Positions 1-64,000 of a stretch of 64,000 bases of DNA are shown here, piece after piece. Position numbers and translations under genes: made by a program. The notes below the pieces were generated by a model. The model worked only from the letters and a program-made list of their open reading frames with translations. It had not been told where the DNA came from and did not search any database. This DNA is from an uncultured Poribacteria bacterium (GTDB lineage: Bacteria > Poribacteria > WGA-4E > WGA-3G), in contig OX639973.1 of NCBI GenBank assembly GCA_951828385.1, positions 1,178,001-1,242,000 of the forward strand. The letters are read 5' to 3'. Within the stretch, counting starts at the first letter, position 1, and each line of letters begins with the position of its first letter.

Positions 1-1917
1 GCTTGGCAAACCTATTTCACTGATACCTACTTCTTATCTACGCAAGAGGGATGGGCAGTGGGTGGTAACGGGACTATTTTGCACACCACAAACGGTGGCA
101 AAACATGGCAGCTGCAACAAAGTGGCGTGACGGAAGCGTTACAGCGCATTGTTTTCGTTGATGAAAACCACGGTTGGATTGGTGGACAAGGTGTACTCTT
201 ACGCACCGAAAACAGAGGCAAGACGTGGCAGGTTATTCGCGAAAGTTTGCAACCTTCGCGTTCAGACGCGCGACCCTACGGCAGTATTCGTGCCATCCAC
301 TTCATTAACCCAAAACAGGGATGGATCGGCGTTGATAGAGGACAAATTCTGCGTACAACCGATGGCGGTAAAACTTGGACCCCTCAGCAAACCGGCGCAA
401 CACAGCAGTCAATTACGGACTTGCATTTTATTAATAGCAAAGAGGGTTGGGCAGTAGCACCACAACGGCGGACTGGCGGATTGATTCTACACACGGTTGA
501 CGGTGGGGACTATTGGGAGATTCAAGCCAGGACTCACCAACGCTGCATCGGTGTTCATTTCCTAAATACCACATCCGGTTGGGCGGTGATGGAAAACGGG
601 ACCTCGCTACTGACCTCAGATGGCGGAGAGAGCTGGAAACGGGATCTGGAAGCAGAACGAAAGATTAAGGGAACGTATTTGGACATCCAGCTGCAGACCG
701 TGAAATTCCGAAATCACACCGAAGCGTGGGGAATTGGTGTTGGTGGGATGATTCTCACCACACAGAACCAAGGTAAAAACTGGGAGTCGCTCCATACCTC
801 GTCCAGAGGTGAAACTGAGAACACTGAACCTGTAAGTTGGGTAGATAGAATGGCACGAGAACAATCCGACTCACTCTTGACCGAAATTACCAATGCCTAT
901 TTTCTGGCAGATGGACACGGTTGGGCTGTCGGTGCGGAGCGGATTTACGAAAGGGACGTGTATCGAGTCGACTCTGGTGGAACTGAGAAGGCACAAAAAT
1001 CCGGCGGCCAGATTTACGCCACCACAGATGGCGGCAAAACCTGGCACCACCAATTTGGCGAACCCCCCGATAACCTCCGGGATGTGATCTTTCTCGACGA
1101 GCAAAACGGTTGGATTGCCGGAGATAACGGAATTTTACTGTCAACAGAGGACGGTGGAGAAAATTGGAAGCGTTTGGAGAGCGGCACCATAGACCGTATT
1201 GTTGATGTCTATTTCATCAGTCTTGATCCGAAATGGGGCTGGGCCATGAAACGCGACGGGGGCATGCTTTACACAGCGAACGGTGAGGACTGGTCAACAG
1301 AAAACAACCAAGAACTCCCTCAAGGCTTTGACATATCCATAAATGAGGTTGCCTTCGGCAATTTTTCCGAAGGATGGGCTGTCGGTGAGAATGGAGATAT
1401 TCTTCACAATCTGGACGGCGGTCCAATTTGGAAATTTCAGCGCACGTCAACCGGTAAAAACCTCACAGGCATTGATATGAAGTTCGCATCGCTCGGTTGG
1501 GCGGTTGGGACCAACGGGGTCATCCAGAGAACCGTCAACGGTGGCGAATACTGGAAATTCCATGAGACACACGCCGGCTACGACCTTCATGGCGTATCAT
1601 TCATCACCAAACGGAAAGGATGGGCAGTCGGACGTGCCGGGATTATCCTATCTACTTCTGACGGTGGATTTACTTGGGAGTCAAAGTTGAGCGGTATGTC
1701 GGAAACGCTTTACGATATTTTGGCACTCTCCGAACAAGAAATCTACGCTGTTGGTGCCGCTGGAACCATCCTTCATTCGACAGATGGCGGTGAAACGTGG
1801 GAACAGGAGCATACCGGTGTTAACAATGACCTGTATACCATCACGCGCGTCAAAGATGGTGAGACGTTATGGGTTGTTGGACAGGGCGGCATCGTGCTGC
1901 GTCGCCCTAAGCGTTGA
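1..1917 (+). CDS. BNR/Ycf48-like beta-propeller protein (5' partial)
   Basis: The reading frame is open from base 1, so the true start lies upstream; the GTG at 58 is internal. At least 638 residues are visible. They consist of repeated units of the type GWAVG..G.I..T.DGG.TW, spaced about 45-60 residues apart. These are Asp-box (BNR) and Ycf48/HCF136-like propeller blades, known from sialidases and photosystem assembly factors. No catalytic sialidase residues are apparent, so I infer a binding or scaffold propeller, probably exported; the N-terminal signal cannot be checked here. The same blade type forms the C-terminal part of the sigma-factor fusions at 5907 and 11686. A perfect terminator-like hairpin follows. 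Confidence 0.85.
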   Translation, partial: AWQTYFTDTYFLSTQEGWAVGGNGTILHTTNGGKTWQLQQSGVTEALQRIVFVDENHGWIGGQGVLLRTENRGKTWQVIRESLQPSRSDARPYGSIRAIHFINPKQGWIGVDRGQILRTTDGGKTWTPQQTGATQQSITDLHFINSKEGWAVAPQRRTGGLILHTVDGGDYWEIQARTHQRCIGVHFLNTTSGWAVMENGTSLLTSDGGESWKRDLEAERKIKGTYLDIQLQTVKFRNHTEAWGIGVGGMILTTQNQGKNWESLHTSSRGETENTEPVSWVDRMAREQSDSLLTEITNAYFLADGHGWAVGAERIYERDVYRVDSGGTEKAQKSGGQIYATTDGGKTWHHQFGEPPDNLRDVIFLDEQNGWIAGDNGILLSTEDGGENWKRLESGTIDRIVDVYFISLDPKWGWAMKRDGGMLYTANGEDWSTENNQELPQGFDISINEVAFGNFSEGWAVGENGDILHNLDGGPIWKFQRTSTGKNLTGIDMKFASLGWAVGTNGVIQRTVNGGEYWKFHETHAGYDLHGVSFITKRKGWAVGRAGIILSTSDGGFTWESKLSGMSETLYDILALSEQEIYAVGAAGTILHSTDGGETWEQEHTGVNNDLYTITRVKDGETLWVVGQGGIVLRRPKR

Positions 1918-1945
1918 CAGACATTTGTTTATCTCATAAGCGTTT

Positions 1946-2000
1946 AAAAATCGTGCGGAGGCATGTAAAACACACATAGTTCTCCGCACGATTTTTGTTT
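1946..2000 (+). terminator. Rho-independent terminator
   Basis: A perfect 15-bp inverted repeat (1946-1960 with 1982-1996, AAAAATCGTGCGGAG and its complement) is followed by a T-rich tract. It sits 29 bases after the stop of the BNR gene. The A-run on the left arm would let it work in both directions. Confidence 0.8.
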
Positions 2001-2103
2001 TCGTTTACATAAAATCCAATTATCGGAAATTGCTGCCTCTCAAAACCACCTGACAATTTCAACACTTTTACAATTTTTTAGATGAAAATCCAGTTTTTTC
2101 GTT

Positions 2104-2149
2104 TTATGCACCCTTTCCGCCCCAAACCTATATCATTAATTATAAAAGG
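2104..2149 (+). promoter_or_regulatory. ECF-type promoter, site 1
   Basis: TTATGCACCCTTTCC (2104-2118) is followed by TATCATTAATTATAAAAG (2131-2148). GCACCC and TATC start exactly 23 bases apart. The same two blocks with the same spacing occur at 4867, 9143 and 11492, and in a GCAACC...CGTC variant at 59872 and 61753. The layout matches ECF sigma promoters (a C-rich -35 and a short -10). It lies 79 bases upstream of the permease start. Confidence 0.7.
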
Positions 2150-2227
2150 GAGACATACACCACTTCACGGAAATTAGTTTCAAAAGAACGCAATCCTCAA
2201 TCACAGTGTAATGAAAGGAAAATTCAA

Positions 2228-3640
2228 ATGTTAATGACGTTGATTCAAAAAGAGGTTATGCATCATATTCTGAGTGTCCGTTTCGTCGCGCTCCTTGTGA
2301 TGTGTCTCCTTCTCGTCCCGCTCACACTTTCTACCAATTACCGAAATTATCGCCAGAACTTAGTAGATTACCAAGAAGCCGTTAAACTCGCAAACATTGA
2401 AGAAACCACAGTGAACCTGAAGATGCCACTGGAACCGGAGCTGGAGGTTTCCAAACTCATCCTTAAACCGACCACTTTGAGCGTCTTCGCAAATGGGTTA
2501 GCAGATACATTGCCGAGCTATCTCGGCATGACACGTAATGGGATTACACAAGGCGCACCCGCTCTGGTCTCCTCTCTTTCCAATCTGTTAGGGCATCTTG
2601 ATTTTCTATTCATAGTCGGTACTGTTTTCAGTCTACTCGCGTTACTGTTTACGTTCGATGCGGTTGCCGGGGAACGAGAAGCGGGCACCCTTCGGATTAC
2701 CTTAGCCAATTCCCTGCCGCGCGACCTATTTCTATGGAGCAAATTGATTGGCGGATACGTAGTGTTTATCGTTCCGTTCTTGGTGTCGTTACTGTTCGGT
2801 TTACTGGTGCTTGTCTGGCAAGGATTTCCTCTCGGCGAACCTGAAATTTTTCCGAGAGTCCTCAGTTTAACCCTCATCTCGTTGCTTTATATTGGTGTCT
2901 TTTTTGCGATCGGCACAGTGATCTCTACCTACTTAGATAATTCTAAAACGGCACTCATCGTTGCCTTTACCGTCTGGGTGTTTGCAGTGTTGATTACGCC
3001 ACGCGTCGGGTTCCTCGCTGCCAAACTTATTGCACCAACACGCACTTCACAGAGCGTCTATATGGAAAAAACAGCCATGCGAGACGATTTCAACGCGGTC
3101 ATCGATAAGGAAAAATGGAGAATTATAATGGAGGAGATCCCTCCGGAGGAAGACGGTTCTATAATAGTAAGAGGGGAAAATGGTAAAAAAGTTGATGAAC
3201 GCGTGAAATTTCTTGAAGAGGAATATCGACTGAAATTCCAGGACCATGCTAACAAATTGGATCGGGATTATAAACGTGAAACGGAACGACAAGAACAGTT
3301 AGGAGAAACGCTTTCTCGAATCACACCGACATCTTCTCTCATCTACCTTGCTACGAACTTAACACAGACAGGAAAAGGGACAAGAAGCACCTATTTTCAA
3401 ACGGGCGATCGCTATTATGATATGCTCCATGCAAATATGTTCAGCAAAATTATAGATCATATTACAGCAAGAGTATTTACATCAGAGGATACTGTCACAA
3501 TCACACAACCGCCACCTTTAGAGACAATAACCTTAGGAGAGACGCTCCGTCAATCGGCGGTGGATGTGCTGCTGCTCTGTTTCTTTGCTGTGGTGTTGAC
3601 AACCGTGGCATTCCTGAAATTCTTCCGTTCCGATATTTGA
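2228..3640 (+). CDS. ABC-2 type transporter permease (copy 1)
   Basis: 470 residues. There is one N-terminal membrane segment (about residues 14-34), an extracytoplasmic loop, a cluster of hydrophobic segments between about 130 and 270, a long charged loop, and a last helix near the C-terminus. The stretch FDAVAGEREAGTLRITLANS is the cytoplasmic coupling motif typical of ABC-2/NosY-like permeases. No ATP-binding partner is encoded in the window, so the ATPase must be elsewhere or the permease acts differently. An AAAGGAAA ribosome site precedes the ATG. It follows ECF-type promoter site 1 and is the first gene of the cassette. It is closely similar along its whole length to the gene at 9225. 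The transported substrate cannot be told. Confidence 0.8.
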   Translation: MLMTLIQKEVMHHILSVRFVALLVMCLLLVPLTLSTNYRNYRQNLVDYQEAVKLANIEETTVNLKMPLEPELEVSKLILKPTTLSVFANGLADTLPSYLGMTRNGITQGAPALVSSLSNLLGHLDFLFIVGTVFSLLALLFTFDAVAGEREAGTLRITLANSLPRDLFLWSKLIGGYVVFIVPFLVSLLFGLLVLVWQGFPLGEPEIFPRVLSLTLISLLYIGVFFAIGTVISTYLDNSKTALIVAFTVWVFAVLITPRVGFLAAKLIAPTRTSQSVYMEKTAMRDDFNAVIDKEKWRIIMEEIPPEEDGSIIVRGENGKKVDERVKFLEEEYRLKFQDHANKLDRDYKRETERQEQLGETLSRITPTSSLIYLATNLTQTGKGTRSTYFQTGDRYYDMLHANMFSKIIDHITARVFTSEDTVTITQPPPLETITLGETLRQSAVDVLLLCFFAVVLTTVAFLKFFRSDI

Positions 3641-3778
3641 TGCTAAGTACGACTCAGTATGTTAAGGATAGCCGAATTACCGGAAACATTTAAAACGCGT
3701 CTTAAATATATAGACGCATATTGTCAAAGGTTAAACTTCAAACACGAGGTAACATAACGCCTCTGAAGGAGACTAAAA

Positions 3779-4645
3779 ATGAAAAGGACTTTTCACGGTG
3801 CAGATCTTCTATTAAGACTTGCATTCTTGGCGGCTTTGGGATTCGCTATTTTTTCGGGGGGTGCTTATTTATATGCACGCGGCGTTAAAATAATTATATC
3901 ACCGCTTGAAATTATATCGCCGAGTATACATTTCCGTGTTAAAATCGACTGGAAAACGCCACTCATCATTGAAAAATATACCGGTCCCCAAATCATTGAA
4001 AAATATACCGGTTCCCAAAATGCCCAGGAACTGATGAAAGCGTTAGATGCGGATTACAATAAAGGACACGGAAAAACCGAAGTAAGCCTATCGCGCAAGG
4101 ACAACGGCATAGAAACTGAAAGTTATAACAGTAACTTTACAATAAGTGAGATAGATGCAAGGTATCCACGGGCAGAATGGTTTCAGCTGCTTTTGGACAG
4201 AGGCATCATCATAGGAACCCTCTACGAGTATGCGTCCACCCTGTCACAGCGGCATGCTTTGGCATTGCTGGAAGACAACCCGAATCTGTGGCAGTCAGGC
4301 GTTCTTGATATTCCACCGACAGATGACTGGGAAACGTATAAAGCAGCTTACATTGACATGCTGGTAGAAATTGAAGCCACCAAAGCGGAGATTGAACGCA
4401 GAAAGCCGGAGATTGAACGCACCAAAGCGGAAGTTGAACGCACCATGGAACGCATTAAGGAACAAGTCGAACGCGCCAAGGTGCAGATCGAACACAGTCA
4501 GAAAGACGTTGGACGTGCCCAGAAAAAGTTGAATTCACAACAACTTGAGCATGTTAGGAAACAACTTGAGCACGCAAGGAAACAGATTGTGCGCGCACAA
4601 GAGGCTTTAGAACACCTCAAAGAACCGACTCCGCCTCAGGAATAA
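3779..4645 (+). CDS. membrane-anchored coiled-coil protein (copy 1)
   Basis: 288 residues with no recognised family. Residues about 10-34 form a single hydrophobic segment (signal anchor or signal peptide). The middle contains a globular part (EIDARYPRAEW and GIIIGTLYEYASTLSQ). The C-terminal 90 residues are an E/K/R-rich periodic helix built on repeats such as EIERTKAEVERT, a clear coiled coil. A short tandem duplication (EKYTGPQI/EKYTGSQN) lies near residue 65. The leader shows a GAGG...CCTC hairpin next to the AAGGAG site and a GCGTCT/AGACGC hairpin at 3697-3717. It is probably co-transcribed with the permease. The copy at 10790 lacks the membrane segment. Confidence 0.7.
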   Translation: MKRTFHGADLLLRLAFLAALGFAIFSGGAYLYARGVKIIISPLEIISPSIHFRVKIDWKTPLIIEKYTGPQIIEKYTGSQNAQELMKALDADYNKGHGKTEVSLSRKDNGIETESYNSNFTISEIDARYPRAEWFQLLLDRGIIIGTLYEYASTLSQRHALALLEDNPNLWQSGVLDIPPTDDWETYKAAYIDMLVEIEATKAEIERRKPEIERTKAEVERTMERIKEQVERAKVQIEHSQKDVGRAQKKLNSQQLEHVRKQLEHARKQIVRAQEALEHLKEPTPPQE

Positions 4646-4703
4646 GAAAGCGGACTTCTACGTGATAGACCCTTTTGGGCTATTCTGTTCCATCGATATT
4701 GTG

Positions 4704-4819
4704 AGGCTTACGCGCTGCACGCTTTTTTGGGGTGCTGTCTAAGCAAACACCAGAAGCGCGGAATTAGCGTAAGCCTGACTCAGTATCAAACGATTAGCCA
4801 AACCGCTGTTTGGCTAATC
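4704..4819 (+). terminator. two strong hairpins after the coiled-coil gene
   Basis: A 10-bp perfect stem (4704-4713 with 4767-4776, AGGCTTACGC) encloses a 53-base loop. It is followed by an 11-bp perfect hairpin (4792-4802 with 4809-4819, GATTAGCCAAA). Neither has a long U-run, so they may be terminator, processing site or repeat. They separate the coiled-coil gene from the next promoter. Confidence 0.5.
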
Positions 4820-4866
4820 ATAAGTCCTATGAGATGAAAATTCAGGTTTTTGTTGTTTTTTTTAAG

Positions 4867-4934
4867 TTATGCACCCTTTCCCTTTCAAAATAGTATCTTT
4901 AATTATAAAAGAATAGTATCTTTAATTATAAAAG
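4867..4934 (+). promoter_or_regulatory. ECF-type promoter, site 2, with duplicated -10 half
   Basis: TTATGCACCCTTTCC starts at 4867 and TATCTTTAATTATAAAAG at 4894, again 23 bases between GCACCC and TATC. The downstream half is perfectly duplicated as a 23-bp tandem repeat (4889-4911 and 4912-4934). Only the first copy keeps the conserved spacing. The site lies before the ATG at 4994, which argues against any earlier start for that gene. Confidence 0.7.
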
Positions 4935-4993
4935 AGCTCAAGGAACGTAAGTTCAAAAATAAAACGGAAATTATATTGGGAAGGTGTAACATC

Positions 4994-5770
4994 ATGAAAG
5001 CCTTAAGTATTGGATTAGGTATATTTATCCTAACCTGTTCTGCGTGGGCGGGAAAGTTTCTGGAAACTTTTGATGATAGAGATATTATAGAACAGTGGCA
5101 GGAACTGACAATATTAAACTTTGGAGAAGGACTTCCGGGTCCCCATTCTTGGAAAATTGTTGACGGTCAACTTCAGTCTTTAATAATGGGTGATGACCGT
5201 GTGACGCATTTATTTGTGATCGGGGATGAAGAGTGGCAAGATTACGATATTGAGGTTGACATTAAACCGCTCCGAAAACATGGACCTGCCCATATTGTGA
5301 TTGCCTCGCGGATTCATCAGAATCAAGAAGGTCAGACATGGGGAGTTCTCTGTACAATTGGGGACACGCCGATACCCGAACCTAAATCCATGGTACTCTG
5401 TTTTGGTACTCGCTTTCTGGGTGGAGATGCTTTTCTGCACTTTGAAGGGAACCCTTATCCCTCCTTAAGCGTGGGACGTTGGTCTCACCTGAAGTTGAGC
5501 GTTCATGGAAAACTCTTGACTTTTTGGATTAATGGCAAACAAGTTCTCGGACCCGTCACTTTAGAAGCGAAGCGATTTTTAGTACAGGAGCGCGAAGTGC
5601 TGTTTCCTGACTATCCGAACGGTAAAGTCGGTTTCGGGGTCTCAAATTACTCCGTGCTTTTTGATAACCTTAGCATCACCACCGGTGACGATATTCCAAA
5701 TCAGCATGGGTTAGCCGTAACACCGAGAACAAAACTCGCGACCACTTGGGGAAACTTAAAGCAGTTTTAA
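4994..5770 (+). CDS. secreted LamG/3-keto-disaccharide-hydrolase-like protein
   Basis: 258 residues from the ATG at 4994. I chose this start because it begins a classic signal peptide (MKALSIGLGIFILTCSAWA) and follows the promoter; the frame is open further upstream only by chance. The mature part has the pattern of a concanavalin-like jelly roll: FLETFDDRD, then WKIVDGQL, YDIEVDIKP, W..LKLSVHGKLLTFWINGK and KVGFGVSNYSVLFDNLSI. This is typical of LamG and DUF1080 domains that bind or cut sugars. Catalytic residues cannot be assigned. It is the only cassette gene without a counterpart in copy 2. Confidence 0.7.
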   Translation: MKALSIGLGIFILTCSAWAGKFLETFDDRDIIEQWQELTILNFGEGLPGPHSWKIVDGQLQSLIMGDDRVTHLFVIGDEEWQDYDIEVDIKPLRKHGPAHIVIASRIHQNQEGQTWGVLCTIGDTPIPEPKSMVLCFGTRFLGGDAFLHFEGNPYPSLSVGRWSHLKLSVHGKLLTFWINGKQVLGPVTLEAKRFLVQEREVLFPDYPNGKVGFGVSNYSVLFDNLSITTGDDIPNQHGLAVTPRTKLATTWGNLKQF

Positions 5771-5784
5771 GGGTATATTAAAGG

Positions 5785-5813
5785 TTTCATTTTACTATCA
5801 TGTTTGGTATACT
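5785..5813 (+). promoter_or_regulatory. sigma70-like promoter of sigma-fusion gene 1
   Basis: TTTCAT (5785-5790), a 17-base spacer and TATACT (5808-5813). The region is conserved before the second copy (11563-11591), with the same spacing and the shared flank GTTTGGTATACT. It lies about 95 bases upstream of the sigma-fusion start. This suggests the sigma gene has its own housekeeping promoter. Confidence 0.55.
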
Positions 5814-5906
5814 TTCCGGTAGGAAAGCGTCTCAATATCGAAAAAATTCCTCTACTTATCGCTGTGTTGGTCTAAACTCGGCGGAATATAATCACGGAGT
5901 ATTCTG

Positions 5907-8894
5907 ATGGAACGAGAAAACGATGTTCAACTGATTCGTAGAATTTTATCAGGCAACGATGAAGCATTCAGTGTTTTAGTCCAAAAACACCAAAAGAGTA
6001 TTCACGCACTTGCGTGGCGGAAGGTCGGCGATTTTCACATCGCTGAAGAGATTACCCAAGACACTTTCCTTCAGGTATACAAGCACCTCGCGCAGCTGAA
6101 AAATCCGAACCAGTTTGGGGGATGGATCTATGTCATTGCGAATCGCCTTTGTCTAAAATGGCTCCAAAAAAATAAATTGTCGGTGCAATCGTTAGACGAC
6201 ACACCTATGGAAGAAATCGAGGAAGTTTCTTATACGCATTACGCATCTGACCAACGGCAGACAGAGATCGCCGAGGATCGCCATGAACTCGTCAAAAAAC
6301 TTCTATCACAACTGCCGGAAAGCGAACGCACGGTGGTGACACTCTACTATCTTGGAGAAATGACAGCGAAGGAAATCGGAAAATTTTTAGGTGTGTCAGT
6401 CAACACAGTTAAAAGTCGACTTCGCCGGGGACGCGAGCGTTTACAGGAACGGCAGGAAGAACTTGTGGTTAGCGAAACGCTTGGAAGTATCCCATTCCCC
6501 GCCCAAGTAACTGAACGTATCATGCAGGAAGTGGCTAATATGAAACCGATATCACCTCCAGTCGGCAAACCTTTGTTGCCGTGGGCGGCTGTTGGAACTG
6601 CTGCCGTTCTGGTCATATTGCTGCTCGGTGTGAGCAATCAATACCTTGCGCGTTTCCAGAAGCCGTACAGTTTTGAAGCACAATCTGAACCTACCATTGA
6701 GATCATTGACACACCTATCATTCTGGATATTGCGGCGAAACCAACTGTACAAAATCGAGTGGGTCGGGCTGCTTCCGTAGGTAAAAATAGCGGGACCGGC
6801 ACACAAGTCTCCACAACAACGACAGCATCTGTTACACTGGAGGATTCCACCAAGTTTTCGACTTCACAATGGACCCAGGGCGGCGCGCCGCCAGGGGGAC
6901 AAGTACGCGATATCTTCGCTACATCTGAAGGGACCGTCTATGCTGTTGCTCCGACAGGCATATACAGATTAGGCACAGATGCGACCGCGTGGGCACGCAT
7001 CAACACGGATATTCCAATTGGTCCATCGCTAATGCCGATGGCAGAGTATGGTGGTACCCTTTACATAGTATCCACTGATGAAATATTTGGTTCAGATGAT
7101 AGCGGTGAAACGTGGCGGACGATTGGTACCCGACCCAAGGGACACGCTGTCGGTTTCATCATTATTGATGAAACACACACCCGTTCTACGATGTATCTTG
7201 CGCTTAGAGATGAAGGGATTTATCGATCGACAGACGGTGGAATACATTGGGACTCATTTAACGATGGATTGGCAAGTAAAGAGATTTCCACAGTCGCTAC
7301 TGTTGGAAAAACAGTGTTTGCTGGCACAGCGCGCGGTCTCTATCGTCTCGATTCAGGCACTTGGAAAAAGTTGCCGGTGGAGACATCAAGAACCATCTAC
7401 GCCTTGGCAGTGTCTGAGAATAATCTCTATATTGGAACGGGGCCCGAGCTGTTGGGATTCACGCCAATAGCGGTAGAAAAAGAAGTGCCAAGAAATGAGT
7501 CGCATGCCCTCAAAATTTTCCATTCGGCTAACTTGGGAACATCATGGACTGAAATAACACCCACTGAAATAACATCGAGTTATAAATCTTACTACGATCT
7601 AATAATACCATCTGGCATGAAGATTTTGGCTGTTGGTGAAGTGCTTTTAGCGTCAACTGCCACCCAACGCTATAGTTCAACAGATAACGGAAGAACTTGG
7701 ACAGAGCTTTCAGGAGATCCGAATCTGTTCATGATCAATAGTCTGCCAGCTGTGGCTGTAAACGAGACGACGTTTTACAAAGTTAGTCCGTTTGGGATTC
7801 GTCGTACAACTGATGGCGGGAAATCGTGGCCCTTACTTATAGATGGGATGGCTGGAACAAGGTTGAAGGATTTAGTTACATTCAACGATAGATTATACGC
7901 GCATAATGGTCATGCGGTGTATCAATCAACTGACGAAGGTACGTCTTGGAAAAAGATCTCAATTACCGAGAGCTTTACTGGGAAGGTGACTACAATTACG
8001 ACCAAATCATCAAAACTGGACAGAGCTCGTATCTCCCACTCCTTTGATTCAAAATTAGTAGTTGATGACAACAATCTTTATCTTATTTCACCTAAAACTA
8101 ACAATTTGCAAATTTCCCGCGTATCTACAGATGACAATAGCCTCAGTCCAGTTCAAAGCATACCCGCTTCTGATGATAGAGCATTGTTCCATAAGACAAG
8201 TAGCGAGGAAATGAAAGATACTTACTCATCCGAGGATTCGCAAAAAGCGCATCACTCAATCGTCCCAATCGTCCCACCCCCTATACGTGGGAAGGACGCG
8301 AAAACCAAAATGATTGTAGTCTGTAACGATGTGTTCTACGCTGAACACAGACGGACGCTTTTTAAGTGGAGACTTGGTGCCCCGGAGTGGATAAGCACAG
8401 GATTAACAGACATGAGCCAAGAGTCTTATGACAACGACAGCATGGATCTCAAATTAGCGGTTTCGAGAGAAACCATCTATGTCGGTAAACGCGATGGCAA
8501 GCTGTTTCAGTCATTTGATGAAGGGAGCAGCTGGAGAGATGTTACGCCGAGCCTACCGCTTCACTTTACCCGTTTCAAGGAGATAATCTTTGCCGGTTCA
8601 ACAGTTTATGTTGCAACAGACGAAGGTGTTTTGAGTTCAGAAACGGGTGCCCACTGGCGCGTGCTAACCGATAGTGCGGGTCAGCGTCCCGTTATAGATA
8701 GATTTGCTGTCAATGGTCCTACAGTCTATGGTGCTGGCGATATCGGTGTCTATCGCTTGGATACCAACAGTCGATGGAAACAAATATCTTCAGAAGCACT
8801 CGGTGAAACGGCTGCGCTCGTTATCATTAACGATAAACTCTATAGTGCTATCAAAGATCGCGGGATATTTCACATCTCGCTTTCAGAAGAGTAG
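5907..8894 (+). CDS. ECF sigma factor fused to membrane helix and BNR propeller (copy 1)
   Basis: 995 residues. Residues about 10-85 are sigma region 2 (AEEITQDTFLQVYKHL). About 126-180 are region 4, with a clear helix-turn-helix (MTAKEIGKFLGVSVNTVKSR). A linker leads to one hydrophobic segment at about 223-241 (LLPWAAVGTAAVLVILLLG). From about 310 on there are BNR/Asp-box blades (RSTDGGIHW, RTTDGGKSW, QSTDEGTSW, QSFDEGSSW). The expected topology is sigma in the cytoplasm and propeller outside, so one chain could combine sensor and sigma factor, doing the job normally split between anti-sigma and sigma. How the sigma part is freed is unknown. No separate anti-sigma gene is nearby. It closes the cassette and is followed by a GGGCGGA hairpin. 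Confidence 0.85.
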   Translation: MERENDVQLIRRILSGNDEAFSVLVQKHQKSIHALAWRKVGDFHIAEEITQDTFLQVYKHLAQLKNPNQFGGWIYVIANRLCLKWLQKNKLSVQSLDDTPMEEIEEVSYTHYASDQRQTEIAEDRHELVKKLLSQLPESERTVVTLYYLGEMTAKEIGKFLGVSVNTVKSRLRRGRERLQERQEELVVSETLGSIPFPAQVTERIMQEVANMKPISPPVGKPLLPWAAVGTAAVLVILLLGVSNQYLARFQKPYSFEAQSEPTIEIIDTPIILDIAAKPTVQNRVGRAASVGKNSGTGTQVSTTTTASVTLEDSTKFSTSQWTQGGAPPGGQVRDIFATSEGTVYAVAPTGIYRLGTDATAWARINTDIPIGPSLMPMAEYGGTLYIVSTDEIFGSDDSGETWRTIGTRPKGHAVGFIIIDETHTRSTMYLALRDEGIYRSTDGGIHWDSFNDGLASKEISTVATVGKTVFAGTARGLYRLDSGTWKKLPVETSRTIYALAVSENNLYIGTGPELLGFTPIAVEKEVPRNESHALKIFHSANLGTSWTEITPTEITSSYKSYYDLIIPSGMKILAVGEVLLASTATQRYSSTDNGRTWTELSGDPNLFMINSLPAVAVNETTFYKVSPFGIRRTTDGGKSWPLLIDGMAGTRLKDLVTFNDRLYAHNGHAVYQSTDEGTSWKKISITESFTGKVTTITTKSSKLDRARISHSFDSKLVVDDNNLYLISPKTNNLQISRVSTDDNSLSPVQSIPASDDRALFHKTSSEEMKDTYSSEDSQKAHHSIVPIVPPPIRGKDAKTKMIVVCNDVFYAEHRRTLFKWRLGAPEWISTGLTDMSQESYDNDSMDLKLAVSRETIYVGKRDGKLFQSFDEGSSWRDVTPSLPLHFTRFKEIIFAGSTVYVATDEGVLSSETGAHWRVLTDSAGQRPVIDRFAVNGPTVYGAGDIGVYRLDTNSRWKQISSEALGETAALVIINDKLYSAIKDRGIFHISLSEE

Positions 8895-8965
8895 ACAACA
8901 CCACATCGGCGAATAAACCATGTCTTTGGTTCGTAGAAATTTCTGGTTCATCTGACAACAGTATA

Positions 8966-8986
8966 GGGCGGATGCAAAATCCGCCC
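8966..8986 (+). terminator. hairpin after sigma-fusion gene 1
   Basis: GGGCGGA (8966-8972) pairs perfectly with TCCGCCC (8980-8986) around the loop TGCAAAA. The same hairpin in the same flanking sequence follows copy 2 (14730-14750). There is only a weak T-run, so it may be a terminator or a transcript-end stabiliser. Confidence 0.55.
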
Positions 8987-9037
8987 TTCACAATTTAATA
9001 TCTCACGAAAGATCGTACGACCAGGTACGGTCTTCTG

Positions 9038-9127
9038 GAAAGTGCCAAAACCGATGAAAGTCGATGAATAATCTCTCACATAATCGACAATACGGTTATC
9101 AGGAATAGTCCCCTCCTTCTCCATGCC
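9038..9127 (-). pseudogene. 3' remnant of a ThuA-like gene
   Basis: Read on the minus strand this stretch encodes GTIPDNRIVDYVRDY followed by STFIGFGTF. It aligns in frame with the C-terminus of the intact ThuA-like protein at 14783-15718 (GAIPDKSVVDYVGDY and PTFFGFGTF). No start and no upstream part of the gene is present. It sits at the same place relative to cassette 1 as the intact gene does to cassette 2. It is therefore a scrap carried along by the tandem duplication. Confidence 0.8.
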
Positions 9128-9142
9128 CCAAATTTTTTCACT

Positions 9143-9189
9143 TTATGCACCCTTTCCACTTTCAAATCGGATCATTAATAATTATACAG
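9143..9189 (+). promoter_or_regulatory. ECF-type promoter, site 3
   Basis: TTATGCACCCTTTCC (9143-9157), then GATCATTAATAATTATACAG from 9170. GCACCC and GATC start 23 bases apart as at the other sites. The first base of the -10 differs (G for T). It lies 36 bases upstream of the permease start. The ThuA remnant ends 15 bases before it, which places the duplication joint here. Confidence 0.7.
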
Positions 9190-9224
9190 GACTAATAAAA
9201 GAGCAACCATAAGGAGAATTCAAC

Positions 9225-10640
9225 ATGTTAATGACGTTAATTCAAAAAGAGGTTATGCAGCACATTCTGAGCGTCCGGTTTGTCGCGCTCTTGTTGATGT
9301 GTCTCCTACTAATCCCGCTTACCCTTTCTATTAACTATCGAAACTATCGCCAAAACTTAGTAGACTATCAAGAAGCCGTTAAACTCGCAAATATTGAAGA
9401 GAAGACAGTAAACCCGAAGCTGCCGCTGGAACCGGAGCTTGAGCTTTCTAAACTCTTTCTCAAACCGACACCTTTGAGTGTGTTTGCAAATGGATTAGGA
9501 GACGCGCTGCCAAGCTACCTTGGCATGACCCGTAATGGGATTATTCAAGGAGCTCCAGCTTTGGTTTCGGATTCCCTTTCCTATCTTTTGGGACATCTCG
9601 ACTTTCTTTTTCTTGTAGGCACTGTTTTCAGTTTGCTCGCGTTGCTATTTACCTTTGATGCAGTTGCCGGAGAGCGAGAAGCGGGTACCCTTCGGATCAC
9701 CTTAGCGAATTCTCTACCGCGTGACCTCTTTCTGTGGAGTAAATTAATTGGCGGATATATAGTGTTCGTGGTGCCGTTTTTAGTGTCCCTTCTATTCGGC
9801 TTATTGGTACTTGTTTGGCAAGGGTTTCCCCTCGGTGAACCCGAAATTTTTCCACGTGTGTTCAGTCTAACTCTCGCCTCGCTGCTCTATATTGCGGTCT
9901 TCTTTGCGATAGGGACAGTCATTTCAACCTACTTAGATAATTCCAAGACTGCACTCATCGTCGCCTTTACGGTTTGGGTGTTTGCCGTGCTGATTACGCC
10001 GCGCGTCGGATTTATCGCGGCGAAATTTATCGCGCCAATGCGAACATCACAGAGTGTCTATCTGGAAAAGACGGCTCTCCGTGAGAATTTCAACACAGAA
10101 CTTGAAGAGAAAAAAGGGGAAATATACAAAGAAGTCTGGAAGGGTCGTCCGCAATCCTTTGAAGAACAGTTCCCAGTCGGAGAAGAGGTGGATGAACAGA
10201 TGAAACCTCTCGAAGAGGAATTTCGGCAAAAATTCAAAGAGCACACTGATGAAATAGATCGAAACTATCAGCGTGAAAAAAAGGGTCAAGAGCAGGTCGG
10301 TGAAACGCTTTCACGAATCACACCGACATCCTCCCTAACCTATCTCGCTACAAATTTAACACAAACCGGAAAACGAAAGAGAAATGCCTACTTTCAAGCA
10401 GGTGAGCGTTACTATGATGCGCTTCATACGGATGTGTTCGGTAAAATTGTAGATCATACCTCCGTAAGAACGTTCCACCCAGAGAGAGACATCGTCAAAA
10501 TCAGGCAACCATCATCTTTAGAAACCCCGACATTAGGAGAAACGCTCCGTCAATCGGCGGTGGATGTGCTGCTTCTCTGCTTCTTTGCGGTGGTGTTGAC
10601 GACTTTGGCGTTCCTGAAGTTCTTCCGGTCAGATATTTGA
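9225..10640 (+). CDS. ABC-2 type transporter permease (copy 2)
   Basis: 471 residues, co-linear with the permease at 2228. The membrane segments and the coupling motif FDAVAGEREAGTLRITLANS are unchanged. The long charged loop (about residues 280-430) is the most divergent part (for example GEIYKEVWKGRPQSFEEQ). The ATG has an AAGGAGAATT ribosome site. No ATPase subunit is nearby. Strong conservation of the membrane part with drift in the loop suggests that both copies are still functional. Substrate unknown. Confidence 0.8.
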   Translation: MLMTLIQKEVMQHILSVRFVALLLMCLLLIPLTLSINYRNYRQNLVDYQEAVKLANIEEKTVNPKLPLEPELELSKLFLKPTPLSVFANGLGDALPSYLGMTRNGIIQGAPALVSDSLSYLLGHLDFLFLVGTVFSLLALLFTFDAVAGEREAGTLRITLANSLPRDLFLWSKLIGGYIVFVVPFLVSLLFGLLVLVWQGFPLGEPEIFPRVFSLTLASLLYIAVFFAIGTVISTYLDNSKTALIVAFTVWVFAVLITPRVGFIAAKFIAPMRTSQSVYLEKTALRENFNTELEEKKGEIYKEVWKGRPQSFEEQFPVGEEVDEQMKPLEEEFRQKFKEHTDEIDRNYQREKKGQEQVGETLSRITPTSSLTYLATNLTQTGKRKRNAYFQAGERYYDALHTDVFGKIVDHTSVRTFHPERDIVKIRQPSSLETPTLGETLRQSAVDVLLLCFFAVVLTTLAFLKFFRSDI

Positions 10641-10789
10641 TACGAAGTACTTTGCGCGAGACTCATGATAGCCGAATTATCTGCGATATTTATTGCGTTA
10701 CGCAAATACCTCGCCTTTTTTTAGCGAATATTATTCAAAGGTTAAAATTGAAAAACGAGGCAACATAACGCCTCTGAAGGAGAAACAAA

Positions 10790-11434
10790 ATGAAAAGGAC
10801 TTTTCACGGTGCAAACGCTCTTGAAATTACATCGCCGAGTATGCGGTTCTGTATACGCACTGAATTCGACTTCAACGAGAAAGCACCATCCAGTGACAAG
10901 AAATATACCGGTCCCCAAAAGGCACAGGAATTGATGAAAGCGTTAGATGCCGATTACAATAAGGGACACGCAAAAACCGAAGTGAGCTTATCGCTCGATT
11001 GTGGTTTCAAGTTCGTTTGCGAGCACGAAGGACACGCAAAAACCGAAGTAAGCGTATCGCGCAAGGGCGACGGTATAGAAACTGAAAGTTATAGCAGTAA
11101 TCTTACAATAAGTGAGATAGATGCAAGGTATCCCCGGGCGGAGTGGCTTCAGCTGCTTTTGGAGAGAGGCATTATCATAGGAAACCTCTACGAGTATGCG
11201 TCCACCCTGTCACAACGGTATGCTTTGGTGTTTTTGGAAGACAATCCGAATCTGTGGCAGTCAGGAGCTCTTGATATTCCACCGACAGATGACTGGGAAA
11301 CGTATAAAACGGCTTACATCAACAAGTTGGTAGAAATTGAAGGCACCAAAGCGGAGATTGAACGCACTAAAGCGGAAATTGAACGCACCAAAGCGGAGAT
11401 TGATGGCAAAATCTGCTTTTATAGTGAATCCTAA
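10790..11434 (+). CDS. coiled-coil protein without membrane segment (copy 2)
   Basis: 214 residues. The first eight residues (MKRTFHGA) and the leader match the gene at 3779. Then about 30 codons encoding the membrane segment are missing, and the frame resumes at LEITSPSMRF. A short internal duplication (GHAKTEVS occurs twice, about 20 residues apart) has been added. The C-terminal coiled coil is cut to about 30 residues (AEIERTKAEIERTKAEI) and ends DGKICFYSES. With neither anchor nor full coiled coil, the product is probably cytoplasmic or non-functional. It is followed by the fourth ECF-type promoter. Confidence 0.55.
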   Translation: MKRTFHGANALEITSPSMRFCIRTEFDFNEKAPSSDKKYTGPQKAQELMKALDADYNKGHAKTEVSLSLDCGFKFVCEHEGHAKTEVSVSRKGDGIETESYSSNLTISEIDARYPRAEWLQLLLERGIIIGNLYEYASTLSQRYALVFLEDNPNLWQSGALDIPPTDDWETYKTAYINKLVEIEGTKAEIERTKAEIERTKAEIDGKICFYSES

Positions 11435-11491
11435 AAATAAAGAGACACTTCATCTGCGGAGTGTCTTATTAATTCTAAACTTTACTATAGA

Positions 11492-11536
11492 TTATGCACC
11501 CTTTCTGCCTCAAAATCGTATCTTTAATATAGAAGG
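11492..11536 (+). promoter_or_regulatory. ECF-type promoter, site 4
   Basis: TTATGCACCCTTTCT from 11492, then TATCTTTAATATAGAAG from 11519. The spacing from GCACCC to TATC is again 23. In copy 1 the matching site (4867) serves the LamG-like gene. Here that gene is absent and the site lies about 150 bases before the sigma-fusion start. Confidence 0.65.
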
Positions 11537-11562
11537 GCGAAATAATGTTTCAAATTTAATGG

Positions 11563-11591
11563 TTTTATTTTACTGTTGTGTTTGGTATACT
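11563..11591 (+). promoter_or_regulatory. sigma70-like promoter of sigma-fusion gene 2
   Basis: TTTTAT (11563-11568), a 17-base spacer and TATACT (11586-11591). It matches the arrangement at 5785-5813, including the following TCTCCGGTAGGAAAG segment. Confidence 0.5.
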
Positions 11592-11685
11592 CTCCGGTAG
11601 GAAAGTAACTTGATATCCGGAGAATTTATCTATTTTATTTTTACTTTTATCTAAACTCGGCGGAATATAATCATGGAGCATTCTG

Positions 11686-14658
11686 ATGAAAAAAGAAAAC
11701 GATGTTCAACTGATTCGCAGAATTTTATCAGGCAATGACGAAGCATTTAGTGTTTTAGTCCGAAAACACCAAAAGAGTATTCACGCGCTGGCGTGGCGAA
11801 AAGTTGGTGATTTTCACATCGCTGAAGAGATTACCCAAGACACTTTCCTTCAGGTATACAAGAACCTCCCGCAGCTAAAGAATCCGAACCAGTTCGGGGG
11901 ATGGATTTATGTCATTGCGAATCGACTCTGCCTTAAATGGCTCGAAAAAAATAAATCTGTGATGCAATCACTGGAAGCCACACCTATAGAAGAAATTGAG
12001 AAGCTCTCTTATACGTATCACCTATCTGACCAACGGCAGGCAGAGGTCGCCGAAGATCGCCATGAACTCGTCAAAAAACTTCTATCACAGCTGCCGGAAA
12101 GCGAACGCACGGTGGTGACACTCTTTTATCTCGGAGAAATGACAGCAAAGGAAATCGGAAAATTTTTAGGTGTGTCAGTCAACACAGTTAAAAGTCGACT
12201 TCGCCGGGGACGCGAGCGTTTACAGGAACGGCAGGAAGAACTTTTGGTTAGCGAAACGCTTGGAAGTATCCCATTCCCCGTTCAAGTAACTGAACGTATC
12301 ATGCAGGAAGTGGCTAATATGAAACCGATATCACCTCCGGTTGGCAAACCTTTGCTACCGTGGGCGGCTGTTGGAACTGCTGCTGTCTTGGTAATATTGC
12401 TGCTCGGGGCAAGCAACGCGTATCTTGCGCGTTTTCAGAAGCCGTACAGTTTTGAAGCACAATCTGAACCTACGATTCAAATCGTTGACACACCTATTGT
12501 TCTCAATATTACGGCAAAACCAACTGTGCGCAATCAAGTCGGGCGGGCTGCTATGGGTAAAAGTAGCGGTACTGGTACACAAGTCTCTACAACGACTACA
12601 GCATCTGCTACATTGGAGGATTCCGCCAAATTTTCGACTTCGCCGTGGACGCAGGGCGGCGCACCGCCAGGCGGAAAGGTCCGCGATATCTTCGCTACAT
12701 CTGAAGGAACCGTCTATGGTGTTACCCCCTCAGGAATATACAGATTAAGAACAGATACGACCGCGTGGACACGCATCAACACGGATATTCCAATTGGTCC
12801 ATCGCTAATGCCGATGGCAGAACATAGTGGTATCCTTTACATAGTATCTACCGATGAAATATTTACTTCAGATGATAGCGGTGAAATATGGCGGACGATT
12901 GGGCCCCGACCCAAGGGACACGCTGTTGGTCTCATCATCACGGATGAAACACACGCCCGTTCTACGATGTATCTTGCCCTCAGAGATGAAGGAATTTATC
13001 GATCGACAGACGGTGGGACACAATGGAATCTATTTAATGACGGATTAGCGAACAAAAGGATTTCCACAGTTGCTGCTGTTGGAAAAACAGTGTTTGCGGG
13101 TACAGCGCGCGGTCTCTATCGCCTCGACTCAGGCACTTGGAAAAAGTTGCCGGTGGAGACATCAAGAACCATCTACTCCTTGGCGGTGTCTGAGAGTAAT
13201 CTCTACGTTGGAACAGGTCCTGATCTGTTGGGATTCACGCCGATAGAAGTAGAACAAGAAGTGCCAAGAGTCGAGTCGCATGCCCTCAAGATTTTCCATT
13301 CGGCTGACTTGGGAGCGTCGTGGACGGAAATCACACCCGGTTATAAATCTGATGATCGGGTGATACCCTCTGGCATGACAGTTTTGGCTGTTGGTGAAGT
13401 GCTTTTAGTTTCGACTGCCAGCCAACAATATCATTCAACAGATAACGGTCAAACTTGGACAGAACTTTCAGGAAATACGGACATGCTCATGATCAATAGG
13501 CTTCCAGTTGTGGCCGTAGACGAGACGACCTTTTACAGAGCGGGTCTCTTTGGGATTCATCGCACAACTGATGGCGGACAATTGTGGAGATTACTTATAG
13601 ATGGAATGGTGGGAACAAGGCTAAAGGATTTAGTTACATTCAACAACAGATTATACGCGCATACCGGCTATGCGGTGTATCAATCAACTGACGAAAGTGT
13701 GTCTTGGAAAAAACTCTCCATTACCAATGAGTTTGCTGGAAAGGCGTTTACAATTACAACTGAATCATCAAAACCGGACAGAGCGCGTATCTCCAACACC
13801 TTTAACTCAAAATTGGTAGTTGATAACAACAATCTTTATCTTATTTCACCTAAAACTAACAACTTGCAAATTTCCCGCCTATCTACAGATGACAATATAC
13901 GCAGTCCCGTTCAAAGCATACCCGCTTCTGATGATGAAGCATTACGCCGCAAATTACCGACAGGTAGCGAGGCAGCGAAAGAGACTCACTTATCCGAGGG
14001 TTCTAAAAAAGATCACCACTCAATTGTATCAATCGTTCCACCTCCCATAAATAACAAGAAAGCGGGAGCCAGAATAGTCGTAGTCTCTAACGATGTATTC
14101 TACGCTGAGCAGGAACGTACGCTTTTTAAGTGGAGACCTGGTGATCTGGAATGGACAAACACAGGATTAACAGACAAGAGCCAACAGTCTTATGACAACG
14201 ACAACCAAGATCTCAAATTAGCAGTTTCGGGAGAAACCATTTATGTCGGTAAACGCGATGGTAAACTGTTTCAATCGCTTGATGGAGGGGGCAGCTGGAG
14301 AGACATTACACCCAACGTTCCTCTTCACTTCGCCCGTTTCAAGGAGATAACCTTTGCCGGTTCAACAGTTTATGTTGCAACAGACGAAGGTGTTTTGAGT
14401 TCAGAAACAGGTGCCCACTGGCGCGTGCTAACCGATAGTTCGGGGCGGCATCCGATTATAGATAGATTTGCTGTGAATGGCACGACAATCTATGGTGCCG
14501 GCGATATCGGCGTTTATCGATTGGATACCAATAGCCGATGGGAGCGAATCTCTTCAGAAACCCTGGGTGAAGTCGTTTCCCTCGTCGTCATTAACGATAA
14601 GCTCTATAGTGCTATCAAAGATCGCGGGATATTTCACATCGCGCTTGCAGAAGAGTAG
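11686..14658 (+). CDS. ECF sigma factor fused to membrane helix and BNR propeller (copy 2)
   Basis: 990 residues with the same order as the gene at 5907: sigma region 2 (AEEITQDTFLQVYKNL), region 4 (MTAKEIGKFLGVSVNTVKSR, identical in the recognition helix), one membrane helix near residue 225, then BNR blades. The DNA-binding part is almost unchanged between copies, so both should read the same promoters. The propeller differs more (for example QLWRLLIDGMVG against KSWPLLIDGMAG), which could mean different ligands. The start ATGAAAAAAGAA follows a GGAGCATTCTG ribosome site. The flank after the stop is shared with copy 1 over about 100 bases. Confidence 0.85.
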   Translation: MKKENDVQLIRRILSGNDEAFSVLVRKHQKSIHALAWRKVGDFHIAEEITQDTFLQVYKNLPQLKNPNQFGGWIYVIANRLCLKWLEKNKSVMQSLEATPIEEIEKLSYTYHLSDQRQAEVAEDRHELVKKLLSQLPESERTVVTLFYLGEMTAKEIGKFLGVSVNTVKSRLRRGRERLQERQEELLVSETLGSIPFPVQVTERIMQEVANMKPISPPVGKPLLPWAAVGTAAVLVILLLGASNAYLARFQKPYSFEAQSEPTIQIVDTPIVLNITAKPTVRNQVGRAAMGKSSGTGTQVSTTTTASATLEDSAKFSTSPWTQGGAPPGGKVRDIFATSEGTVYGVTPSGIYRLRTDTTAWTRINTDIPIGPSLMPMAEHSGILYIVSTDEIFTSDDSGEIWRTIGPRPKGHAVGLIITDETHARSTMYLALRDEGIYRSTDGGTQWNLFNDGLANKRISTVAAVGKTVFAGTARGLYRLDSGTWKKLPVETSRTIYSLAVSESNLYVGTGPDLLGFTPIEVEQEVPRVESHALKIFHSADLGASWTEITPGYKSDDRVIPSGMTVLAVGEVLLVSTASQQYHSTDNGQTWTELSGNTDMLMINRLPVVAVDETTFYRAGLFGIHRTTDGGQLWRLLIDGMVGTRLKDLVTFNNRLYAHTGYAVYQSTDESVSWKKLSITNEFAGKAFTITTESSKPDRARISNTFNSKLVVDNNNLYLISPKTNNLQISRLSTDDNIRSPVQSIPASDDEALRRKLPTGSEAAKETHLSEGSKKDHHSIVSIVPPPINNKKAGARIVVVSNDVFYAEQERTLFKWRPGDLEWTNTGLTDKSQQSYDNDNQDLKLAVSGETIYVGKRDGKLFQSLDGGGSWRDITPNVPLHFARFKEITFAGSTVYVATDEGVLSSETGAHWRVLTDSSGRHPIIDRFAVNGTTIYGAGDIGVYRLDTNSRWERISSETLGEVVSLVVINDKLYSAIKDRGIFHIALAEE

Positions 14659-14729
14659 ACAACACCACATCGGCGAATAAACCATGTCTTTGGTTCGTAG
14701 AAATTTCTGGTTCATCTGACAACAGCATA

Positions 14730-14750
14730 GGGCGGATGCAAAATCCGCCC
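14730..14750 (+). terminator. hairpin after sigma-fusion gene 2
   Basis: GGGCGGA and TCCGCCC form a perfect 7-bp stem with the loop TGCAAAA, identical to that at 8966-8986. It lies between convergent genes (the sigma fusion and the ThuA-like gene), so it could stop transcription from either side. Confidence 0.55.
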
Positions 14751-14782
14751 TACACGATTTAAAGATTCCAAAAGCGTTAGCA

Positions 14783-15718
14783 CTACATTGCATGGTCTTC
14801 CGGACGGACACCCTTTGTAAAAGTGCCGAAACCGAAGAACGTCGGTGTATAATCGCCGACATAATCGACAACGCTTTTATCAGGAATTGCGCCCTCCATC
14901 CCCATACACCAATAGCAGCCGTTGACAAGCAGACGGCGGAGCCCTTCACTCTCCAAATCAACGGAGGCACCCATCGTCGTGTTAAGGACACGTGAGGTGT
15001 TCCCTTCATCGCCGGTATAGGTTTTAATCCACACCATCGGCATTGTGACGGTATCCGGTTTTGGCGCATCCGTTGGATCCATACCGACCAGCACCTGTCC
15101 GTGGACCAGCACTTGTGAGTCCCCAGTCAAGTCATTAATGCCGTAGACATCGGACGGCCCCCAAACATCGTCAACGCCTTTGAGAATCGGATGATCTTGC
15201 ATCGCCTCGTCAATCACACCGCGTGCACTCTCTTTACCGTGGTGTCCATGGTGGTTGACCCACGTCTCACCGAGCACTTGCCTGCCGTAGCCGCCTTCAA
15301 AATCTTTGGCGTTGAAGCTATATTTTGCATAGGGACTCTCAAGATCACGGCTATAACTGAAAGCGTGTGTTGCTGTCCGAAGTCCCATCACAGGCTTACC
15401 CGCATTCGTATAGTCAACAACATACTTCATCTGTTCATCGGGCAGTTCGCGGAAACGTGTGAACAGCACCATCATATCCGCTGATTCTAAATGGTGGAGC
15501 CCCGGTATGTTGGTCTGGACCTCCGGATCAATTTCACCTGTTTCCGGATTTATTGCAAACAGCACCGTGCATGTAAACCCGTGGTGTGCGGCTAACACCT
15601 TCCCCAACATCGGCAGTGCCTCTTCAGAACGATACTCTTCATCGCCGCTGACAAGGACAATATGTTTGCCCTTTCCGGGACCTTCGTTTCCTTCGTAAAC
15701 AACCCATTCATTATTCAT
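14783..15718 (-). CDS. ThuA-like domain protein
   Basis: 311 residues from the ATG at 15718. It begins MNNEWVVYEGNEGPGKGKHI and has a GGAG site 12 bases upstream; the open frame before it is AT-rich leader. The fold is that of ThuA/trehalose-utilisation, a class I glutamine-amidotransferase-like flavodoxin fold: HIVLVSGDEEYRSEEALPML, then ADMMVLFTRFRELPDEQ, GKPVMGLRTATHAF and a His-rich NHHGHHG. The family is linked to sugar metabolism and often has no proven reaction. It is convergent with the sigma fusion. Its last 30 or so codons survive as a remnant at 9038-9127. Confidence 0.8.
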   Translation of the reverse strand: MNNEWVVYEGNEGPGKGKHIVLVSGDEEYRSEEALPMLGKVLAAHHGFTCTVLFAINPETGEIDPEVQTNIPGLHHLESADMMVLFTRFRELPDEQMKYVVDYTNAGKPVMGLRTATHAFSYSRDLESPYAKYSFNAKDFEGGYGRQVLGETWVNHHGHHGKESARGVIDEAMQDHPILKGVDDVWGPSDVYGINDLTGDSQVLVHGQVLVGMDPTDAPKPDTVTMPMVWIKTYTGDEGNTSRVLNTTMGASVDLESEGLRRLLVNGCYWCMGMEGAIPDKSVVDYVGDYTPTFFGFGTFTKGVRPEDHAM

Positions 15719-15834
15719 CAAAAGATATACTCCATAAAATAAGATTTTGCATAAGTATAGCATATTTTCCTGAGAAAGTCACACTGAATCTGTGGATAGA
15801 AAATCAAACGTCCTGTACACATAGAGAAAAAACT

Positions 15835-15863
15835 TTGACAAATATCCAAAATTGCCATAAAAT
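15835..15863 (+). promoter_or_regulatory. sigma70 promoter upstream of aspartokinase
   Basis: A perfect TTGACA (15835-15840), 17 bases, then TAAAAT (15858-15863). It points toward the aspartokinase and leaves a leader of about 175 bases. Confidence 0.65.
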
Positions 15864-15909
15864 TAATATACAGACGCAAAACGTTATCCGAATCGGACAG
15901 TGTCCCGTA

Positions 15910-16007
15910 GGTTGGGTTGAGCGGTAAATAACCAGTACCGTTAGTTTACACGTGAAGTTCTGCTTTTTCATGACGCGTTCGTCAAAAGAAGTATAGCGAA
16001 ACCCAAC
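15910..16007. repeat. inverted GTTGGGTT...AACCCAAC element in the leader
   Basis: GGTTGGGTTGAGCG near 15910 is answered by CGAAACCCAACA near 15998, an inverted repeat enclosing about 80 bases. It resembles the GTTGGGTT-type palindromes scattered through many bacterial genomes. It occupies most of the aspartokinase leader. I could not recognise a lysine riboswitch in it. Confidence 0.45.
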
Positions 16008-16043
16008 AATGCAAACTGAATAAAAGAAAATGGAGGTTATGGA

Positions 16044-17399
16044 TTGTTAAAAGTATCTAAGTTTGGCGGGAGTTCCCTCGCGTCAGCAGAGCAAGTGCGC
16101 CAAGTTTGCGACATCATTACTGCTGATCCGAGCCGCCGCCTCATCGTCGTCTCTGCACCCGGAAAACGACACAGCCAAGACATCAAAGTGACGGACCTGC
16201 TCATCGCAGCGGCATCACAACGCCTCGCTGGGAAACTCGGTGCTTCGGAATGTGGTGAAGCCATTGAACGTTACCGTAGCATCGCTTCTGAATTGGGACT
16301 CTCCGCCGAGGTCATTGAACCTATTGCCCACGACTTAACAGAGCGCATGGAAAACAGCACAACCGATGCGGATCTCTATATGGACACAATGAAAGCAGGC
16401 GGCGAAGATAACAGCGCACGTCTTATCGCACAAGTCCTACAGGCACGGGGTGTAGACGCACACTACGTAAATCCGAAGGACGCAGGTTTACTGCTCTCTG
16501 ACGAACCCGGCAATGCACAAGTTCTACCTGAGGCATACAACCGTCTGCGCGATCTACACGAGCGTCCAGGCATCACGATCTTCCCCGGTTTCTTCGGTTA
16601 CTCAAAACAGGGCAACATCGTCACTTTCTCGCGCGGCGGTTCCGACATTACAGGTGCGATTCTCGCGAGTGCCGTTCGAGCGGAGGTGTATGAAAACTTT
16701 ACAGATGTGGATTCCGTGTTCGCGGCGAATCCGTCTATTGTTAAAGACCCTGCACCGATTGCCGAGTTAACCTATCGTGAAATGCGGGAACTCTCTTACG
16801 CTGGATTCTCTGTGTTCCACGATGAGGCACTTGAACCGGTCTATCGCGCACAAGTGCCGGTCAACATCCGAAACACTAATAATCCAGACGCAGATGGCAC
16901 CTTAATTGTGCCGAACCGTAAGTCAACAGATACGCCAGTTATCGGTATCGCTGCGATGGAGGACGTTTGCTGTGTCTACCTTAGCAAATATCTAATGAAC
17001 CGTCAGATTGGATTCGGACGGCGGTTGTTGCAGATTTTAGAAGCTGAAGAAATCTCTTTTGAACATATCCCGTCCGGCATAGACAATATGTCAGTGATTA
17101 TCCGCGAAGAAAACCTCTCAGCAGGAAAAGAAAAACGGGTCATCGAACAGATTCGGCAGATTCTTGCACCAGAAGATATTTCCGTAGAACGCGGACTGGC
17201 ACTGATCATGGTTGTCGGTGAAGGGATGCGCCACACTGTTGGTGTCGCCTCGCGCGCCACAAGCGCGTTAGCCGGAGCCGAAGTCAACATTGAAATGATT
17301 AATCAAGGTTCCAACGAAGTTAGTATGATGTTCGGCATAAAATCCGAAGACATGGAAACTGCTGTTCAAGCACTCTATGTGGAATTTTTTGATTCTTAA
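16044..17399 (+). CDS. lysC: aspartokinase
   Basis: 451 residues, the usual size for a monofunctional aspartokinase. It phosphorylates aspartate, the first step toward lysine, threonine and methionine. The start is a TTG at 16044 with GGAGG seven bases upstream; the nearby ATG at 16039 is out of frame and stops at once. N-terminal kinase motif: VSKFGGSSLASAEQVRQV. The central catalytic part contains TFSRGGSDITGAILA and YENFTDVDSVFAANP. The C-terminus carries two ACT domains (about 300-451), usually the site of feedback inhibition. It stands alone with its own promoter; threonine synthase of the same pathway is at 48265. Confidence 0.92.
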   Translation: MLKVSKFGGSSLASAEQVRQVCDIITADPSRRLIVVSAPGKRHSQDIKVTDLLIAAASQRLAGKLGASECGEAIERYRSIASELGLSAEVIEPIAHDLTERMENSTTDADLYMDTMKAGGEDNSARLIAQVLQARGVDAHYVNPKDAGLLLSDEPGNAQVLPEAYNRLRDLHERPGITIFPGFFGYSKQGNIVTFSRGGSDITGAILASAVRAEVYENFTDVDSVFAANPSIVKDPAPIAELTYREMRELSYAGFSVFHDEALEPVYRAQVPVNIRNTNNPDADGTLIVPNRKSTDTPVIGIAAMEDVCCVYLSKYLMNRQIGFGRRLLQILEAEEISFEHIPSGIDNMSVIIREENLSAGKEKRVIEQIRQILAPEDISVERGLALIMVVGEGMRHTVGVASRATSALAGAEVNIEMINQGSNEVSMMFGIKSEDMETAVQALYVEFFDS

Positions 17400-17564
17400 A
17401 AGAACGTGAGCCGGAACTATTAGGAAGGTGCAGAAAAGAGAAGCTCCGCGTTAAAACAGTTTGTTATTCCGAGTTTCCCTAATTACCACCGATGTTATTG
17501 ATATGCATCGAAAACCCGTTTTTGACAACGGAAAAAACGGAGCGAAAACTCAATCGTAAAAAAA

Positions 17565-18404
17565 ATGGAAATAACCGTTCAACCGAAAGAATTGGCAGCC
17601 GGAAAACTGACAGATGCACATGTGGAGCAAGCCGTTCAGGCACTCCGGACTGATGGCTACGTTATTTTGGAAAATGTCATCAATCATGAACATTTGGATA
17701 TCCTGCATGAACGGATGGATGCCGACTCACAAGTCCTTATGAATGCGGGAAAATGGGGCGGCGCGGGCAAACTTAAAGGGCATCTCCAACAGGGGCCGCC
17801 CCCTTATGCGCCTTATATCTTTAGAGACATCGTCGCGAATCCTTATGTTGTGCAAGTGACGCAGGCACTGCTGGGGCCAGGACTTTATAATAACTTTTAC
17901 AACGGCAACACGAACTGCCCCGGTAGCACAACACAACCGCTCCACAGAGATGGGGCTCACCTATGGCCAGATGAAAAAATAGCGCATCCTACAACAGAAG
18001 TTGTCGTTAATATTTCACCACAAGATACAACAGAAGAAAATGGGAGTGTAGAACTCTGGCCAGGCTCACATCTGGAGGTCAGTGGGTACGGGATAGAGGC
18101 AGAAGAGGAGGAAGCACGCCGTAAAATCTGTCCCCCGATCCGTGGAAATGCGAAGAAGGGAAGTGCCTTGATTCGAGATATGCGGCTGTGGCACCGAGGT
18201 GTCCCCAACCCATCCGACACACCACGCCACATGATAGCAATGATCCATCGTGTCAGTTGGTTGAAATCCAATCGTCGACTGAAGTATAAAATTGGGTGTG
18301 AAGCTGCTTTTGAAAACAGTGATCTCGACCCTAACGCAGCGTTTATTGACTTCGCCAAGCAAAAAATAAATGCGTACGATTATCTCTTCAATCCGAGGTT
18401 CTGA
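17565..18404 (+). CDS. phytanoyl-CoA dioxygenase family protein
   Basis: 279 residues. A Fe(II)/2-oxoglutarate-dependent oxygenase of the PhyH type. The iron-binding pair is visible as PLHRDGAH (His about 127, Asp about 129), and the distal His in LWHRGVPN (about 209). NISPQDTTEENGSVELWPGS is the usual family core before the distal His. The ATG at 17565 begins MEITVQPKEL; the ribosome site is weak. Such enzymes hydroxylate varied small molecules, so the substrate cannot be named. A second, unrelated-looking 2OG oxygenase follows 150 bases downstream on the same strand. Confidence 0.88.
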   Translation: MEITVQPKELAAGKLTDAHVEQAVQALRTDGYVILENVINHEHLDILHERMDADSQVLMNAGKWGGAGKLKGHLQQGPPPYAPYIFRDIVANPYVVQVTQALLGPGLYNNFYNGNTNCPGSTTQPLHRDGAHLWPDEKIAHPTTEVVVNISPQDTTEENGSVELWPGSHLEVSGYGIEAEEEEARRKICPPIRGNAKKGSALIRDMRLWHRGVPNPSDTPRHMIAMIHRVSWLKSNRRLKYKIGCEAAFENSDLDPNAAFIDFAKQKINAYDYLFNPRF

Positions 18405-18557
18405 TTGAGACTGTGAATCAGTAGTCAGCTTGAGAGTTTGTCGTTTTTACGTTGATGGTTTTCGAGAGAAAACCATCCGCCAAAAAGCAGGAGAAAAACA
18501 GTGAGAGAATTTGGAACGCAAGGTCCGGTCAATTCCAAAGATCACACGGAGGTTACC

Positions 18558-19394
18558 ATGAATGCCATAAACAACTGGCTCCCCGCAGAGCCTGATCTTG
18601 AAACGGTCTGTAAAACGTACAGCGACCCGATTTATGCCCTCTCCCAAGCCGAAGTGCCCGCTATCATGCTCCGAAATGCCTATTCGCCCTCTCAATGCCA
18701 CGGACTCATCCATCGGTTCACAAATATGGGATTGATGCGTGATGAAGCGGACACCAATTCCGCTGATAAACGCACCCGAATCGACATCGGTACCAGCCTC
18801 GGTAACCGTGGCGGCGATAAGACAAAATTTTTAGCACACGCGCAAACAACAGAACATCTTTTTAACTTTCTATTCAACGGATTTGATGATCCTGTTGACC
18901 TCATCTATGATTCGCTCACTGCGCTTTCCCCTGGAAAAGAGGTTAAGGTTGCCCGTGAATCGGACGGTTCACGCTACGGGCCTGCTATTTTCCGCGTCCA
19001 CTACGAAACCCATAGCTACAAGCCACACATCGATCATGTCAAATATCGTGAGCAACGCACCGATTATGAAGTTTATCGCTTTGAGCATCAGTTTGCAGGC
19101 GTGTTATGTGTCCAAAATGCAGACGAAAACGGAACAGGAACGCAAGCTATCCTGCATCGGTGTCTCTGGTCGGAGGAAATTCAACCCCATATCGCCGAGG
19201 AAACTTTTGACAAGTATGCCGCTGCAAATGGCGTGGAAAACTATCAAGTCGATCTGAATCAAGGGGATCTCTATTTCTTCAACACGCGGTGTATCCATGA
19301 AGTCCCGCCCGTTCAAGGTACACGCGCCCGAATCGTTTTGGCGGTTTTTATCGGATATTCCCCAGACGATAATGAGATATATGTCTGGTCATGA
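18558..19394 (+). CDS. 2OG-Fe(II) oxygenase family protein
   Basis: 278 residues from the ATG at 18558, chosen because GGAGG lies six bases upstream; a GTG at 18501 is possible but has no good site. The C-terminal half shows a prolyl-hydroxylase-like metal site: YKPHIDHVKY (His about 156, Asp about 158) and CIHEVPPVQGTRARIVL (His about 247, Arg about 257 for 2-oxoglutarate). The N-terminal part includes AEVPAIMLRNAYSPSQC. The substrate is unknown. Pairing with the PhyH-type gene suggests a shared hydroxylation or tailoring job, but nothing else in the context defines it. Confidence 0.75.
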   Translation: MNAINNWLPAEPDLETVCKTYSDPIYALSQAEVPAIMLRNAYSPSQCHGLIHRFTNMGLMRDEADTNSADKRTRIDIGTSLGNRGGDKTKFLAHAQTTEHLFNFLFNGFDDPVDLIYDSLTALSPGKEVKVARESDGSRYGPAIFRVHYETHSYKPHIDHVKYREQRTDYEVYRFEHQFAGVLCVQNADENGTGTQAILHRCLWSEEIQPHIAEETFDKYAAANGVENYQVDLNQGDLYFFNTRCIHEVPPVQGTRARIVLAVFIGYSPDDNEIYVWS

Positions 19395-19500
19395 ATCAAC
19401 TCGATGCCACCCAATTTTTTCGCGATATACTTAGAAAAGTTGCCTGAACTTCCTAAGCGACCTACCACAGAAACCAGCCAAAGGAGAAATCTGATTCATA

Positions 19501-22389
19501 ATGAAAAAAATAATAATATCTTCTATCTTCTTGACACTCTTCATCCTTTTAAATGCCTATCTACCAAATAGCTTCGCCCAAGATCCATCCCTATTCAGTC
19601 TACCTGAAGGTGCCAAAGCACGACTCGGTAAAGGATGGATAAATGAGCTACAGTATTCATCAGATGGCACACGCTTAGCGGTCGCAACCTCTATCGGTGT
19701 TTGGCTCTATGACACACAGACTTATCAGGAAGTCGTCCTGCTCACAGAACACACACGCGGTGTTAATAGCGTCGCGTTTAGTCCCGATAGCGGAACGCTT
19801 GCCAGTGGCGGTAGGGACGGCAACATTGATCTATGGAATACTACCACAGGCGAACATCAGCAAACGCTGCGCGGACATACCGATGCCGTTTACAACATCG
19901 CCTTCAATGCCAGCGGAGATACATTCGCAAGTGCCAGTGCTGACACCACTATTATTCTATGGAACGTCGCATCCGGCGAACAACAACAAACGCTGCGCGG
20001 ACATACCGATGCCGTTTACGACCTCGCCTTCAATGCCAGCGGAGATACACTCGCAAGTGCCAGTGCTGACACCACTATTATTCTATGGAACGTCGCATCC
20101 GGTGAGGAACAGCGGACATTACAAGGCCATACGGATGCTGTCTATACTGTCGCTTTCAACCCAAATGGAGGAAACCTTGTGAGTGGCGGTAGAGATGGCA
20201 CTATCCGCTTGTGGCATACGACCTTCGGTGTGTCCCAGCGGACGCTACCTGGGCACACGGGTGCTATCTTAAGTATTGCGTTCGGGGCAAATGGTGATAC
20301 CATCGCGAGTGGGAGTGGCGATGGCACGATCCGCGTGTGGAATGCTGCATCCGGTCAGCACAATCTGACGCTTGAAGGACATACGAGGGCGGTTCTGAGC
20401 GTTGCATACAGTTCCAGTGGTGGAACGCTTGCGAGTGCCAGTGCGGATGGCACCATTCGCTTGTGGGACGCGGTCTTCGGCGGACACAGGCAGACACTCA
20501 CAGGGTATACGGATTATATTAGTAGCGTCGCATTTAGTACGACTGCTGGAACGCTTGCAAGCGGTAGCGCGGACGGGACAGTGCATCTGTGGAACACAAA
20601 CTCTGGCGTATCCACGTACACTTTGACCGAGCATACTGCTTGGGTCCGGAGCATCGCATTCAGTCCTGACGGTCAAACGTTGGCAAGTGGTAGTGATGAC
20701 GGCACCATCCGTTTATGGAATGTCGCATCCGGCGAACATCAGCAAACACTCACAGGACATGCAGATGCTGTCAGAAGCGTTACGTTCAGCCCGGATGGTA
20801 GCGTACTCGCCAGTGCAAGTTTAGATGGCACCATCCACCTATGGAACGCTGCCACAGGTGAACACCAGCAGGCGTTGATAGGGCATACAGAGGGGGTACT
20901 GACCCTTGCGTTCAACCCAGATGGTGACACACTCGCAAGCGGCAGTACGGACGGGACTATCTATCTATGGGATGTTACATCCGCTCAACATGAGCAGACG
21001 CTGATTGGACATACGGATTATGTCAGAAGCGTTGTGTTCAGCCCGAATGGGGGGACACTCGCGAGTGGGAGTGATGACGGCACCATCCGTCTATGGGATA
21101 CCGCTTTCGGCGAGCAGAAGCGGACGTTAACTGGACACACAAATTACGTCCTTAGCATCGCATACAGTTCAGATGGCAACACGCTCGTAAGCGCAAGCTT
21201 CGATGGCACGATCCGTCTGTGGGATACTATCTCTGGTGCGCGCGTGCAAACCCTGAGAGGGCATACAAACGGTGTCCTTGGTGTCACACTCAGTCCTGAT
21301 GGAGAGACGCTCGCCAGTGCAAGTTTAGATGGCACAGTGCTCCTATGGAATTTCAGTCCACCAACTAATATGTACGCGACTGTGAGCTTTTCGCCATCTC
21401 CAGTACAATCACCTGCGATCGGGGAACAACTCACATTTTCTCTTAGTATTGCAGACGGAAGCACCGTGGCGGGTTATCAGGCAACCGTACGGTTTGACCC
21501 CTCTGCGCTCCGTTTTCTTGAAAGCACAAATGGAGACTACCTACCGTCGGACGCGTACGTGATCCCTGCGCTCATTGCAGAGAACAGCGTAACGCTTGCC
21601 GCAACGTCTCTCGGCGGAGAAGCCAGCGGTTCTGGAACGCTCACTAATCTTACATTCGAGGTTGTCACTCCGAAAGCGTCTACGCTGACGTTATCCGACG
21701 TACGCCTCACTAACAGTGTTGGTAGGATTTCATACGCGCGCGTTAAAAGTGGCCAAGTCACAGCACCGATGCTGCTAACAGGAGATCTGAATGGCGATGG
21801 TGTCGTGAATGTCCAAGATTTAGCACTTGTCGCCGCAAACTTTTCACAGACAGGTGAAAATTTAGCGGATGTCAACGGAGATGAAATCGTTGATATTGTC
21901 GATCTCACGCTGGTAGCCGGCGCACTAATGGATGCCGCAGGCGCGCCAGCCGCGTGGAGACGAGATGCCGAAATTGCTTTCACAAGAACAGATGTACAAC
22001 AGTGGCTACGGGAAGCAGAACAAATCACACTCACAGATCCCACTTTTCAACGCGGTATCTATATGCTGCAACAACTCCTTGCAGCATTGACACCGAACGA
22101 GACAGCACTTCTGCCAAACTATCCGAACCCCTTTAATCCAGAAACATGGATACCCTATCAACTATCAGTCCCTGCGGATGTGACACTCACGATTTATGCA
22201 GCAGATGGAAAAGTAGTGCGAACTTTAGGGCTCGGACATCAACCCGTGGGTACTTATCAGGATCGGAGCCGCGCAGCGTATTGGGACGGCAATAACGAAC
22301 TCGGTGAACCCGTGGCGAGCGGTGTATATTTCTATACGTTAACTGCTGGAAATTTCACGGCAACCCGGAAGATGGTGATTACGAAATAG
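19501..22389 (+). CDS. secreted twin WD40 propeller with cohesin, dockerin and C-terminal sorting domain
   Basis: 962 residues. Signal peptide 1-26 (NSFAQ|D). LPEGAKARLGKG opens the first blade. I count 14 WD40 blades to about residue 615, enough for two seven-bladed propellers. Residues about 620-756 look like a cohesin (VSFSPSPVQSPAIGEQLTFS, then YQATVRFDPSALRFLES). About 760-812 is a type I dockerin with two calcium loops (GDLNGDGVVNVQDL and DVNGDEIVDIVDL). About 869-962 is a FlgD/T9SS-like domain (LLPNYPNPFNPETWIPYQLS ... YFYTLTAGNFTATRKMVITK). Having both cohesin and dockerin in one chain would allow self-assembly. AAAGGAG precedes the ATG. Confidence 0.85.
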   Translation: MKKIIISSIFLTLFILLNAYLPNSFAQDPSLFSLPEGAKARLGKGWINELQYSSDGTRLAVATSIGVWLYDTQTYQEVVLLTEHTRGVNSVAFSPDSGTLASGGRDGNIDLWNTTTGEHQQTLRGHTDAVYNIAFNASGDTFASASADTTIILWNVASGEQQQTLRGHTDAVYDLAFNASGDTLASASADTTIILWNVASGEEQRTLQGHTDAVYTVAFNPNGGNLVSGGRDGTIRLWHTTFGVSQRTLPGHTGAILSIAFGANGDTIASGSGDGTIRVWNAASGQHNLTLEGHTRAVLSVAYSSSGGTLASASADGTIRLWDAVFGGHRQTLTGYTDYISSVAFSTTAGTLASGSADGTVHLWNTNSGVSTYTLTEHTAWVRSIAFSPDGQTLASGSDDGTIRLWNVASGEHQQTLTGHADAVRSVTFSPDGSVLASASLDGTIHLWNAATGEHQQALIGHTEGVLTLAFNPDGDTLASGSTDGTIYLWDVTSAQHEQTLIGHTDYVRSVVFSPNGGTLASGSDDGTIRLWDTAFGEQKRTLTGHTNYVLSIAYSSDGNTLVSASFDGTIRLWDTISGARVQTLRGHTNGVLGVTLSPDGETLASASLDGTVLLWNFSPPTNMYATVSFSPSPVQSPAIGEQLTFSLSIADGSTVAGYQATVRFDPSALRFLESTNGDYLPSDAYVIPALIAENSVTLAATSLGGEASGSGTLTNLTFEVVTPKASTLTLSDVRLTNSVGRISYARVKSGQVTAPMLLTGDLNGDGVVNVQDLALVAANFSQTGENLADVNGDEIVDIVDLTLVAGALMDAAGAPAAWRRDAEIAFTRTDVQQWLREAEQITLTDPTFQRGIYMLQQLLAALTPNETALLPNYPNPFNPETWIPYQLSVPADVTLTIYAADGKVVRTLGLGHQPVGTYQDRSRAAYWDGNNELGEPVASGVYFYTLTAGNFTATRKMVITK
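19861..20112 (+). repeat. 126-bp tandem repeat inside the WD40 gene
   Basis: Two units of 126 bp (19861-19986 and 19987-20112), each one WD40 blade of 42 residues, differ at only a few bases (for example TACAACATCG against TACGACCTCG). All other blades in the gene are far more diverged. This points to a recent blade duplication. Confidence 0.8.
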
Positions 22390-22691
22390 TATCAAATGAC
22401 CTTATCTATCTGTTTTTCATCTTCCTTTTTTGCCCTAACTTGTGCTTTATGTCCACACAATGAACAATATCGGGCATATTATGCACATTTTGGGGCATTT
22501 CTTACCACACATACCCCCATCAACATTCCATAGCTGCCCTATAATACAAGACGAACACTCCCTCTATTCACCTATAGATACGGTTCCTCGCCTCTATTTG
22601 CGAATAAGCCCGGTTTTCTACCGAGTTGGCATCATATTTGCTATGTTCCTAATATGATATGCCAAGATACACCGAATTGGGGGATGAACCG
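22390..22691. other. intergenic spacer
   Basis: About 300 AT-rich bases between two WD40 genes. The first 15 bases continue the similarity shared with the end of the gene at 25337 (GTATCAAATGACC). I see no convincing promoter, hairpin or small gene in the rest. The open frame back to 22659 is not supported by a ribosome site. Confidence 0.4.
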
Positions 22692-25214
22692 ATGAAAATG
22701 CTGCGTATTTCAATTCCAATACTATTGATAGTTTCAAGCTACTCTCTATCACACGTTTTTGCTCAGGATTATACACAATTTCGTTTACCCGAAGGTACCA
22801 AAGCACGATTGGGCAAGGGAGGAATAGGTGAGATCGCGTATTCTCCTGACGGCAACCGTTTGGCAATCGCCAATAACATCGGAATTTGGATCTACGATGC
22901 ACACAGTCTCGTGGAACTGGATCTGCTCACTGGACATACGGATACCACCACAAGCATTGCGTTCAGCCCAGATGGAAACACCCTCGTCAGTAGCAGTTAT
23001 GATGAGACGGTACGACTGTGGGATGTTAACACGGGTACTCTTAAATCCACACTCACTGGACATACAAAATCTATTAACAGCATCGCCTTCAGTCCGGACG
23101 GCACTATCCTCGCTGGCGGCGGTTCGGATGAGACAGTGCATCTCTGGGATCCGGTGAGCGGTGCACACAAAGCAACGCTCGTTGGACATACGCGCACCAT
23201 CAGCACAATAGCCTTTAGTCCGGACAGCAAAACCCTCGCGAGTGGGGCTTGGGACAATACGGTGCGATTGTGGGATATTGCGACTGAAAAAGAGAAAACT
23301 GTCCTCACCGATCATACCTACTTCGGTGAACATACCTCTGGTATCTCTAATGTAGCATTCAGTTCCGATGGACAATTGCTCGTAAGCGCAGCTTTCAATG
23401 AAGAAGGCGTGTACGTCTGGGATACTGTCACGGGCAAACACGAAAGAACGGTTGATACGGGTAAGATTTCAATCCTTGCCTTTCACCCGGATAGAAAAAC
23501 GCTTGCAACCGGTGCGCGATACGAATTGAATTTATGGGATGTTGTTAGCGGTGAACATAAAGCAGCACTCACCAAACATACATCGTTTGTTAATTCCCTT
23601 GCTTTCAGTCCGGATGGCAGCACCCTCGTCAGCGGCGGTGGTTCGCAGCTGCTGCTCTGGGACACCGAGACCGGCGTACAAAAAGGCGAAATCGGCGGGT
23701 ATCTGTCAAATGGATGGTGTATCGCGTTCTCACCTGATGGTAGCACCCTCGCGAGTACGGGTGGATACCACATTGTGCATCTATGGGATGTCAGCAATAG
23801 GCAGTATAAAGCAGCACTCATTGCGGAGAGAATTGATGATTGGATCGGTAGCATTGCCTTCAGTCCCGATGGCAAGACCCTTGCCGGAGAAGGGGGTTGG
23901 CGGATATACCTATGGGATACTGAAAGGGCATATCTCAAAACAACTATGAAAGGGTATACTGGGAGCGGTGTCTCTGGCGGCGGAATTAGGGCACTTGCCT
24001 TTAGTCCAGATGGACGCTTCCTTGCAAGTGGAAGTGGACATACAGACATGAAGATACAGATCTGGTATGGTGGACGCACTCACAAAGCAACACTTACGGG
24101 ACACACTGAAGGGATTACTTCTATCGCTTTTCATCCGAATAGCCGCACCCTCGCAAGTGGAAGTTCGGATCAAACAGTCCGCTTATGGGATATTATCAAT
24201 GAGACAGATAAAATGACACTTACTGGGCATACGGACGGGGTCAATAGCGTCGCGTTCAGTCCGGACGGAAAAACGCTCGCAAGTGGGAGCCGTGACACGA
24301 CCATCCGTCTCTGGGATGCTGTCACAGGCGCGTACAAAACCACACTCACTGGACACATAGATAGTGTTGAGAGTGTCGCATTCAGTCCCGATAGCCAAAC
24401 GCTCGCAAGTGGTGGTGGCCGGCATGACAAAACAGTGCAGTTGTGGGACGTTAATACTGGTATGCAACAAATGACATTCACCGGACACACGGGAAGAGTC
24501 TCAAGCCTCGCGTTCAGTCCGGATGGACGCACCCTTGCAAGCGGAAGTTCGGATCAAACAATCCTATTGTGGGATGTCACACCGTTAGTAGAAAGGCCCC
24601 AGATTGCGGAGGACGTCAACCGCGATGGGACGGTGGATACGCAAGATTTGAAGTTTATCGCCGCGCACTTCGGGCTGCTCGGAGAAAACGACGCAGATGT
24701 CAACGCGGACGGCGTTGTCAACATCATTGATCTCGTTCTGGTCGCCGGTGAACTTGGTGTGGGCGCCGATGCCCCTGCTGCACACCTGCGAATTACAGAG
24801 CCGCTCACTGCAGCAGAAGTCCAACTTTGGCTAACAGCCGCGCAACGCATTGACAACACAACCTTTGTCTTTCAGAAAGGTATTACGAACCTTGAACGTC
24901 TTTTGGCGGCACTGTCTCCAAAGGAGACAATACTTCTGCCGAATTATCCGAACCCATTTAATCCTGAGACATGGATACCCTATCAGTTGGCTGAACCAGC
25001 AGATGTGACCCTCCACATCTATGCCGCCAGTGGAGCATTGATTCGGACATTCACCTTGGGGTTCCAATCTGAGGGTATCTATCAAAGTCCAAGTCGCGCC
25101 GTGCATTGGGATGGGAAAAATGAGCTTGGTGAACAGGTCGCCAGTGGTATCTACTTCTACACCCTCTCCGCTGGACACGCCACAATGACCCGTAGAATGG
25201 TAATACGGAAATGA
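22692..25214 (+). CDS. secreted twin WD40 propeller with dockerin and sorting domain
   Basis: 840 residues from the ATG at 22692 (GGGGG eight bases upstream). It starts MKMLRISIPILLIVSSYSLS and is cleaved near VFAQ|DYTQF. The opening signature is LPEGTKARLGKGGIG. Again 14 WD40 blades can be counted. Residues about 638-690 are a dockerin (DVNRDGTVDTQDLKFIAAHF and DVNADGVVNIIDLVLVAGEL). The last 95 residues are the FlgD/T9SS-like domain. No cohesin is present, so it could dock onto a cohesin-bearing partner such as the neighbour at 19501. The ligand of the propellers is unknown. Confidence 0.85.
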   Translation: MKMLRISIPILLIVSSYSLSHVFAQDYTQFRLPEGTKARLGKGGIGEIAYSPDGNRLAIANNIGIWIYDAHSLVELDLLTGHTDTTTSIAFSPDGNTLVSSSYDETVRLWDVNTGTLKSTLTGHTKSINSIAFSPDGTILAGGGSDETVHLWDPVSGAHKATLVGHTRTISTIAFSPDSKTLASGAWDNTVRLWDIATEKEKTVLTDHTYFGEHTSGISNVAFSSDGQLLVSAAFNEEGVYVWDTVTGKHERTVDTGKISILAFHPDRKTLATGARYELNLWDVVSGEHKAALTKHTSFVNSLAFSPDGSTLVSGGGSQLLLWDTETGVQKGEIGGYLSNGWCIAFSPDGSTLASTGGYHIVHLWDVSNRQYKAALIAERIDDWIGSIAFSPDGKTLAGEGGWRIYLWDTERAYLKTTMKGYTGSGVSGGGIRALAFSPDGRFLASGSGHTDMKIQIWYGGRTHKATLTGHTEGITSIAFHPNSRTLASGSSDQTVRLWDIINETDKMTLTGHTDGVNSVAFSPDGKTLASGSRDTTIRLWDAVTGAYKTTLTGHIDSVESVAFSPDSQTLASGGGRHDKTVQLWDVNTGMQQMTFTGHTGRVSSLAFSPDGRTLASGSSDQTILLWDVTPLVERPQIAEDVNRDGTVDTQDLKFIAAHFGLLGENDADVNADGVVNIIDLVLVAGELGVGADAPAAHLRITEPLTAAEVQLWLTAAQRIDNTTFVFQKGITNLERLLAALSPKETILLPNYPNPFNPETWIPYQLAEPADVTLHIYAASGALIRTFTLGFQSEGIYQSPSRAVHWDGKNELGEQVASGIYFYTLSAGHATMTRRMVIRK

Positions 25215-25336
25215 GTTATCAAGAAGCCGTCCGCAATCAGTCGTCAGGAACAAAAGGAATTTGGTGTGCTAAACCCCAGATTAACTGAAAGCCGATGGTT
25301 GAGAGCTGATAGCCAATTGAACAGGAGACAGCCCCC

Positions 25337-27607
25337 ATGAAAACCAGACAATTTTCGATCCTAACGCTACTGATGGTTTCAGCCCTATTTTTACAAAATA
25401 TCGCCGCCCAAGACTATACACAATGGCATCTACCTGAAGGGGCGAAAGCACGTATCGGGAAAGGCTTTATATCTGACAACATCGCCTTTTCTCCTGATAG
25501 TAATCTACTCGCTGTTCCAACCTCAATCGGCATCTGGATTTACGATGCTTACACAAGAGAAGCAGTGCGCCTGATCACGGGACCTACGGACACTGTCGAG
25601 TGTATCGCTTTTAGCCCAGATGGCAGTCTCCTCGCCAGCAGTAGCGATGGCGATACCGTCCATCTGTGGGATATTCACGCCAGTACACATAAAACTGTCT
25701 TCACTGGACGTATTTCGTCGGTTCGCAGCATCGCGTTCAGTCCAGACGGTCGGACCCTCGCGGGCGGTTCGCGCTCCACCAGGGACCAAGCGGCGTATTT
25801 GTGGGATGTCAATACCGGTAATCTCCGAGCAACCCTCTCGGCGCATACAAGTGGTGTTGATTCTATTGCCTTCAGCCCTGACGGTAAAACAATCGCAACT
25901 TTAAGTGACGCGATCGTGTATCTGTGGGATACTTCAAATAACGATCTCAAAAACACATTCACAAGGGATATAAATAACGATCACATAGACAATGTCAATG
26001 TGATTACCTTCAGTCCAAATGGTGAGACCCTCGCAACTGCCAATTGGGACGATACAGTGTCTCTATGGGATGTTGCCACCGCTGAACTCAGCGCGACACT
26101 CACAGGACATACTAACAGTGTTTATAGTGTCGCCTTTAGCCCAGATGGGAAAACACTCGCAAGCGGCAGCAGTGATGGCACGGTGTGTCTCTGGAACGCT
26201 GCGAGTGGCACGTATAAAACTACGCTCATCGGACACGGACTCGAAGTCAGAAGCGTTGCGTTCAGTCCGGACGGAAAACTAATCGCAAGTAGCAGTCTGG
26301 ATGGCACGGTGTGTCTCTGGGATGCTGTCAATCACGACCGGACAGCAACATTTACCGGACATATAACGGAATTTACAAGTATTGCCTTCAGCCCGGATGG
26401 GCAAACCCTCGCTCATGCTGGTGGTTGGGACAAAAAAGTTTACCTCTGGGATGTTGAAACGGTTCATCAAAAACGCGTTCTCATTGGGCATACCTACGAA
26501 GTTACCTCAGTCGCATTCAGTCCGGATGGAAGAACAGTCGCAAGTGGTGGTGGTGTTGACGACCCGAAGATACGCCTCTGGGATCCAAACAGTGGTGAAC
26601 TGAAAATGATACTCGTCGGGCATCAGTGGGGCGGTATCAATGATATTGCATTTAGCCATGATAGCCGTTTAATCGCGAGCGCCGGTCGCGACGAAAAGGT
26701 GTGCCTATGGAAGACCGAAACCGGCTACCATCAAGCGACATTCGTCAAGCATATAACCGGTGTTTCAAGCATCGCCTTCAGTCCCAATGGTCAAATACTT
26801 GCCAGTGCTGGTGGCCAAGCAGACGCAACCGTACGACTCTGGGATATTTTCAATAGAGAAGAAATAGCAACCCTCCGTGGACGTTCAAACTGCATTGCTT
26901 TCAGTCCAGACGGACAGACGCTTGCCAGCGGATGGATCAACATATCGCTACGGGATATTAGCAGTGGTGAACTCAAATCTGAACTCAGTGGACATACCGA
27001 TAGGCTTCGGAGCATTGCCTTTAGCCCGGACGGGCGGATTTTAGCAAGTGGTAGCTCGGACACGACCGTCCGACTCTGGGACGTTGAAACTGCCACCCAT
27101 ATAACCACCCTCACTGGACATACCAAGCGAATCACGCGTATTGCATTCAGCCCGGATGGAAAAACGCTTGCGACAGCGAGTGATGATGCAACGGTACTAT
27201 TGTGGGATATTCCGCTGATAATAGAAAACGGAATCAAATCATTACAGATTGTAGAGAATGTAAATCCTAATGGTAGAGTGGATCCTGCACATGCTTTGGC
27301 AGTCCAAATACCGCAAGAAACAGCACTTCTGCCAAACTACCCAAATCCCTTTAATCCAGAAACATGGATACCGTATCAACTATCAGTCCCTGCGGATGTG
27401 ACACTCACGATTTATGCAGCAGATGGAAAAGTAGTGCGAACTTTGGGGCTCGGACATCAACCCGTGGGTACTTATCAGGAGCGGAGTCGCGCAGCGTATT
27501 GGGACGGCAATAACGAACTCGGTGAAACCGTCGCAAGTGGCGTATATTTCTATACACTCACGGCAGGCGATTTTATTGCAACACGTAAGATGTTGATTAT
27601 GAAATAG
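25337..27607 (+). CDS. secreted twin WD40 propeller with sorting domain
   Basis: 756 residues, AGGAG ribosome site. Signal peptide 1-24 (LFLQNIAAQ|D), then LPEGAKARIGKG. There are 14 WD40 blades (first SDNIAFSPDSNLLAV, last RITRIAFSPDGKTLATASDD). No cohesin or dockerin: a linker of about 35 residues (VNPNGRVDPAHALAV, perhaps a dockerin relic) leads to the FlgD/T9SS-like domain. The DNA of that last domain is nearly identical to that of the gene at 19501, unlike the rest of the gene, which suggests gene conversion. Confidence 0.85.
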   Translation: MKTRQFSILTLLMVSALFLQNIAAQDYTQWHLPEGAKARIGKGFISDNIAFSPDSNLLAVPTSIGIWIYDAYTREAVRLITGPTDTVECIAFSPDGSLLASSSDGDTVHLWDIHASTHKTVFTGRISSVRSIAFSPDGRTLAGGSRSTRDQAAYLWDVNTGNLRATLSAHTSGVDSIAFSPDGKTIATLSDAIVYLWDTSNNDLKNTFTRDINNDHIDNVNVITFSPNGETLATANWDDTVSLWDVATAELSATLTGHTNSVYSVAFSPDGKTLASGSSDGTVCLWNAASGTYKTTLIGHGLEVRSVAFSPDGKLIASSSLDGTVCLWDAVNHDRTATFTGHITEFTSIAFSPDGQTLAHAGGWDKKVYLWDVETVHQKRVLIGHTYEVTSVAFSPDGRTVASGGGVDDPKIRLWDPNSGELKMILVGHQWGGINDIAFSHDSRLIASAGRDEKVCLWKTETGYHQATFVKHITGVSSIAFSPNGQILASAGGQADATVRLWDIFNREEIATLRGRSNCIAFSPDGQTLASGWINISLRDISSGELKSELSGHTDRLRSIAFSPDGRILASGSSDTTVRLWDVETATHITTLTGHTKRITRIAFSPDGKTLATASDDATVLLWDIPLIIENGIKSLQIVENVNPNGRVDPAHALAVQIPQETALLPNYPNPFNPETWIPYQLSVPADVTLTIYAADGKVVRTLGLGHQPVGTYQERSRAAYWDGNNELGETVASGVYFYTLTAGDFIATRKMLIMK

Positions 27608-27619
27608 TATCAAATGACC
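27607..27619. repeat. 13-bp inverted repeat, left copy
   Basis: GTATCAAATGACC here (it begins with the last base of the WD40 stop codon) matches GGTCATTTGATAC at 29602-29614 in inverse orientation. The pair encloses the two DUF1670-like genes (2,008 bases). The same 13-mer also follows the stop of the WD40 gene at 19501. Confidence 0.4.
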
Positions 27620-27835
27620 ATAGGATAGCTGGAAGGTTGATGTTTATTGACTTCCCAGCGATGGTTTCTCAGTGGGTTGCGTTGGATTCGCTGGCATCTT
27701 CATTGAAAAATGATGTGCTGAGCGATCCACACGTCTAAAGTATAGCAAAACCGGGAAACGACTGTCAAGCGTATTTTTACAGAAGCGGCTCCGGTTTTGC
27801 CAAGTCAAATGGGTTAGGAACAGGAGGTTAGGGTA

Positions 27836-28723
27836 TCATTGGGTTTCTCCTTGCTCTGTCGCGTTATCGTTTGCGGCTGAATTGGCGAGGTTTGCATCTA
27901 TGGCTTGGAGTTGGTGCTTGGGAATCAGGTCGAGATATTGAGAAATGACGCGTCTCGAAAGTCGTGTAATCTGTGAGATGTTGTCAATATCAGCGGTTGC
28001 CTTGCGAACGACTTTGACGATCTCATAGTCGCGAATGTATCGGTCAACTGCTTCTTTAGAGTGCTTGGTTTTCGCAGCAATACTCGGGGTGAGATATCCT
28101 TGAAGATAGCGGGTTATGATCTCTTTCTTGTGGGTAATAGCACCCGATAAATCATGGATATTGCCCCGAGTGGGCAGGATTTCGCCAGTGGTCTTTTGCC
28201 ACTCATTGACATAATCACAGACGACAGCATCACAGACATTGAGCAAGACGGCTAAGTCGAGTTGTGTCAATAAGGCCCCTTGGTCATAAGCTTGATGACA
28301 CCAGCGAACCAAGCGATTGATCCGCAGTGGTTTCCGTGAGGTAAAACCGTTGCGAAAGGATTCAATATCCTCTGTGGCGAGGTATGTCAGGATGATAGGT
28401 TTCATACGCGTTTTGATGATGGATTTTCCTCTTTCAGGGTGTTCCTCAATAGGTACAGCCATCCAAACGAGGTGTCCATAACTCAGCAACCGTTCATCAG
28501 GGAGTTGATCCCCCGTGGCGAGTTTCTCCAAAGGGAGGGTAATCACGAAATAGTCCTCAACGGTCTTAAGAATATCATCAACAATAGCGGTAGCCGTGAC
28601 TTCGCCTTTGTCATAGCCATAGTCATTGAGAAAGCGATGGATCAGCAGCTGGCGTAGCGATTTATCGTTGATGCGTCTGAACTTCTTCTCGTTGATCTGC
28701 GTGCGCGTCAAAGGTTTGCTCAT
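27836..28723 (-). CDS. DUF1670-like helix-turn-helix protein B
   Basis: 295 residues. It overlaps the gene upstream by ATGA and has a GGGGGAA ribosome site, so the two are translationally coupled. The middle (PDERLLSYGHLVWMAVPIEE and MKPIILTYLATEDIESFRNG) fits the DUF1670 family as I remember it; I could not search. The C-terminal half contains several helix-turn-helix-like stretches (LTQLDLAVLLNVCDAVVCDY, TPSIAAKTKHSKEAVDRYIR and DNISQITRLSRRVISQYLDL). A DNA-binding role is likely; whether regulator or mobile-element component is unknown. Confidence 0.6.
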   Translation of the reverse strand: MSKPLTRTQINEKKFRRINDKSLRQLLIHRFLNDYGYDKGEVTATAIVDDILKTVEDYFVITLPLEKLATGDQLPDERLLSYGHLVWMAVPIEEHPERGKSIIKTRMKPIILTYLATEDIESFRNGFTSRKPLRINRLVRWCHQAYDQGALLTQLDLAVLLNVCDAVVCDYVNEWQKTTGEILPTRGNIHDLSGAITHKKEIITRYLQGYLTPSIAAKTKHSKEAVDRYIRDYEIVKVVRKATADIDNISQITRLSRRVISQYLDLIPKHQLQAIDANLANSAANDNATEQGETQ

Positions 28724-29520
28724 GAGAGTTCCCCCTTTTTTGGATCCGCTGGTTCTGGGTGAAGGCGCTCGGTCATTCGGTCCGTGTTCTGGTATTCCTT
28801 ATACAGCGCGAGATACTCGCGTATGAGTCGGTCGGAGAAGTGAGTGATGAGCCGTATCTGTGCGTCAGGAAAGCCTTGATGATGCAGTGTTGCGACTTGT
28901 GTGAAGTCTTTCAAGTACCGCCAGACAGCGCGTTCAGAGTGGTTCGTCTTTTGCTCAATCTCGGTGAAGGTATACGCCTTGAAATACAACTCCAAGATCT
29001 GGGTTTTATGGGACGTGCCGGGGCCCATGTCGTGTTTTGCCCCGCGCGTCATCACGAAATAGCCGGCCTGCTTTAACGCTCGGATGTCGCGTTTGACAGT
29101 GGCGGGACTGGTGGTTAATAACACCGCCAGATCCTCATGACTCAACAAGGCCTCTTGGTCATAAGCTTCTTGGGTCAATCGGAGGATGCGATGGCGTCTG
29201 AGTCCTGCAAGCCCATAAGTGCCTAAGACTTCAAAGTCCTCCTGAATGGCATTGAGTGTCAACCGACAGGAGACTTTTCTCGCTAAAGCGATGTGTTTAC
29301 CTGCGGGTTCCTCGGCGGCGACGGCTTCATAACAGATTTGCCCGGATGTCAGTTGCACATCGGCGTGTTGCTCAAAGTAACTTGAAATCTGTTTATAGTA
29401 GGCTTCAGCAACGATAGGCATAAGATTAAAGTCTGCTGAAATCTTCTGAATAATCGCAGCTCTTGCGTTCTTGGATTCGAGTCGTTTGATACCATAGGCG
29501 GTATCATTTTGGCGTGTCAT
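28720..29520 (-). CDS. DUF1670-like helix-turn-helix protein A
   Basis: 266 residues from the ATG at 29520, which has GGAGG six bases upstream; the ATG at 29532 overlaps that site and is less likely. It is a diverged relative of the next gene: ICYEAVAAEEPAGKHIALAR, then QEALLSHEDLAVLLTTSPAT and FTEIEQKTNHSERAVWRYLK, followed by RLITHFSDRLIREYLALYKE. These look like winged or simple helix-turn-helix units. DUF1670 proteins are commonly encoded in such pairs in archaea and bacteria. A 13-bp inverted repeat flanks the pair. Confidence 0.6.
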   Translation of the reverse strand: MTRQNDTAYGIKRLESKNARAAIIQKISADFNLMPIVAEAYYKQISSYFEQHADVQLTSGQICYEAVAAEEPAGKHIALARKVSCRLTLNAIQEDFEVLGTYGLAGLRRHRILRLTQEAYDQEALLSHEDLAVLLTTSPATVKRDIRALKQAGYFVMTRGAKHDMGPGTSHKTQILELYFKAYTFTEIEQKTNHSERAVWRYLKDFTQVATLHHQGFPDAQIRLITHFSDRLIREYLALYKEYQNTDRMTERLHPEPADPKKGELS

Positions 29521-29601
29521 AGTGACCTCCATGAGTAGAGTATCGGTGATAAAAATACATCTACTTGTTAGGTTAACGCATACTATTAGTGTAACTCATG
29601 G

Positions 29602-29614
29602 GGTCATTTGATAC
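29602..29614. repeat. 13-bp inverted repeat, right copy
   Basis: GGTCATTTGATAC, the exact complement of 27607-27619. It lies about 80 bases upstream of the first DUF1670-like gene. With its partner it could be the end of a small insertion, but no target duplication is obvious. Confidence 0.35.
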
Positions 29615-29673
29615 AAACTATAAATAGGCAACACCCGCTTCCGCCTCCACTGTTACAAGCGGTTCATTAGCAC

Positions 29674-30372
29674 TTACAGCAACGCCTCAGCCAATCCGGT
29701 AAAATCGCTCACTGTTACATCGGGTTGGTACGGAGTATCCTCATACGGCAGTCCATAACGATTGACAAACGCGCCCTTATATCCACATGCCCGTGCCCCC
29801 ATGATGTCAAACGAATTCGCGGATACCATGAGACACGCGTTGACTTCAAGTCCTAACTGCCCTGCTGCGGCACGATAGACCGCTGGATGCGGTTTAAACG
29901 CGCCCACCGATGTAACCGAGATGACATCGTCAAAATCCCACGCAACTCGTTCTCTAACAAGGTACTCCAAAAACGACGGATCCCCGTTGGATAAAACGAC
30001 CAACTGATACCGAGATTGAAGCCGTGAGAGCGCAGCTAAAACTTCTGGAAAAGGGGAAAGCTGCTGCCACCCCTGCATAAACGCCTTCATTGTATCGACC
30101 GAAGTATCAATACTGTTACGTCTCAGCGTGTAGTGCAACGCGCGCCGTACCGTCTCCAGATAGCCGCTATGTCCGAGCATCATGATCGTATCCTGATATT
30201 GCTCAATCCGCTGTCGATAACGCCACTGCGCCCAAAATTCGTCTGCTGATACATCAGCGGCAGCGTGGACATCCAGTGATTCACCAATGAACGGCGTAAG
30301 ACTGCCACCCAAATCCAAAATCGTGCCGAACAGGTCAAAGGTAAGTGCTTTCGTCTCTATGAAATTCGCCAT
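29674..30372 (-). CDS. HAD family hydrolase (haloacid dehalogenase type II-like)
   Basis: 232 residues from the ATG at 30372, just before MANFIETKALTFDLFGTILD; the preceding open frame has no support. Motif I is FDLFGT (Asp13 nucleophile), motif II LVVLSNGD, motif III KPHPAVYRAA and motif IV MVSANSFDIMGARACGYKGA. This set matches (S)-2-haloacid dehalogenases, where Asp attacks the substrate, but phosphatases share most of it. It is the last gene of a minus-strand group with the Gfo/Idh/MocA oxidoreductase and the sulfotransferase. Confidence 0.85.
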   Translation of the reverse strand: MANFIETKALTFDLFGTILDLGGSLTPFIGESLDVHAAADVSADEFWAQWRYRQRIEQYQDTIMMLGHSGYLETVRRALHYTLRRNSIDTSVDTMKAFMQGWQQLSPFPEVLAALSRLQSRYQLVVLSNGDPSFLEYLVRERVAWDFDDVISVTSVGAFKPHPAVYRAAAGQLGLEVNACLMVSANSFDIMGARACGYKGAFVNRYGLPYEDTPYQPDVTVSDFTGLAEALL

Positions 30373-30432
30373 AATAATAAATAGTTGGCGGTTATCAGCC
30401 ATCAGCCGACAGCCGATAACCATTTAAATTTG

Positions 30433-31458
30433 TTACCCTAATTCAACTGTCCGTCCCGTCGCCATCGCTTCAAAGGCGGCATCAATGACACGCATCTGAT
30501 TGACGCAACTTTCGGGTGAAATACGGTGCGGTTTTCCTGTCGCCAAACACTCACATAGATGCTCAAGTTGCACAGCAAACTGATTACAAGGCTCAATATC
30601 AATCACTTGATGACCTTCTCTATTCTGTAGCACAATTTTAACTGGAGAACCACTATTATTCCAGGCGGCATCAATTCGAAGCATGCCACCCAGTCCAGCC
30701 ATTTCGGCATATTGGCCGCCCGCACAATTAAAACCGGTAGAAATCTGGGCGGTTTTTTCACCCGGGAATACTAAAAGTAGATAGGAAGCATCATCCACTT
30801 CCATCCCGGCTTGAGACGCCCCAGACACGCGAATCGGTTCATCACCAAACATAAATCGCGCATGGTGGATATTGTAACACGCCAAATCGTAGATACTACC
30901 GCCACCCTTCGCTTTATTAAACCGCCAATTTGCCTCTGGTTTACGGGTTTCGGGACCGCCGCCGCCACCACCGGTGCAGAAGGTGCTGCGGAGCGTCATA
31001 AACTCGCCGATGGCACCGGAATCAATGAGTTCTTTCGCCTTGATATGCATCGGGTGATGCCGGAACTTAAACGCTTCCGCTACCAAAACCCCGTTCTCTT
31101 GTGCCGCGCCGACAAACACTTCGGCTTCCGCCGCTGTCAACGTGAACGGCTTTTCACACAAAATCGCTTTGACTTGGCGGGATTCAGACAGCTGGATACC
31201 GACCTCAGCGTGGAACGCGCCCCATGTACAGATAACAGCGATGTCCAAGTCCTCAGCATCTAACATCTCTTCTAAAGAGAGGTACTGGTTCTCAGGTGCC
31301 ACATCAAACCGCTCACCGAAATTAGTTAACGCATTTTCCGACACATCACAGATCGCCGCCAATTCTGCACTCGGTGCTTGCTGACATGCGCCACCGTGTG
31401 CGTTCGCAATGCCCCCGGTTCCGACGAGCCCAACACGGTAAGGTGTATTCGTTGCCAT
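30433..31458 (-). CDS. Gfo/Idh/MocA family oxidoreductase
   Basis: 341 residues. N-terminal Rossmann fold YRVGLVGTGGIANAHGGACQ (dinucleotide binding) and the family motif ILCEKPFTLTAAEAEVFV with its conserved Lys. The C-terminal part has the usual open sheet with YDLACYNIHHARFMFGDEP. The family uses NAD(P) to oxidise or reduce sugars and cyclitols; the exact substrate is not visible. It lies 19 bases after the sulfotransferase gene and 60 bases before the HAD gene on the same strand, so the three are probably one operon. Confidence 0.88.
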   Translation of the reverse strand: MATNTPYRVGLVGTGGIANAHGGACQQAPSAELAAICDVSENALTNFGERFDVAPENQYLSLEEMLDAEDLDIAVICTWGAFHAEVGIQLSESRQVKAILCEKPFTLTAAEAEVFVGAAQENGVLVAEAFKFRHHPMHIKAKELIDSGAIGEFMTLRSTFCTGGGGGGPETRKPEANWRFNKAKGGGSIYDLACYNIHHARFMFGDEPIRVSGASQAGMEVDDASYLLLVFPGEKTAQISTGFNCAGGQYAEMAGLGGMLRIDAAWNNSGSPVKIVLQNREGHQVIDIEPCNQFAVQLEHLCECLATGKPHRISPESCVNQMRVIDAAFEAMATGRTVELG

Positions 31459-31477
31459 AAATAGTTCCTTTCTTCTG

Positions 31478-32236
31478 TTACGTTGCTGTTAACGGGTAAC
31501 CGTTTTCAACGATTGCTTTTTTTAGAAACTCAAACTCGTAGTGCGGTAACGACGCGCCTTGATTCAATGCCGCGAGGTCTTTTTTCCAGCGCGCCACTGC
31601 GTCCGTGCGGACGATGATCCTACCCAATGGGATATCTAAGAATGCCTCAAGCGTCTTGAGCGTCCGTTCTTGATCTAACACGAAATCCTCAAAGCGAATT
31701 TGGATGACATTTTTAGGCATCGGTGTCGCTTGCATGAGTTTATATTGATAGATCCAAGAAATCGCGCGTCTCTCATAGATGTCATCCGTTTCAGGATACA
31801 CAACGCCAAAATCTCGAAGGTCATCCGTTTTGTGGCTGCCCCGAATACAATCCCGCGGATCGCGAATCCAGTGGATGTACTTTATCTCAGGAAACATCCG
31901 GATTATCCAGGGGTAGACGAGCGTCGTCTCTGGGATCTTCCAACCTTTATGCGGAGCAGGGTTCTGTAACACATCCGCCAAGTAGGTCCTAATAAGCCGT
32001 TCAAACTCTGGATCAATCGGCATCGTAAATAACGGATCAAAATCCCATGAGAGTCCGCCCTCCCATTTGACATATTGTGCCATGACTCGGCAGGCATCAT
32101 ACATCGCATGCGGAGGGATCTTATCGCCAGAAGGGTTAATTTGGCTCCCCATGAAAACCCCGCTGGCGTATAATGTATGTGAAATGGCGCGCGTCCCAGA
32201 ATGACCGCGCCCAATCACTGTGATTAAATTTTCCAT
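31478..32236 (-). CDS. sulfotransferase family protein
   Basis: 252 residues from the ATG at 32236 (MENLITVIGRGHSGTRAISH). The glycine-rich GRGHSGTR is the 5'-phosphosulfate-binding loop for PAPS. IHWIRDPRDCIRGS is the usual region contacting the 3'-phosphate. RFEDFVLDQERTLKTLEAFL is the third family block. It is expected to move sulfate from PAPS to a hydroxyl group, perhaps of a carbohydrate, given the adjacent Gfo/Idh/MocA gene. It is the first gene of the minus-strand operon. Confidence 0.82.
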   Translation of the reverse strand: MENLITVIGRGHSGTRAISHTLYASGVFMGSQINPSGDKIPPHAMYDACRVMAQYVKWEGGLSWDFDPLFTMPIDPEFERLIRTYLADVLQNPAPHKGWKIPETTLVYPWIIRMFPEIKYIHWIRDPRDCIRGSHKTDDLRDFGVVYPETDDIYERRAISWIYQYKLMQATPMPKNVIQIRFEDFVLDQERTLKTLEAFLDIPLGRIIVRTDAVARWKKDLAALNQGASLPHYEFEFLKKAIVENGYPLTAT

Positions 32237-32344
32237 AATAGATAGCAGGCGACTCTCAGCACTTACTGACAACCGATAACCGCTGCGTTTTATATCAAAT
32301 TGACTTGTTTATTTTTAGATTTAATATTATATTTAACACACGGT

Positions 32345-32479
32345 CTTGTAGCGTATCCTGTTAGGTTGCGCACATCTTAGCACAGGCTAACGGTCTCCTA
32401 TGCTACAAAAATGGAAACTTGGATTATATTAAGACCGCCTTGTAGCGTATCCTGTTAGGTTGCGCACATCTTAGCACAG
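32345..32479. repeat. duplicated TTGTAGC...GCTACAA intergenic palindrome
   Basis: A 41-bp sequence (CTTGTAGCGTATCCTGTTAG, continuing GTTGCGCACATCTTAGCACAG) occurs identically at 32345-32385 and 32439-32479. The first copy continues to 32409 with CTCCTATGCTACAA, giving an imperfect palindrome bounded by TTGTAGC and GCTACAA. Related sequences lie at 37826-37856 and near 60013. It fills much of the 326-base gap between the divergent sulfotransferase and binding-protein genes. Confidence 0.7.
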
Positions 32480-32562
32480 ACTCACAGTTTTCCACGCGAT
32501 TCAAAACATTGTATCAAATATCATAAACAAAGGAAACCATTTTTTCTAAGGACTTTATCACC

Positions 32563-33720
32563 ATGCAAAAATTCTTAGTGCTCATTAGTTTTAGCATATT
32601 GCTTGCAATATCAATCGGCTGCGACAGCATCCAAAAAATTGTCACGCCTCAACAACAAGAAGAAACCCTCAAGATCGGTTTCGTCGTCGCTGGTGAACGT
32701 GTTACGTACCCAAACGGCGCAGAGATGGCTGTTACGGAAATCAACCAGCGCGGCGGCCTGCTGGGGACACCCGTTGAATTGATTGGGCATATTAACAAAG
32801 AAGCGATACCGGAGGTCTCCGCGCAAATCGCTGAGAGACTCATTGTTGAAGACGGAATTATCGCACTCATTGGGCCCAATCGCTCTTCTCACGCTGTTGT
32901 GGTAGGACCGATAGCACAACGGTATGGAATCCCTATGATTACGACAACGGCAACGAACCCAAACGTAACAAACGCCGGCAACTTCGTCTTCATGGCATCC
33001 TTTACGGATAGTTTTCAAGGGGCTGTCATGGCACAGTTTGCTATATCGGATCTCGACCTCTCTACCGCCGCGATTATCACACGGAGTGGAGACCTTTACA
33101 CTGAAGGGATTTCTGAATTCTTCGCATCCAATTTCAGCGATCTTGGTGGCACAATCGCCACACATGCGTTCCACGAAGGCGGCATCTCAGATTTCACAGC
33201 GCAGCTTTCTCATATCGCATCTATGCAACCCGACGCGCTCTTCGTAGCCGGGTTCGTTCAAGATGTATCGCTTATAACGCAACAGGCACGACAGATTCCG
33301 ATGCGCAATGCCGATGGAGCCCCGACAATCTTCCTCGGGGCGGATTCATGGGATAGTGAACTTCTGTATGACGACGAAGATGCCGAAATAGAAGGCAGTT
33401 TTTTCAGTGGGCATTTTTCGCCAGACACAAATGAACCGAACGCCAGAGCGTTTGTTGACACTTACGAATCCATCTATGAATCTACACCTACTGGTGGTGT
33501 CGCTGTCAGTTACGACGCGGTCAAACTACTTTTTGAAGCCGTTGAACGCGCCGGCAGCCTCGCCCCAGAAAAGATACGGGAGCAACTCGCTGCTACTGAG
33601 AATTACATCGGTGCAACGACCATCGCCAGTTATAACGAAAATCGTCATCCGACCAAAAGCGCAGTCATCTTCACCATCAAAGACGGAGAAAAGCAGTTCC
33701 ATAAACAGATTGCCCCTTAA
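32563..33720 (+). CDS. ABC transporter substrate-binding lipoprotein (branched-chain amino acid type)
   Basis: 385 residues. The signal ends in a lipobox with Cys20 (LLAISIGC), so it is a lipid-anchored periplasmic protein. The mature part is a type I periplasmic binding fold: LKIGFVVAGERVTYPNGAEM, then AVTEINQRGGLLGTPVELIG, ALIGPNRSSHAVVVGPIAQR, PMITTTATNPNVT and SYDAVKLLFEAVERAG. These are the hallmarks of Leu/Ile/Val-type (Peripla_BP_6) receptors. No permease or ATPase genes adjoin it, so it is an orphan receptor or sensor. AAGGA lies 11 bases before the ATG. Confidence 0.85.
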   Translation: MQKFLVLISFSILLAISIGCDSIQKIVTPQQQEETLKIGFVVAGERVTYPNGAEMAVTEINQRGGLLGTPVELIGHINKEAIPEVSAQIAERLIVEDGIIALIGPNRSSHAVVVGPIAQRYGIPMITTTATNPNVTNAGNFVFMASFTDSFQGAVMAQFAISDLDLSTAAIITRSGDLYTEGISEFFASNFSDLGGTIATHAFHEGGISDFTAQLSHIASMQPDALFVAGFVQDVSLITQQARQIPMRNADGAPTIFLGADSWDSELLYDDEDAEIEGSFFSGHFSPDTNEPNARAFVDTYESIYESTPTGGVAVSYDAVKLLFEAVERAGSLAPEKIREQLAATENYIGATTIASYNENRHPTKSAVIFTIKDGEKQFHKQIAP

Positions 33721-33743
33721 AGGTAACCCAAGTTGCTACCTAT

Positions 33744-33778
33744 GGTACGGTTGCAAACCGCCCCTACCGGACCTGGGG
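33744..33778. repeat. GCGGTTGC/ACCGC REP, short form
   Basis: TACGGTTGCAAACCGCCCCT followed by ACCGGACCTGGGG. The core GGTTGCAAACC is a hairpin. It is the same family as 48151-48224 and, with a longer loop, 42052-42108 and 52245-52301. Confidence 0.7.
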
Positions 33779-33932
33779 ATTCAGGTACTGTATAGGAAGT
33801 TTTCATGTGTTTAGCAAACCTGATTTTTTGAAAGAAGCCGAAACATTTTACAACAAAAGTAACGTTAGGAACGAACCCAACAGGCTTTTTGAAAAATGAA
33901 CTGTTTGCGATTACAAAAAGGAGATACACACC

Positions 33933-35657
33933 ATGAAAACTTCCTTTTTTCTGATATTCACAGCAATTATCGTTTCGGTTTGCTGCTTCCCATCGACTGC
34001 ACAGGATAACCCACAAATCGGCTTACCGGAAGGGGCAATAGCACGTATCGGCAGAGGTGCCCTCGGCGAAGTCCACTTTTCTCCAGATGGTAGTCAACTG
34101 GCAATTTCAACGGCTATCGGCATCTGGTTCCACGATCCACAAACAGGGAAAGCATTGAAATTGCTACCACGTCCGAACATAAGATCCCCCTACGCTTTTG
34201 CTTTTTCACCTGATGGTAACAGGATCGGCATTGGTGTTAGCGCGAAAAAGAGAAACGCAAGTAGAAGTTCAAGGTATTCAGTAGAGGTGTGGGATGCCAC
34301 GACTGGAGAAGCAAAAGAGATGCGTCTTGGACACTTACACAATGTTAAATCTATCGCCTTTTCGCCTGACGGGAATTATATTGCCTCCGCCTCCTTTAGC
34401 GGGTTTAACAATAAAACCGCCCACTTATGGAATGTACAAACAGGAAAACACATACCCATAAGAAGCAGGCATTCAAAAGGTGTTAATTTAGTTGTGTTCT
34501 CTTTGGATGGACCAACTTTCGCCACTGTGGGCTCCGACAACGCAGCATACCTGTGGGATGGGAAAACAGGCAATCACAAAATCACGCTTACTGGACACAC
34601 AAAACAGGTTGCTTATGTCGCATATTCGCCAGATAGCAAGATTATCGCGACCGGCAGCTACGATGGGACAATTCGGTTGTGGGATGCCACCACGGGAACG
34701 CACCAAACGACACTCACTTCCGCAGTCGGAGGCGTGAGGGCCTTGGCATATTCTCCAGATGGCAACATCATCGTCTGCGGCGGCGGAAACGGAAATGTGC
34801 AATTGTGGGATACACAAACACTGAAACTTAAATCTACCCTCACTGGACACACAGAGCGTGTCAAATCTATCGCATACGCGCCAGACGGAAACACTATCGC
34901 TACGGGCAGTTCAGATGGCACAGTGCGATTGTGGGATACCGCGACAGGTAAATCCAAAGCGACACTCACAGAATATATGCGCATCAACACCGCTGCATAT
35001 TCGCCTGACGGTAAGACAATTGTCACCGGAAATCAAGAAGGCAAGGTACACTTTTGGGATGCATCCACAGCAAAACTTAAAAACACTTTTACGGGAGATA
35101 AAGATGGTATCATTTTCAACATCACATATTCTCCCGATGGTAAAACGATTGCTGTAGTGAGTTCATACAATGATCGAGTGCTGTTACGGGATGCAAAAAC
35201 AGGCAAACACAAAGCGACACTCAAGCATTTTGGTTTGATTGACACCATTTTTTTGCTACTTCAAAACCGTGAGTATGATATAGGTCCCATCGCTTATTCC
35301 CCCGACGGGAATACCATCGTTACGGGTGGAGATTATTACACGATCGAAAAAGGGACAATATATTTGTGGGATGCAAGGACAGGCATACGCAAAAGGGTCA
35401 TATTTAAAGGACCAGGTGCTGTGCGGACTGTGGCATTTTCAAAGGATGGGAAAAGAATCATCGCGACTGGGGATTGGAACAATAAGATACGGGTGTGGCA
35501 TGCTGCGACAGGAAAGGAACTTACCCCAACGCTTGCTGACGCGCCAAGTGGTTCCAAGTGGTTGTTGCCTTCCCCCGATGGCACGACTACTGCACAGGTG
35601 AGTCAAGACGGCACGGTACTAATCAAAGAGAGAAAAACAACTTTAGAGAAAGAATAA
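33933..35657 (+). CDS. secreted WD40 repeat protein without sorting domain
   Basis: 574 residues, AAAAAGGAG ribosome site. Signal peptide 1-23 (CCFPSTAQ|DN), then LPEGAIARIGRGALGEVHFS. About 12 WD40 blades follow (typical KQVAYVAYSPDSKIIATGSY and RVKSIAYAPDGNTIATGSSD). The protein stops after the last blade (TVLIKERKTTLEKE), without the FlgD/T9SS-like domain found in the genes at 19501-27607. It may therefore stay periplasmic. The next gene, 32 bases downstream, is a close relative in the same operon. Confidence 0.82.
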   Translation: MKTSFFLIFTAIIVSVCCFPSTAQDNPQIGLPEGAIARIGRGALGEVHFSPDGSQLAISTAIGIWFHDPQTGKALKLLPRPNIRSPYAFAFSPDGNRIGIGVSAKKRNASRSSRYSVEVWDATTGEAKEMRLGHLHNVKSIAFSPDGNYIASASFSGFNNKTAHLWNVQTGKHIPIRSRHSKGVNLVVFSLDGPTFATVGSDNAAYLWDGKTGNHKITLTGHTKQVAYVAYSPDSKIIATGSYDGTIRLWDATTGTHQTTLTSAVGGVRALAYSPDGNIIVCGGGNGNVQLWDTQTLKLKSTLTGHTERVKSIAYAPDGNTIATGSSDGTVRLWDTATGKSKATLTEYMRINTAAYSPDGKTIVTGNQEGKVHFWDASTAKLKNTFTGDKDGIIFNITYSPDGKTIAVVSSYNDRVLLRDAKTGKHKATLKHFGLIDTIFLLLQNREYDIGPIAYSPDGNTIVTGGDYYTIEKGTIYLWDARTGIRKRVIFKGPGAVRTVAFSKDGKRIIATGDWNNKIRVWHAATGKELTPTLADAPSGSKWLLPSPDGTTTAQVSQDGTVLIKERKTTLEKE

Positions 35658-35689
35658 CCGCAAACGCGTAAGAGGAGATAGATCGTCCC

Positions 35690-37648
35690 ATGAAAATTCC
35701 CCTTCTCTTGATACGGATGCTATTGATAATTCCAATGTGCTGTCTCCCAACCCTCGCGCAAGACTACACACAATTCGGTTTACCCAAAGGCGCGAAAACA
35801 CGGCTCGGTAAGGGAGATATAGGTAAAGTCCAATTCTCTCCGGATGGCAGTCGGCTCGCAATTTCCAGCTCCATCGGGATTTGGTTCTATGATCCTGCTA
35901 CCGGCAAAGCACTCGATCTGCTACCGCAGACAGATAGCACCTCTGTTTTTGCATTCGCATATTCACCCGACGGCACTACAATCGCAAGAGCAATGAACGA
36001 CAGCAAAGTCGGCTTTTGGGACGTTACCACAAAGCAACGGATAGGCACACTCACAAAGTATGGACGCGAAATTACTGCCATCGCATACTCACCCGACGGC
36101 ACCAGAATTGTTAGTGGCAATTCAGACAATGCAGTGCGGGTCTGGGACACGATGACACTGCAACGCATCGGCACACTCAGCGGATATCATACAAATGGTG
36201 TCACGACTGTTGCATATTCACCCGATGGCACCACCATTACCACCGGCAGCGGTTGGCGAAAGAATAAAGATAGCACCGTGCAGCTGTGGGACGCATTCAC
36301 AGGGAAACGCAAAGCCAAGCTCGCGGGTCACACGAAGCGGATCACTGCTATCGTCTATTCACCCGATGGCAAGACCATTGCCACTGCAAGTCGGGACAGC
36401 ACCGTGCGGTTGTGGCACGCTGACACGGGAAAACACAAAGCCACGCTGAAACATAGACAAGGGTTCAACGCCACACTCCCTTGGAATAGCGATGCGAACG
36501 TTGTCAACACTATCGTCTATTCACCCGATGGAAATACTATCGCCACCGGCACTCAGAACGGTAAGGTCCGGTTGTGGGATGCAAGAACGAGGCGACTCAA
36601 AACTCAGTTCAAAGCTCACGCGTTCGGAGTCGCCTCTATTGCATACTCGCCGGATAGCAACACCATCGCTACTGTAAATTGGGATGGTACAGCCGAGTTA
36701 TGGGACGGACAGACCGGCAAACACAAAACCACAATCACAAAACATAGCCGTATCACACTGCTTGCATATTCATCCGATGGAAACACTATCGCTACTGGAG
36801 AGCCAGACGGCTTCGGGTTGTGGGATGTAAGGACAGGCGAACGCAAAACTCTAACGACAATCGGAGGCAGGCCTATTGCCTATTCACCTGAAGGCAATAC
36901 CATCGCTACCAAAAATTATTGGAACGACACCGTGCAGTTGTGGGACGCGAAAACAGGCAAACGCAAAACGACACTTAAACACACGAACTTGATTCATCTA
37001 CTATTCACAGATCGCGAATACGAAATATCTTCCGTGGTGTTCTCACCCGATGGCAACACTGTCGTTACTGTTGGCGAATATTACACACACGACGAGGGGA
37101 CGATCTATTTGTGGCACGTACGAACAGGGAAGCGTAAAATTATATATGAAGGCGACAATTATCACTCCGTCGTGACATTCTCGCCGGATGGCAGAACAAT
37201 TGCGAGCGGGGATTTGGGCGGTAAGATCCGATTCTGGAATCCTGTGACAGGCGAACTCGAAGCCACAATCACGACGCAGCACACGAGCGGCGTCAAATCA
37301 TTAGTATACTCGCCTGATGGAAGGACGATCGCTATCAGCAAAAGAAATAACAATATGGTACGTTTATGGGATATCGCCACAGGGGAAAATACCATTACAC
37401 TCACGGGCCATACAGGTGAGGTTAGTGCCATCGCGTATGCTCCTGATGGAAGGACGATTGCTACCGGCAGTTATGATCGTACAGTGCGCTTGTGGGATGC
37501 TAACACCGGAGAACACAAGACAAGTTTCACAGGATATACGCGGGTCTCTTCTCTCATATATTCACCGGATGGACGCACGCTCGCCAGTAAAAATTGGGAT
37601 CACACAGTGTTACTTTGGGAGGTTACACCGCCACCCACAACGGAATAG
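35690..37648 (+). CDS. secreted twin WD40 propeller without sorting domain
   Basis: 652 residues, AGAGGAG ribosome site. Signal peptide 1-22 (CCLPTLAQ|DY), then LPKGAKTRLGKGDIGKVQFS. I count 14 blades, ending RVSSLIYSPDGRTLASKNWD and HTVLLWEVTPPPTTE. There is no C-terminal sorting domain. It is more closely related to the previous gene (shared HLLFTDREYEIS / IFLLLQNREYDIG insert before blade 10) than to the group at 19501, so these two arose by local duplication. Ligand unknown. Confidence 0.82.
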   Translation: MKIPLLLIRMLLIIPMCCLPTLAQDYTQFGLPKGAKTRLGKGDIGKVQFSPDGSRLAISSSIGIWFYDPATGKALDLLPQTDSTSVFAFAYSPDGTTIARAMNDSKVGFWDVTTKQRIGTLTKYGREITAIAYSPDGTRIVSGNSDNAVRVWDTMTLQRIGTLSGYHTNGVTTVAYSPDGTTITTGSGWRKNKDSTVQLWDAFTGKRKAKLAGHTKRITAIVYSPDGKTIATASRDSTVRLWHADTGKHKATLKHRQGFNATLPWNSDANVVNTIVYSPDGNTIATGTQNGKVRLWDARTRRLKTQFKAHAFGVASIAYSPDSNTIATVNWDGTAELWDGQTGKHKTTITKHSRITLLAYSSDGNTIATGEPDGFGLWDVRTGERKTLTTIGGRPIAYSPEGNTIATKNYWNDTVQLWDAKTGKRKTTLKHTNLIHLLFTDREYEISSVVFSPDGNTVVTVGEYYTHDEGTIYLWHVRTGKRKIIYEGDNYHSVVTFSPDGRTIASGDLGGKIRFWNPVTGELEATITTQHTSGVKSLVYSPDGRTIAISKRNNNMVRLWDIATGENTITLTGHTGEVSAIAYAPDGRTIATGSYDRTVRLWDANTGEHKTSFTGYTRVSSLIYSPDGRTLASKNWDHTVLLWEVTPPPTTE

Positions 37649-37726
37649 TTCATTCCTTTTAGAATATCTCTGCAAGAAGTGTTTTCTTTTCAAGCGTTGT
37701 GGAAGGTTCCCATTTTCATAAAAAAC

Positions 37727-37755
37727 GTGACATCCTACAATTTTTGTGGTATAGT
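37727..37755 (+). promoter_or_regulatory. sigma70-like promoter before the Ldh_2 pair
   Basis: GTGACA (37727-37732), 17 bases, TATAGT (37750-37755). It lies about 110 bases upstream of the first dehydrogenase gene. Confidence 0.5.
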
Positions 37756-37825
37756 TTTTACTAAACTTTGGACAATTTTAAGATGGACAGATACCACCCC
37801 TATAGGGCTGCCGAACTACGATGCC

Positions 37826-37856
37826 ACAGCCTAACAGGAGACCATGCTACAAAGGA
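37826..37856. repeat. TTTGTAGCAT...TGTGG repeat, inverted copy
   Basis: Read on the minus strand this is CTTTGTAGCATGGTCTCCTG followed by TTAGGCTGTGG. It is related to the element near 60013 and to 32345-32479. It ends at the ribosome site of the following gene. Confidence 0.55.
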
Positions 37857-37863
37857 GAAATAG

Positions 37864-38868
37864 ATGAATCGACCGCCAGAAGATTTCGTCCATGTAGACG
37901 AAGAACGACTGCTGAACTTCAGCACTGCCTGCTTTGAGAAAGCCGGTATTACCCACGAACACGCAGCACTCATCAGTCGCCTACTTGTTAATTCCGATCT
38001 GCGAGGGGTTCGGAGTCACGGCACCCGAACCGTCAACGGCTATTGCGGCGGCTTTGAAAACGGAAGTTTCAACCCTAACCCCGATATTCGTGTCATTCAT
38101 GAAACCCCGACTGCAGTCGTGCTTGACGGAAACGGTACGCTCGGCTACCTACCGACGGTGCGTGCTACGGAGCACGCCATCGCCAAAGCAAAAGCGGTCG
38201 GCATCGGGATGGGACTCGTCCGTTATATTGGGCACTACGGATCCGCAGGACACTATGCTCGCTTATGTAACGAGGCTGGTTGCATCGGTTTTTCAGTACA
38301 AGGGTATCAGAACCAAGGCAACGCTGGCAATCAAGACCCCAAACCGCAGCTCGGCTACTACGGCAACCCACCGATATGTTTCGCTATCCCCTCCGGCGAT
38401 GAACCGCCAGTCGTACTCGACGCAGCAACCTGTATTATGGCAGACTACCAGCGCGGACCCGATTTTGATGCCCTGCTTTCAGTCATCCCCGCCGCTTTCT
38501 TCAAGAGTATCGGCTATACTGCCGTGGCAAGTCTGCTCGGTGGCGCACTCACAGGATTCACTGAACCACCCCCCGAAGATACCGCAAAATGGAGCGGTGG
38601 CAGAATGGGTGGCATGGTTCTCGCAATAGATATTGAATCTGTCGTGCCAACTGCTGTTTTCAACGCTGAAGTCGATCGGATGGTGCATGATGTCCGTGAA
38701 ACTTACGAACCGTTACCTGGCACCGATAGAGCACTGCTACCGGGTGCTATTGAAACGGAACGCACAGAACAGCATCGCCGTGTAGGCATCCGTTACGGCG
38801 AGATGGAACAGGAATCCGCACGCGGTGTCAGTGAACGGTTAGGCGTGCCATTGCCTTGGGACGAATAA
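37864..38868 (+). CDS. Ldh family (malate/L-lactate/ureidoglycolate) dehydrogenase, copy 1
   Basis: 334 residues, AAGGAG site. The fold is the atypical NAD(P) dehydrogenase Ldh_2: NSDLRGVRSHGTRTVNGYC has the conserved Asp-x-Arg-Gly...Ser-His-Gly, then DGNGTLGYLPTVRATEHAI, MGLVRYIGHYGSAGHY and MADYQRGPDF. The family oxidises 2-hydroxy acids such as malate, sulfolactate or ureidoglycolate; which one is not visible. A near-duplicate follows after 19 bases, so both are in one transcript. Confidence 0.85.
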   Translation: MNRPPEDFVHVDEERLLNFSTACFEKAGITHEHAALISRLLVNSDLRGVRSHGTRTVNGYCGGFENGSFNPNPDIRVIHETPTAVVLDGNGTLGYLPTVRATEHAIAKAKAVGIGMGLVRYIGHYGSAGHYARLCNEAGCIGFSVQGYQNQGNAGNQDPKPQLGYYGNPPICFAIPSGDEPPVVLDAATCIMADYQRGPDFDALLSVIPAAFFKSIGYTAVASLLGGALTGFTEPPPEDTAKWSGGRMGGMVLAIDIESVVPTAVFNAEVDRMVHDVRETYEPLPGTDRALLPGAIETERTEQHRRVGIRYGEMEQESARGVSERLGVPLPWDE

Positions 38869-38887
38869 CCCCACTAAAGGAAAAACT

Positions 38888-39889
38888 ATGAACAGACCAC
38901 CAGAAGATTTCGTCTTAGTAAATGAGGAACGACTTCTCAACTTCTCAATCGCTTGCTTTGAGAAAGCAGGTCTCACGCACGAACACGCCGTACTCATCAG
39001 CCGCTTACTCGTTAACTCTGACTTACGAGGTGTCCGTAGCCACGGCACACGGACTGTTAACAGATATTGTCGAGGCTTTGAAAGTGGCGGTCTCAATCCA
39101 CGTCCGAACATCCGTGTCATCCATGAAACACCGACGGCAGTCGTGCTTGATGGCAACGGCACACTCGGCTACCTACCGATGGTACGTGCCACTAAACACG
39201 CCATCGCCAAAGCGAAAGCGGTCGGCATCGGGATGGGATTGGTGCGTTATATTGGGCACTACGGCTCTGCGGGACACTATGCACGTATGTGTAACGAAGC
39301 CGGTTGTATCGGTTTTTCGGTCCAGGGTTCCCGGAACCACGGCAATGCCGGAAACCGGGATCCGAAACCGCAGCTCGGTTATTTTGGCAACCCGCCCATC
39401 TGTTTTGCTATCCCCTCTGGCGATGAACCACCGGTTGTTCTGGATGCCGCAACCTGTATTATGGCGGATTACCAACGCGGTCCCGATTTCGATCCCCTCC
39501 TTTCGATGATCCCCGCGGCTTTTTTCAAGAGCATCGGCTATACCGCTATAGCACACCTGCTCGGTGGCGGACTCACAGGTTTTACCGAACCACCACCCGA
39601 AGATACCGCACAATGGAAACCGCCACAGGGAGGTATGGTACTCGCTATAGATATTGAATCCGTTGTACCAACCGATGTTTTCAACGCCGAAGTCGATCGT
39701 ATGGTACACGATGTCCGTGAAACATACGAACCGATGCCCGGCACCGATAGGGCACTGCTACCGGGTGCTATCGAAACGGAGCGGATGGAACACCATCGTC
39801 GTGATGGTATCCGCTATGGTGAAATGGAGCAGAAAGAGATGTGCGCGGTCAGTGAACGGTTAGGCGTGCCACTGCCTTGGGATGACTAA
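38888..39889 (+). CDS. Ldh family dehydrogenase, copy 2
   Basis: 333 residues, AAAGGAAAAACT before the ATG. It is co-linear with the previous gene and very similar throughout (NSDLRGVRSHGTRTVNRYC, DGNGTLGYLPMVRATKHAI). Differences cluster in the region 240-250 (QWKPPQGGMV against KWSGGRMGGMV). As Ldh_2 enzymes form dimers, the two products could pair with each other. A terminator hairpin follows at 39931. Confidence 0.85.
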   Translation: MNRPPEDFVLVNEERLLNFSIACFEKAGLTHEHAVLISRLLVNSDLRGVRSHGTRTVNRYCRGFESGGLNPRPNIRVIHETPTAVVLDGNGTLGYLPMVRATKHAIAKAKAVGIGMGLVRYIGHYGSAGHYARMCNEAGCIGFSVQGSRNHGNAGNRDPKPQLGYFGNPPICFAIPSGDEPPVVLDAATCIMADYQRGPDFDPLLSMIPAAFFKSIGYTAIAHLLGGGLTGFTEPPPEDTAQWKPPQGGMVLAIDIESVVPTDVFNAEVDRMVHDVRETYEPMPGTDRALLPGAIETERMEHHRRDGIRYGEMEQKEMCAVSERLGVPLPWDD

Positions 39890-39930
39890 TTTTTATACCG
39901 TCCAAAACATTTAGGCATCTCTATACACAA

Positions 39931-39967
39931 ACCCGCTTGTCATTAGCAGCAAGTGGGTCTGTTTTTA
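39931..39967 (+). terminator. Rho-independent terminator after the Ldh_2 pair
   Basis: ACCCGCTTG pairs with CAAGTGGGT (one G-U) around CATTAGCAG-like loop bases, followed by CTGTTTTTAATC. It ends transcription of the dehydrogenase pair. Confidence 0.8.
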
Positions 39968-39975
39968 ATCTATAA

Positions 39976-41745
39976 AGGAATACCGCTGCACAAGACAACG
40001 CTGCACCCACCAACGATAACTATACATTCGAGACGATTGATGTTCCAGGTGTAGATTTTTTAGCATTGACAGCGAGTAGCGACTTTGAGGATTACGCCGG
40101 CTACACGAAAAGTCCCGATGGTGAAAAGGAAGTCGCCTTTACGCTCATTGATGACGTTTTTACGACATACGACTTCCCGGATTCACAGAAAACGCATTTC
40201 TATGCGCTCGGTAACAGTGGACGAGCCGCAGGACACTACCAGGACAGCGATGGTCTCTATCACGGTGTCATCTTAGAAAATGGCGAATTGCGGCAATACG
40301 ATTTCCCGGGTGCCGTCGAAACGCAGATATATGGGATTAGTGATGCGACGGGCACCCTGACGGGTAATTTTATAGACGCTTCCGGCGTTCGCCGTGGATT
40401 CTCAGGCGATACAATCGTTGAGGCTCCTGAGGCATCGGAAACTTATGCTGACTTTGTGAACGCGAGTGGTCGTATGGTGGGTAGCTACATAGATGCTGAT
40501 GGACTATATCATCCATACATGCGTCAAGCAAATGGCAGGTTTATATCTCTCGATCTTCCAAACGCAGCACAATTTGAATACTTTTTTGTACACGGTATCA
40601 ACGATGTTGGAACACTCGTTGGTCGATCCAAAAAGGTCGGGGATGTCCCGCGCACCTCTGTCGGTTCACTCCAGCACGGGCTACATCCAGTCCAGTATCC
40701 GGGTAGCGTTAGCACGGAAGGGTGGAATATCAATCAGGACGGTTCCGTCGTCGGACACTACGACTCACCCGATGGACGCAGACACGGATTTATCGCAAGA
40801 CCCACTGATGCGGCAATGAGCGATCATTTTGGCAACGCCTACACCGTCACGCTGTCTAAAGGGTTGAACATGATTTCTGTGCTTTTAGCATCACCAACAC
40901 CGATGACTGCCAAATCACTTGTCGCCATGACAGGGGCAACAACCGTCATCACGCTTGATACGGCAAGCCAACGTTTCGTCGCGTGGACACCCAGCGCACC
41001 CGACGACGGGTTCACAGTCGAAGGCGGAAAAGGCTATATCGTCAATGTCCCGAAAACTCGCAACTTCGCCTTCATTGGTGCATCTTGGACGCATCAAACC
41101 GAGGCGGCCGCCGCAGCCCCACCTGCCATATCTACGGAGGTGCCGCGGGAAGCATGGGCATTCGTTGTCAGTGGGCATTTGGAAGGTGAACCCGCGTTTG
41201 ATGGCTACAAGGTCATCGTCCGTAATCTGAGAACAAACAGCATCATAACTGCCTCAGTGCAAGCGGATTACTTCGCTGCTGCAACTGCTGACTTGACGCG
41301 ACGGAGCGTCGTCCAAGTTGGAGATGTAGTTGAAGTACGTGTTATCGGTCCGAATGGAAATTTTGAATCACACACCCTCAGTGTTAAAGTGACCCCTGAG
41401 CATCTCGCAAACGCGGTCTTGTCTGTCCGGCTTGATGGCATCGGTCAACCCACACAGAATCTCCTGTTGCAAAACTACCCGAATCCGTTTAACCCGGAGA
41501 CATGGATTCCGTATCAGCTCTCCGAAGACAGCTCTGTATCGGTCTCCATTTATGATACAACCGGTCAGTTGATTCGCACACTTTCGCTCGGTTTTCAATC
41601 CGCAGGCTTTTACAATAGTCGCGAGCGTGCCGCGTATTGGGATGGACGTAATACCCTCGGAGAACGCGTTGCCAGTGGTATCTATTTCTACCAGTTGACA
41701 ACGCCATCTTTTCAGCAAACACGGCGACTCGTCATTGTAAAGTAG
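39976..41745 (+). CDS. HAF-repeat protein lacking its signal peptide (5'-truncated)
   Basis: The open frame begins right after an in-frame TAA at 39973 and reads RNTAAQDNAAPTNDNYTFET, matching residues from about 29 of the protein at 42260 (RDTAAQDNAASASDNYTFET). The signal-peptide codons are gone, and the frame abuts the terminator of the previous gene. The only starts are internal, such as TTG at 40066. The rest is intact: one HAF propeller (YALGNSGRAAGHYQDSDGLY, NINQDGSVVGHYDSPDGRRH), a linker domain (SKGLNMISVLLASPTPMTAK) and the FlgD/T9SS-like domain (LLQNYPNPFNPETWIPYQLS). It is probably not exported; treat it as a likely pseudogene or a donor for recombination. Confidence 0.7.
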   Translation, partial: RNTAAQDNAAPTNDNYTFETIDVPGVDFLALTASSDFEDYAGYTKSPDGEKEVAFTLIDDVFTTYDFPDSQKTHFYALGNSGRAAGHYQDSDGLYHGVILENGELRQYDFPGAVETQIYGISDATGTLTGNFIDASGVRRGFSGDTIVEAPEASETYADFVNASGRMVGSYIDADGLYHPYMRQANGRFISLDLPNAAQFEYFFVHGINDVGTLVGRSKKVGDVPRTSVGSLQHGLHPVQYPGSVSTEGWNINQDGSVVGHYDSPDGRRHGFIARPTDAAMSDHFGNAYTVTLSKGLNMISVLLASPTPMTAKSLVAMTGATTVITLDTASQRFVAWTPSAPDDGFTVEGGKGYIVNVPKTRNFAFIGASWTHQTEAAAAAPPAISTEVPREAWAFVVSGHLEGEPAFDGYKVIVRNLRTNSIITASVQADYFAAATADLTRRSVVQVGDVVEVRVIGPNGNFESHTLSVKVTPEHLANAVLSVRLDGIGQPTQNLLLQNYPNPFNPETWIPYQLSEDSSVSVSIYDTTGQLIRTLSLGFQSAGFYNSRERAAYWDGRNTLGERVASGIYFYQLTTPSFQQTRRLVIVK

Positions 41746-41828
41746 AATCAATCCGTAACTCACAAGTGTCACAGGTGCACTATTGATGTAACTGTGGCAC
41801 TCCCTTAAGTCTAAAAAGGTTTTTGTTT

Positions 41829-41865
41829 AAAGGTCTGCGCGGTTTGAAACCGCGCAGACCTTTTT
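41829..41865 (+). terminator. Rho-independent terminator
   Basis: A 17-base arm AAAGGTCTGCGCGGTTT (41829-41845) is answered perfectly by 41847-41863, followed by TT. It belongs to the 514-base gap 41746-42259. The start of that gap (TGTGGCACTCCCTTAAG..., then GTGTAAATCC) is related to the gap before the next HAF gene (46070-46110). Confidence 0.85.
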
Positions 41866-41951
41866 GGACCCCGCAGACGTGTAAATCCGGACCTACCTAA
41901 TTCCCTACCCTCGTTGTAAATGAGATTTTTCTTGCCTTTTTTTGCAAAATG

Positions 41952-41978
41952 TTGCATACTTTTTAGGACTCTTATAAT
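41952..41978 (+). promoter_or_regulatory. possible sigma70 promoter before HAF gene 2
   Basis: TTGCAT (41952-41957) and a perfect TATAAT (41973-41978), but with a 15-base spacer, shorter than usual. It lies 280 bases before the ATG at 42260, with a REP between. Confidence 0.35.
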
Positions 41979-42051
41979 GTATCAGAATACCCAGTTCTCG
42001 CTTTCAGCGTAATGAAGATTAAGAATTGAATCGGGTAATTTTTACCAATGT

Positions 42052-42108
42052 CCGGTGCGGTTAGGAGGGAAACACCCCAGCAAAAACACCGCCCCTACCG
42101 GGTTTGGA
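42052..42108. repeat. GCGGTT/AACCGC REP, long form
   Basis: CCGGTGCGGTTAGGAGGGAA followed by ACACCCCAGCAAAAACACCG, then CCCCTACCGGGTTTGG. It is the inverted, nearly identical counterpart of 52245-52301. Compared with the short form (48151) the loop is replaced by a segment containing AAACACCCCAGCAAAAACAC. Confidence 0.75.
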
Positions 42109-42259
42109 GGAAAATAGAATTACCCCAATATTTTATTAAACTTCATATCGCTAAACGCAAACTTGCGATACTGCAAATACACGCATCATCGCTCAGAATG
42201 GGGTATCTAACATATTACTCTTTTTATTTGAATAAAATACTTTAAGTGAGGTTTTTGTT

Positions 42260-44947
42260 ATGCACACTCAGATTAGAACCAGCTTTTTATTTTACATCTT
42301 TACGTTGTTGATGTGCTTTAATTCCTTTTTCCTAAGAGACACTGCTGCACAAGACAACGCTGCATCCGCCAGCGATAACTATACCTTCGAGACGATTGAT
42401 GTTCCGGGTGTAGATTTTTTAGCAGTGACAGCAAGTAGCGACTTTGAGGATTACGCCGGCTACACCAAAAGTGCTGATGGTGAAAAAGAGGTTGCCTTTA
42501 CGCTGATTGACGGTGTTTTCACCACCTACGATTTCCCGGGATCCCAGAACACTTATTTTTTTGCGCTCGGTAATAATGGCAACGCTGCAGGACACTACGA
42601 GGATAGCGATGGGCTGTATCATGGAGTCGTCTTGGAAAATGGTGAATTGCGACAATACGACTTCCCGGATGCTGTCCAGACATTCCTTTACGGTATTTCT
42701 GATACGACAGGGGCACTGACAGGGAATTTTATAGACGCTTCTGGCGTGCGCCGTGGGTTCTCAGGAAACGAAATCATTGAATTCCCCGGAGCAGTGGAAA
42801 CTTATGCCGATTTCGTGAATTCAAGCGGTGGTATGGTCGGCAGCTACGTAGATGCTGATGGCATATATCATCCATACATACGTACCCCGACTGGCAGGTT
42901 TGTATCTCTCGACCTTCCAAGAGCAGCAAATCTGGAATACTTTTTTGTGCATGGTATCAACGATGCAAATGTTATCGTTGCCCGAACCAAAGCGGTGGAT
43001 GATGTCCCGAGCACTTATGTCGGCACGTTCCAGCAGGGCCTACAGGAATTTCAGGTTCCAGATAGTGTTAGCACGGAGGGCTATAATATTAATCAGGACG
43101 GTTCGATCGTCGGACACTATGACTCCGCAGATGGACGCAGACACGGATTTATCGCCAACCCGATAACAGACACCGCTGCGCCAGTCGATGATCAGCCCGT
43201 TGCCACACCTGCTGATTCCAACTATACCTTTGAGAGTATTGATGTTCCGGGTGTAGACTTTTTAGCCTTGACAGCGAGTAGCGACTTTGAAGATTACGCT
43301 GGCTACACCAAAAGTGCTGACGGTGAAAAAGAAGTCGCCTTTACGCTCATTGATGACGTTTTTACGACATACGACTTCCCGGGTTCGCAGAAAACGCATT
43401 TCTATGCGCTCGGTAATAATGGCAATGCCGCCGGACACTACCAAGACAGCAACGGTCTGTTTCACGGTGTCGTCTTAGAAAATGGCGAACTACGACAACA
43501 TGATTTTTCGGGTGCCGTCGAAACAGAAATATACGGTATTAGTGATGCGACGGGCGCACTGACGGGTAATTTTATAGACGCTTCTGGTGTGCGCCGTGGC
43601 TTCTCAGGCGATACAATCGTTGAGGCTCCTGAGGCATCGGAAACTTATGCCGACTTTGTGAATGCGAGTGGTCGTATGGTGGGTAGCTACATAGATGCTG
43701 ACGGCATATATCATCCTTATGCGCGCACCGCGACGGGTCGCTTTTTATCTTTCGACCTTCCACAAGCCGAAAAATTTGAATACTTTTTTGTCCACGGTAT
43801 TAACGATGTAGGAATGCTCGTTGGTCGGTCCAAAAAGGTCGGGGATGTCCCGCGCACCTCTGTCGGTTCACTCCAGCACGGGCTACATCCAGTCCAGTAT
43901 CCGGGTAGCATTAGCACGGAGGGCTGGAATATCAATCAGGACGGTTCCGTTGTCGGACACTATGACTCACCCGATGGACGCAGACACGGTTTTATCGCAA
44001 GACCTGTCTCACAAGTAGAAGCGGAAAGTTATAGCAACGCCTACACCGTCACGCTGTCTAAAGGGTTGAACATGATTTCTGTGCCTTTGGCAGCACCAAC
44101 GCCGATGACTGCAAAAAACCTTGTCGCTTTGACAGGAGCAACAACCATCATCACGCTTGATGTGGCAAGCCAACAGTTCGTCGCTTGGACACCCAGCGCA
44201 CCCGACGACGGTTTCCTGATTGAAGGCGGCAAAGGCTATATCGTCAATGTCTCACAAACCCGCAACTTTGCATTCGTTGGCTCACAATGGACAAATCAAA
44301 CCGAGGCCGCCGCAGCACCAACTGCCATATCCACGGAGATGCCGCAGGAAGCATGGGCATTTGTTGTCAGTGGACACTTGGAAGGTAAACCCGCGTTTGA
44401 CCGAAACCACCAAGTCATCGTCCGGAACCTCAGAACAAATAGCACAATAACGGCCCCGATACAAGGGGATTACTTCGCTGCTGCTACCGCTGACCTGACG
44501 CGGCGGAGCGTTGTCCGAGTTGGAGACGTGGTTGAAGTGCGTGTCATTGGTCCAGATGGAAACTTTGAATCACAAACCCTCAGTTTTACAGTGACGCCTG
44601 AGAGCTTGGCAAACGCGGTCTTGTCTGTCCGGCTTGATGACATCCGTCAACCGACGCAGAATCGCCTGTTGCAGAACTATCCGAATCCGTTTAACCCGGA
44701 GACATGGATTCCCTATCAACTCTCGGAGGACAGCCCCGTATCGGTCTCCATTTATGATACAATGGGTCAGTTGGTTCGCACACTGCCACTCGGTTTCCAA
44801 TCCGCAGGCTTTTACAATAGTCGGGAACGTGCTGCGTATTGGGATGGGCGTAATACCCTCGGTGAACGCGTTGCGAGTGGTATCTATTTTTACCAATTGA
44901 CAACGCCATCCTTCCAGCAAACACGGCGGCTCGTCATTGTAAAGTAG
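42260..44947 (+). CDS. secreted protein with two HAF propellers and sorting domain
   Basis: 895 residues, GAGG site. Signal peptide to about residue 31 (FFLRDTAAQ|D). Two consecutive HAF-repeat domains follow (about 38-300 and 318-590), each starting YTFE(T/S)IDVPGVDFLA and ending DG(S)(I/V)VGHYDS.DGRRHGFIA. HAF repeats ('extracellular repeat, HAF family') are poorly characterised propeller-like modules. Then come a linker domain (SKGLNMISVPLAAPTPMTAK), a beta-rich domain (AWAFVVSGHLEGKPAFDRNH) and the FlgD/T9SS-like end (YFYQLTTPSFQQTRRLVIVK). The doubled domain is unique to this copy. Confidence 0.82.
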   Translation: MHTQIRTSFLFYIFTLLMCFNSFFLRDTAAQDNAASASDNYTFETIDVPGVDFLAVTASSDFEDYAGYTKSADGEKEVAFTLIDGVFTTYDFPGSQNTYFFALGNNGNAAGHYEDSDGLYHGVVLENGELRQYDFPDAVQTFLYGISDTTGALTGNFIDASGVRRGFSGNEIIEFPGAVETYADFVNSSGGMVGSYVDADGIYHPYIRTPTGRFVSLDLPRAANLEYFFVHGINDANVIVARTKAVDDVPSTYVGTFQQGLQEFQVPDSVSTEGYNINQDGSIVGHYDSADGRRHGFIANPITDTAAPVDDQPVATPADSNYTFESIDVPGVDFLALTASSDFEDYAGYTKSADGEKEVAFTLIDDVFTTYDFPGSQKTHFYALGNNGNAAGHYQDSNGLFHGVVLENGELRQHDFSGAVETEIYGISDATGALTGNFIDASGVRRGFSGDTIVEAPEASETYADFVNASGRMVGSYIDADGIYHPYARTATGRFLSFDLPQAEKFEYFFVHGINDVGMLVGRSKKVGDVPRTSVGSLQHGLHPVQYPGSISTEGWNINQDGSVVGHYDSPDGRRHGFIARPVSQVEAESYSNAYTVTLSKGLNMISVPLAAPTPMTAKNLVALTGATTIITLDVASQQFVAWTPSAPDDGFLIEGGKGYIVNVSQTRNFAFVGSQWTNQTEAAAAPTAISTEMPQEAWAFVVSGHLEGKPAFDRNHQVIVRNLRTNSTITAPIQGDYFAAATADLTRRSVVRVGDVVEVRVIGPDGNFESQTLSFTVTPESLANAVLSVRLDDIRQPTQNRLLQNYPNPFNPETWIPYQLSEDSPVSVSIYDTMGQLVRTLPLGFQSAGFYNSRERAAYWDGRNTLGERVASGIYFYQLTTPSFQQTRRLVIVK

Positions 44948-44966
44948 CGGCAATCCGTATAAAACA

Positions 44967-44996
44967 AAAGGCAGCAGGGGTGTGCCTGTTGCCTTT
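44967..44996. terminator. bidirectional terminator between HAF gene 2 and hicA
   Basis: AAAGGCAGCAGG (44967-44978) pairs with CCTGTTGCCTTT (44985-44996), one G-U, around GGTGTG. It lies between the convergent ends of the HAF gene and the hicBA pair and can serve both. Confidence 0.8.
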
Positions 44997-45002
44997 ATCA
45001 GA

Positions 45003-45215
45003 TTAACTGTCAAGAAATGTTTGATAGTCAATCTCTAATTGTTTAAGAATACTTCGGAGCGTCCCTATTTTCAAATCTCTACTACCCCAATCAGGGATAG
45101 ATGCTGACAGTTTAGTTTGCGGATGTTCCCAGATACGATGGGAACCTGACCTTCTTCTCTTTATTTCTTCATAGCCAAGTTGACGCAGCTTTTTGGCTAC
45201 TTCGCGATACTTCAT
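45003..45215 (-). CDS. hicA: HicA-like toxin (mRNA interferase)
   Basis: 70 residues from the ATG at 45215 (MKYREVAKKLRQLGYEEIKR). The double-stranded-RNA-binding fold of HicA/YcfA is visible, with the catalytic-type stretch RRSGSHRIWEHP around the essential Gly-Ser-His. It is expected to cleave mRNA and be neutralised by HicB. The gene overlaps the 3' end of hicB by 47 bases, so the two are coupled in the order antitoxin then toxin. A longer frame to 45266 exists but lacks family similarity. Confidence 0.82.
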   Translation of the reverse strand: MKYREVAKKLRQLGYEEIKRRRSGSHRIWEHPQTKLSASIPDWGSRDLKIGTLRSILKQLEIDYQTFLDS

Positions 45216-45471
45216 CGATAGGCACCACCGTTTCCAATAGATGTCTAACTGTAGCATCCTCCGCATTGTCGTCTAAAATCTGAATTTCTTTAGGCAAAGA
45301 CCGTTGTTGGTGATCGTAAAGTTCAACAACAGCATAAAACGCATCAGCGACGACCTCTTTAATATCGTCTAAAGAGTCGCATTCTGTAATCAATTCGGGT
45401 AATTCTTGACAAGTTATTGTGAATCCACCTTCTGGTTGCTCTTCTAAAATGAGTGTTAGTTTACATCTCAT
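45169..45471 (-). CDS. hicB: HicB-like antitoxin
   Basis: 100 residues. Begins MRCKLTLILEEQPEGGFTIT and continues CQELPELITECDSLDDIKEV, the partially degraded RNase-H-like fold of HicB. The C-terminal 35 residues (DATVRHLLETVVPIDEVSRS) are encoded over the start of hicA and carry no obvious DNA-binding helix-turn-helix. It probably binds HicA and may control its own operon. A second, solitary HicB is at 59433. Confidence 0.8.
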   Translation of the reverse strand: MRCKLTLILEEQPEGGFTITCQELPELITECDSLDDIKEVVADAFYAVVELYDHQQRSLPKEIQILDDNAEDATVRHLLETVVPIDEVSRSSQKAASTWL

Positions 45472-45554
45472 AGTGGGTCTGTTAGTAAAAAACTATGTTA
45501 ATCTATGTCCATCTGAAAAACACAGTTCTCTACAGGATTCCTTAAGTCCCTTTG

Positions 45555-45820
45555 TAGACACCGTCGTGTCTAACCTGCCCGCATCCAGTGTCGTCTATGC
45601 ACGTCATAGAAGATAGCAGGCGATTCGCACGTAGCAAAGGAAACGCGCTACGTGGAGTAACCCTCAAAGTCAGTCCCAAAAGACTGACGCTTTATCATTT
45701 CCGAGTGTCCTCACAATGTTAAGGTTCGTCTCACTCGCGTATGAACCTTTTGCGTAGCAAAGACGTGGTTTTTGTCTCTTGTGCTTGGTTATCGCACAAC
45801 ACTACGCAATACAGTAGTGC
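45555..45820. ncRNA. candidate structured RNA in an 829-base gap
   Basis: The gap 45472-46300 holds no convincing gene but a run of perfect stems: 45555-45561/45566-45572 (7 bp), 45629-45636/45648-45655 (8 bp), 45670-45676/45683-45689 (7 bp), 45722-45728/45744-45750 (7 bp), and 45751-45758/45803-45810 (8 bp). The last encloses two inner hairpins (45762-45765/45775-45778 and 45780-45785/45795-45800), a three-way junction. CACTAC at 45801-45806 can instead pair with GTAGTG at 45815-45820, giving an alternative structure. The strand is undecided. No known RNA family was recognised. Confidence 0.4.
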
Positions 45821-46174
45821 GGAATCGAACCCCACAGAAACGCCTATCGTTTACCGTTTAACACAGAAAAATCAAGAAAAACACAGAAAAAGAACTGTTT
45901 AGGAACTACTCCTTTTTGGGTAGCCCTCTAAAGTATACAACTTTTTTCTAAACTTTGTCAACCTTTTATAGTAATTTTACTTGATTTTAGGGTATAATTC
46001 CCCATGAAACTCAATTTTAACCAATCCCGAAACTACTTATTGTGTTTTTTTAATCAACACTTATAGTGCAGCTGTGACACTCCCTTGAACCTAAAAAAAG
46101 ATGTGTAAATCCCAACCCGCCGAATTCCCGTCGTTGCTTTAAGCAGCAACCCACTTATCCGTGAAAATAAAAAG

Positions 46175-46203
46175 TAGTCAATATCATAGAAAAGTGCTAT
46201 AAT
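46175..46203 (+). promoter_or_regulatory. sigma70 promoter of HAF gene 3
   Basis: TAGTCA (46175-46180), 17 bases, a perfect TATAAT (46198-46203). It is about 100 bases upstream of the ATG at 46301. Confidence 0.6.
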
Positions 46204-46300
46204 ATCCAGAGAGAGTTCCGTTTGATATCGGTTTGAATATCTCATTTGAACACAAACCGTTTACTCACGATTTCCAAACACACATTAAAAAAGGATAACT

Positions 46301-48118
46301 ATGTATCATTACATAAAAATCGCACTTATTCTGTCTATAGGTCTAACCCTCTGTTTCATAGGGTACACCGAGGCACAGCTCGAAAGCGAAACACCGACTG
46401 CGGATTACATCTTTGAGACTATTGAAGTCCCCGGTGTCGATTTTCTGGAGGTGACTGCGAGTACCGACTTCGGGGATTATGCGGGGAACACGCGGAGCCC
46501 TGATGGCGAGAAAACCATCGGCTTCACATTGATAGACGGTGTCTTCAGCACGTATGATTTTCCCGGCTCGCAGAACACTTATTTCTATGCGCTCGGTAAT
46601 AACGGGAACGCTGCTGGACACTACAAGGATAGCGACGGTCTGTATCATGGTGTCATCTTAGAAAATGGCGAACTGCGCCAATACGATTTTCCCGGTGCAG
46701 CCGAAACCCACATCTACGGTATTAGCGATGAAACAGGGGCACTGAGCGGGAATATTGTTGATGCAGCGGGAGTCACCCACGCTTTCTCAGGGGAGCTGAT
46801 AATTACATTCCCTGGCGCAGTCAATACTTATGGGGACTTTGTCAACGCCGCAGGGGCTGTCGTCGGCAGCTACGTGGATGCCGATGGAATGCCTCACGGG
46901 TTCGTCCGTCACCCTGACGGCAGTTTCACCACTATTGACCTTCCAGAAATTCCGAATCTTCAATTTCTATTTGTCAACACCATCACCGACCTCGGTGTTA
47001 TCGGCTTCAGAGCCAAAGCAGTAGATGATATTCTGCGCTCCTATATCCTTCTGCCAGACGACACCCTCTATGAAGTACGACTCCCAGGCAGTGCTATCAC
47101 TGTCGTCCGAAATGTTAACCAGGATGGAAGTATTATCGGTTTCTACGACACACCAGACGGACACAGACACGGATTCGTCGGTAGACCTAAAACACAACCC
47201 AACGGAGCAGGTTTCGGCAGTGTTTTTTCCATGCACCTCTCTCAAGGTTTGAACATGCTGTCTGTGCCGCTGAAACCGACTGTCCACATGACAGCACGCT
47301 CGCTTGCAGTCAAGACGGGGGCGACAACAGTCATTACGCTTGATGCTGCGAACCAAGCGTTTTTGGCATGGACCCTAAACGCACCCGACGACGGATTTCC
47401 CATCGAAGGTGCCAAAGGGTATATCGTCAATCTACCAGAGGCACGCGACATCGTCTTCACTGGGACAGGATGGACACATCAGATGCCAGCCGCTGCAGCA
47501 CCGCTAACAACAATACCCTCTCAAACGTGGGCGTTCGTTGTTAGCGGATATTTAGAAGGTATCCAGCAGTTCAACGATTACCTTGTCACAGTCCGAAATC
47601 ATCGGACCAAGACCATCATGGAGACTCGAGTGCGCGGTAATTACTTCGCCGCTGCTACCGCCGATCTTAACTACCATAGCGTCGTAGAAGTCGGGGATAC
47701 GTTGGAACTGATTGTCACTGATACCCAAGGCAACATCGTCTCAGAAAAGTTTAATTTCACGGTGAATGCCGCCAATCTCGCAAACGCTGTTCTATCGGTC
47801 AGACTTACCGACATCGGCACTCCAAAGCAAAATCTCCTGTTGCAGAATTATCCGAACCCGTTCAATCCTGAAACATGGATTCCGTATCAACTTTCCGAAG
47901 ATAGTTTGGTATCGGTCTCCATTTATGATACAGCAGGTCAGTTGATTCGCACACTTTCGCTCGGTTACCAATCTGCAGGTTTCTATAATAGTCGGGAGCG
48001 TGCGGCGTATTGGGACGGACGTAATACCCTCGGTGAACCGGTGGCAAGTGGTGTCTATTTTTACCAATTGACGACACAGTCTTTCCAGCAGACACGGCGA
48101 ATGCTTATTTTGAAGTAA
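46301..48118 (+). CDS. secreted HAF-repeat protein with sorting domain
   Basis: 605 residues, AAAAAGGA site. Signal peptide to about residue 26 (FIGYTEAQ|LE). One HAF propeller (about 32-300: YIFETIEVPGVDFLEVTAST, then YALGNNGNAAGHYKDSDGLY and GSIIGFYDTPDGHRHGFV). The linker (SQGLNMLSVPLKPTVHMTAR), a beta domain (TWAFVVSGYLEGIQQFNDYL) and the FlgD/T9SS-like end (YFYQLTTQSFQQTRRMLILK) follow. It is the most diverged of the three HAF genes, so the other two are the recent pair. Confidence 0.82.
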   Translation: MYHYIKIALILSIGLTLCFIGYTEAQLESETPTADYIFETIEVPGVDFLEVTASTDFGDYAGNTRSPDGEKTIGFTLIDGVFSTYDFPGSQNTYFYALGNNGNAAGHYKDSDGLYHGVILENGELRQYDFPGAAETHIYGISDETGALSGNIVDAAGVTHAFSGELIITFPGAVNTYGDFVNAAGAVVGSYVDADGMPHGFVRHPDGSFTTIDLPEIPNLQFLFVNTITDLGVIGFRAKAVDDILRSYILLPDDTLYEVRLPGSAITVVRNVNQDGSIIGFYDTPDGHRHGFVGRPKTQPNGAGFGSVFSMHLSQGLNMLSVPLKPTVHMTARSLAVKTGATTVITLDAANQAFLAWTLNAPDDGFPIEGAKGYIVNLPEARDIVFTGTGWTHQMPAAAAPLTTIPSQTWAFVVSGYLEGIQQFNDYLVTVRNHRTKTIMETRVRGNYFAAATADLNYHSVVEVGDTLELIVTDTQGNIVSEKFNFTVNAANLANAVLSVRLTDIGTPKQNLLLQNYPNPFNPETWIPYQLSEDSLVSVSIYDTAGQLIRTLSLGYQSAGFYNSRERAAYWDGRNTLGEPVASGVYFYQLTTQSFQQTRRMLILK

Positions 48119-48150
48119 TCTGAATAATTTCGGTAATTTCTTGGCGAAGT

Positions 48151-48224
48151 ACGGTGCGGTTAGCAAACCGCACCTACCGGCCTGGGGAAAGCGGTTGCAA
48201 ACCGCACCTACCGGTCTGGGGAAA
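48151..48224. repeat. two tandem REPs, short form
   Basis: ACGGTGCGGTTAGCAAACCG (continuing CACCTACCGGCCTGGGGAAA, 48151-48190) is followed directly by GCGGTTGCAAACCGCACCTA (continuing CCGGTCTGGGGAAA, 48191-48224). The core GCGGTT...AACCGC forms a hairpin. They fill most of the gap before the threonine synthase gene. Confidence 0.8.
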
Positions 48225-48264
48225 ATCGGGATTACCGATTTAGAGCGACAGGCAAACGCAAACG

Positions 48265-49374
48265 ATGCGATACGAATGCACCAAATGTAACAAAACCTAT
48301 GAAATCTCACCGTTACGCTATCGCTGCGACTGTGGAAACGCGTTAACGCTTGTCAGGGCATCACAGATCTGTCCGAACCCACAAGTTCCGGCAGCGATGT
48401 CACTCTGGCGGTATCGCGAGGCACTGCCAATTGAGGTGGATACAGATATTGTCACGCTCGGTGAAGGCATGACCCCGCTCGTTCCGCTGGATGTTAATAC
48501 ACCGGAGCATTTCGTCAAATTGGACTATCTTTGTCCAACTGGCTCCTACAAGGACAGAGGGGCATCCGTTCTCCTCACTCATCTCAAAGCCCTTGGGGTC
48601 AAGACCGTTGTTGAGGATTCATCGGGTAACGCGGGTGCAGCAATAGCCGCCTATAGCGCAAGGGCAGGTATCCATTGTACCATCTACTGTCCGGAGTCTA
48701 CCTTACAAGGCAAATTAAGGCAGATTTCTGCCTACGGTGCTGAGCTGAAACTGGTTCCGGGAAACCGCATGGCGACAACAGAGGCAGTGAAACTCGCAGC
48801 GGAGACCACCTGTTATGCCTCTCACAATTGGCACCCGTTCTTCTTGGAAGGCACAAAAACATTGGCGTATGAGATTGTGGAGCAGCTTGGATGGCGCGCC
48901 CCGACACACGTTATCTGTCCCGTCGGATTCGGGAGTATCTATTTAGGGCTTTATATCGGTTTCCGTGAATTACGGACGCAAGGACTTATTAAAAACATCC
49001 CGCGCCTCCTCGGTGTCCAACCTGATGTCTGTTGCCCGATTTACAATGCGGACGTTAATAAAACAGCATCTATCACAAGAATGTCACAAACCGGTAAAAC
49101 GCTCGCTGAAGGAACGACTGCCGAACTCCCTATCCGAGGACAGATGATTTTGGAGGCTATCGCTACAACAGACGGCGCATTTACGACTGTTAATAACACA
49201 GACATAAAAACAGGACTCGAAATTCTCTCCGCCAAAGGCATCTATGTCGAACCGACTTCGGCTGTAGTTGTCAAAGGCTATCAAAAGTTTCAGGAAACAG
49301 GTATTATAAACACAGGCGATCTGGTAGTATCAATCCTTACCGGTATCGGTTTAAAAGCGAGCAGTGTGCTGTAA
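48265..49374 (+). CDS. thrC: threonine synthase
   Basis: 369 residues. It converts O-phosphohomoserine to threonine with pyridoxal phosphate. An N-terminal zinc ribbon is visible (Cys5, Cys8, Cys21, Cys23 in YECTKCNKTY...YRCDCGN). The catalytic lysine is Lys96 in TGSYKDRGA. EDSSGNAGAAIAAYSARAGI is the phosphate-binding and substrate loop, and CPVGFGSIYLGLYIG the cofactor phosphate region. Fold type II enzymes such as cysteate synthase are close relatives, so the substrate is likely but not certain. It is followed closely by a glycosidase gene that may be co-transcribed. Confidence 0.85.
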   Translation: MRYECTKCNKTYEISPLRYRCDCGNALTLVRASQICPNPQVPAAMSLWRYREALPIEVDTDIVTLGEGMTPLVPLDVNTPEHFVKLDYLCPTGSYKDRGASVLLTHLKALGVKTVVEDSSGNAGAAIAAYSARAGIHCTIYCPESTLQGKLRQISAYGAELKLVPGNRMATTEAVKLAAETTCYASHNWHPFFLEGTKTLAYEIVEQLGWRAPTHVICPVGFGSIYLGLYIGFRELRTQGLIKNIPRLLGVQPDVCCPIYNADVNKTASITRMSQTGKTLAEGTTAELPIRGQMILEAIATTDGAFTTVNNTDIKTGLEILSAKGIYVEPTSAVVVKGYQKFQETGIINTGDLVVSILTGIGLKASSVL

Positions 49375-49423
49375 GAACAAAACTATAAGGAACACAAAAA
49401 AGAAACATAATAAGACAAAAAAA

Positions 49424-50734
49424 ATGATTCCAGAAAACAGACCTTACCCTACTCGGTTCATTGCGGTGTGCGCGCTCATCGTGCTTTTCATTCTCGTAAT
49501 TGGTGCGCTGCGGGCTTTAGAACAACCTATCTTCCGCAGCACTGCCACCAACAGTCGGAATGGTGAGACGCTCCCTGATTCTGTCATACGGCGCGATGAG
49601 ATTGATCGTAAACGTTGGCCAGAAGGGTTTCAACTCCACCGTTACTGGTGGATAGGGGGGGCTGCTGTCTACATCGCAGAGATGGATCGCACAGCAGAAA
49701 ACCTTCAATTCAACGTTGAACTCGCCAACAACCAGATCTTAGGACGCGAAACCGTTAGCAATGCGACGCGACGGCTCATGCGTAAAAAGATACTCCCGCT
49801 CGCGGGTGTTAACGGCAGTTTCGGCATCCGAGAGGACTCCTACGGTCGCGGCGGTATGATTTTTAATCTGCACATCCAAAACGGTGAACTCGTCAGCATC
49901 CCTATATCGCTTGACAGATGGGGGTATTCGCCGCCGTCTCCATGGGGTGAGACCAGTTTCGGCGTAACCCCTGATGGCGAATTCCTGTTGGATAGGGTGC
50001 AGCTGAACGGGCAACTCCGCATTGACAACGATACACTTCCGGTTAACGCTATCAACCAAATTTGTAGTTCATCATGTCCGGTTGTGCTTTTTACGCCACG
50101 CTTCGGGCGCAGGACTTTGACGCGGCGCGCCTACGAATTCACGCTTAAAAAACTCACACTACCGCTTACCGGAAAATACACGAGCAGATTCGTCGTCACA
50201 GATATCAACCACCGTGGCAACAGCACCATCCCGTCTGACGGTGTTGTCCTCGCGATAGAACCGCGCCTTGCACGCAATTGGGCCAAAAAAATTACGACAT
50301 CTACAAAAGGTACACTGGAGATTGCACTTACACCTACAAAGTGGCAAAGTATTCAACAAGGCATCGGTGGTAATCTACGACTTGTCCGAAATGGTAGGGT
50401 CGAACCTGAACTCGTTAGATTTGGCGAGACTCGAGGACGTATCGGGTCCGCACATCGGAACGGTGCCTCGCGCCATCCGCGCAGTGCCTTAGGGTTTAAC
50501 GACGATAAACTCTTCCTCATCGCCATTGACGGTAGACAGCACGGCTATAGCATGGGGATGACGCTTTACGATATGGGAAAATTTTTCAGTGAACTCGGCA
50601 TCAAACACGCGATTAACTTCGACGGTGGCAGTTCGTCAACGCTCTGGGCATTAGGCGATGTTGTGAACAGACCGGCACACGGATATGAGCGCCCTATCTT
50701 TAACGTTGCAATGATCCGCGCAAAAAAGAGATGA
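49424..50734 (+). CDS. phosphodiester glycosidase (NAGPA-like) family protein
   Basis: 436 residues from the ATG at 49424; a GTG at 49364 inside the preceding gene is also possible, and neither has a strong ribosome site. There is an N-terminal membrane anchor (FIAVCALIVLFILVIGALRA). The rest is the fold of N-acetylglucosamine-1-phosphodiester alpha-N-acetylglucosaminidase: LAGVNGSFGIREDSYGRGGM, RHPRSALGFNDDKLFLIAID and, near the end, KHAINFDGGSSSTLWALG. These blocks are diagnostic of the family, which hydrolyses sugar-phosphodiesters outside the cytoplasm. It overlaps the next gene by ATGA. Confidence 0.82.
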   Translation: MIPENRPYPTRFIAVCALIVLFILVIGALRALEQPIFRSTATNSRNGETLPDSVIRRDEIDRKRWPEGFQLHRYWWIGGAAVYIAEMDRTAENLQFNVELANNQILGRETVSNATRRLMRKKILPLAGVNGSFGIREDSYGRGGMIFNLHIQNGELVSIPISLDRWGYSPPSPWGETSFGVTPDGEFLLDRVQLNGQLRIDNDTLPVNAINQICSSSCPVVLFTPRFGRRTLTRRAYEFTLKKLTLPLTGKYTSRFVVTDINHRGNSTIPSDGVVLAIEPRLARNWAKKITTSTKGTLEIALTPTKWQSIQQGIGGNLRLVRNGRVEPELVRFGETRGRIGSAHRNGASRHPRSALGFNDDKLFLIAIDGRQHGYSMGMTLYDMGKFFSELGIKHAINFDGGSSSTLWALGDVVNRPAHGYERPIFNVAMIRAKKR

Positions 50735-51123
50735 AACTACGATACCTTTTACTCTTTACCTCCTTGATGCTCGCGTGTGCTAATAGGAATACCCCGCGTG
50801 CTGTCTGTGAAGATTTCATCTATAACTATTATCAGCGTGCCGACCAAGTCGCAGCGTTGCAACTCTGCCACGGACTCGCTGCACAAAAACTGGAGGACGA
50901 GATCGCGCGTGTCAGTGAAGTTCGCGTCCCGGGGCAACAGGTTGACGAAATGCCGAAGATTGAATACGAAGCAACCGGTCAAGAAGAAGGCACAACACAC
51001 GTGCTGTTCAACTACAAACTCACTATCGACATCCGAGGTACGACAACCCATACCCGAAAAGTCGTAATCCAGACCGAACAGATTGATGGACGCTGGAAAG
51101 TCGTCAATTTTGATGAATATTAA
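50731..51123 (+). CDS. small lipoprotein
   Basis: 130 residues, no family recognised. Signal with lipobox SLMLAC (Cys16). The mature part is an alpha-beta domain like the NTF2/DUF4878 type (PRAVCEDFIYNYYQRADQVA, ending DGRWKVVNFDEY), typical of small envelope lipoproteins. It is coupled to the glycosidase by an ATGA overlap, so it may act with it at the membrane. Confidence 0.65.
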   Translation: MKLRYLLLFTSLMLACANRNTPRAVCEDFIYNYYQRADQVAALQLCHGLAAQKLEDEIARVSEVRVPGQQVDEMPKIEYEATGQEEGTTHVLFNYKLTIDIRGTTTHTRKVVIQTEQIDGRWKVVNFDEY

Positions 51124-51142
51124 GGCGGTACAAAGTAAAAAA

Positions 51143-52258
51143 ATGAAAACCGGAAAAGTCGCCATCTTTACCGAAGCGCAAACCCCCATGGAATTCAGGG
51201 AATACCCGATTCCGTCCGTCACACCTGACGATATGCTTGTGCGAATCCGGATGGCAAATATCTGCGGGTCCGACCTGCATTTCTGGCGCGGACACGGGCC
51301 GAAAATCGAAAGCGGCATTCCGCAAGTGTTGGGACACGAGATGATCGGCACAATTGAGGCAATGGGACGCAATATTACAACAGATAGCACCGGACAACCC
51401 CTCACCGAAGGCGACCGGATCGCATACTCCTATTTCAAGCCGTGCCAACACTGCTGGATGTGTCTTAATGGGAAACCGGGGTGTCCGAACCGCTACAGAG
51501 ATTGGCTCGGTGTCTCCAGCGAACAGCCGCCGCATTTCCACGGTGCCTACGGTGAATACTACTACATGAAACCCGGACACTGGGTGTTCAAGGTCCCTGA
51601 CGCGCTCTCAGACGCGCTGGTATCCCCGATCAATTGCGCTTTGTCCGAAGTCATCTACGGACTAAACCAGATCGGCATCACGCTCGGTGACACCGTGGTT
51701 ATTCAAGGCGCTGGTGGCCTCGGTCTCTACGCGACCGCAGTCGCACGCGAGATGGGTGCAGGGAAAATCATCGTTCTCGATCGGTTGCCCGCACGCCTCT
51801 CTTTGGCACAGGAGTTCGGTGCGGATGAGACACTCAACGTTGACGAAATTGACATGAAATCACGGGTGGAATATGTGCTCGACCAAACGGGTGGCATCGG
51901 TGCAGACCTCGTTGCGGAGTTTGTCGGTTCACCGCGTGTCCTTGCTGAAGGCATAGAAATGCTCCGATGGGGTGGACGCTATCTCTGGATCGGAAACATC
52001 AACCTCGGATTCCCGACGGAGATTGATCCGGGTAACATCGTCCGCTGTAGCAAAGCAATTCGCGGCGTGATTGTCTATGAGCCGTGGGTGATCCCACGCG
52101 CGCTCGACTTCCTACTGCGCACACGCGACCGGTATCCATTCCATAAAATTATCTCCGATACCTTCCCGTTCGACGACATCAACGAAGCGTTCTCCTACGC
52201 AGACACAGGCTCAGCCATCCGAATTGGCTTGGAATTTGATACGTCCCAGGGCCGGTAG
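51143..52258 (+). CDS. zinc-dependent alcohol dehydrogenase family protein
   Basis: 371 residues from the ATG at 51143 (MKTGKVAIFTEAQTPMEF). A GroES-like N-terminus carries the catalytic zinc site (ICGSDLHFWRG, GHEMIGTI) and a structural zinc loop (CQHCWMCLNGKPGCPNR). The Rossmann part is VVIQGAGGLGLYATAVAREM with Asp in IIVLDR pointing to NAD. Related enzymes act on sugars and polyols (threonine or sorbitol dehydrogenase-like). The last residues (SQGR) and the stop codon lie inside a REP that starts at 52245, so the natural C-terminus may have been replaced. Confidence 0.85.
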   Translation: MKTGKVAIFTEAQTPMEFREYPIPSVTPDDMLVRIRMANICGSDLHFWRGHGPKIESGIPQVLGHEMIGTIEAMGRNITTDSTGQPLTEGDRIAYSYFKPCQHCWMCLNGKPGCPNRYRDWLGVSSEQPPHFHGAYGEYYYMKPGHWVFKVPDALSDALVSPINCALSEVIYGLNQIGITLGDTVVIQGAGGLGLYATAVAREMGAGKIIVLDRLPARLSLAQEFGADETLNVDEIDMKSRVEYVLDQTGGIGADLVAEFVGSPRVLAEGIEMLRWGGRYLWIGNINLGFPTEIDPGNIVRCSKAIRGVIVYEPWVIPRALDFLLRTRDRYPFHKIISDTFPFDDINEAFSYADTGSAIRIGLEFDTSQGR

Positions 52259-52301
52259 GTGTGGTGTTTTTGCTGGGGTGTTTCCCTCCTAACCGCACCG
52301 G
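52245..52301. repeat. GCGGTT/AACCGC REP, long form, overlapping a stop codon
   Basis: CCCAGGGCCGGTAGGTGTGG, then TGTTTTTGCTGGGGTGTTTC and CCTCCTAACCGCACCGG. It is the inverted counterpart of 42052-42108. The TAG within CCGGTAGG ends the dehydrogenase gene. Confidence 0.75.
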
Positions 52302-52334
52302 ATTTAAACAAAAACCTTGTCAGAGAATTTCAAA

Positions 52335-52526
52335 ATGCGTAACTACAGAAAATTCAAAGACTATCACATAGAACAATTACGCGATCCTGACGACGCAAAA
52401 ATATACCTTTCCGTCGCGATTGAGGATTATGAAAAAGATGAGGACATAGACGCGTTTTTACTTGCAGTCAGAGATATAGCAGAGGCACAGAAAACCAATC
52501 ACACACGGCATGAATCATCCGCATAA
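52335..52526 (+). CDS. N-terminal fragment of an HI1420-type addiction antidote
   Basis: 63 residues from the ATG at 52335. MRNYRKFKDYHIEQLRDPDD followed by AKIYLSVAIEDYEKDEDIDA and FLLAVRDIAEAQ is the usual opening of the HI1420/HigA-like antidote family (YL.DPE.A..YL..ALEE.D...FL.AL.DIA.A). The helix-turn-helix that normally comes next is missing: the frame runs into TNHTRHESSA and stops inside hemW. It is probably a truncated, inactive relic. No toxin gene is adjacent. Confidence 0.6.
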   Translation: MRNYRKFKDYHIEQLRDPDDAKIYLSVAIEDYEKDEDIDAFLLAVRDIAEAQKTNHTRHESSA

Positions 52527-53652
52527 AACCCCTACTTCCGTATATATTCACATTCCATTCTGCGCGACGAAGTGCTACTACTGCGCTTTCAATACGTACA
52601 CTTTCCATAAGGAACAGGCGAAAGCCTATTTAGCAGCACTCCGCACAGAGATAGCACTTTACGCCTCGGAAACCGACCCGTTACAAACGATTTTCATCGG
52701 CGGCGGCACGCCTTCTATCCTCTCTACCGATGCGCTGACACAGTTGTTCACCGATGTCCATCGGCATTTCCAAATAACGCCGGACGCTGAAATCACTGTA
52801 GAATGCAATCCGGGAACCGTTGACAACGAGAAGCTTAACGTAATGAAAGACAACGGCGTGAATCGACTGAGCTTCGGGTTGCAAGCGATGCAAGATGAAA
52901 CGCTGAAACAGTTAGGCAGAATCCACAGCGTTGCCGAATTCCTACAAAGTTATCGCCTTGCGCGCGACAGTGGCTTTGAGAACATCAACATCGACCTGAT
53001 TTTCGCACTCCCTGACCAGACGATGGACGCGTGGCATCACACCCTCAACGCAGTCATCTCCCTTAAACCCGCTCACATTTCGGCTTATAACCTCGTCATG
53101 GAGGAGACGACCCCCTTCTACGAATGGTGGCAAGCCGGTGAACTCCATCTCCCCTCCGAGGACACCGAAGCGGACATGTTCCAATATACGATTGAAACAC
53201 TCACAGCGCACGGATACACGCACTACGAAATCTGTAATTTCGCCAGACCCGACCACTATGCGAAACACAATCTCGTCTACTGGAACAATCAACCGTGCAT
53301 CGGACTCGGTGCCGGCGCGTCTGGATACGTTAACGGTACCCGTTATCGCAATATTCGGGGTATCGCACCTTATATTGACAAACTCGCTGAACGCAACAAA
53401 CCCATCGCCGACACAGAACGCCTAACAGGGGACGCTGAAAAAGCGGAAGTGCTTATGCTCGCACTTCGGAAACGCGAAGGCATCTCTCTTGGCGTTTACC
53501 AAAACCGTTTTGGAGAGAAAATAGAAGTCGCATTTGGGAGTATCCTGAAAAAATGGATGGATTTGGGATTGTTGGAACGCACAGCCACACATCTCCGTCT
53601 CACCCCTCGCGGGCTTTTCCTTGCAAACGAAGTCTTCGTCGAGTTGATGTGA
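52510..53652 (+). CDS. hemW: radical SAM family heme chaperone HemW
   Basis: 380 residues. The radical-SAM cluster site is C18-x3-C22-x2-C25 (HIPFCATKCYYC), followed by the SAM motif TIFIGGGTPSILS and FGLQAMQDETLKQLGR. The C-terminus carries the HemN_C-like domain. It lacks the N-terminal extension of true HemN oxidases, which favours the heme-delivery chaperone HemW, often mis-named oxygen-independent coproporphyrinogen oxidase. The ATG lies 17 bases before the stop of the antidote fragment, so translation may be coupled. Confidence 0.88.
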   Translation: MNHPHKTPTSVYIHIPFCATKCYYCAFNTYTFHKEQAKAYLAALRTEIALYASETDPLQTIFIGGGTPSILSTDALTQLFTDVHRHFQITPDAEITVECNPGTVDNEKLNVMKDNGVNRLSFGLQAMQDETLKQLGRIHSVAEFLQSYRLARDSGFENINIDLIFALPDQTMDAWHHTLNAVISLKPAHISAYNLVMEETTPFYEWWQAGELHLPSEDTEADMFQYTIETLTAHGYTHYEICNFARPDHYAKHNLVYWNNQPCIGLGAGASGYVNGTRYRNIRGIAPYIDKLAERNKPIADTERLTGDAEKAEVLMLALRKREGISLGVYQNRFGEKIEVAFGSILKKWMDLGLLERTATHLRLTPRGLFLANEVFVELM

Positions 53653-53694
53653 TTTTCCTTTGACCTACCTCCCAAAAACTGCTAACATATCCCC

Positions 53695-56600
53695 ATGCCG
53701 AAACTCAATCTTAAACCCAGCCACAAAGCGATCCGCGACTACTACGCCACACTGCAGCAATACGCACAACAAGGCATCACACACGAAGGCATCACACACG
53801 AAGGCGCGGTGAGTTCACCCTTTGATACGCTCCTACACGCCTGCGCAAAACAGATAAACGCCACGCTCATCCCGCAATATCCGATGCACACCGCAGCCGG
53901 AAACCGCATCGTCATTGACGGTATGATCCGAGACGCATACGGACTCCCGCTCGCTTACTGGGAAGCGAAAGACATACACGATAACCTCGCCAAAGCTGTG
54001 CAGGAAAAACGCGCCGCAGGCTACCCACTCGACAATACCCTCTTCCAAACACCACAGCGCGCCATCCTATACCAGAACGGCGGCGAGGTACTTGATATAG
54101 ACATTACCGAACCGGCGCACCTGATTACGGCACTCCAGCACCTGTTCTCTTACGTCCCACCCGCGCTCGATAACTGGCAAACCGCCGTCTCGGATTTCAG
54201 GGAACACGTCCCGGACCTCGCAAACAGATTAAAAGAACTCATCGAGCAACGCCACGAAACGGATACCGCATTCAAGAAAGCGTTCACCGATTTTTACGAA
54301 ACCTGCTGCACCGCAATCAACCCTGAACTCTCACAGGATGCCGTTGAGGAGATGCTCATCCAACACATCCTCACCGAACGCATCTTCCGTACCGTCTTTA
54401 ATAACTCCGCCTTCACCCGCCGAAATATCATCGCACGTGAGATTGAAAACGTCGTTGACGCACTCATCCGGCAGGCGTTCAGTCGCGAGGAATTCCTCAA
54501 ACCGTTAGACCCCTTCTATGTCGCTATTGAGCAGGCATCGGCGCTCTGCAAAGACTTCTCCCAAAAACAGCATTTCCTCAACACGTTCTACGAGAAGTTT
54601 TTTCAGGGGTTCTCCGAGGATGTCGCAGACACACACGGCATCGTCTACACACCGCAACCCATCGTCGATTTCATGGTGAAAAGTGTGGCGCATATCTTGG
54701 AAACCGAGTTCGGTCGGTCGTTGTCGGATACCGGCGTGCATATCATCGATCCATTTGTCGGGACAGGGAACTTCATCGTCCGACTCATGCAGGACATCCG
54801 AAGCACAGCGTTAGAAGCGAAATACCGCCACGAGCTCCACTGCAACGAGGTGATGCTGTTGCCGTATTACATCGCCAGTCTCAATATCGAGCAGGAGTAC
54901 TTCCAACGGACAGGGATGTATCTACCCTTTGAAGGCATCGCACTTGCGGATACGTTTGAGCTGCTGGAGCAGCAGCAAGGGGAGCTCTTCACGCGTGAAA
55001 ACACAGAACGCGTGAGGAAACAGAAGGCAGCGGATATGTTTGTCGTTATTGGCAATCCGCCTTACAACGCTGGGCAAGTGAACGATAGCGACAATAATAG
55101 GAATAGGAAATATCCGGCAATGGATACCTTGATACGCGAAACTTACGCCGCAAATTCCAAAGCTACAAATAAAAATGCCCTTTATGATCCCTACGTCAAA
55201 GCAATTCGATGGGCTTCCGATAGGATTGGTAATGAAGGCGTTGTTGCCTTCGTAACAAATAACGGATTCCTTGACGGTTTGGCACTTGACGGCATGCGAA
55301 AACATCTGGCTGACAATTTTGACACGATCTACGTTCTGGATCTGGGAGGGAATGCCCGGAAAAGGTTAAAGGTTTCAGACGCGAATGTATTTGGGATTCG
55401 GGTCGGAGTGAGCATTAACCTCTTTGTGAAAAACAAACAGAATTCGCCAGAAATTCCACGACTCTTTTACTATCGTACCGATGAGTTATGGAAGGGGCAA
55501 GAAAAACTTGACTATTTGACCAAACAGCAACACATAGGTAATATGACTTGGGATGCAATTCAACCTGATAGGCGACACACATGGTTAACCGAAGGACTCC
55601 ACGCCGAGTTTTACACTTTTATCCCGATAGGAACTAAAAAAGCAAAAGCACAGAAAAGCGAAGCCGAGAATGTAGTTTTCAAAACATATAGCAACGGCGT
55701 TAAAACGAATCGCGACGCATGGGTGTTCAACTTCAACCGAAATGCCCTCGATGAGAACGTTCAAAGAATGATTGACACCTATAGTGCAGAGGTTGACAGA
55801 TGGAAGCGTAGGGAAAACCAACGGGAAAGTGTCAGTGATTTTGTGGTTTATGATGATACAAAAATCAAATGGGATCGAGAATTACGCCAGCAATTACAAC
55901 GAGGTAGACTTGCTGAATACACAGCAGACAAAGTCCGAGTATCTCTCTACCGTCCATTCACAAAATCTAATCTGTTCTTTGATCGTGTCCTAAACAATTG
56001 TGTATATGTCCTTCCATCTATTTTCCCAACACCAGAGGTTGAGGCGGAAAATAGGGTAATATGGCTTAAAGTTGGAAAAGAGTGGCCGATGTTTTCGCTA
56101 ATGACAAACCAAATCCCTGACTTACTGCCACAAGGTGGCTCTCAATGCTTCCCTTTCTATACCTACGACGAGGACGGCACAAACCGACAAGAAAACATCA
56201 CCGACTGGACGTTGACAGAATTCCGAACCCACTATAACGACAACACCCTCACCAAGTGGGACATCTTCCACTATACCTACGCGCTCTTGCATCATCCTAC
56301 CTATCGTGAGAAATACGAGATGAACCTCAAGCGCGATTTACCGCATATCCCCTTCGCCGAAGACTTCTTGGGATTCGCCAATGCCGGTGCGCAACTCGCA
56401 GACCTCCACATCAACTACGAATCCGCGCCGAAATATGATGGACTAAAGGACATCGAAACCCCCGATATGCAGATAGATTGGCGTGTCGAGAAGATGAAAC
56501 TCTCCAAAGATAAGACGCAGTTAAAATACAACGATTTCCTCACCATAGACGGCATCCCTCTGGAGGTCTATGACTACCGGTTAGGCACGCGTTCCGCGAT

Positions 56601-56766
56601 GGAGTGGGTAATTGACCAATATCGTGTCAAGACAGACAAACGGAGCGGCATCGTCAACGACCCCAACCGATCAGACGAACCCCGCTATATCGTAGACCTC
56701 ATCCCCCGCGTCATCACCGTCAGCCTCAAAACCGTTGAAATCGTCACAGGATTACCCCCATTATAA
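53695..56766 (+). CDS. type ISP-like restriction-modification protein (nuclease and N6-adenine methyltransferase)
   Basis: 1,023 residues. A PD-(D/E)XK-type site is visible at about 75-95 (IDGMIRDAYGLPLAYWEAKD). Methyltransferase motif I is at about 350 (DPFVGTGNFIVRLMQD) and motif IV at about 452 (VIGNPPYNAGQ), marking an N6-adenine enzyme. The C-terminal part has the type ISP signature GVKTNRDAWVFNFNR, the target-recognition region. Classical type ISP enzymes such as LlaGI are about 1,570 residues and carry a helicase between nuclease and methyltransferase; that helicase is absent. A 15-bp tandem duplication gives GITHEGITHEG near residue 26. No ribosome site is seen. Confidence 0.8.
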   Translation: MPKLNLKPSHKAIRDYYATLQQYAQQGITHEGITHEGAVSSPFDTLLHACAKQINATLIPQYPMHTAAGNRIVIDGMIRDAYGLPLAYWEAKDIHDNLAKAVQEKRAAGYPLDNTLFQTPQRAILYQNGGEVLDIDITEPAHLITALQHLFSYVPPALDNWQTAVSDFREHVPDLANRLKELIEQRHETDTAFKKAFTDFYETCCTAINPELSQDAVEEMLIQHILTERIFRTVFNNSAFTRRNIIAREIENVVDALIRQAFSREEFLKPLDPFYVAIEQASALCKDFSQKQHFLNTFYEKFFQGFSEDVADTHGIVYTPQPIVDFMVKSVAHILETEFGRSLSDTGVHIIDPFVGTGNFIVRLMQDIRSTALEAKYRHELHCNEVMLLPYYIASLNIEQEYFQRTGMYLPFEGIALADTFELLEQQQGELFTRENTERVRKQKAADMFVVIGNPPYNAGQVNDSDNNRNRKYPAMDTLIRETYAANSKATNKNALYDPYVKAIRWASDRIGNEGVVAFVTNNGFLDGLALDGMRKHLADNFDTIYVLDLGGNARKRLKVSDANVFGIRVGVSINLFVKNKQNSPEIPRLFYYRTDELWKGQEKLDYLTKQQHIGNMTWDAIQPDRRHTWLTEGLHAEFYTFIPIGTKKAKAQKSEAENVVFKTYSNGVKTNRDAWVFNFNRNALDENVQRMIDTYSAEVDRWKRRENQRESVSDFVVYDDTKIKWDRELRQQLQRGRLAEYTADKVRVSLYRPFTKSNLFFDRVLNNCVYVLPSIFPTPEVEAENRVIWLKVGKEWPMFSLMTNQIPDLLPQGGSQCFPFYTYDEDGTNRQENITDWTLTEFRTHYNDNTLTKWDIFHYTYALLHHPTYREKYEMNLKRDLPHIPFAEDFLGFANAGAQLADLHINYESAPKYDGLKDIETPDMQIDWRVEKMKLSKDKTQLKYNDFLTIDGIPLEVYDYRLGTRSAMEWVIDQYRVKTDKRSGIVNDPNRSDEPRYIVDLIPRVITVSLKTVEIVTGLPPL

Positions 56767-56781
56767 CCAAACCCCTTCCTC

Positions 56782-56920
56782 TGTAGGAGCGAGCTGCGCT
56801 CGCGATCTTCCTTGGACGGGCTGTATAATCCAACATCTCTTTCTCTTTTGTAGGAGCGAGCTGCGCTCGCGATCTTAGCCATACCCCTCTTCTGTAGGAG
56901 CGAGCTGCGCTCGCGATCTT
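56782..56920. repeat. array of three REP elements
   Basis: TGTAGGAGCGAGCTGCGCTC followed by GCGATCTT occurs identically at 56782-56809, 56849-56876 and 56893-56920. GCGAGCTGCGCTCGC is a near-perfect palindrome. Spacings are unequal (39 and 16 bases), and partial copies (GCTCGCGATCTT) follow at 57016. They begin just after the stop of the restriction-modification gene. Confidence 0.9.
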
Positions 56921-56953
56921 CTTTAGCAGCATTGTATAACTACACGTCTCTTC

Positions 56954-57000
56954 TGTAGGAGCGAGTGTTTTTGCTGGGGTGTTTTTTCGCGCTCGCGACC
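56954..57000. repeat. REP with inserted loop, left of the RAYT gene
   Basis: The same REP arms as the array (TGTAGGAGCGAG ... CGCGCTCGCGA), but with TGTTTTTGCTGGGGTGTTTT inserted in the loop. Together with the inverted copy at 57559-57603 it brackets the transposase gene. Confidence 0.85.
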
Positions 57001-57053
57001 TTTCTTACTTTGTTTGCTCGCGATCTTCTGCCTTTGTTTGCCCGCTATCTTCC

Positions 57054-57527
57054 TCATTCCATCTCATATTTACACCGCCAATACGGATAATCCCGCGCAG
57101 CCTTTACCAACCCTGCTCTCACCGGGTTCTGGTAACAATATTCAATAACGGCATTCAATGATTCATCCCGCCGAATACCGTGATCGTGGTAAGCAGCTTG
57201 CCAAATCGAACCGCTGCGGCCCAAGTACGCGTTAATCTGTTTTGCGGTGTGGCTTTTGAACGATTGTATAAGTCTTGACAGTGTTTGTTTACTGCCGAGT
57301 TGTATAACGATGTGGATATGATCTGGCATCACACAGATACAAAACCATCTAAGTCGCTCGTTGATTTCGAGCCAGTCAAACGCCTGAAAAATGATGTCTG
57401 CGGTTTCAGGGGTTGCAAGCAGCGGTTTTTTGTTAAGTGTGGTGAGTGTGAGATAATAGTAGGTGCCGGGTATTGAGTGTCTGCCTTTACGGAGTTGACG
57501 GTGTCCACGGGTGGGTGTTTTTTGCAT
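57054..57527 (-). CDS. REP-associated tyrosine transposase (RAYT)
   Basis: 157 residues. Y1 transposase of the IS200/IS605-related RAYT group, single-strand endonucleases that recognise REP hairpins. The HUH metal site is MPDHIHIVIQ; upstream is the family start GTYYYLTLTTLNKKPLL. The catalytic tyrosine region and the diagnostic EYCYQNPVRAGLVKAARDYP near the C-terminus are present. AGGAAC precedes the ATG. The gene is flanked by inverted REPs with an expanded loop and by an array of simple REPs, so gene and repeats very likely form one unit. Confidence 0.9.
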   Translation of the reverse strand: MQKTPTRGHRQLRKGRHSIPGTYYYLTLTTLNKKPLLATPETADIIFQAFDWLEINERLRWFCICVMPDHIHIVIQLGSKQTLSRLIQSFKSHTAKQINAYLGRSGSIWQAAYHDHGIRRDESLNAVIEYCYQNPVRAGLVKAARDYPYWRCKYEME

Positions 57528-57558
57528 TTCATGTTCCTATAAGTTTTTATCTACGGTA

Positions 57559-57603
57559 TCGCGAGCGACAAGAAACACCCAAGCAAAAACACTCGCTCCT
57601 ACA
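57559..57603. repeat. REP with inserted loop, right of the RAYT gene (inverted)
   Basis: On the minus strand: TGTAGGAGCGAGTGTTTTTG, then CTTGGGTGTTTCTTGTCGCTCGCGA. This is the same expanded-loop form as 56954-57000 in opposite orientation. Confidence 0.85.
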
Positions 57604-57829
57604 GAAGAGGTTAACGTTTGGTCGTATCATTACCTTTACTTCATAAAATTACCTTTACTTCATAAAATTATAGCACTTTTGACGATCACATTCAAGGAAC
57701 CACAATCCGAACGAAAAACGAACTGCGTTCTGCGTTAGAGTGGATAATTAATTCAATATTGTGTTAAAATAGATGAACGGAGCGAAAATAAAAAGATTGC
57801 ATCCATCGTACTTAGCAAGGAAAGAAAAA

Positions 57830-59449
57830 ATGAGACGTTTTGGAACCCAGGGGCGTGTGTATCCCGACAAACATTATGTGGTCGCCCGGGCCGAGGAGGT
57901 CGCCGATTTCATTGACCGCATCAAAGACGGGCGGTATATTGTCTTGTTCGCGCCGCGGCAGACCGGCAAGACAACCTTTTTTCGCATGGCACTTGACGCA
58001 CTCGCTATTCAGGATTCAACCTATTTCCCGATTCAACTGAATTTTGAGGAGTATGAGGATTACGACCCTGCCAGTTTTTATGCCTCCCTGTGTAAGGAGA
58101 TTTGCAAAGAGATCGAGCGGGTCTTTCAAAAACGCGAAACGGTTCCGTCTGATGAATTGGCGCGCTTTTTGGTGAACGCAGAGATAACCGATCATGTTTC
58201 GATGCGGGAGTTCTTTGAAGAGTTTGCGAAGTTTCTTTCTCAGAGCACGCATCGGCAGCGGGTTGTGCTTACCATTGACGAGTTTGACGCTATCCCTCGT
58301 GCTGCTCTTAAGGGTTTTCTACGTTCACTTCGCTATATCTACCTTTCCGACCAAATCCGGTGTCCACACAGCGTTGGTATCGTTGGTGTTAAAGGGATCG
58401 CACAACTCAACTACGACCGGTCTATTTCTCCGTTCAATATCCAAGATGAATTCCATTTGCCGAACTTCACGCTTGAACAGGTGCAAGAACTGCTCGGACA
58501 ATATACAGACGAAGTTGGGCAAGCCTTCGCACCAGAAATTATCGAGTCCATTCATAAGCAAACAGCCGGACAGCCTGTACTCGTCAACCGATTCGCACAG
58601 ATTCTCACCGAGGAGATGGACATCCCAAAAACCGCGACGATTACGATGGCACATTGGACGACAGCACATGCGCAGCTTCTTGAGGAAAGTAATGTCAATA
58701 TCACACATCTGGTTACCAATATCCGTAAAAACCCGCGCTTTGAAAGTATACTGATGCGCATCATGGCACGTGATGAAGGTGTCATCTTCAATCTGGATGA
58801 TGACATCATCAACGAACTCGCTACTTATGGGGTCATCAAAAAAGGTACTGACGATATGTGTGAGATCCTCAATCCAATTTATCTTTACCGTATTATGAGA
58901 GCGTTCAAACCAACTGTAAATGGACTGGAGCAGGAGTATTTCCCTGAAGGAACAGACGATGAGGGGCGTGAATATCTCACACCTGCGGGGCGGATTGATA
59001 TGGCATCTCTACTTGATAACTTCCGAGATTTCATCGCGCGGGCGGGGTTCAGGATTCTACAGGTGCCAGACACGCCCCAAGAATCGGTAGGACGACACCT
59101 CTTGCTCGCCTATCTCGATGAGTTCGTGAGACGCGTCGGCGGGGTGATGCACATTGAAGTGCAAACCGGGCGCGGTAGAATGGACCTCCTCATCACCCAC
59201 AATCAGCGAAAATATATCGTTGAGACAAAGATTTGGAGAGGCGAGAGCCGCTACCAGTCAGGCAAGAAGCAGCTTGCGGCGTATCTTAAGTTAGAAGGCG
59301 TAACGGATGGATACTACGTCGTGTTTGATCATCGGCAAACTCCCGATCCTCGGATAGAGACCGAGACATTGGACGGTATAGCCATCCGGAGTTATGTTAT
59401 CCCTGTGATACAGGAAGTCCCCTCAAATACAACTAAACTCTTGCCGTAA
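57830..59449 (+). CDS. AAA-ATPase-like protein with C-terminal PD-(D/E)XK nuclease domain
   Basis: 539 residues from the ATG at 57830 (AAGGAAAG eight bases upstream; MRRFGTQGRVYPDKHYVVAR). Walker A is FAPRQTGKTTFFRM and Walker B VVLTIDEFDAIP. This places it among the archaeal-type/AAA-like ATPases often called DUF1703 or AAA_14-like. The C-terminal 110 residues contain RGRMDLLITHNQRKYIVETK, with Asp and Glu-x-Lys of a PD-(D/E)XK nuclease fold. The same combination occurs in many uncharacterised proteins and some defence or mobile loci. Partner and target are unknown. The 3' end overlaps the convergent hicB-like gene by 17 bases. Confidence 0.8.
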   Translation: MRRFGTQGRVYPDKHYVVARAEEVADFIDRIKDGRYIVLFAPRQTGKTTFFRMALDALAIQDSTYFPIQLNFEEYEDYDPASFYASLCKEICKEIERVFQKRETVPSDELARFLVNAEITDHVSMREFFEEFAKFLSQSTHRQRVVLTIDEFDAIPRAALKGFLRSLRYIYLSDQIRCPHSVGIVGVKGIAQLNYDRSISPFNIQDEFHLPNFTLEQVQELLGQYTDEVGQAFAPEIIESIHKQTAGQPVLVNRFAQILTEEMDIPKTATITMAHWTTAHAQLLEESNVNITHLVTNIRKNPRFESILMRIMARDEGVIFNLDDDIINELATYGVIKKGTDDMCEILNPIYLYRIMRAFKPTVNGLEQEYFPEGTDDEGREYLTPAGRIDMASLLDNFRDFIARAGFRILQVPDTPQESVGRHLLLAYLDEFVRRVGGVMHIEVQTGRGRMDLLITHNQRKYIVETKIWRGESRYQSGKKQLAAYLKLEGVTDGYYVVFDHRQTPDPRIETETLDGIAIRSYVIPVIQEVPSNTTKLLP

Positions 59450-59675
59450 TTAACGCCGACGACACACCTGGTTCTTTTTGAATAGACGGACTTGATATAG
59501 GCAGTGGAACTACTTCTCCATCTTCCCGTAATCCTTCAATATGAAATTCGATAGCCTCAGCGATCAATATCCGCACTTCCTCTATTGTATCACCTGCCGC
59601 GATGCACCCGGGAAGATCAGGCACATAAGCACTGCAACCGTTTTCATCTTCTTCAAAAATCACAACGTATTCCAT
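59433..59675 (-). CDS. orphan HicB-like antitoxin
   Basis: 80 residues. MEYVVIFEEDENGCSAYVPD followed by LPGCIAAGDTIEEVRILIAE is the compact HicB/UPF0150 fold (G.SAYVPDLPGC.A.GDT.EE). No helix-turn-helix and no adjacent hicA gene on either side, so it is solitary. AGGTAGG lies just before the ATG on the minus strand. Confidence 0.8.
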   Translation of the reverse strand: MEYVVIFEEDENGCSAYVPDLPGCIAAGDTIEEVRILIAEAIEFHIEGLREDGEVVPLPISSPSIQKEPGVSSALITARV

Positions 59676-59861
59676 GAATTTACCTACCTTTCTAATCTCC
59701 TTTGCAATTATACACCTTGTTCAGGTTAATTGCAAGAAAGAGGCGTACTCCAAAAGAACTCAGTCCTATCAGAAAAAGACATGCCTCCAAAATAAAAACT
59801 ATGGTAAAGTAAAAAATTATACAGATTCTTCTCAAAATTCGTCCATTTTCTCCAATTTCTT

Positions 59862-59911
59862 ACAAAATTAGGCAACCGTTTTGTCCATCTCCCGCGTCTT
59901 TATATATTGAA
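59862..59911 (+). promoter_or_regulatory. ECF-type promoter, site 5 (GCAACC...CGTC form)
   Basis: ACAAAATTAGGCAACCGTTT, TGTCCATC, then CGCGTC and TATATATTGA. GCAACC (59872) and CGTC (59895) start 23 bases apart. About 28 bases are identical to site 6 at 61743. It points at the lipoprotein gene at 61459 but is now separated from it by the IS3 element. The 374-base gap 59676-60049 otherwise shows only a TTGTAGCATAGGCTGTTAGC repeat at 60013-60037. Confidence 0.6.
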
Positions 59912-60012
59912 ACGCGGATCTACGTGAACGCGAACAGAATTCTCTAAAGAATCAATCGTTAGGTACGTTATAGTAAAATCCCAAAATAAGTTTACACTTG
60001 TCGCACCAACTT

Positions 60013-60037
60013 TGTAGCATAGGCTGTTAGCCTGTGG
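60013..60037. repeat. TTGTAGCATAGGCTGTTAGC repeat
   Basis: A copy of the intergenic family seen inverted at 37826-37856 and, in altered form, at 32345-32479. It ends just before the left end of the IS3 element. Confidence 0.55.
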
Positions 60038-60124
60038 CAGTATATGTACTGCCACCGGAAATTTAGACCACTCTCTAAAACAAGATTGTGATACAATAAC
60101 AATCTTATTGAAAGGAGAATTCCG

Positions 60125-60409
60125 ATGGCGAAACGAAGAAAATTCACGCCTGAGTTTAAAGCAGAAGTCGTGCTTGAGGCACTCAGTGGTCAAAGTTCAC
60201 AAGCAGAACTCTGTCGGCGCCATAACCTCAGCGAACAACAGCTCTCGAAGTGGAAGCAGCAAGTCGTTGAAAATGTGGCATCTGTGTTTGCTTCCACGGA
60301 TCAGCACTCCAGCGAGGCGACGGAGCGGATCGCTCAACTTGAGCAACTTGTTGGTCGACTGACGTTGGCGTTGGAAATCCAAAAAAAAGCATTGACTTTG
60401 TTGGATTGA
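60125..60409 (+). CDS. IS3 transposase OrfA
   Basis: 94 residues, AAAGGAG site. MAKRRKFTPEFKAEVVLEAL and AELCRRHNLSEQQLSKWKQQ form the HTH_Tnp_1 helix-turn-helix that binds the IS ends; a leucine-zipper-like tail follows. An A8 run at 60381-60388 near the end is a slippery site. A -1 shift there leads into the OrfB frame without meeting a stop, so an OrfAB fusion can be made. Confidence 0.9.
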   Translation: MAKRRKFTPEFKAEVVLEALSGQSSQAELCRRHNLSEQQLSKWKQQVVENVASVFASTDQHSSEATERIAQLEQLVGRLTLALEIQKKALTLLD

Positions 60410-61254
60410 ATCCATCTCAACAGCGACGCCTCATTGAGACGTTGCGCAAGGAGTATTCAGTGCGACAGATTTCTGAGACGTTGGGTTTCAACAAGAGCAC
60501 CTTCTATTATCAACCGAAAGTCGATCCGTCTGAAGACGTTCTACGAGATGAAATAGAGACGTTAGCCGCTCGGTATCCGACCTACGGATATAGGCGCATC
60601 AGAGCGTTGCTACTGCGTCAAGGATACACCGTCGGGTATAAACGCGTTGCCCGATTGATGAGAGAAGAGAACCTTTCGGTTTGCGTCAAACGGGTTTGCT
60701 GTCAAACCACGAGATCGTCGCAGACAGCCGAGTTTCGGTGGGTGAATCGCTTGGAGTCCCTTGAGGTTTCTGCCCCCGATCAGGTCTGGGTTGGCGATAT
60801 TACCTACGTCCGCCTGAAAGGACGCTTCGTCTATGTCGCGCTTCTCATGGATGTCTTCACTCGCATGATTAGAGGGTGGCATCTGAGTCAGCATTTGACG
60901 CATTCTCTGACCTTGAAACCCTTGGAAGATGCCTTACACCAAAGCGGGTCTCCAGGGATCCACCATTCCGATCAAGGCGTGCAGTATCTTTCAAATGCTT
61001 ATATTTCCACTCTCATCCGTCATGGGATTGAGATTTCCGTAGCACACAGAGGGCGGCCTTGGGAGAATGGATATGCCGAAAGACTCATCCGAACTCTCAA
61101 GGAGGAAGAAGTTCATCTCAACGACTATCAGGACATCCACGAAGCGAGAGATCGTATCGGTCATTTTATCACACAGGTGTATAATCAGAAACGCCCGCAT
61201 TCGGCGTTAGGGTATTTGACACCTCTCGAATATCAGGAAAAAAACTTGTCTTAA
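60406..61254 (+). CDS. IS3 transposase OrfB (DDE integrase)
   Basis: 282 residues counted from the TTG at 60406 that overlaps the OrfA stop; expression is more likely by -1 frameshift from OrfA. An N-terminal HTH_21 part (ALLLRQGYTVGYKRVARLMR) is followed by the integrase core with all three acidic residues: Asp in VWVGDITYV, Asp in IHHSDQGVQY and Glu in NGYAERLIRTLKEEE. It ends VYNQKRPHSALGYLTPLEYQ as usual for the family. Confidence 0.92.
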   Translation: MNPSQQRRLIETLRKEYSVRQISETLGFNKSTFYYQPKVDPSEDVLRDEIETLAARYPTYGYRRIRALLLRQGYTVGYKRVARLMREENLSVCVKRVCCQTTRSSQTAEFRWVNRLESLEVSAPDQVWVGDITYVRLKGRFVYVALLMDVFTRMIRGWHLSQHLTHSLTLKPLEDALHQSGSPGIHHSDQGVQYLSNAYISTLIRHGIEISVAHRGRPWENGYAERLIRTLKEEEVHLNDYQDIHEARDRIGHFITQVYNQKRPHSALGYLTPLEYQEKNLS

Positions 61255-61288
61255 CTTTGCTAAATTGTGGTCTAAATAAACGGTAGCA

Positions 61289-61408
61289 CTTCACAGGTGT
61301 ATAATCAGAAACGCCCACATTCGGCGTTAGGATATTTGACACCTATCGAATTTCAACGACAATACTTGTCTTAACTTTGCGAAATTGTGGCCTAAATAAG
61401 CGTATGCA
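61289..61408 (+). mobile_element. partial second copy of the IS3 right end
   Basis: CACAGGTGTATAATCAGAAA to CTTGTCTTAACTTTGCG repeats the last roughly 120 bp of the IS, including the end of orfB and an inverted-repeat end (complement TGCATACGCTTATTTAGGCC). It differs from the intact copy at scattered bases, so it is not a very recent duplication. Both copies are followed by CTTCA. Confidence 0.8.
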
Positions 61409-61458
61409 CTTCAGTATAAGTAATTATAGAATCTACTATAATTGTAAGGAGATAAAAG

Positions 61459-61752
61459 ATGAAAAGAAATTGGTTAATTACCACAGTTTTGATGGCATCA
61501 ATTTTCGGCTTATGCCTAAGTCTTCTAAGTTGTGCCACAAATAAAATAAATCTGCGAAAAACACTGGATACGACGGAAACTCTACAGGTGCAGGCATATT
61601 GGGATCCGATTGCAGACGCTTCGCTCGGTTTGCCCGATCATTCGCCAAAGCATGCTGCGCTATTTAAAAACCTTTCACCGGCGCACATCAGTCAAGAATA
61701 TGAGGTAGACGCTTTCAAAGCCTTTCTTCAAACTGAAAACCAACAAAATTAG
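61459..61752 (+). CDS. truncated lipoprotein, paralogue of the selenoprotein's N-terminus
   Basis: 97 residues, AAGGAG site. Signal with lipobox SLLSC (Cys25). NKINLRKTLDTTETLQVQAY and EYEVDAFKAFLQTE correspond to NKITLNLDGTSEVLVKGFIA and RYQTSVFRAFLPDK of the next gene, but the protein ends there, at QQN, inside the ECF-type promoter repeat. It looks like the N-terminal 90 residues of a once longer protein. Whether it is still made is unclear; the IS3 element separates it from promoter site 5. Confidence 0.6.
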   Translation: MKRNWLITTVLMASIFGLCLSLLSCATNKINLRKTLDTTETLQVQAYWDPIADASLGLPDHSPKHAALFKNLSPAHISQEYEVDAFKAFLQTENQQN

Positions 61753-61791
61753 GCAACCGTTTTGTCCATCCACCGCGTCACTATATATTGA
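61743..61791 (+). promoter_or_regulatory. ECF-type promoter, site 6 (GCAACC...CGTC form)
   Basis: ACAAAATTAGGCAACCGTTT starts at 61743; GCAACC (61753) and CGTC (61776) start 23 bases apart, followed by CTATATATTGA. It overlaps the stop codon of the truncated lipoprotein and lies about 130 bases upstream of the selenoprotein gene. Confidence 0.65.
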
Positions 61792-61910
61792 ACGATCAGA
61801 TTGTTCTTATCGTTCATTTTCAGCCGTTAGTGAGAACGTATCCAAACACATTTTGATTACAGAGGAAGTTGCGTAGCAATCCGATCTGATAATTATTACA
61901 AAGGAGAAAA

Positions 61911-63575
61911 ATGAAAATATTAACCATTGGACTGCTCATTCTGGTAATGATGAGTGGACAACTTAACGCCGATAACCACTCGGCAGCGAACAACAAAATT
62001 ACACTTAACCTTGATGGCACATCAGAGGTATTAGTGAAAGGTTTCATCGCACCGATTGAATATACGGGCAGCAACTTTCATGTGGAATGGGACGAATTAG
62101 CAAACTTACGAGTTGCCGAACCCGAAAAACGGTATCAGACTTCGGTTTTTCGTGCTTTTCTACCCGATAAGGCAGTATCTATAGGCGATCTCTGGCGGAT
62201 TGAGGAAGAGAGCACGTTAGAATTACTGAGGCAACTGCATCCCAATCCAAGTCTAAAGATGCACATCAATATGGGCGATTCAAGCGGTTTGTGGGCGTGC
62301 CTGCGTGCTTACAACGATCAATACGCTGACATTGTATTTCGCATCCATGCGGAATTCGTTTTAGAGAACGGCTGGTTTACGCCTTCTCAGTTTACTGGAC
62401 ATCTTGTTATTGACCGAAGTAAAGAAAAAATTGTATTTTTCCAGATGTACGTTCCTAAAGCGGTCTTGAACTTTGATGTCAACTGGAAAAGATTTGGAGG
62501 GCGCATTACTGACATCGGTTTTTGTCCGCAAATAGAACTCCGGGCTGGGACGCAGGATGTTCTCAAGGATACTGAATTCACAGAATCCATTACCAAAGAA
62601 GCAGCTGAACGCATACTCATATTGCGTTTCTACAAGTTCCAGAAAATTAACTGGGTATCGTTAGCAGAAGCGTTGGAAATAGCACTGGCACAACAAAAAC
62701 CGGTTCACGTCCTCTCAATAGATGGCCCCCTTGCCGACGAGTCGTGCTGAGGGAGCGGTAAAACCCTGAGGGCAGTTGTCCTCTCCGACGACCAAATTAT
62801 AAAGTTCTTGAACGAAAATTTCATTAATACATGGGTGCCGAATTCTGAATTAGGGCGTACCCCGAGTTTGCGAGAACCGATTGTCAAGAGACGTGAACGC
62901 GAAGGAACAACGTTTGACACAAATCACGCTTTGGCACAAGCAATCATGCGCAGTTGGAAGAAAGGGTCCCCCGTAGATTGTTTGGTTATCTCGCCGAAGT
63001 TTAAATTGATGGGTAGACAACCTGTCAATGAACTTCTCGGCTCAAGCAGCATACCAAGTTACCTGACATTTCTTGAGGATTCCTTGGCAGGAAAACAGCC
63101 GGGTTTGGACGAAGACACGGATACGACTACTGATTGGAAAACACTCCTTGAGTCAGGTGCTGTCGCTGTGGAGGGTTTGAATGTCGTGCTCACCCCTAAA
63201 AATCCCAAACAAGATGTCCTCAGCGTTTTGCGGAAGCCCGATACCGACACTCAAGATTACACTGTTATTGAGATTGATACAACAGCGTTTAAAGATAGTG
63301 GAATACTCACTATTGATATCTGGGTCGGAGATGCCGAGGTTGCCGGTTCATTTGACTTATTTACTGGTAACACGATAGAATTCGTGTCTGGCAATGCGCT
63401 TGTCTCTGTAAAGGATATTCCAACGAATCAAAGAGAAGTCATCAAATACTCTTTCGATCAAGGTCAAGTCTTTAAGTTAGGGGCTATCGCCAGCGCGAAA
63501 GGGAACGGGAAAATCAACGGATTTCTCGCAAAAATCTCTGTCGAACCCATATCCGGAAAAAACGAGGGAAATTAA
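61911..63575 (+). CDS. probable selenoprotein with thioredoxin-like domain (in-frame TGA = Sec280)
   Basis: Two frames, 61911-62750 and 62751-63575, are in the same phase and separated only by TGA at 62748. Read through, they give 554 residues. Signal peptide 1-20 (SGQLNA|DN). A domain of unknown family extends to about 260. Then a thioredoxin-like start, AEALEIALAQQKPVHVLSID, leads to ADESC-U-GSGKTLR and IIKFLNENFINTWVPN. A Cys-Sec pair at the place of the redox centre, with continuous domain logic on both sides, argues for selenocysteine rather than two genes. The second frame has no ribosome site or good start. The stop abuts the next ATG. Promoter site 6 lies upstream. Confidence 0.75.
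62768..62783 (+). promoter_or_regulatory. candidate bacterial SECIS hairpin
   Basis: GAGGGC (62768-62773) pairs with GTCCTC (62778-62783, one G-U) around the loop AGTT. The loop begins 23 bases after the TGA and contains the GU expected for SelB recognition. The stem is short; folding of the full 60 bases after the TGA would be needed to judge it. Confidence 0.5.
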
Positions 63576-64000
63576 ATGGATATAAAAATGACGAAATTAA
63601 TAAGTGTTATTCTCAGTTTGACCCTTGCTATATTTCTCGTAAACGGGTTTACTGAGAACTTACCTACAGGTGCCATCGCCCGAATTGATACTGGACAGAA
63701 ATCTGTTAACGCTATAGCATATTCTCGAGTCGCAAATCAACTTGCAGTGGCAGCGGCAAAAAACATCCATATCTATGATACGAACAGTTATAAAGAACTG
63801 ATGGTGTTTGTTGGACATACCGATTCAGTGTTAGCCGTCGCCTTTTCTCCAAATGGTAAACGTCTCGTGAGCGGCAGTTCCGATGAGACGGTGCGCTTAT
63901 GGAATTCAGACACCGGAAAACCCATTCAAACCCTTGAGGATCATACAGGACCTGTCAGTGCTGTTGCATTTTCCGCTGATGGCAAAGCATTTTGGGCTGC
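63576..64000 (+). CDS. secreted WD40 repeat protein (3' partial)
   Basis: 141 residues visible before the window ends. The ATG at 63576 directly follows the stop of the selenoprotein gene, with GAGGG eight bases upstream, so both are in one operon. Signal peptide (MDIKMTKLISVILSLTLAIF ... GFTE), then LPTGAIARIDTGQKSVNAIA, a variant of the LPEGA(K)AR opening of the other WD40 proteins, and two full blades (SVLAVAFSPNGKRLVSGSSD). Confidence 0.85.
   Translation, partial: MDIKMTKLISVILSLTLAIFLVNGFTENLPTGAIARIDTGQKSVNAIAYSRVANQLAVAAAKNIHIYDTNSYKELMVFVGHTDSVLAVAFSPNGKRLVSGSSDETVRLWNSDTGKPIQTLEDHTGPVSAVAFSADGKAFWA

Follow-up and report, generated by a model that had tools for sequence, protein, structure and literature searches.

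A WD40 protein with cohesin, dockerin and a T9SS-type tail: candidate surface adaptor of a cellulosome-like, non-cellulosomal network in Candidatus Poribacteria

The clostridial cellulosome is made up of cohesin and dockerin modules, with the dockerins carried on enzymes. Both modules are already known outside cellulosomes, and in archaea they occur together in one chain (PMC9012536). Cloacimonadota are known to have a cohesin protein whose C-terminal domain serves attachment (PMC8542988), and the cohesin and dockerin of Archaeoglobus fulgidus have already served as binding partners (PMC9705933). Poribacteria live in abundance as symbionts of sponges (PMC3909097). In 2014, Kamke and colleagues described many poribacterial WD40 proteins with a TIGR04183 tail, the same combination in the same phylum as the one considered here; their paper mentions neither cohesin nor dockerin, and it reports finding none of the structural genes for the Por system (PMC3909097). 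Many WD40 and leucine-rich repeat (LRR) proteins of Poribacteria have no assigned role.

The window analyzed here is a stretch of 64,000 nucleotides (C1:1178001-1242000) from a single-contig, 6.66-Mb Candidatus Poribacteria genome. Gene 1 encodes, in order, a signal peptide, 14 WD40 blades, a cohesin, a dockerin, a helical linker and a T9SS-type C-terminal sorting domain:

19501..22389, plus strand: gene 1, 962 aa (open reading frame, Pfam, NCBIfam, full-length AF2 model)
19501..19578, plus strand: Sec signal peptide, MKKIIISSIFLTLFILLNAYLPNSFA (read off the translation)
19660..21350, plus strand: WD40 array, 14 blades of 42 aa (Pfam, blade spacing)
21406..21687, plus strand: cohesin, Pfam core at residues 636-729 (Pfam, predicted fold)
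21781..21927, plus strand: dockerin type I, residues 761-809 (Pfam, ligand conservation)
22117..22386, plus strand: T9SS type A / FlgD_ig-like C-terminal sorting domain, NYPNPFNPETWIPYQL... (Pfam, NCBIfam)

The signal peptide is presumably cleaved before QD. The WD40 array probably forms two seven-bladed propellers; in the full-length AF2 model it has pLDDT values mostly above 90 and repeats a four-stranded pattern. Within the array, a 126-bp tandem repeat at 19849-20102, 96% identical, is a recently duplicated blade. The tail (residues 874-960) matches both FlgD_ig (PF13860) and TIGR04183 (40.4 bits; cut-off 23). Judged from sequence, the signal peptide and this tail give gene 1 the features of a surface protein. 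Three further genes in the window (40066-41745, 42260-44947 and 46301-48118) have FlgD_ig / Por_Secre_tail C-termini and match nothing else in Pfam at E 1e-5. The window also holds two paralogues in which an ECF sigma-70 factor is fused to a sortilin/YCF48-like propeller (5907-8894 and 11686-14658), a WelO5-like 2OG-Fe(II) enzyme that adjoins a PhyH gene (18501-19394), and a Type ISP restriction-modification enzyme (53695-56766).

The earlier note on this DNA had read gene 1 as a cohesin followed by a dockerin with two calcium loops, and both domains match their Pfam profiles above cut-off. Cohesin (PF00963) scores 33.9 bits in the genome search and 31.7 bits on a C-terminal fragment (cut-off 24.1); Dockerin_1 (PF00404) scores 32.9 and 30.8 bits, respectively (cut-off 22.9). 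At 31 to 34 bits, these profile scores are modest. An AlphaFold2 model built from 67 homologues gives the cohesin region a pLDDT of about 90 and the nine-stranded jelly-roll of a cohesin, with the whole fold spanning approximately residues 624-754 (21370-21762). In the full-length AF2 model, made with only 20 sequences, the same region falls below 50. Because this shallow model is not confident there, the assignment of the fold rests on the deeper alignment and the Pfam match. The best solved matches to the predicted domain are cohesins, with non-cellulosomal ones from A. fulgidus and Clostridium perfringens among the first. The top match is the A. fulgidus non-cellulosomal cohesin 2xdh (TM-score 0.79 on the target, Z 16.9), which is the closest solved fold but is archaeal and shares 14% sequence identity. 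Cellulosomal and C. perfringens cohesins follow with Z between 15 and 16.7, several of the cellulosomal ones at 2.0 to 2.2 Å rmsd. These matches bear out the cohesin fold that had been proposed for residues 620-756. The dockerin contains two intact calcium loops, DLNGDGVVNVQDL and DVNGDEIVDIVDL, and their D/N calcium ligands, on which the same reading depended, are conserved throughout the alignment of 67 sequences. The cohesin has 80 named relatives, all from Candidatus Poribacteria, with the nearest at 94% identity.

Cohesin and dockerin are separated by a linker of 7 residues in 59 of 67 homologues. With the two modules adjacent and their spacing constant, the dockerin might fold back onto the cohesin of its own chain and close both. 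We regard such a clasp as highly improbable: across a linker of this length, the dockerin does not seem able to reach the usual binding face of the cohesin. The model built from 67 homologues, with a pTM of only 0.61, supports no confident packing either way.

Cohesins and dockerins are widespread in this genome. There are 14 cohesin matches in 12 open reading frames (ORFs), with no more than two per ORF, and dockerins in approximately 71 ORFs, about 62 of which lack a cohesin. Nine of the 12 cohesin ORFs also carry a dockerin (hypergeometric p ~1e-15 for 71 dockerin ORFs and an assumed 5500 genes), which excludes chance as the cause of their co-occurrence. Counted as ORFs, some of them fragments or related paralogues, the architectures are cohesin, dockerin and tail (8), cohesin and tail (3), cohesin and dockerin (1), dockerin and tail (25), dockerin at the very C-terminus (33) and other (4). 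Across the phylum, cohesin occurs in 70 of 71 Poribacteria genomes and dockerin in 51 of 51. Among complete ORFs homologous to gene 1, two dockerin halves follow the cohesin in 73 of 77, and the order cohesin-dockerin-tail is found in 70 of 77. The earlier note had presented cohesin and dockerin in one chain as a departure from the usual arrangement; within Poribacteria it is the rule. For the same reason, we dropped the idea that the cis pair is special to gene 1.

One use of such a pair, suggested in the earlier note, would be a head-to-tail homopolymer, in which each gene 1 molecule inserts its dockerin into the cohesin of its neighbor, giving a chain of WD40 propellers. The presence of both modules in one chain, joined by the short linker, fits this proposal, as does conservation of the arrangement in approximately 20 orthologues. 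Nevertheless, binding to the cohesin would be contested by many other dockerin proteins, a dockerin is absent from three cohesin ORFs, and putative enzymes are among the possible clients. We therefore consider a homopolymer quite unlikely.

The two genes downstream of gene 1 also encode WD40 proteins with a signal peptide, and both end in a T9SS-type tail:

22692..25214, plus strand: gene 2, signal peptide, WD40, dockerin and T9SS-type tail (open reading frame, Pfam, translation)
24609..24752, plus strand: dockerin of gene 2, DVNRDGTVDTQDL and DVNADGVVNIIDL (Pfam, 31.3 bits)
25337..27607, plus strand: gene 3, signal peptide, WD40, dockerin remnant and T9SS-type tail (open reading frame, Pfam)
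27254..27298, plus strand: degenerate dockerin loop of gene 3, ENVNPNGRVDPAHAL (translation, comparison with relatives)

The reading frame of gene 2 opens at 22659, and 22692 is its likely start. Its tail scores 31.2 bits against TIGR04183 and that of gene 3 scores 36.0 (cut-off 23 for both). Gene 2 had been described as having a dockerin and no cohesin. This agrees with the Pfam searches of genome and fragments, which place a dockerin in it and return no cohesin match. In gene 3, Pfam finds no dockerin, and only the one-loop remnant is present, as in the earlier description of a relic-like linker. The word relic is apt, because the dockerin is retained by the third gene of this cluster in several related genomes: both loops are present in L113, L116, L117 and L119, and in L124 the first loop is present, after which the available stretch ends. 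The dockerin of the third gene is degenerate or lost in the window and in L107. A similar remnant occurs in L112, where it is ambiguous whether the gene corresponds to gene 2 or gene 3. Other Poribacteria (L107, L113, L115, L116, L117, L119 and L124) share the order gene 1 - gene 2 - gene 3. In these clusters, the second gene always has gene 2 as its best match, and the third has gene 3, except in L116. From its domain content, the dockerin-only gene 2 is a plausible partner of gene 1.

Similar pairings are found elsewhere. The cohesin carriers include WD40 proteins, LRR proteins and cytochrome-like CxxCH+LRR proteins, and at least four carrier genes in the genome lie next to a dockerin gene. 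Three of the CxxCH+LRR carriers adjoin a gene for a protein with dockerin and LRRs. Five loci (L077, L051, L061, L075 and L081) combine cytochrome-like CxxCH motifs, internalin-like LRRs and a cohesin in one chain. Positions 10-11 of the dockerin helix are mostly I/V followed by L/Q, whether or not a cohesin is present in cis, a likeness suggesting that the dockerins could form one binding class with shared specificity.

Some of the possible clients resemble enzymes. At least seven of the approximately 33 ORFs that end in a dockerin score above the curated cut-off for the glycosyl-hydrolase-like families GHL15 or DUF6259, and metallopeptidase profiles match others. Putative glycosyl hydrolases (GHL15, GHL10 and DUF6259) with a terminal dockerin and no T9SS tail are encoded at L065, L047, L046, L045 and L070, and several dockerin-ending putative glycosyl hydrolases also contain LRRs. 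When one dockerin-tagged GHL15 protein was searched by sequence against solved structures, matches were confined to the LRRs (internalins and others), and the GHL15 part had none. The earlier note had suggested that the modules build a surface polymer rather than assemble enzymes. The surface half of this suggestion is in keeping with the signal peptide and T9SS tail, but the exclusion of enzymes is disfavored, because dockerins sit on putative glycosyl hydrolases and metallopeptidases in the same genome.

Tails are unevenly distributed between cohesin carriers and possible clients. A T9SS tail is present on 11 of 12 cohesin ORFs; of the 62 ORFs with a dockerin and no cohesin, 25 have one (Fisher p 0.001). 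This difference is to be read as a trend because the items include paralogues and fragments and are thus not independent. It fits surface-anchored carriers and tagged clients. The position of the dockerin also allows a purely structural role. In 25 further ORFs a dockerin precedes the sorting tail, mostly at a near-constant distance, and may thus belong to the tail itself instead of being a plug. On such a reading, the dockerin would serve the T9SS tail as a calcium-stabilized linker, the cohesin would be an Ig-like spacer, and neither would bind a partner. In most dockerin-and-tail proteins the dockerin starts approximately 110 residues before the NYPNPFN motif, as a fixed cassette would, and dockerins outnumber cohesins about 6:1. 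Yet roughly 33 dockerins form the very end of their protein and are followed by no tail, there is strong conservation of both calcium loops and of the hydrophobic contact positions, and cohesins and dockerins co-occur across the phylum. We judge a purely structural role unlikely.

The tails also raise the issue of export. The genome contains a SprA-like frame of 2312 aa whose matches are collinear in one frame and under the 200-bit cut-off, and SprA-like counterparts occur in 71 of 71 Poribacteria genomes. Given this collinearity and recurrence, we keep the label despite the low score. At least eight PorV-family genes score above cut-off. Three PorU-like frames, for which, as for SprA-like, the label denotes matches under curated cut-offs, are also present, and one directly precedes a PorV-family gene. 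The SprA-like frame and the PorU-like/PorV-family pair lie at G000:C1:3714284-3718126 and C1:3752845-3758639. These genes bear on the question left from 2014 of which system exports the TIGR04183-tailed proteins.

Taken together, we propose that the approximately 70 cohesin and dockerin proteins encoded in this genome probably serve to build a cellulosome-like, non-cellulose protein network on the cell surface. That gene 1 is a T9SS-displayed surface adaptor of such a network we hold with even confidence. The signal peptide would take the protein out of the cytoplasm, and the T9SS would carry it across the outer membrane, where the sorting tail would leave it on the surface. There, the 14-blade WD40 double propeller would face outward as a binding platform. 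The cohesin would capture dockerin-bearing clients in trans; for the 12 cohesin ORFs, these would be drawn from the approximately 62 dockerin-only ORFs, including putative glycosyl hydrolases, LRR proteins and metallopeptidases. For its part, the gene 1 dockerin, which the 7-residue linker makes unlikely to fold back in cis, would plug into the cohesin of another protein and so link carriers to one another and to clients. We infer for gene 1 a surface location, binding in trans, formation of a network and any role it may have at the host surface.

No route across the outer membrane is known for dockerin proteins that lack a tail, which may therefore never meet surface cohesins. Conceivably, cohesin-dockerin binding acts, in conjunction with the T9SS, as a second sorting code, with tail-less, dockerin-terminal proteins binding cohesin carriers in the periplasm and crossing the outer membrane on the carrier's tail. 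We consider this extension of the adaptor model improbable. If cohesin-dockerin plugs do tie WD40 and LRR proteins and putative enzymes together on the surface, they would provide a concrete, testable mechanism for building the outer surface and perhaps also for handling host matrix.

Our literature search found no paper on Poribacteria with cohesin and dockerin, none on WD40 with cohesin and dockerin, and none describing a Poribacteria set that spans the phylum and has a T9SS tail and carriers of WD40, LRR and cytochrome-like type; a paper on Latescibacteria nowhere mentions cohesin or dockerin. Among described systems, the clostridial cellulosome has a scaffoldin with many cohesins, whereas cohesin ORFs in this genome contain one or two, and nothing among the domains covered here points to cellulose as the target. 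The cohesins of C. perfringens GH84/GH33 proteins (2jh2, 2w1n and 2vo8) have a similar fold and occur outside cellulosomes but, unlike the Poribacteria carriers, sit on the glycoside hydrolases themselves. ANME archaeal proteins are non-cellulosomal and, as in Poribacteria, combine a dockerin and cohesins in one chain. S-layer domains are suggested for their attachment, and the common dockerin proteins are ABC-transporter binding proteins; unlike in Poribacteria, neither T9SS nor WD40 is mentioned in the passage describing them (PMC9012536). Candidatus Stygibacter (Cloacimonadota), also from a non-clostridial candidate phylum, has dockerin-tagged enzymes, comparable to the putative ones here, and a cohesin protein whose conserved C-terminal domain for cell-surface attachment resembles the Poribacteria tail (PMC8542988). 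However, that protein is a single scaffoldin of 3,755 aa that contains tandem cohesins as well as CBM2/CBM3 domains (PMC8542988), whereas Poribacteria have many proteins with one or two cohesins each, fused to WD40, LRR or cytochrome-like modules.

Follow-up and report, generated by a model that had tools for sequence, protein, structure and literature searches.

PATEs and standalone omegaRNAs are MITE-type and solo-omegaRNA derivatives of IS200/IS605 elements; they are short and non-coding, have their ends in common with autonomous elements, and may carry the guide scaffold. Within IS607 the closest described systems combine TnpA with TnpB and an reRNA: ISXfa1 (PMC10711439) and ISFba1 (PMC11061315) carry the reRNA at the 3′ end of tnpB, continuing into flanking DNA, together with an AG-rich TAM, which for the TnpB of ISFba1 is AGGAG (PMC11061315). 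The locus considered here lies in a window of 64,000 nucleotides of Poribacteria DNA, and its autonomous relatives likewise encode IS607 TnpA and TnpB; compared with ISXfa1 and ISFba1, the element in the window is gene-less, has an extra 5′ domain, and has no RAGATH-18 match. It differs from PATEs and standalone omegaRNAs in belonging to IS607 rather than IS200/IS605 and in a conserved tRNA-like 5′ module that is foreign to the autonomous element. We consider it probable, judging from sequence comparison, that this is a non-autonomous IS607 element that encodes no protein and carries an extended, trans-acting guide RNA used by the TnpB of its relatives.

A first-pass annotation had singled out positions 45555-45820 as a chain of perfect hairpins in a gene-free region. 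The perfect stems and the three-way junction are all present where it placed them (Table 1), and single-strand folds of 45540-45830 are more stable than 200 of 200 dinucleotide shuffles on each strand (z = -4.05 on the plus strand, -3.36 on the minus strand). Large ORFs are indeed absent, the region being flanked by hicB (45471, minus strand) and a HAF-repeat gene (46301). The hicB-like ORF has no match in Pfam or NCBIfam. Two paralogous HAF-repeat genes, both on the plus strand, lie on either side of hicBA and the element (42260-44947 and 46301-48118). Searches of Rfam returned zero matches at the gathering threshold in the 64 kb window and chance-like matches only at a relaxed threshold over 45400-45960; together with the compensatory changes described below, this bears out the view of a structured RNA outside the known Rfam families.

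Table 1. Features at the hicBA locus, in window coordinates
Feature	Position	Strand	Basis or remark
Whole non-autonomous IS607-type element, ~430 bp	45479..45908	-	Common boundaries of dispersed copies; empty sites
hicA toxin gene	45003..45266	-	PF07927, 63.2 bits
hicB-like ORF	45169..45471	-	Start codon 8 nt from element; named from the hicA neighbour and the first-pass annotation
Putative 20-nt guide ACCCACTATGAG..., contains hicB start codon	45459..45478	-	Adjoins scaffold end
omegaRNA/reRNA-like scaffold (model R2)	45479..45695	-	Seven covarying helices, reaching element end
Stem TAGACAC/GTGTCTA	45555-45572
Stem TCGTCTATG/CATAGAAGA	45591-45613
Stem CACGTAGC/GCTACGTG	45628-45654
Stem GTCAGTC/GACTGAC	45669-45688
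Hairpin AAGGTTC/GAACCTT and proposed pseudoknot	45702..45749	-
Stem AAGGTTC/GAACCTT	45721-45749
Three-way junction closed by TTGCGTAG/CTACGCAA, two inner hairpins, A-rich ACCA loops	45750..45809	-
Stem TTGCGTAG/CTACGCAA	45750-45809
tRNA-like structure	45811..45857	-	Alignment, covariation, fold of L070
Acceptor-like stem ACGGTA/TACTGT	45852-45857 with 45811-45816	-	91.7% of cells paired
T-arm, loop TTCGATT (TTCRATT across copies)	45817-45835	-	92.4% of cells paired
Small D-like arm, loop ending in GG	45848-45851 with 45839-45842	-	Key pair CG in 14/24, TA in 9/24 aligned copies
AGGAG, target/TAM-like motif	45909..45913	-	Flanks element 5′ end
Candidate promoter TTGACA-18-TATACT (11/12)	45932..45961	-	Consensus match only; host DNA upstream of element

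The region flagged by that annotation is about two-thirds of the real unit, 45479-45908, whose left end reads CTGTTAGTAAAAAACTATG on the plus strand, corresponding to the RNA 3′ end (..ACTAACAG), and has TAGTTCCTAAACAGTTCTTTTTC at its right end, 5′ on the minus strand. Three further full-unit copies stand in the same genome at 98-99% identity (C1:1600855, 3998016, and 4683749), and a truncated one (6260895) matches the initial 347 of 521 query bases with 97% identity; older copies, 71-82% overall and of full or partial length, include 692963 (77%), 5934605 (74%, partial), and 3748340 (82%, partial). With a longer query, identity ends sharply at about window positions 45479 and 45914. In the 97% copy (L013, G000:C1:6260860-6260895), the T-arm region is replaced by a perfect hairpin, GGTTCGGTT-TCCT-AACCGAACC. 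The annotation had held that repeats of these hairpins elsewhere would mark them as REPs. Near-identical copies do exist, but each site holds one ~430 bp unit with fixed ends in place of a cluster of short palindromes, and the copies are not REPs: they belong to a transposable element, and compensatory changes are seen in its RNA. Matches to the element occur in 28 of 97 genomes searched, nearly all of the same genus; in the GTDB collection a pattern made from its most conserved part hit 15 stretches, every one of them titled Poribacteria, and no match was found in viral contigs, plasmids, or phages. Copies at shared sites are 75-76% identical, against 81-87% for their flanks, a comparison that does not show selection in place.

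No tnpA- or tnpB-type ORF lies within 45479-45908. The last ~55 bases of the element recur alone at other loci, and among 12 of these that were examined several are ~1.9 kb elements encoding IS607 TnpA (NF033518, 155.5 bits, cut-off 110) and TnpB (NF040570, 119.7, cut-off 100); the right-end stretch held in common with these TnpA-encoding elements, at most 57 nt at 85-93%, places the unit in IS607. The best match of the relatives' TnpB is the solved TnpB-like L79 protein (9b0l). By eye, this TnpB has ALDPG (DPG) and CEAYTSKTV with the alternative glutamate (Ealt), its zinc-finger cysteines being replaced; apart from those cysteines it resembles the pro-Fanzor fingerprint described in PMC10711439, in which DPG lies in RuvC-I and the alternative glutamate stands six residues ahead of the zinc finger. 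The same right end is also found on a distinct 1.4-kb element (L049, L050, and L058) that encodes TnpB alone, a different protein that does have the zinc finger. Related tnpB loci number only two in the genome under study; tnpA is truncated there, one tnpB match contains one stop, and at both the omega end is present but shorter and divergent; a functional TnpB partner in this genome is uncertain for these reasons.

The half of the element next to hicB is, by covariance modelling, homologous to the omegaRNA or reRNA at the tnpB end of the autonomous IS607 elements. A covariance model of this half (R2) was built in RNA orientation from 24 gene-less copies with a recognisable left end (L010, near-identical, was excluded), with no autonomous elements in training. 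Of its 11 matches across 16 loci, five are to autonomous tnpB elements (L052, L053, L054, L059, and L060) at 134-168 bits, in which the homologous scaffold abuts the tnpB-side end; the remainder are to four gene-less elements and, weakly (24-28 bits), to the two tnpB loci of the window's own genome. In the four alignments shown, the match terminates at ..GAACAG, the element end. Over seven helices 98.0% of cells are paired, and 27 pairs have changes on both sides against 17.4 in shuffles, none of 500 shuffles reaching as high; in the whole structure prediction, 42 of 94 pairs have two-sided changes. Compensatory changes are abundant. Neither the RNA of the window element nor the copies tested match the RAGATH-18 reRNA family in Rfam. 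Given TnpB biology, 45459..45478, which directly adjoins the scaffold end, would serve as guide.

The 5′ half, on the same kind of comparison, has a tRNA-like fold and is an additional domain not present in the autonomous elements searched. Its model (R1) gave 15 matches over 30 loci, the weakest at 9.1 bits in the derivative L080, which is noise level, and in this 30-locus search it was absent from the autonomous elements L052-L060. Among 24 copies, 91.1% of cells are paired and the covariation score exceeds that of all shuffles; cells with two-sided changes number 84 against 35.7 in shuffles, and 13 pairs are changed on both sides, a count not clearly beyond shuffles (66 of 500 reach 13), in a control for which the D-like arm was entered one column off, with 46% paired there. 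Between the tRNA-like structure and the scaffold we propose a pseudoknot of loop CGAGTG (45732-45737) with downstream CACTCG (45702-45707); both strands of this putative helix are nearly invariant and so beyond the reach of covariation. In the window ARAGORN detects neither a tRNA nor a tmRNA, and Rfam does not assign the fold to these classes either. The nearest likeness is to mascRNA (RF01684): the element has a T-arm with a TTCRATT loop beside an acceptor-like stem, plus a small arm, but unlike mascRNA it is without an anticodon arm and its fold is the 5′-terminal part of a longer RNA. As a family assignment RF01684 was rejected, the match in L014 being sub-threshold (25.7 bits against a gathering threshold of 42.5, E 0.3). 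Another genus of the family has two weak R1 matches (41 and 36 bits), whose beginning is similarly tRNA-like but whose setting differs. At L216:174-297 and L217:1512-1641 (minus), likewise in another genus of the family, a tRNA-like structure is followed by a stem and a hairpin; by eye, the fold has an acceptor ACGCAA/TTGCGT, an arm CGTA-GACGG-TACG, and a T-arm GCGGGG-TTCAACT-CCCCGC. It borders a block that is 88% conserved, and in L216 an ORF that by eye is integrase-like lies downstream. The L216 stretch has no match in phages.

Among non-Watson-Crick cells on the minus strand, G-U pairs exceed A-C in both halves (omega half 91 to 12, 5′ half 57 to 11), in structures themselves derived on that strand; this excess points to the minus strand as the RNA strand, co-directional with hicB. 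Of 38 genomes of the genus surveyed, 19 have R1 and 25 have R2. The two partners of R2 never coincide: among 65 R2 places, 31 adjoin R1, 18 adjoin a tnpB match, 16 neither, and 0 both.

Five related genomes (L171-L174 and L176) have both the hicB flank and the far flank with the element absent. On the minus strand the hicB side of this empty site is preceded by AGGAG in L172, L173, and L176 and by altered forms in L171 and L174; read as AGGAG ACCCACT ATG, the motif looks like the Shine-Dalgarno sequence of hicB. The sequence of the putative guide also stands next to the empty site in L171-L174, and in L172 and L173 AGGAG is followed by exactly these 20 nt. Compared with the empty sites, the window is missing 35 nt between two AGGAG motifs, so that either the insertion was imprecise or a deletion came after it; at this site, with its 35 missing nt, no target-site duplication is seen and both junctions carry AG. 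Of the 32 family members whose end can be recognised, 23 have AGGAG directly against the 5′ end and nine have near variants. A second palindromic dispersed repeat, GGTGCGGTT..AACCGCACCTAC, occurs in the window at 41839-41853, 48153-48174, and 48191-48205, and, in L171 and L173, close to the empty sites as well (chance expectation 0 for each pattern).

The position just ahead of a start codon, seen at hicB, recurs across the family. At 57 of 64 R2 places (the 65, minus one with an N flank), the RNA end is followed after 3-13 nt by the start of a co-directional ORF at least 60 codons long, compared with a fraction of 0.097 of 25,600 random positions; with ATG starts only, the figures are 43 of 64 and 0.038. 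This placement is seen in 18 of 18 places with tnpB, 26 of 30 with R1, and 13 of 16 with neither. The genes behind elements, 10 of the 57 having been checked in Pfam, include those for ribosomal proteins (rpsT, S20; rpmB, L28; rplU, L21; rplR, L18; rpsU, S21), tsf (EF-Ts), trx (thioredoxin), sod (superoxide dismutase), and an NADH dehydrogenase subunit. In L074 an element copy precedes the superoxide dismutase gene, and downstream of this gene lies a T-box leader (4636-4914; RF00230, 100.2 bits). A loss of Shine-Dalgarno function at occupied sites was considered and set aside; an SD-like motif stands near the start at 25 of 57 occupied sites and 34 of 131 control ORFs, which shows no clear signal.

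We suggest that the element would specify a minus-strand structured RNA of ~380 nt, its 3′ half an omegaRNA scaffold and its 5′ half an extra module, and that IS607 TnpA would move the element in trans. Insertion beside AGGAG, often a Shine-Dalgarno sequence, would leave the RNA to be transcribed from the promoter of the host gene, here that of hicBA; the TTGACA-18-TATACT match is a candidate promoter for both. The TnpB of an autonomous relative would take up the RNA, with the first ~20 host bases as guide, and the complex would cut alleles in which AGGAG and the guide sequence lack the element, favouring its retention and spread. Such homing, by cutting element-free alleles, is standard TnpB biology. 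The tRNA-like end may, most simply, serve in processing or stability, perhaps as a site of the RNase P type, and so release the RNA from the leader of the host gene. A bolder version of this account, in which a gene-less guide RNA parasitises IS607 TnpA and TnpB, uses Shine-Dalgarno sequences as both landing pads and TAMs, relies on host promoters, and is excised from host mRNA leaders, those of essential ribosomal-protein genes included, by a tRNA-like processing module, is offered tentatively, as something possible rather than probable.

The same observations might be explained by a relic, that is, a MITE-like IS607 fragment whose RNA structure was inherited from active masters and which is itself inert. 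Members of the family such as L057 and L051 are plain internal deletions of autonomous elements and some R1 and R2 copies have decayed, as this explanation would predict, yet the 5′ domain is absent from the searched autonomous elements while conserved and covarying across many genomes, and one genome holds several recent copies; we think a relic unlikely. Some function in cis is harder to credit. The positions before rpsT, rpmB, rplU, and many other genes, which presumably still need to be translated, would fit a 5′ leader acting on hicBA and other host genes as a riboregulator or as a stand-in for a displaced Shine-Dalgarno sequence; however, the motif counts give no sign that occupied genes use something else, the AGGAG target alone accounts for the positions, and the alternative pairing does not covary, so that we regard such a leader as improbable.

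The annotation saw that pairing as typical of switches or structured RNAs; the corresponding reading is a stand-alone metabolite- or protein-responsive switch specific to the hicB locus. The alternative CACTAC/GTAGTG hairpin can be drawn, as was claimed, but its covariation is near the level of shuffles, whereas the three-way-junction helix that competes with it does covary, with 4 pairs changed on both sides; the mutually exclusive pairing on which a switch would depend is not borne out. The same ~430 bp unit stands at unrelated loci and belongs to no Rfam family, and we give a locus-specific switch almost no credence. A mobile, gene-less guide RNA thus seems to us the best account of the locus.

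Two features appear to be new: a gene-less carrier of a guide RNA with a conserved novel domain, and systematic landing between the ribosome-binding site and the start codon. Neither was found in a search of open-licence papers. In that literature TnpB was linked with AGGAG in PMC11061315 alone, no report of TnpB in Poribacteria was found, and in PMC12558985 a search for words on solo RNAs found none. If our reading is correct, the element would be an RNA-only parasite, equipped with a defined new RNA domain, of the RNA-guided nucleases from which Cas12 descends. The double role of AGGAG, as TAM and as ribosome-binding site, would explain how such elements find transcribed sites and come to be expressed co-directionally with the gene behind them, and the acceptance by TnpB of guide RNAs supplied in trans from solo copies would become testable.
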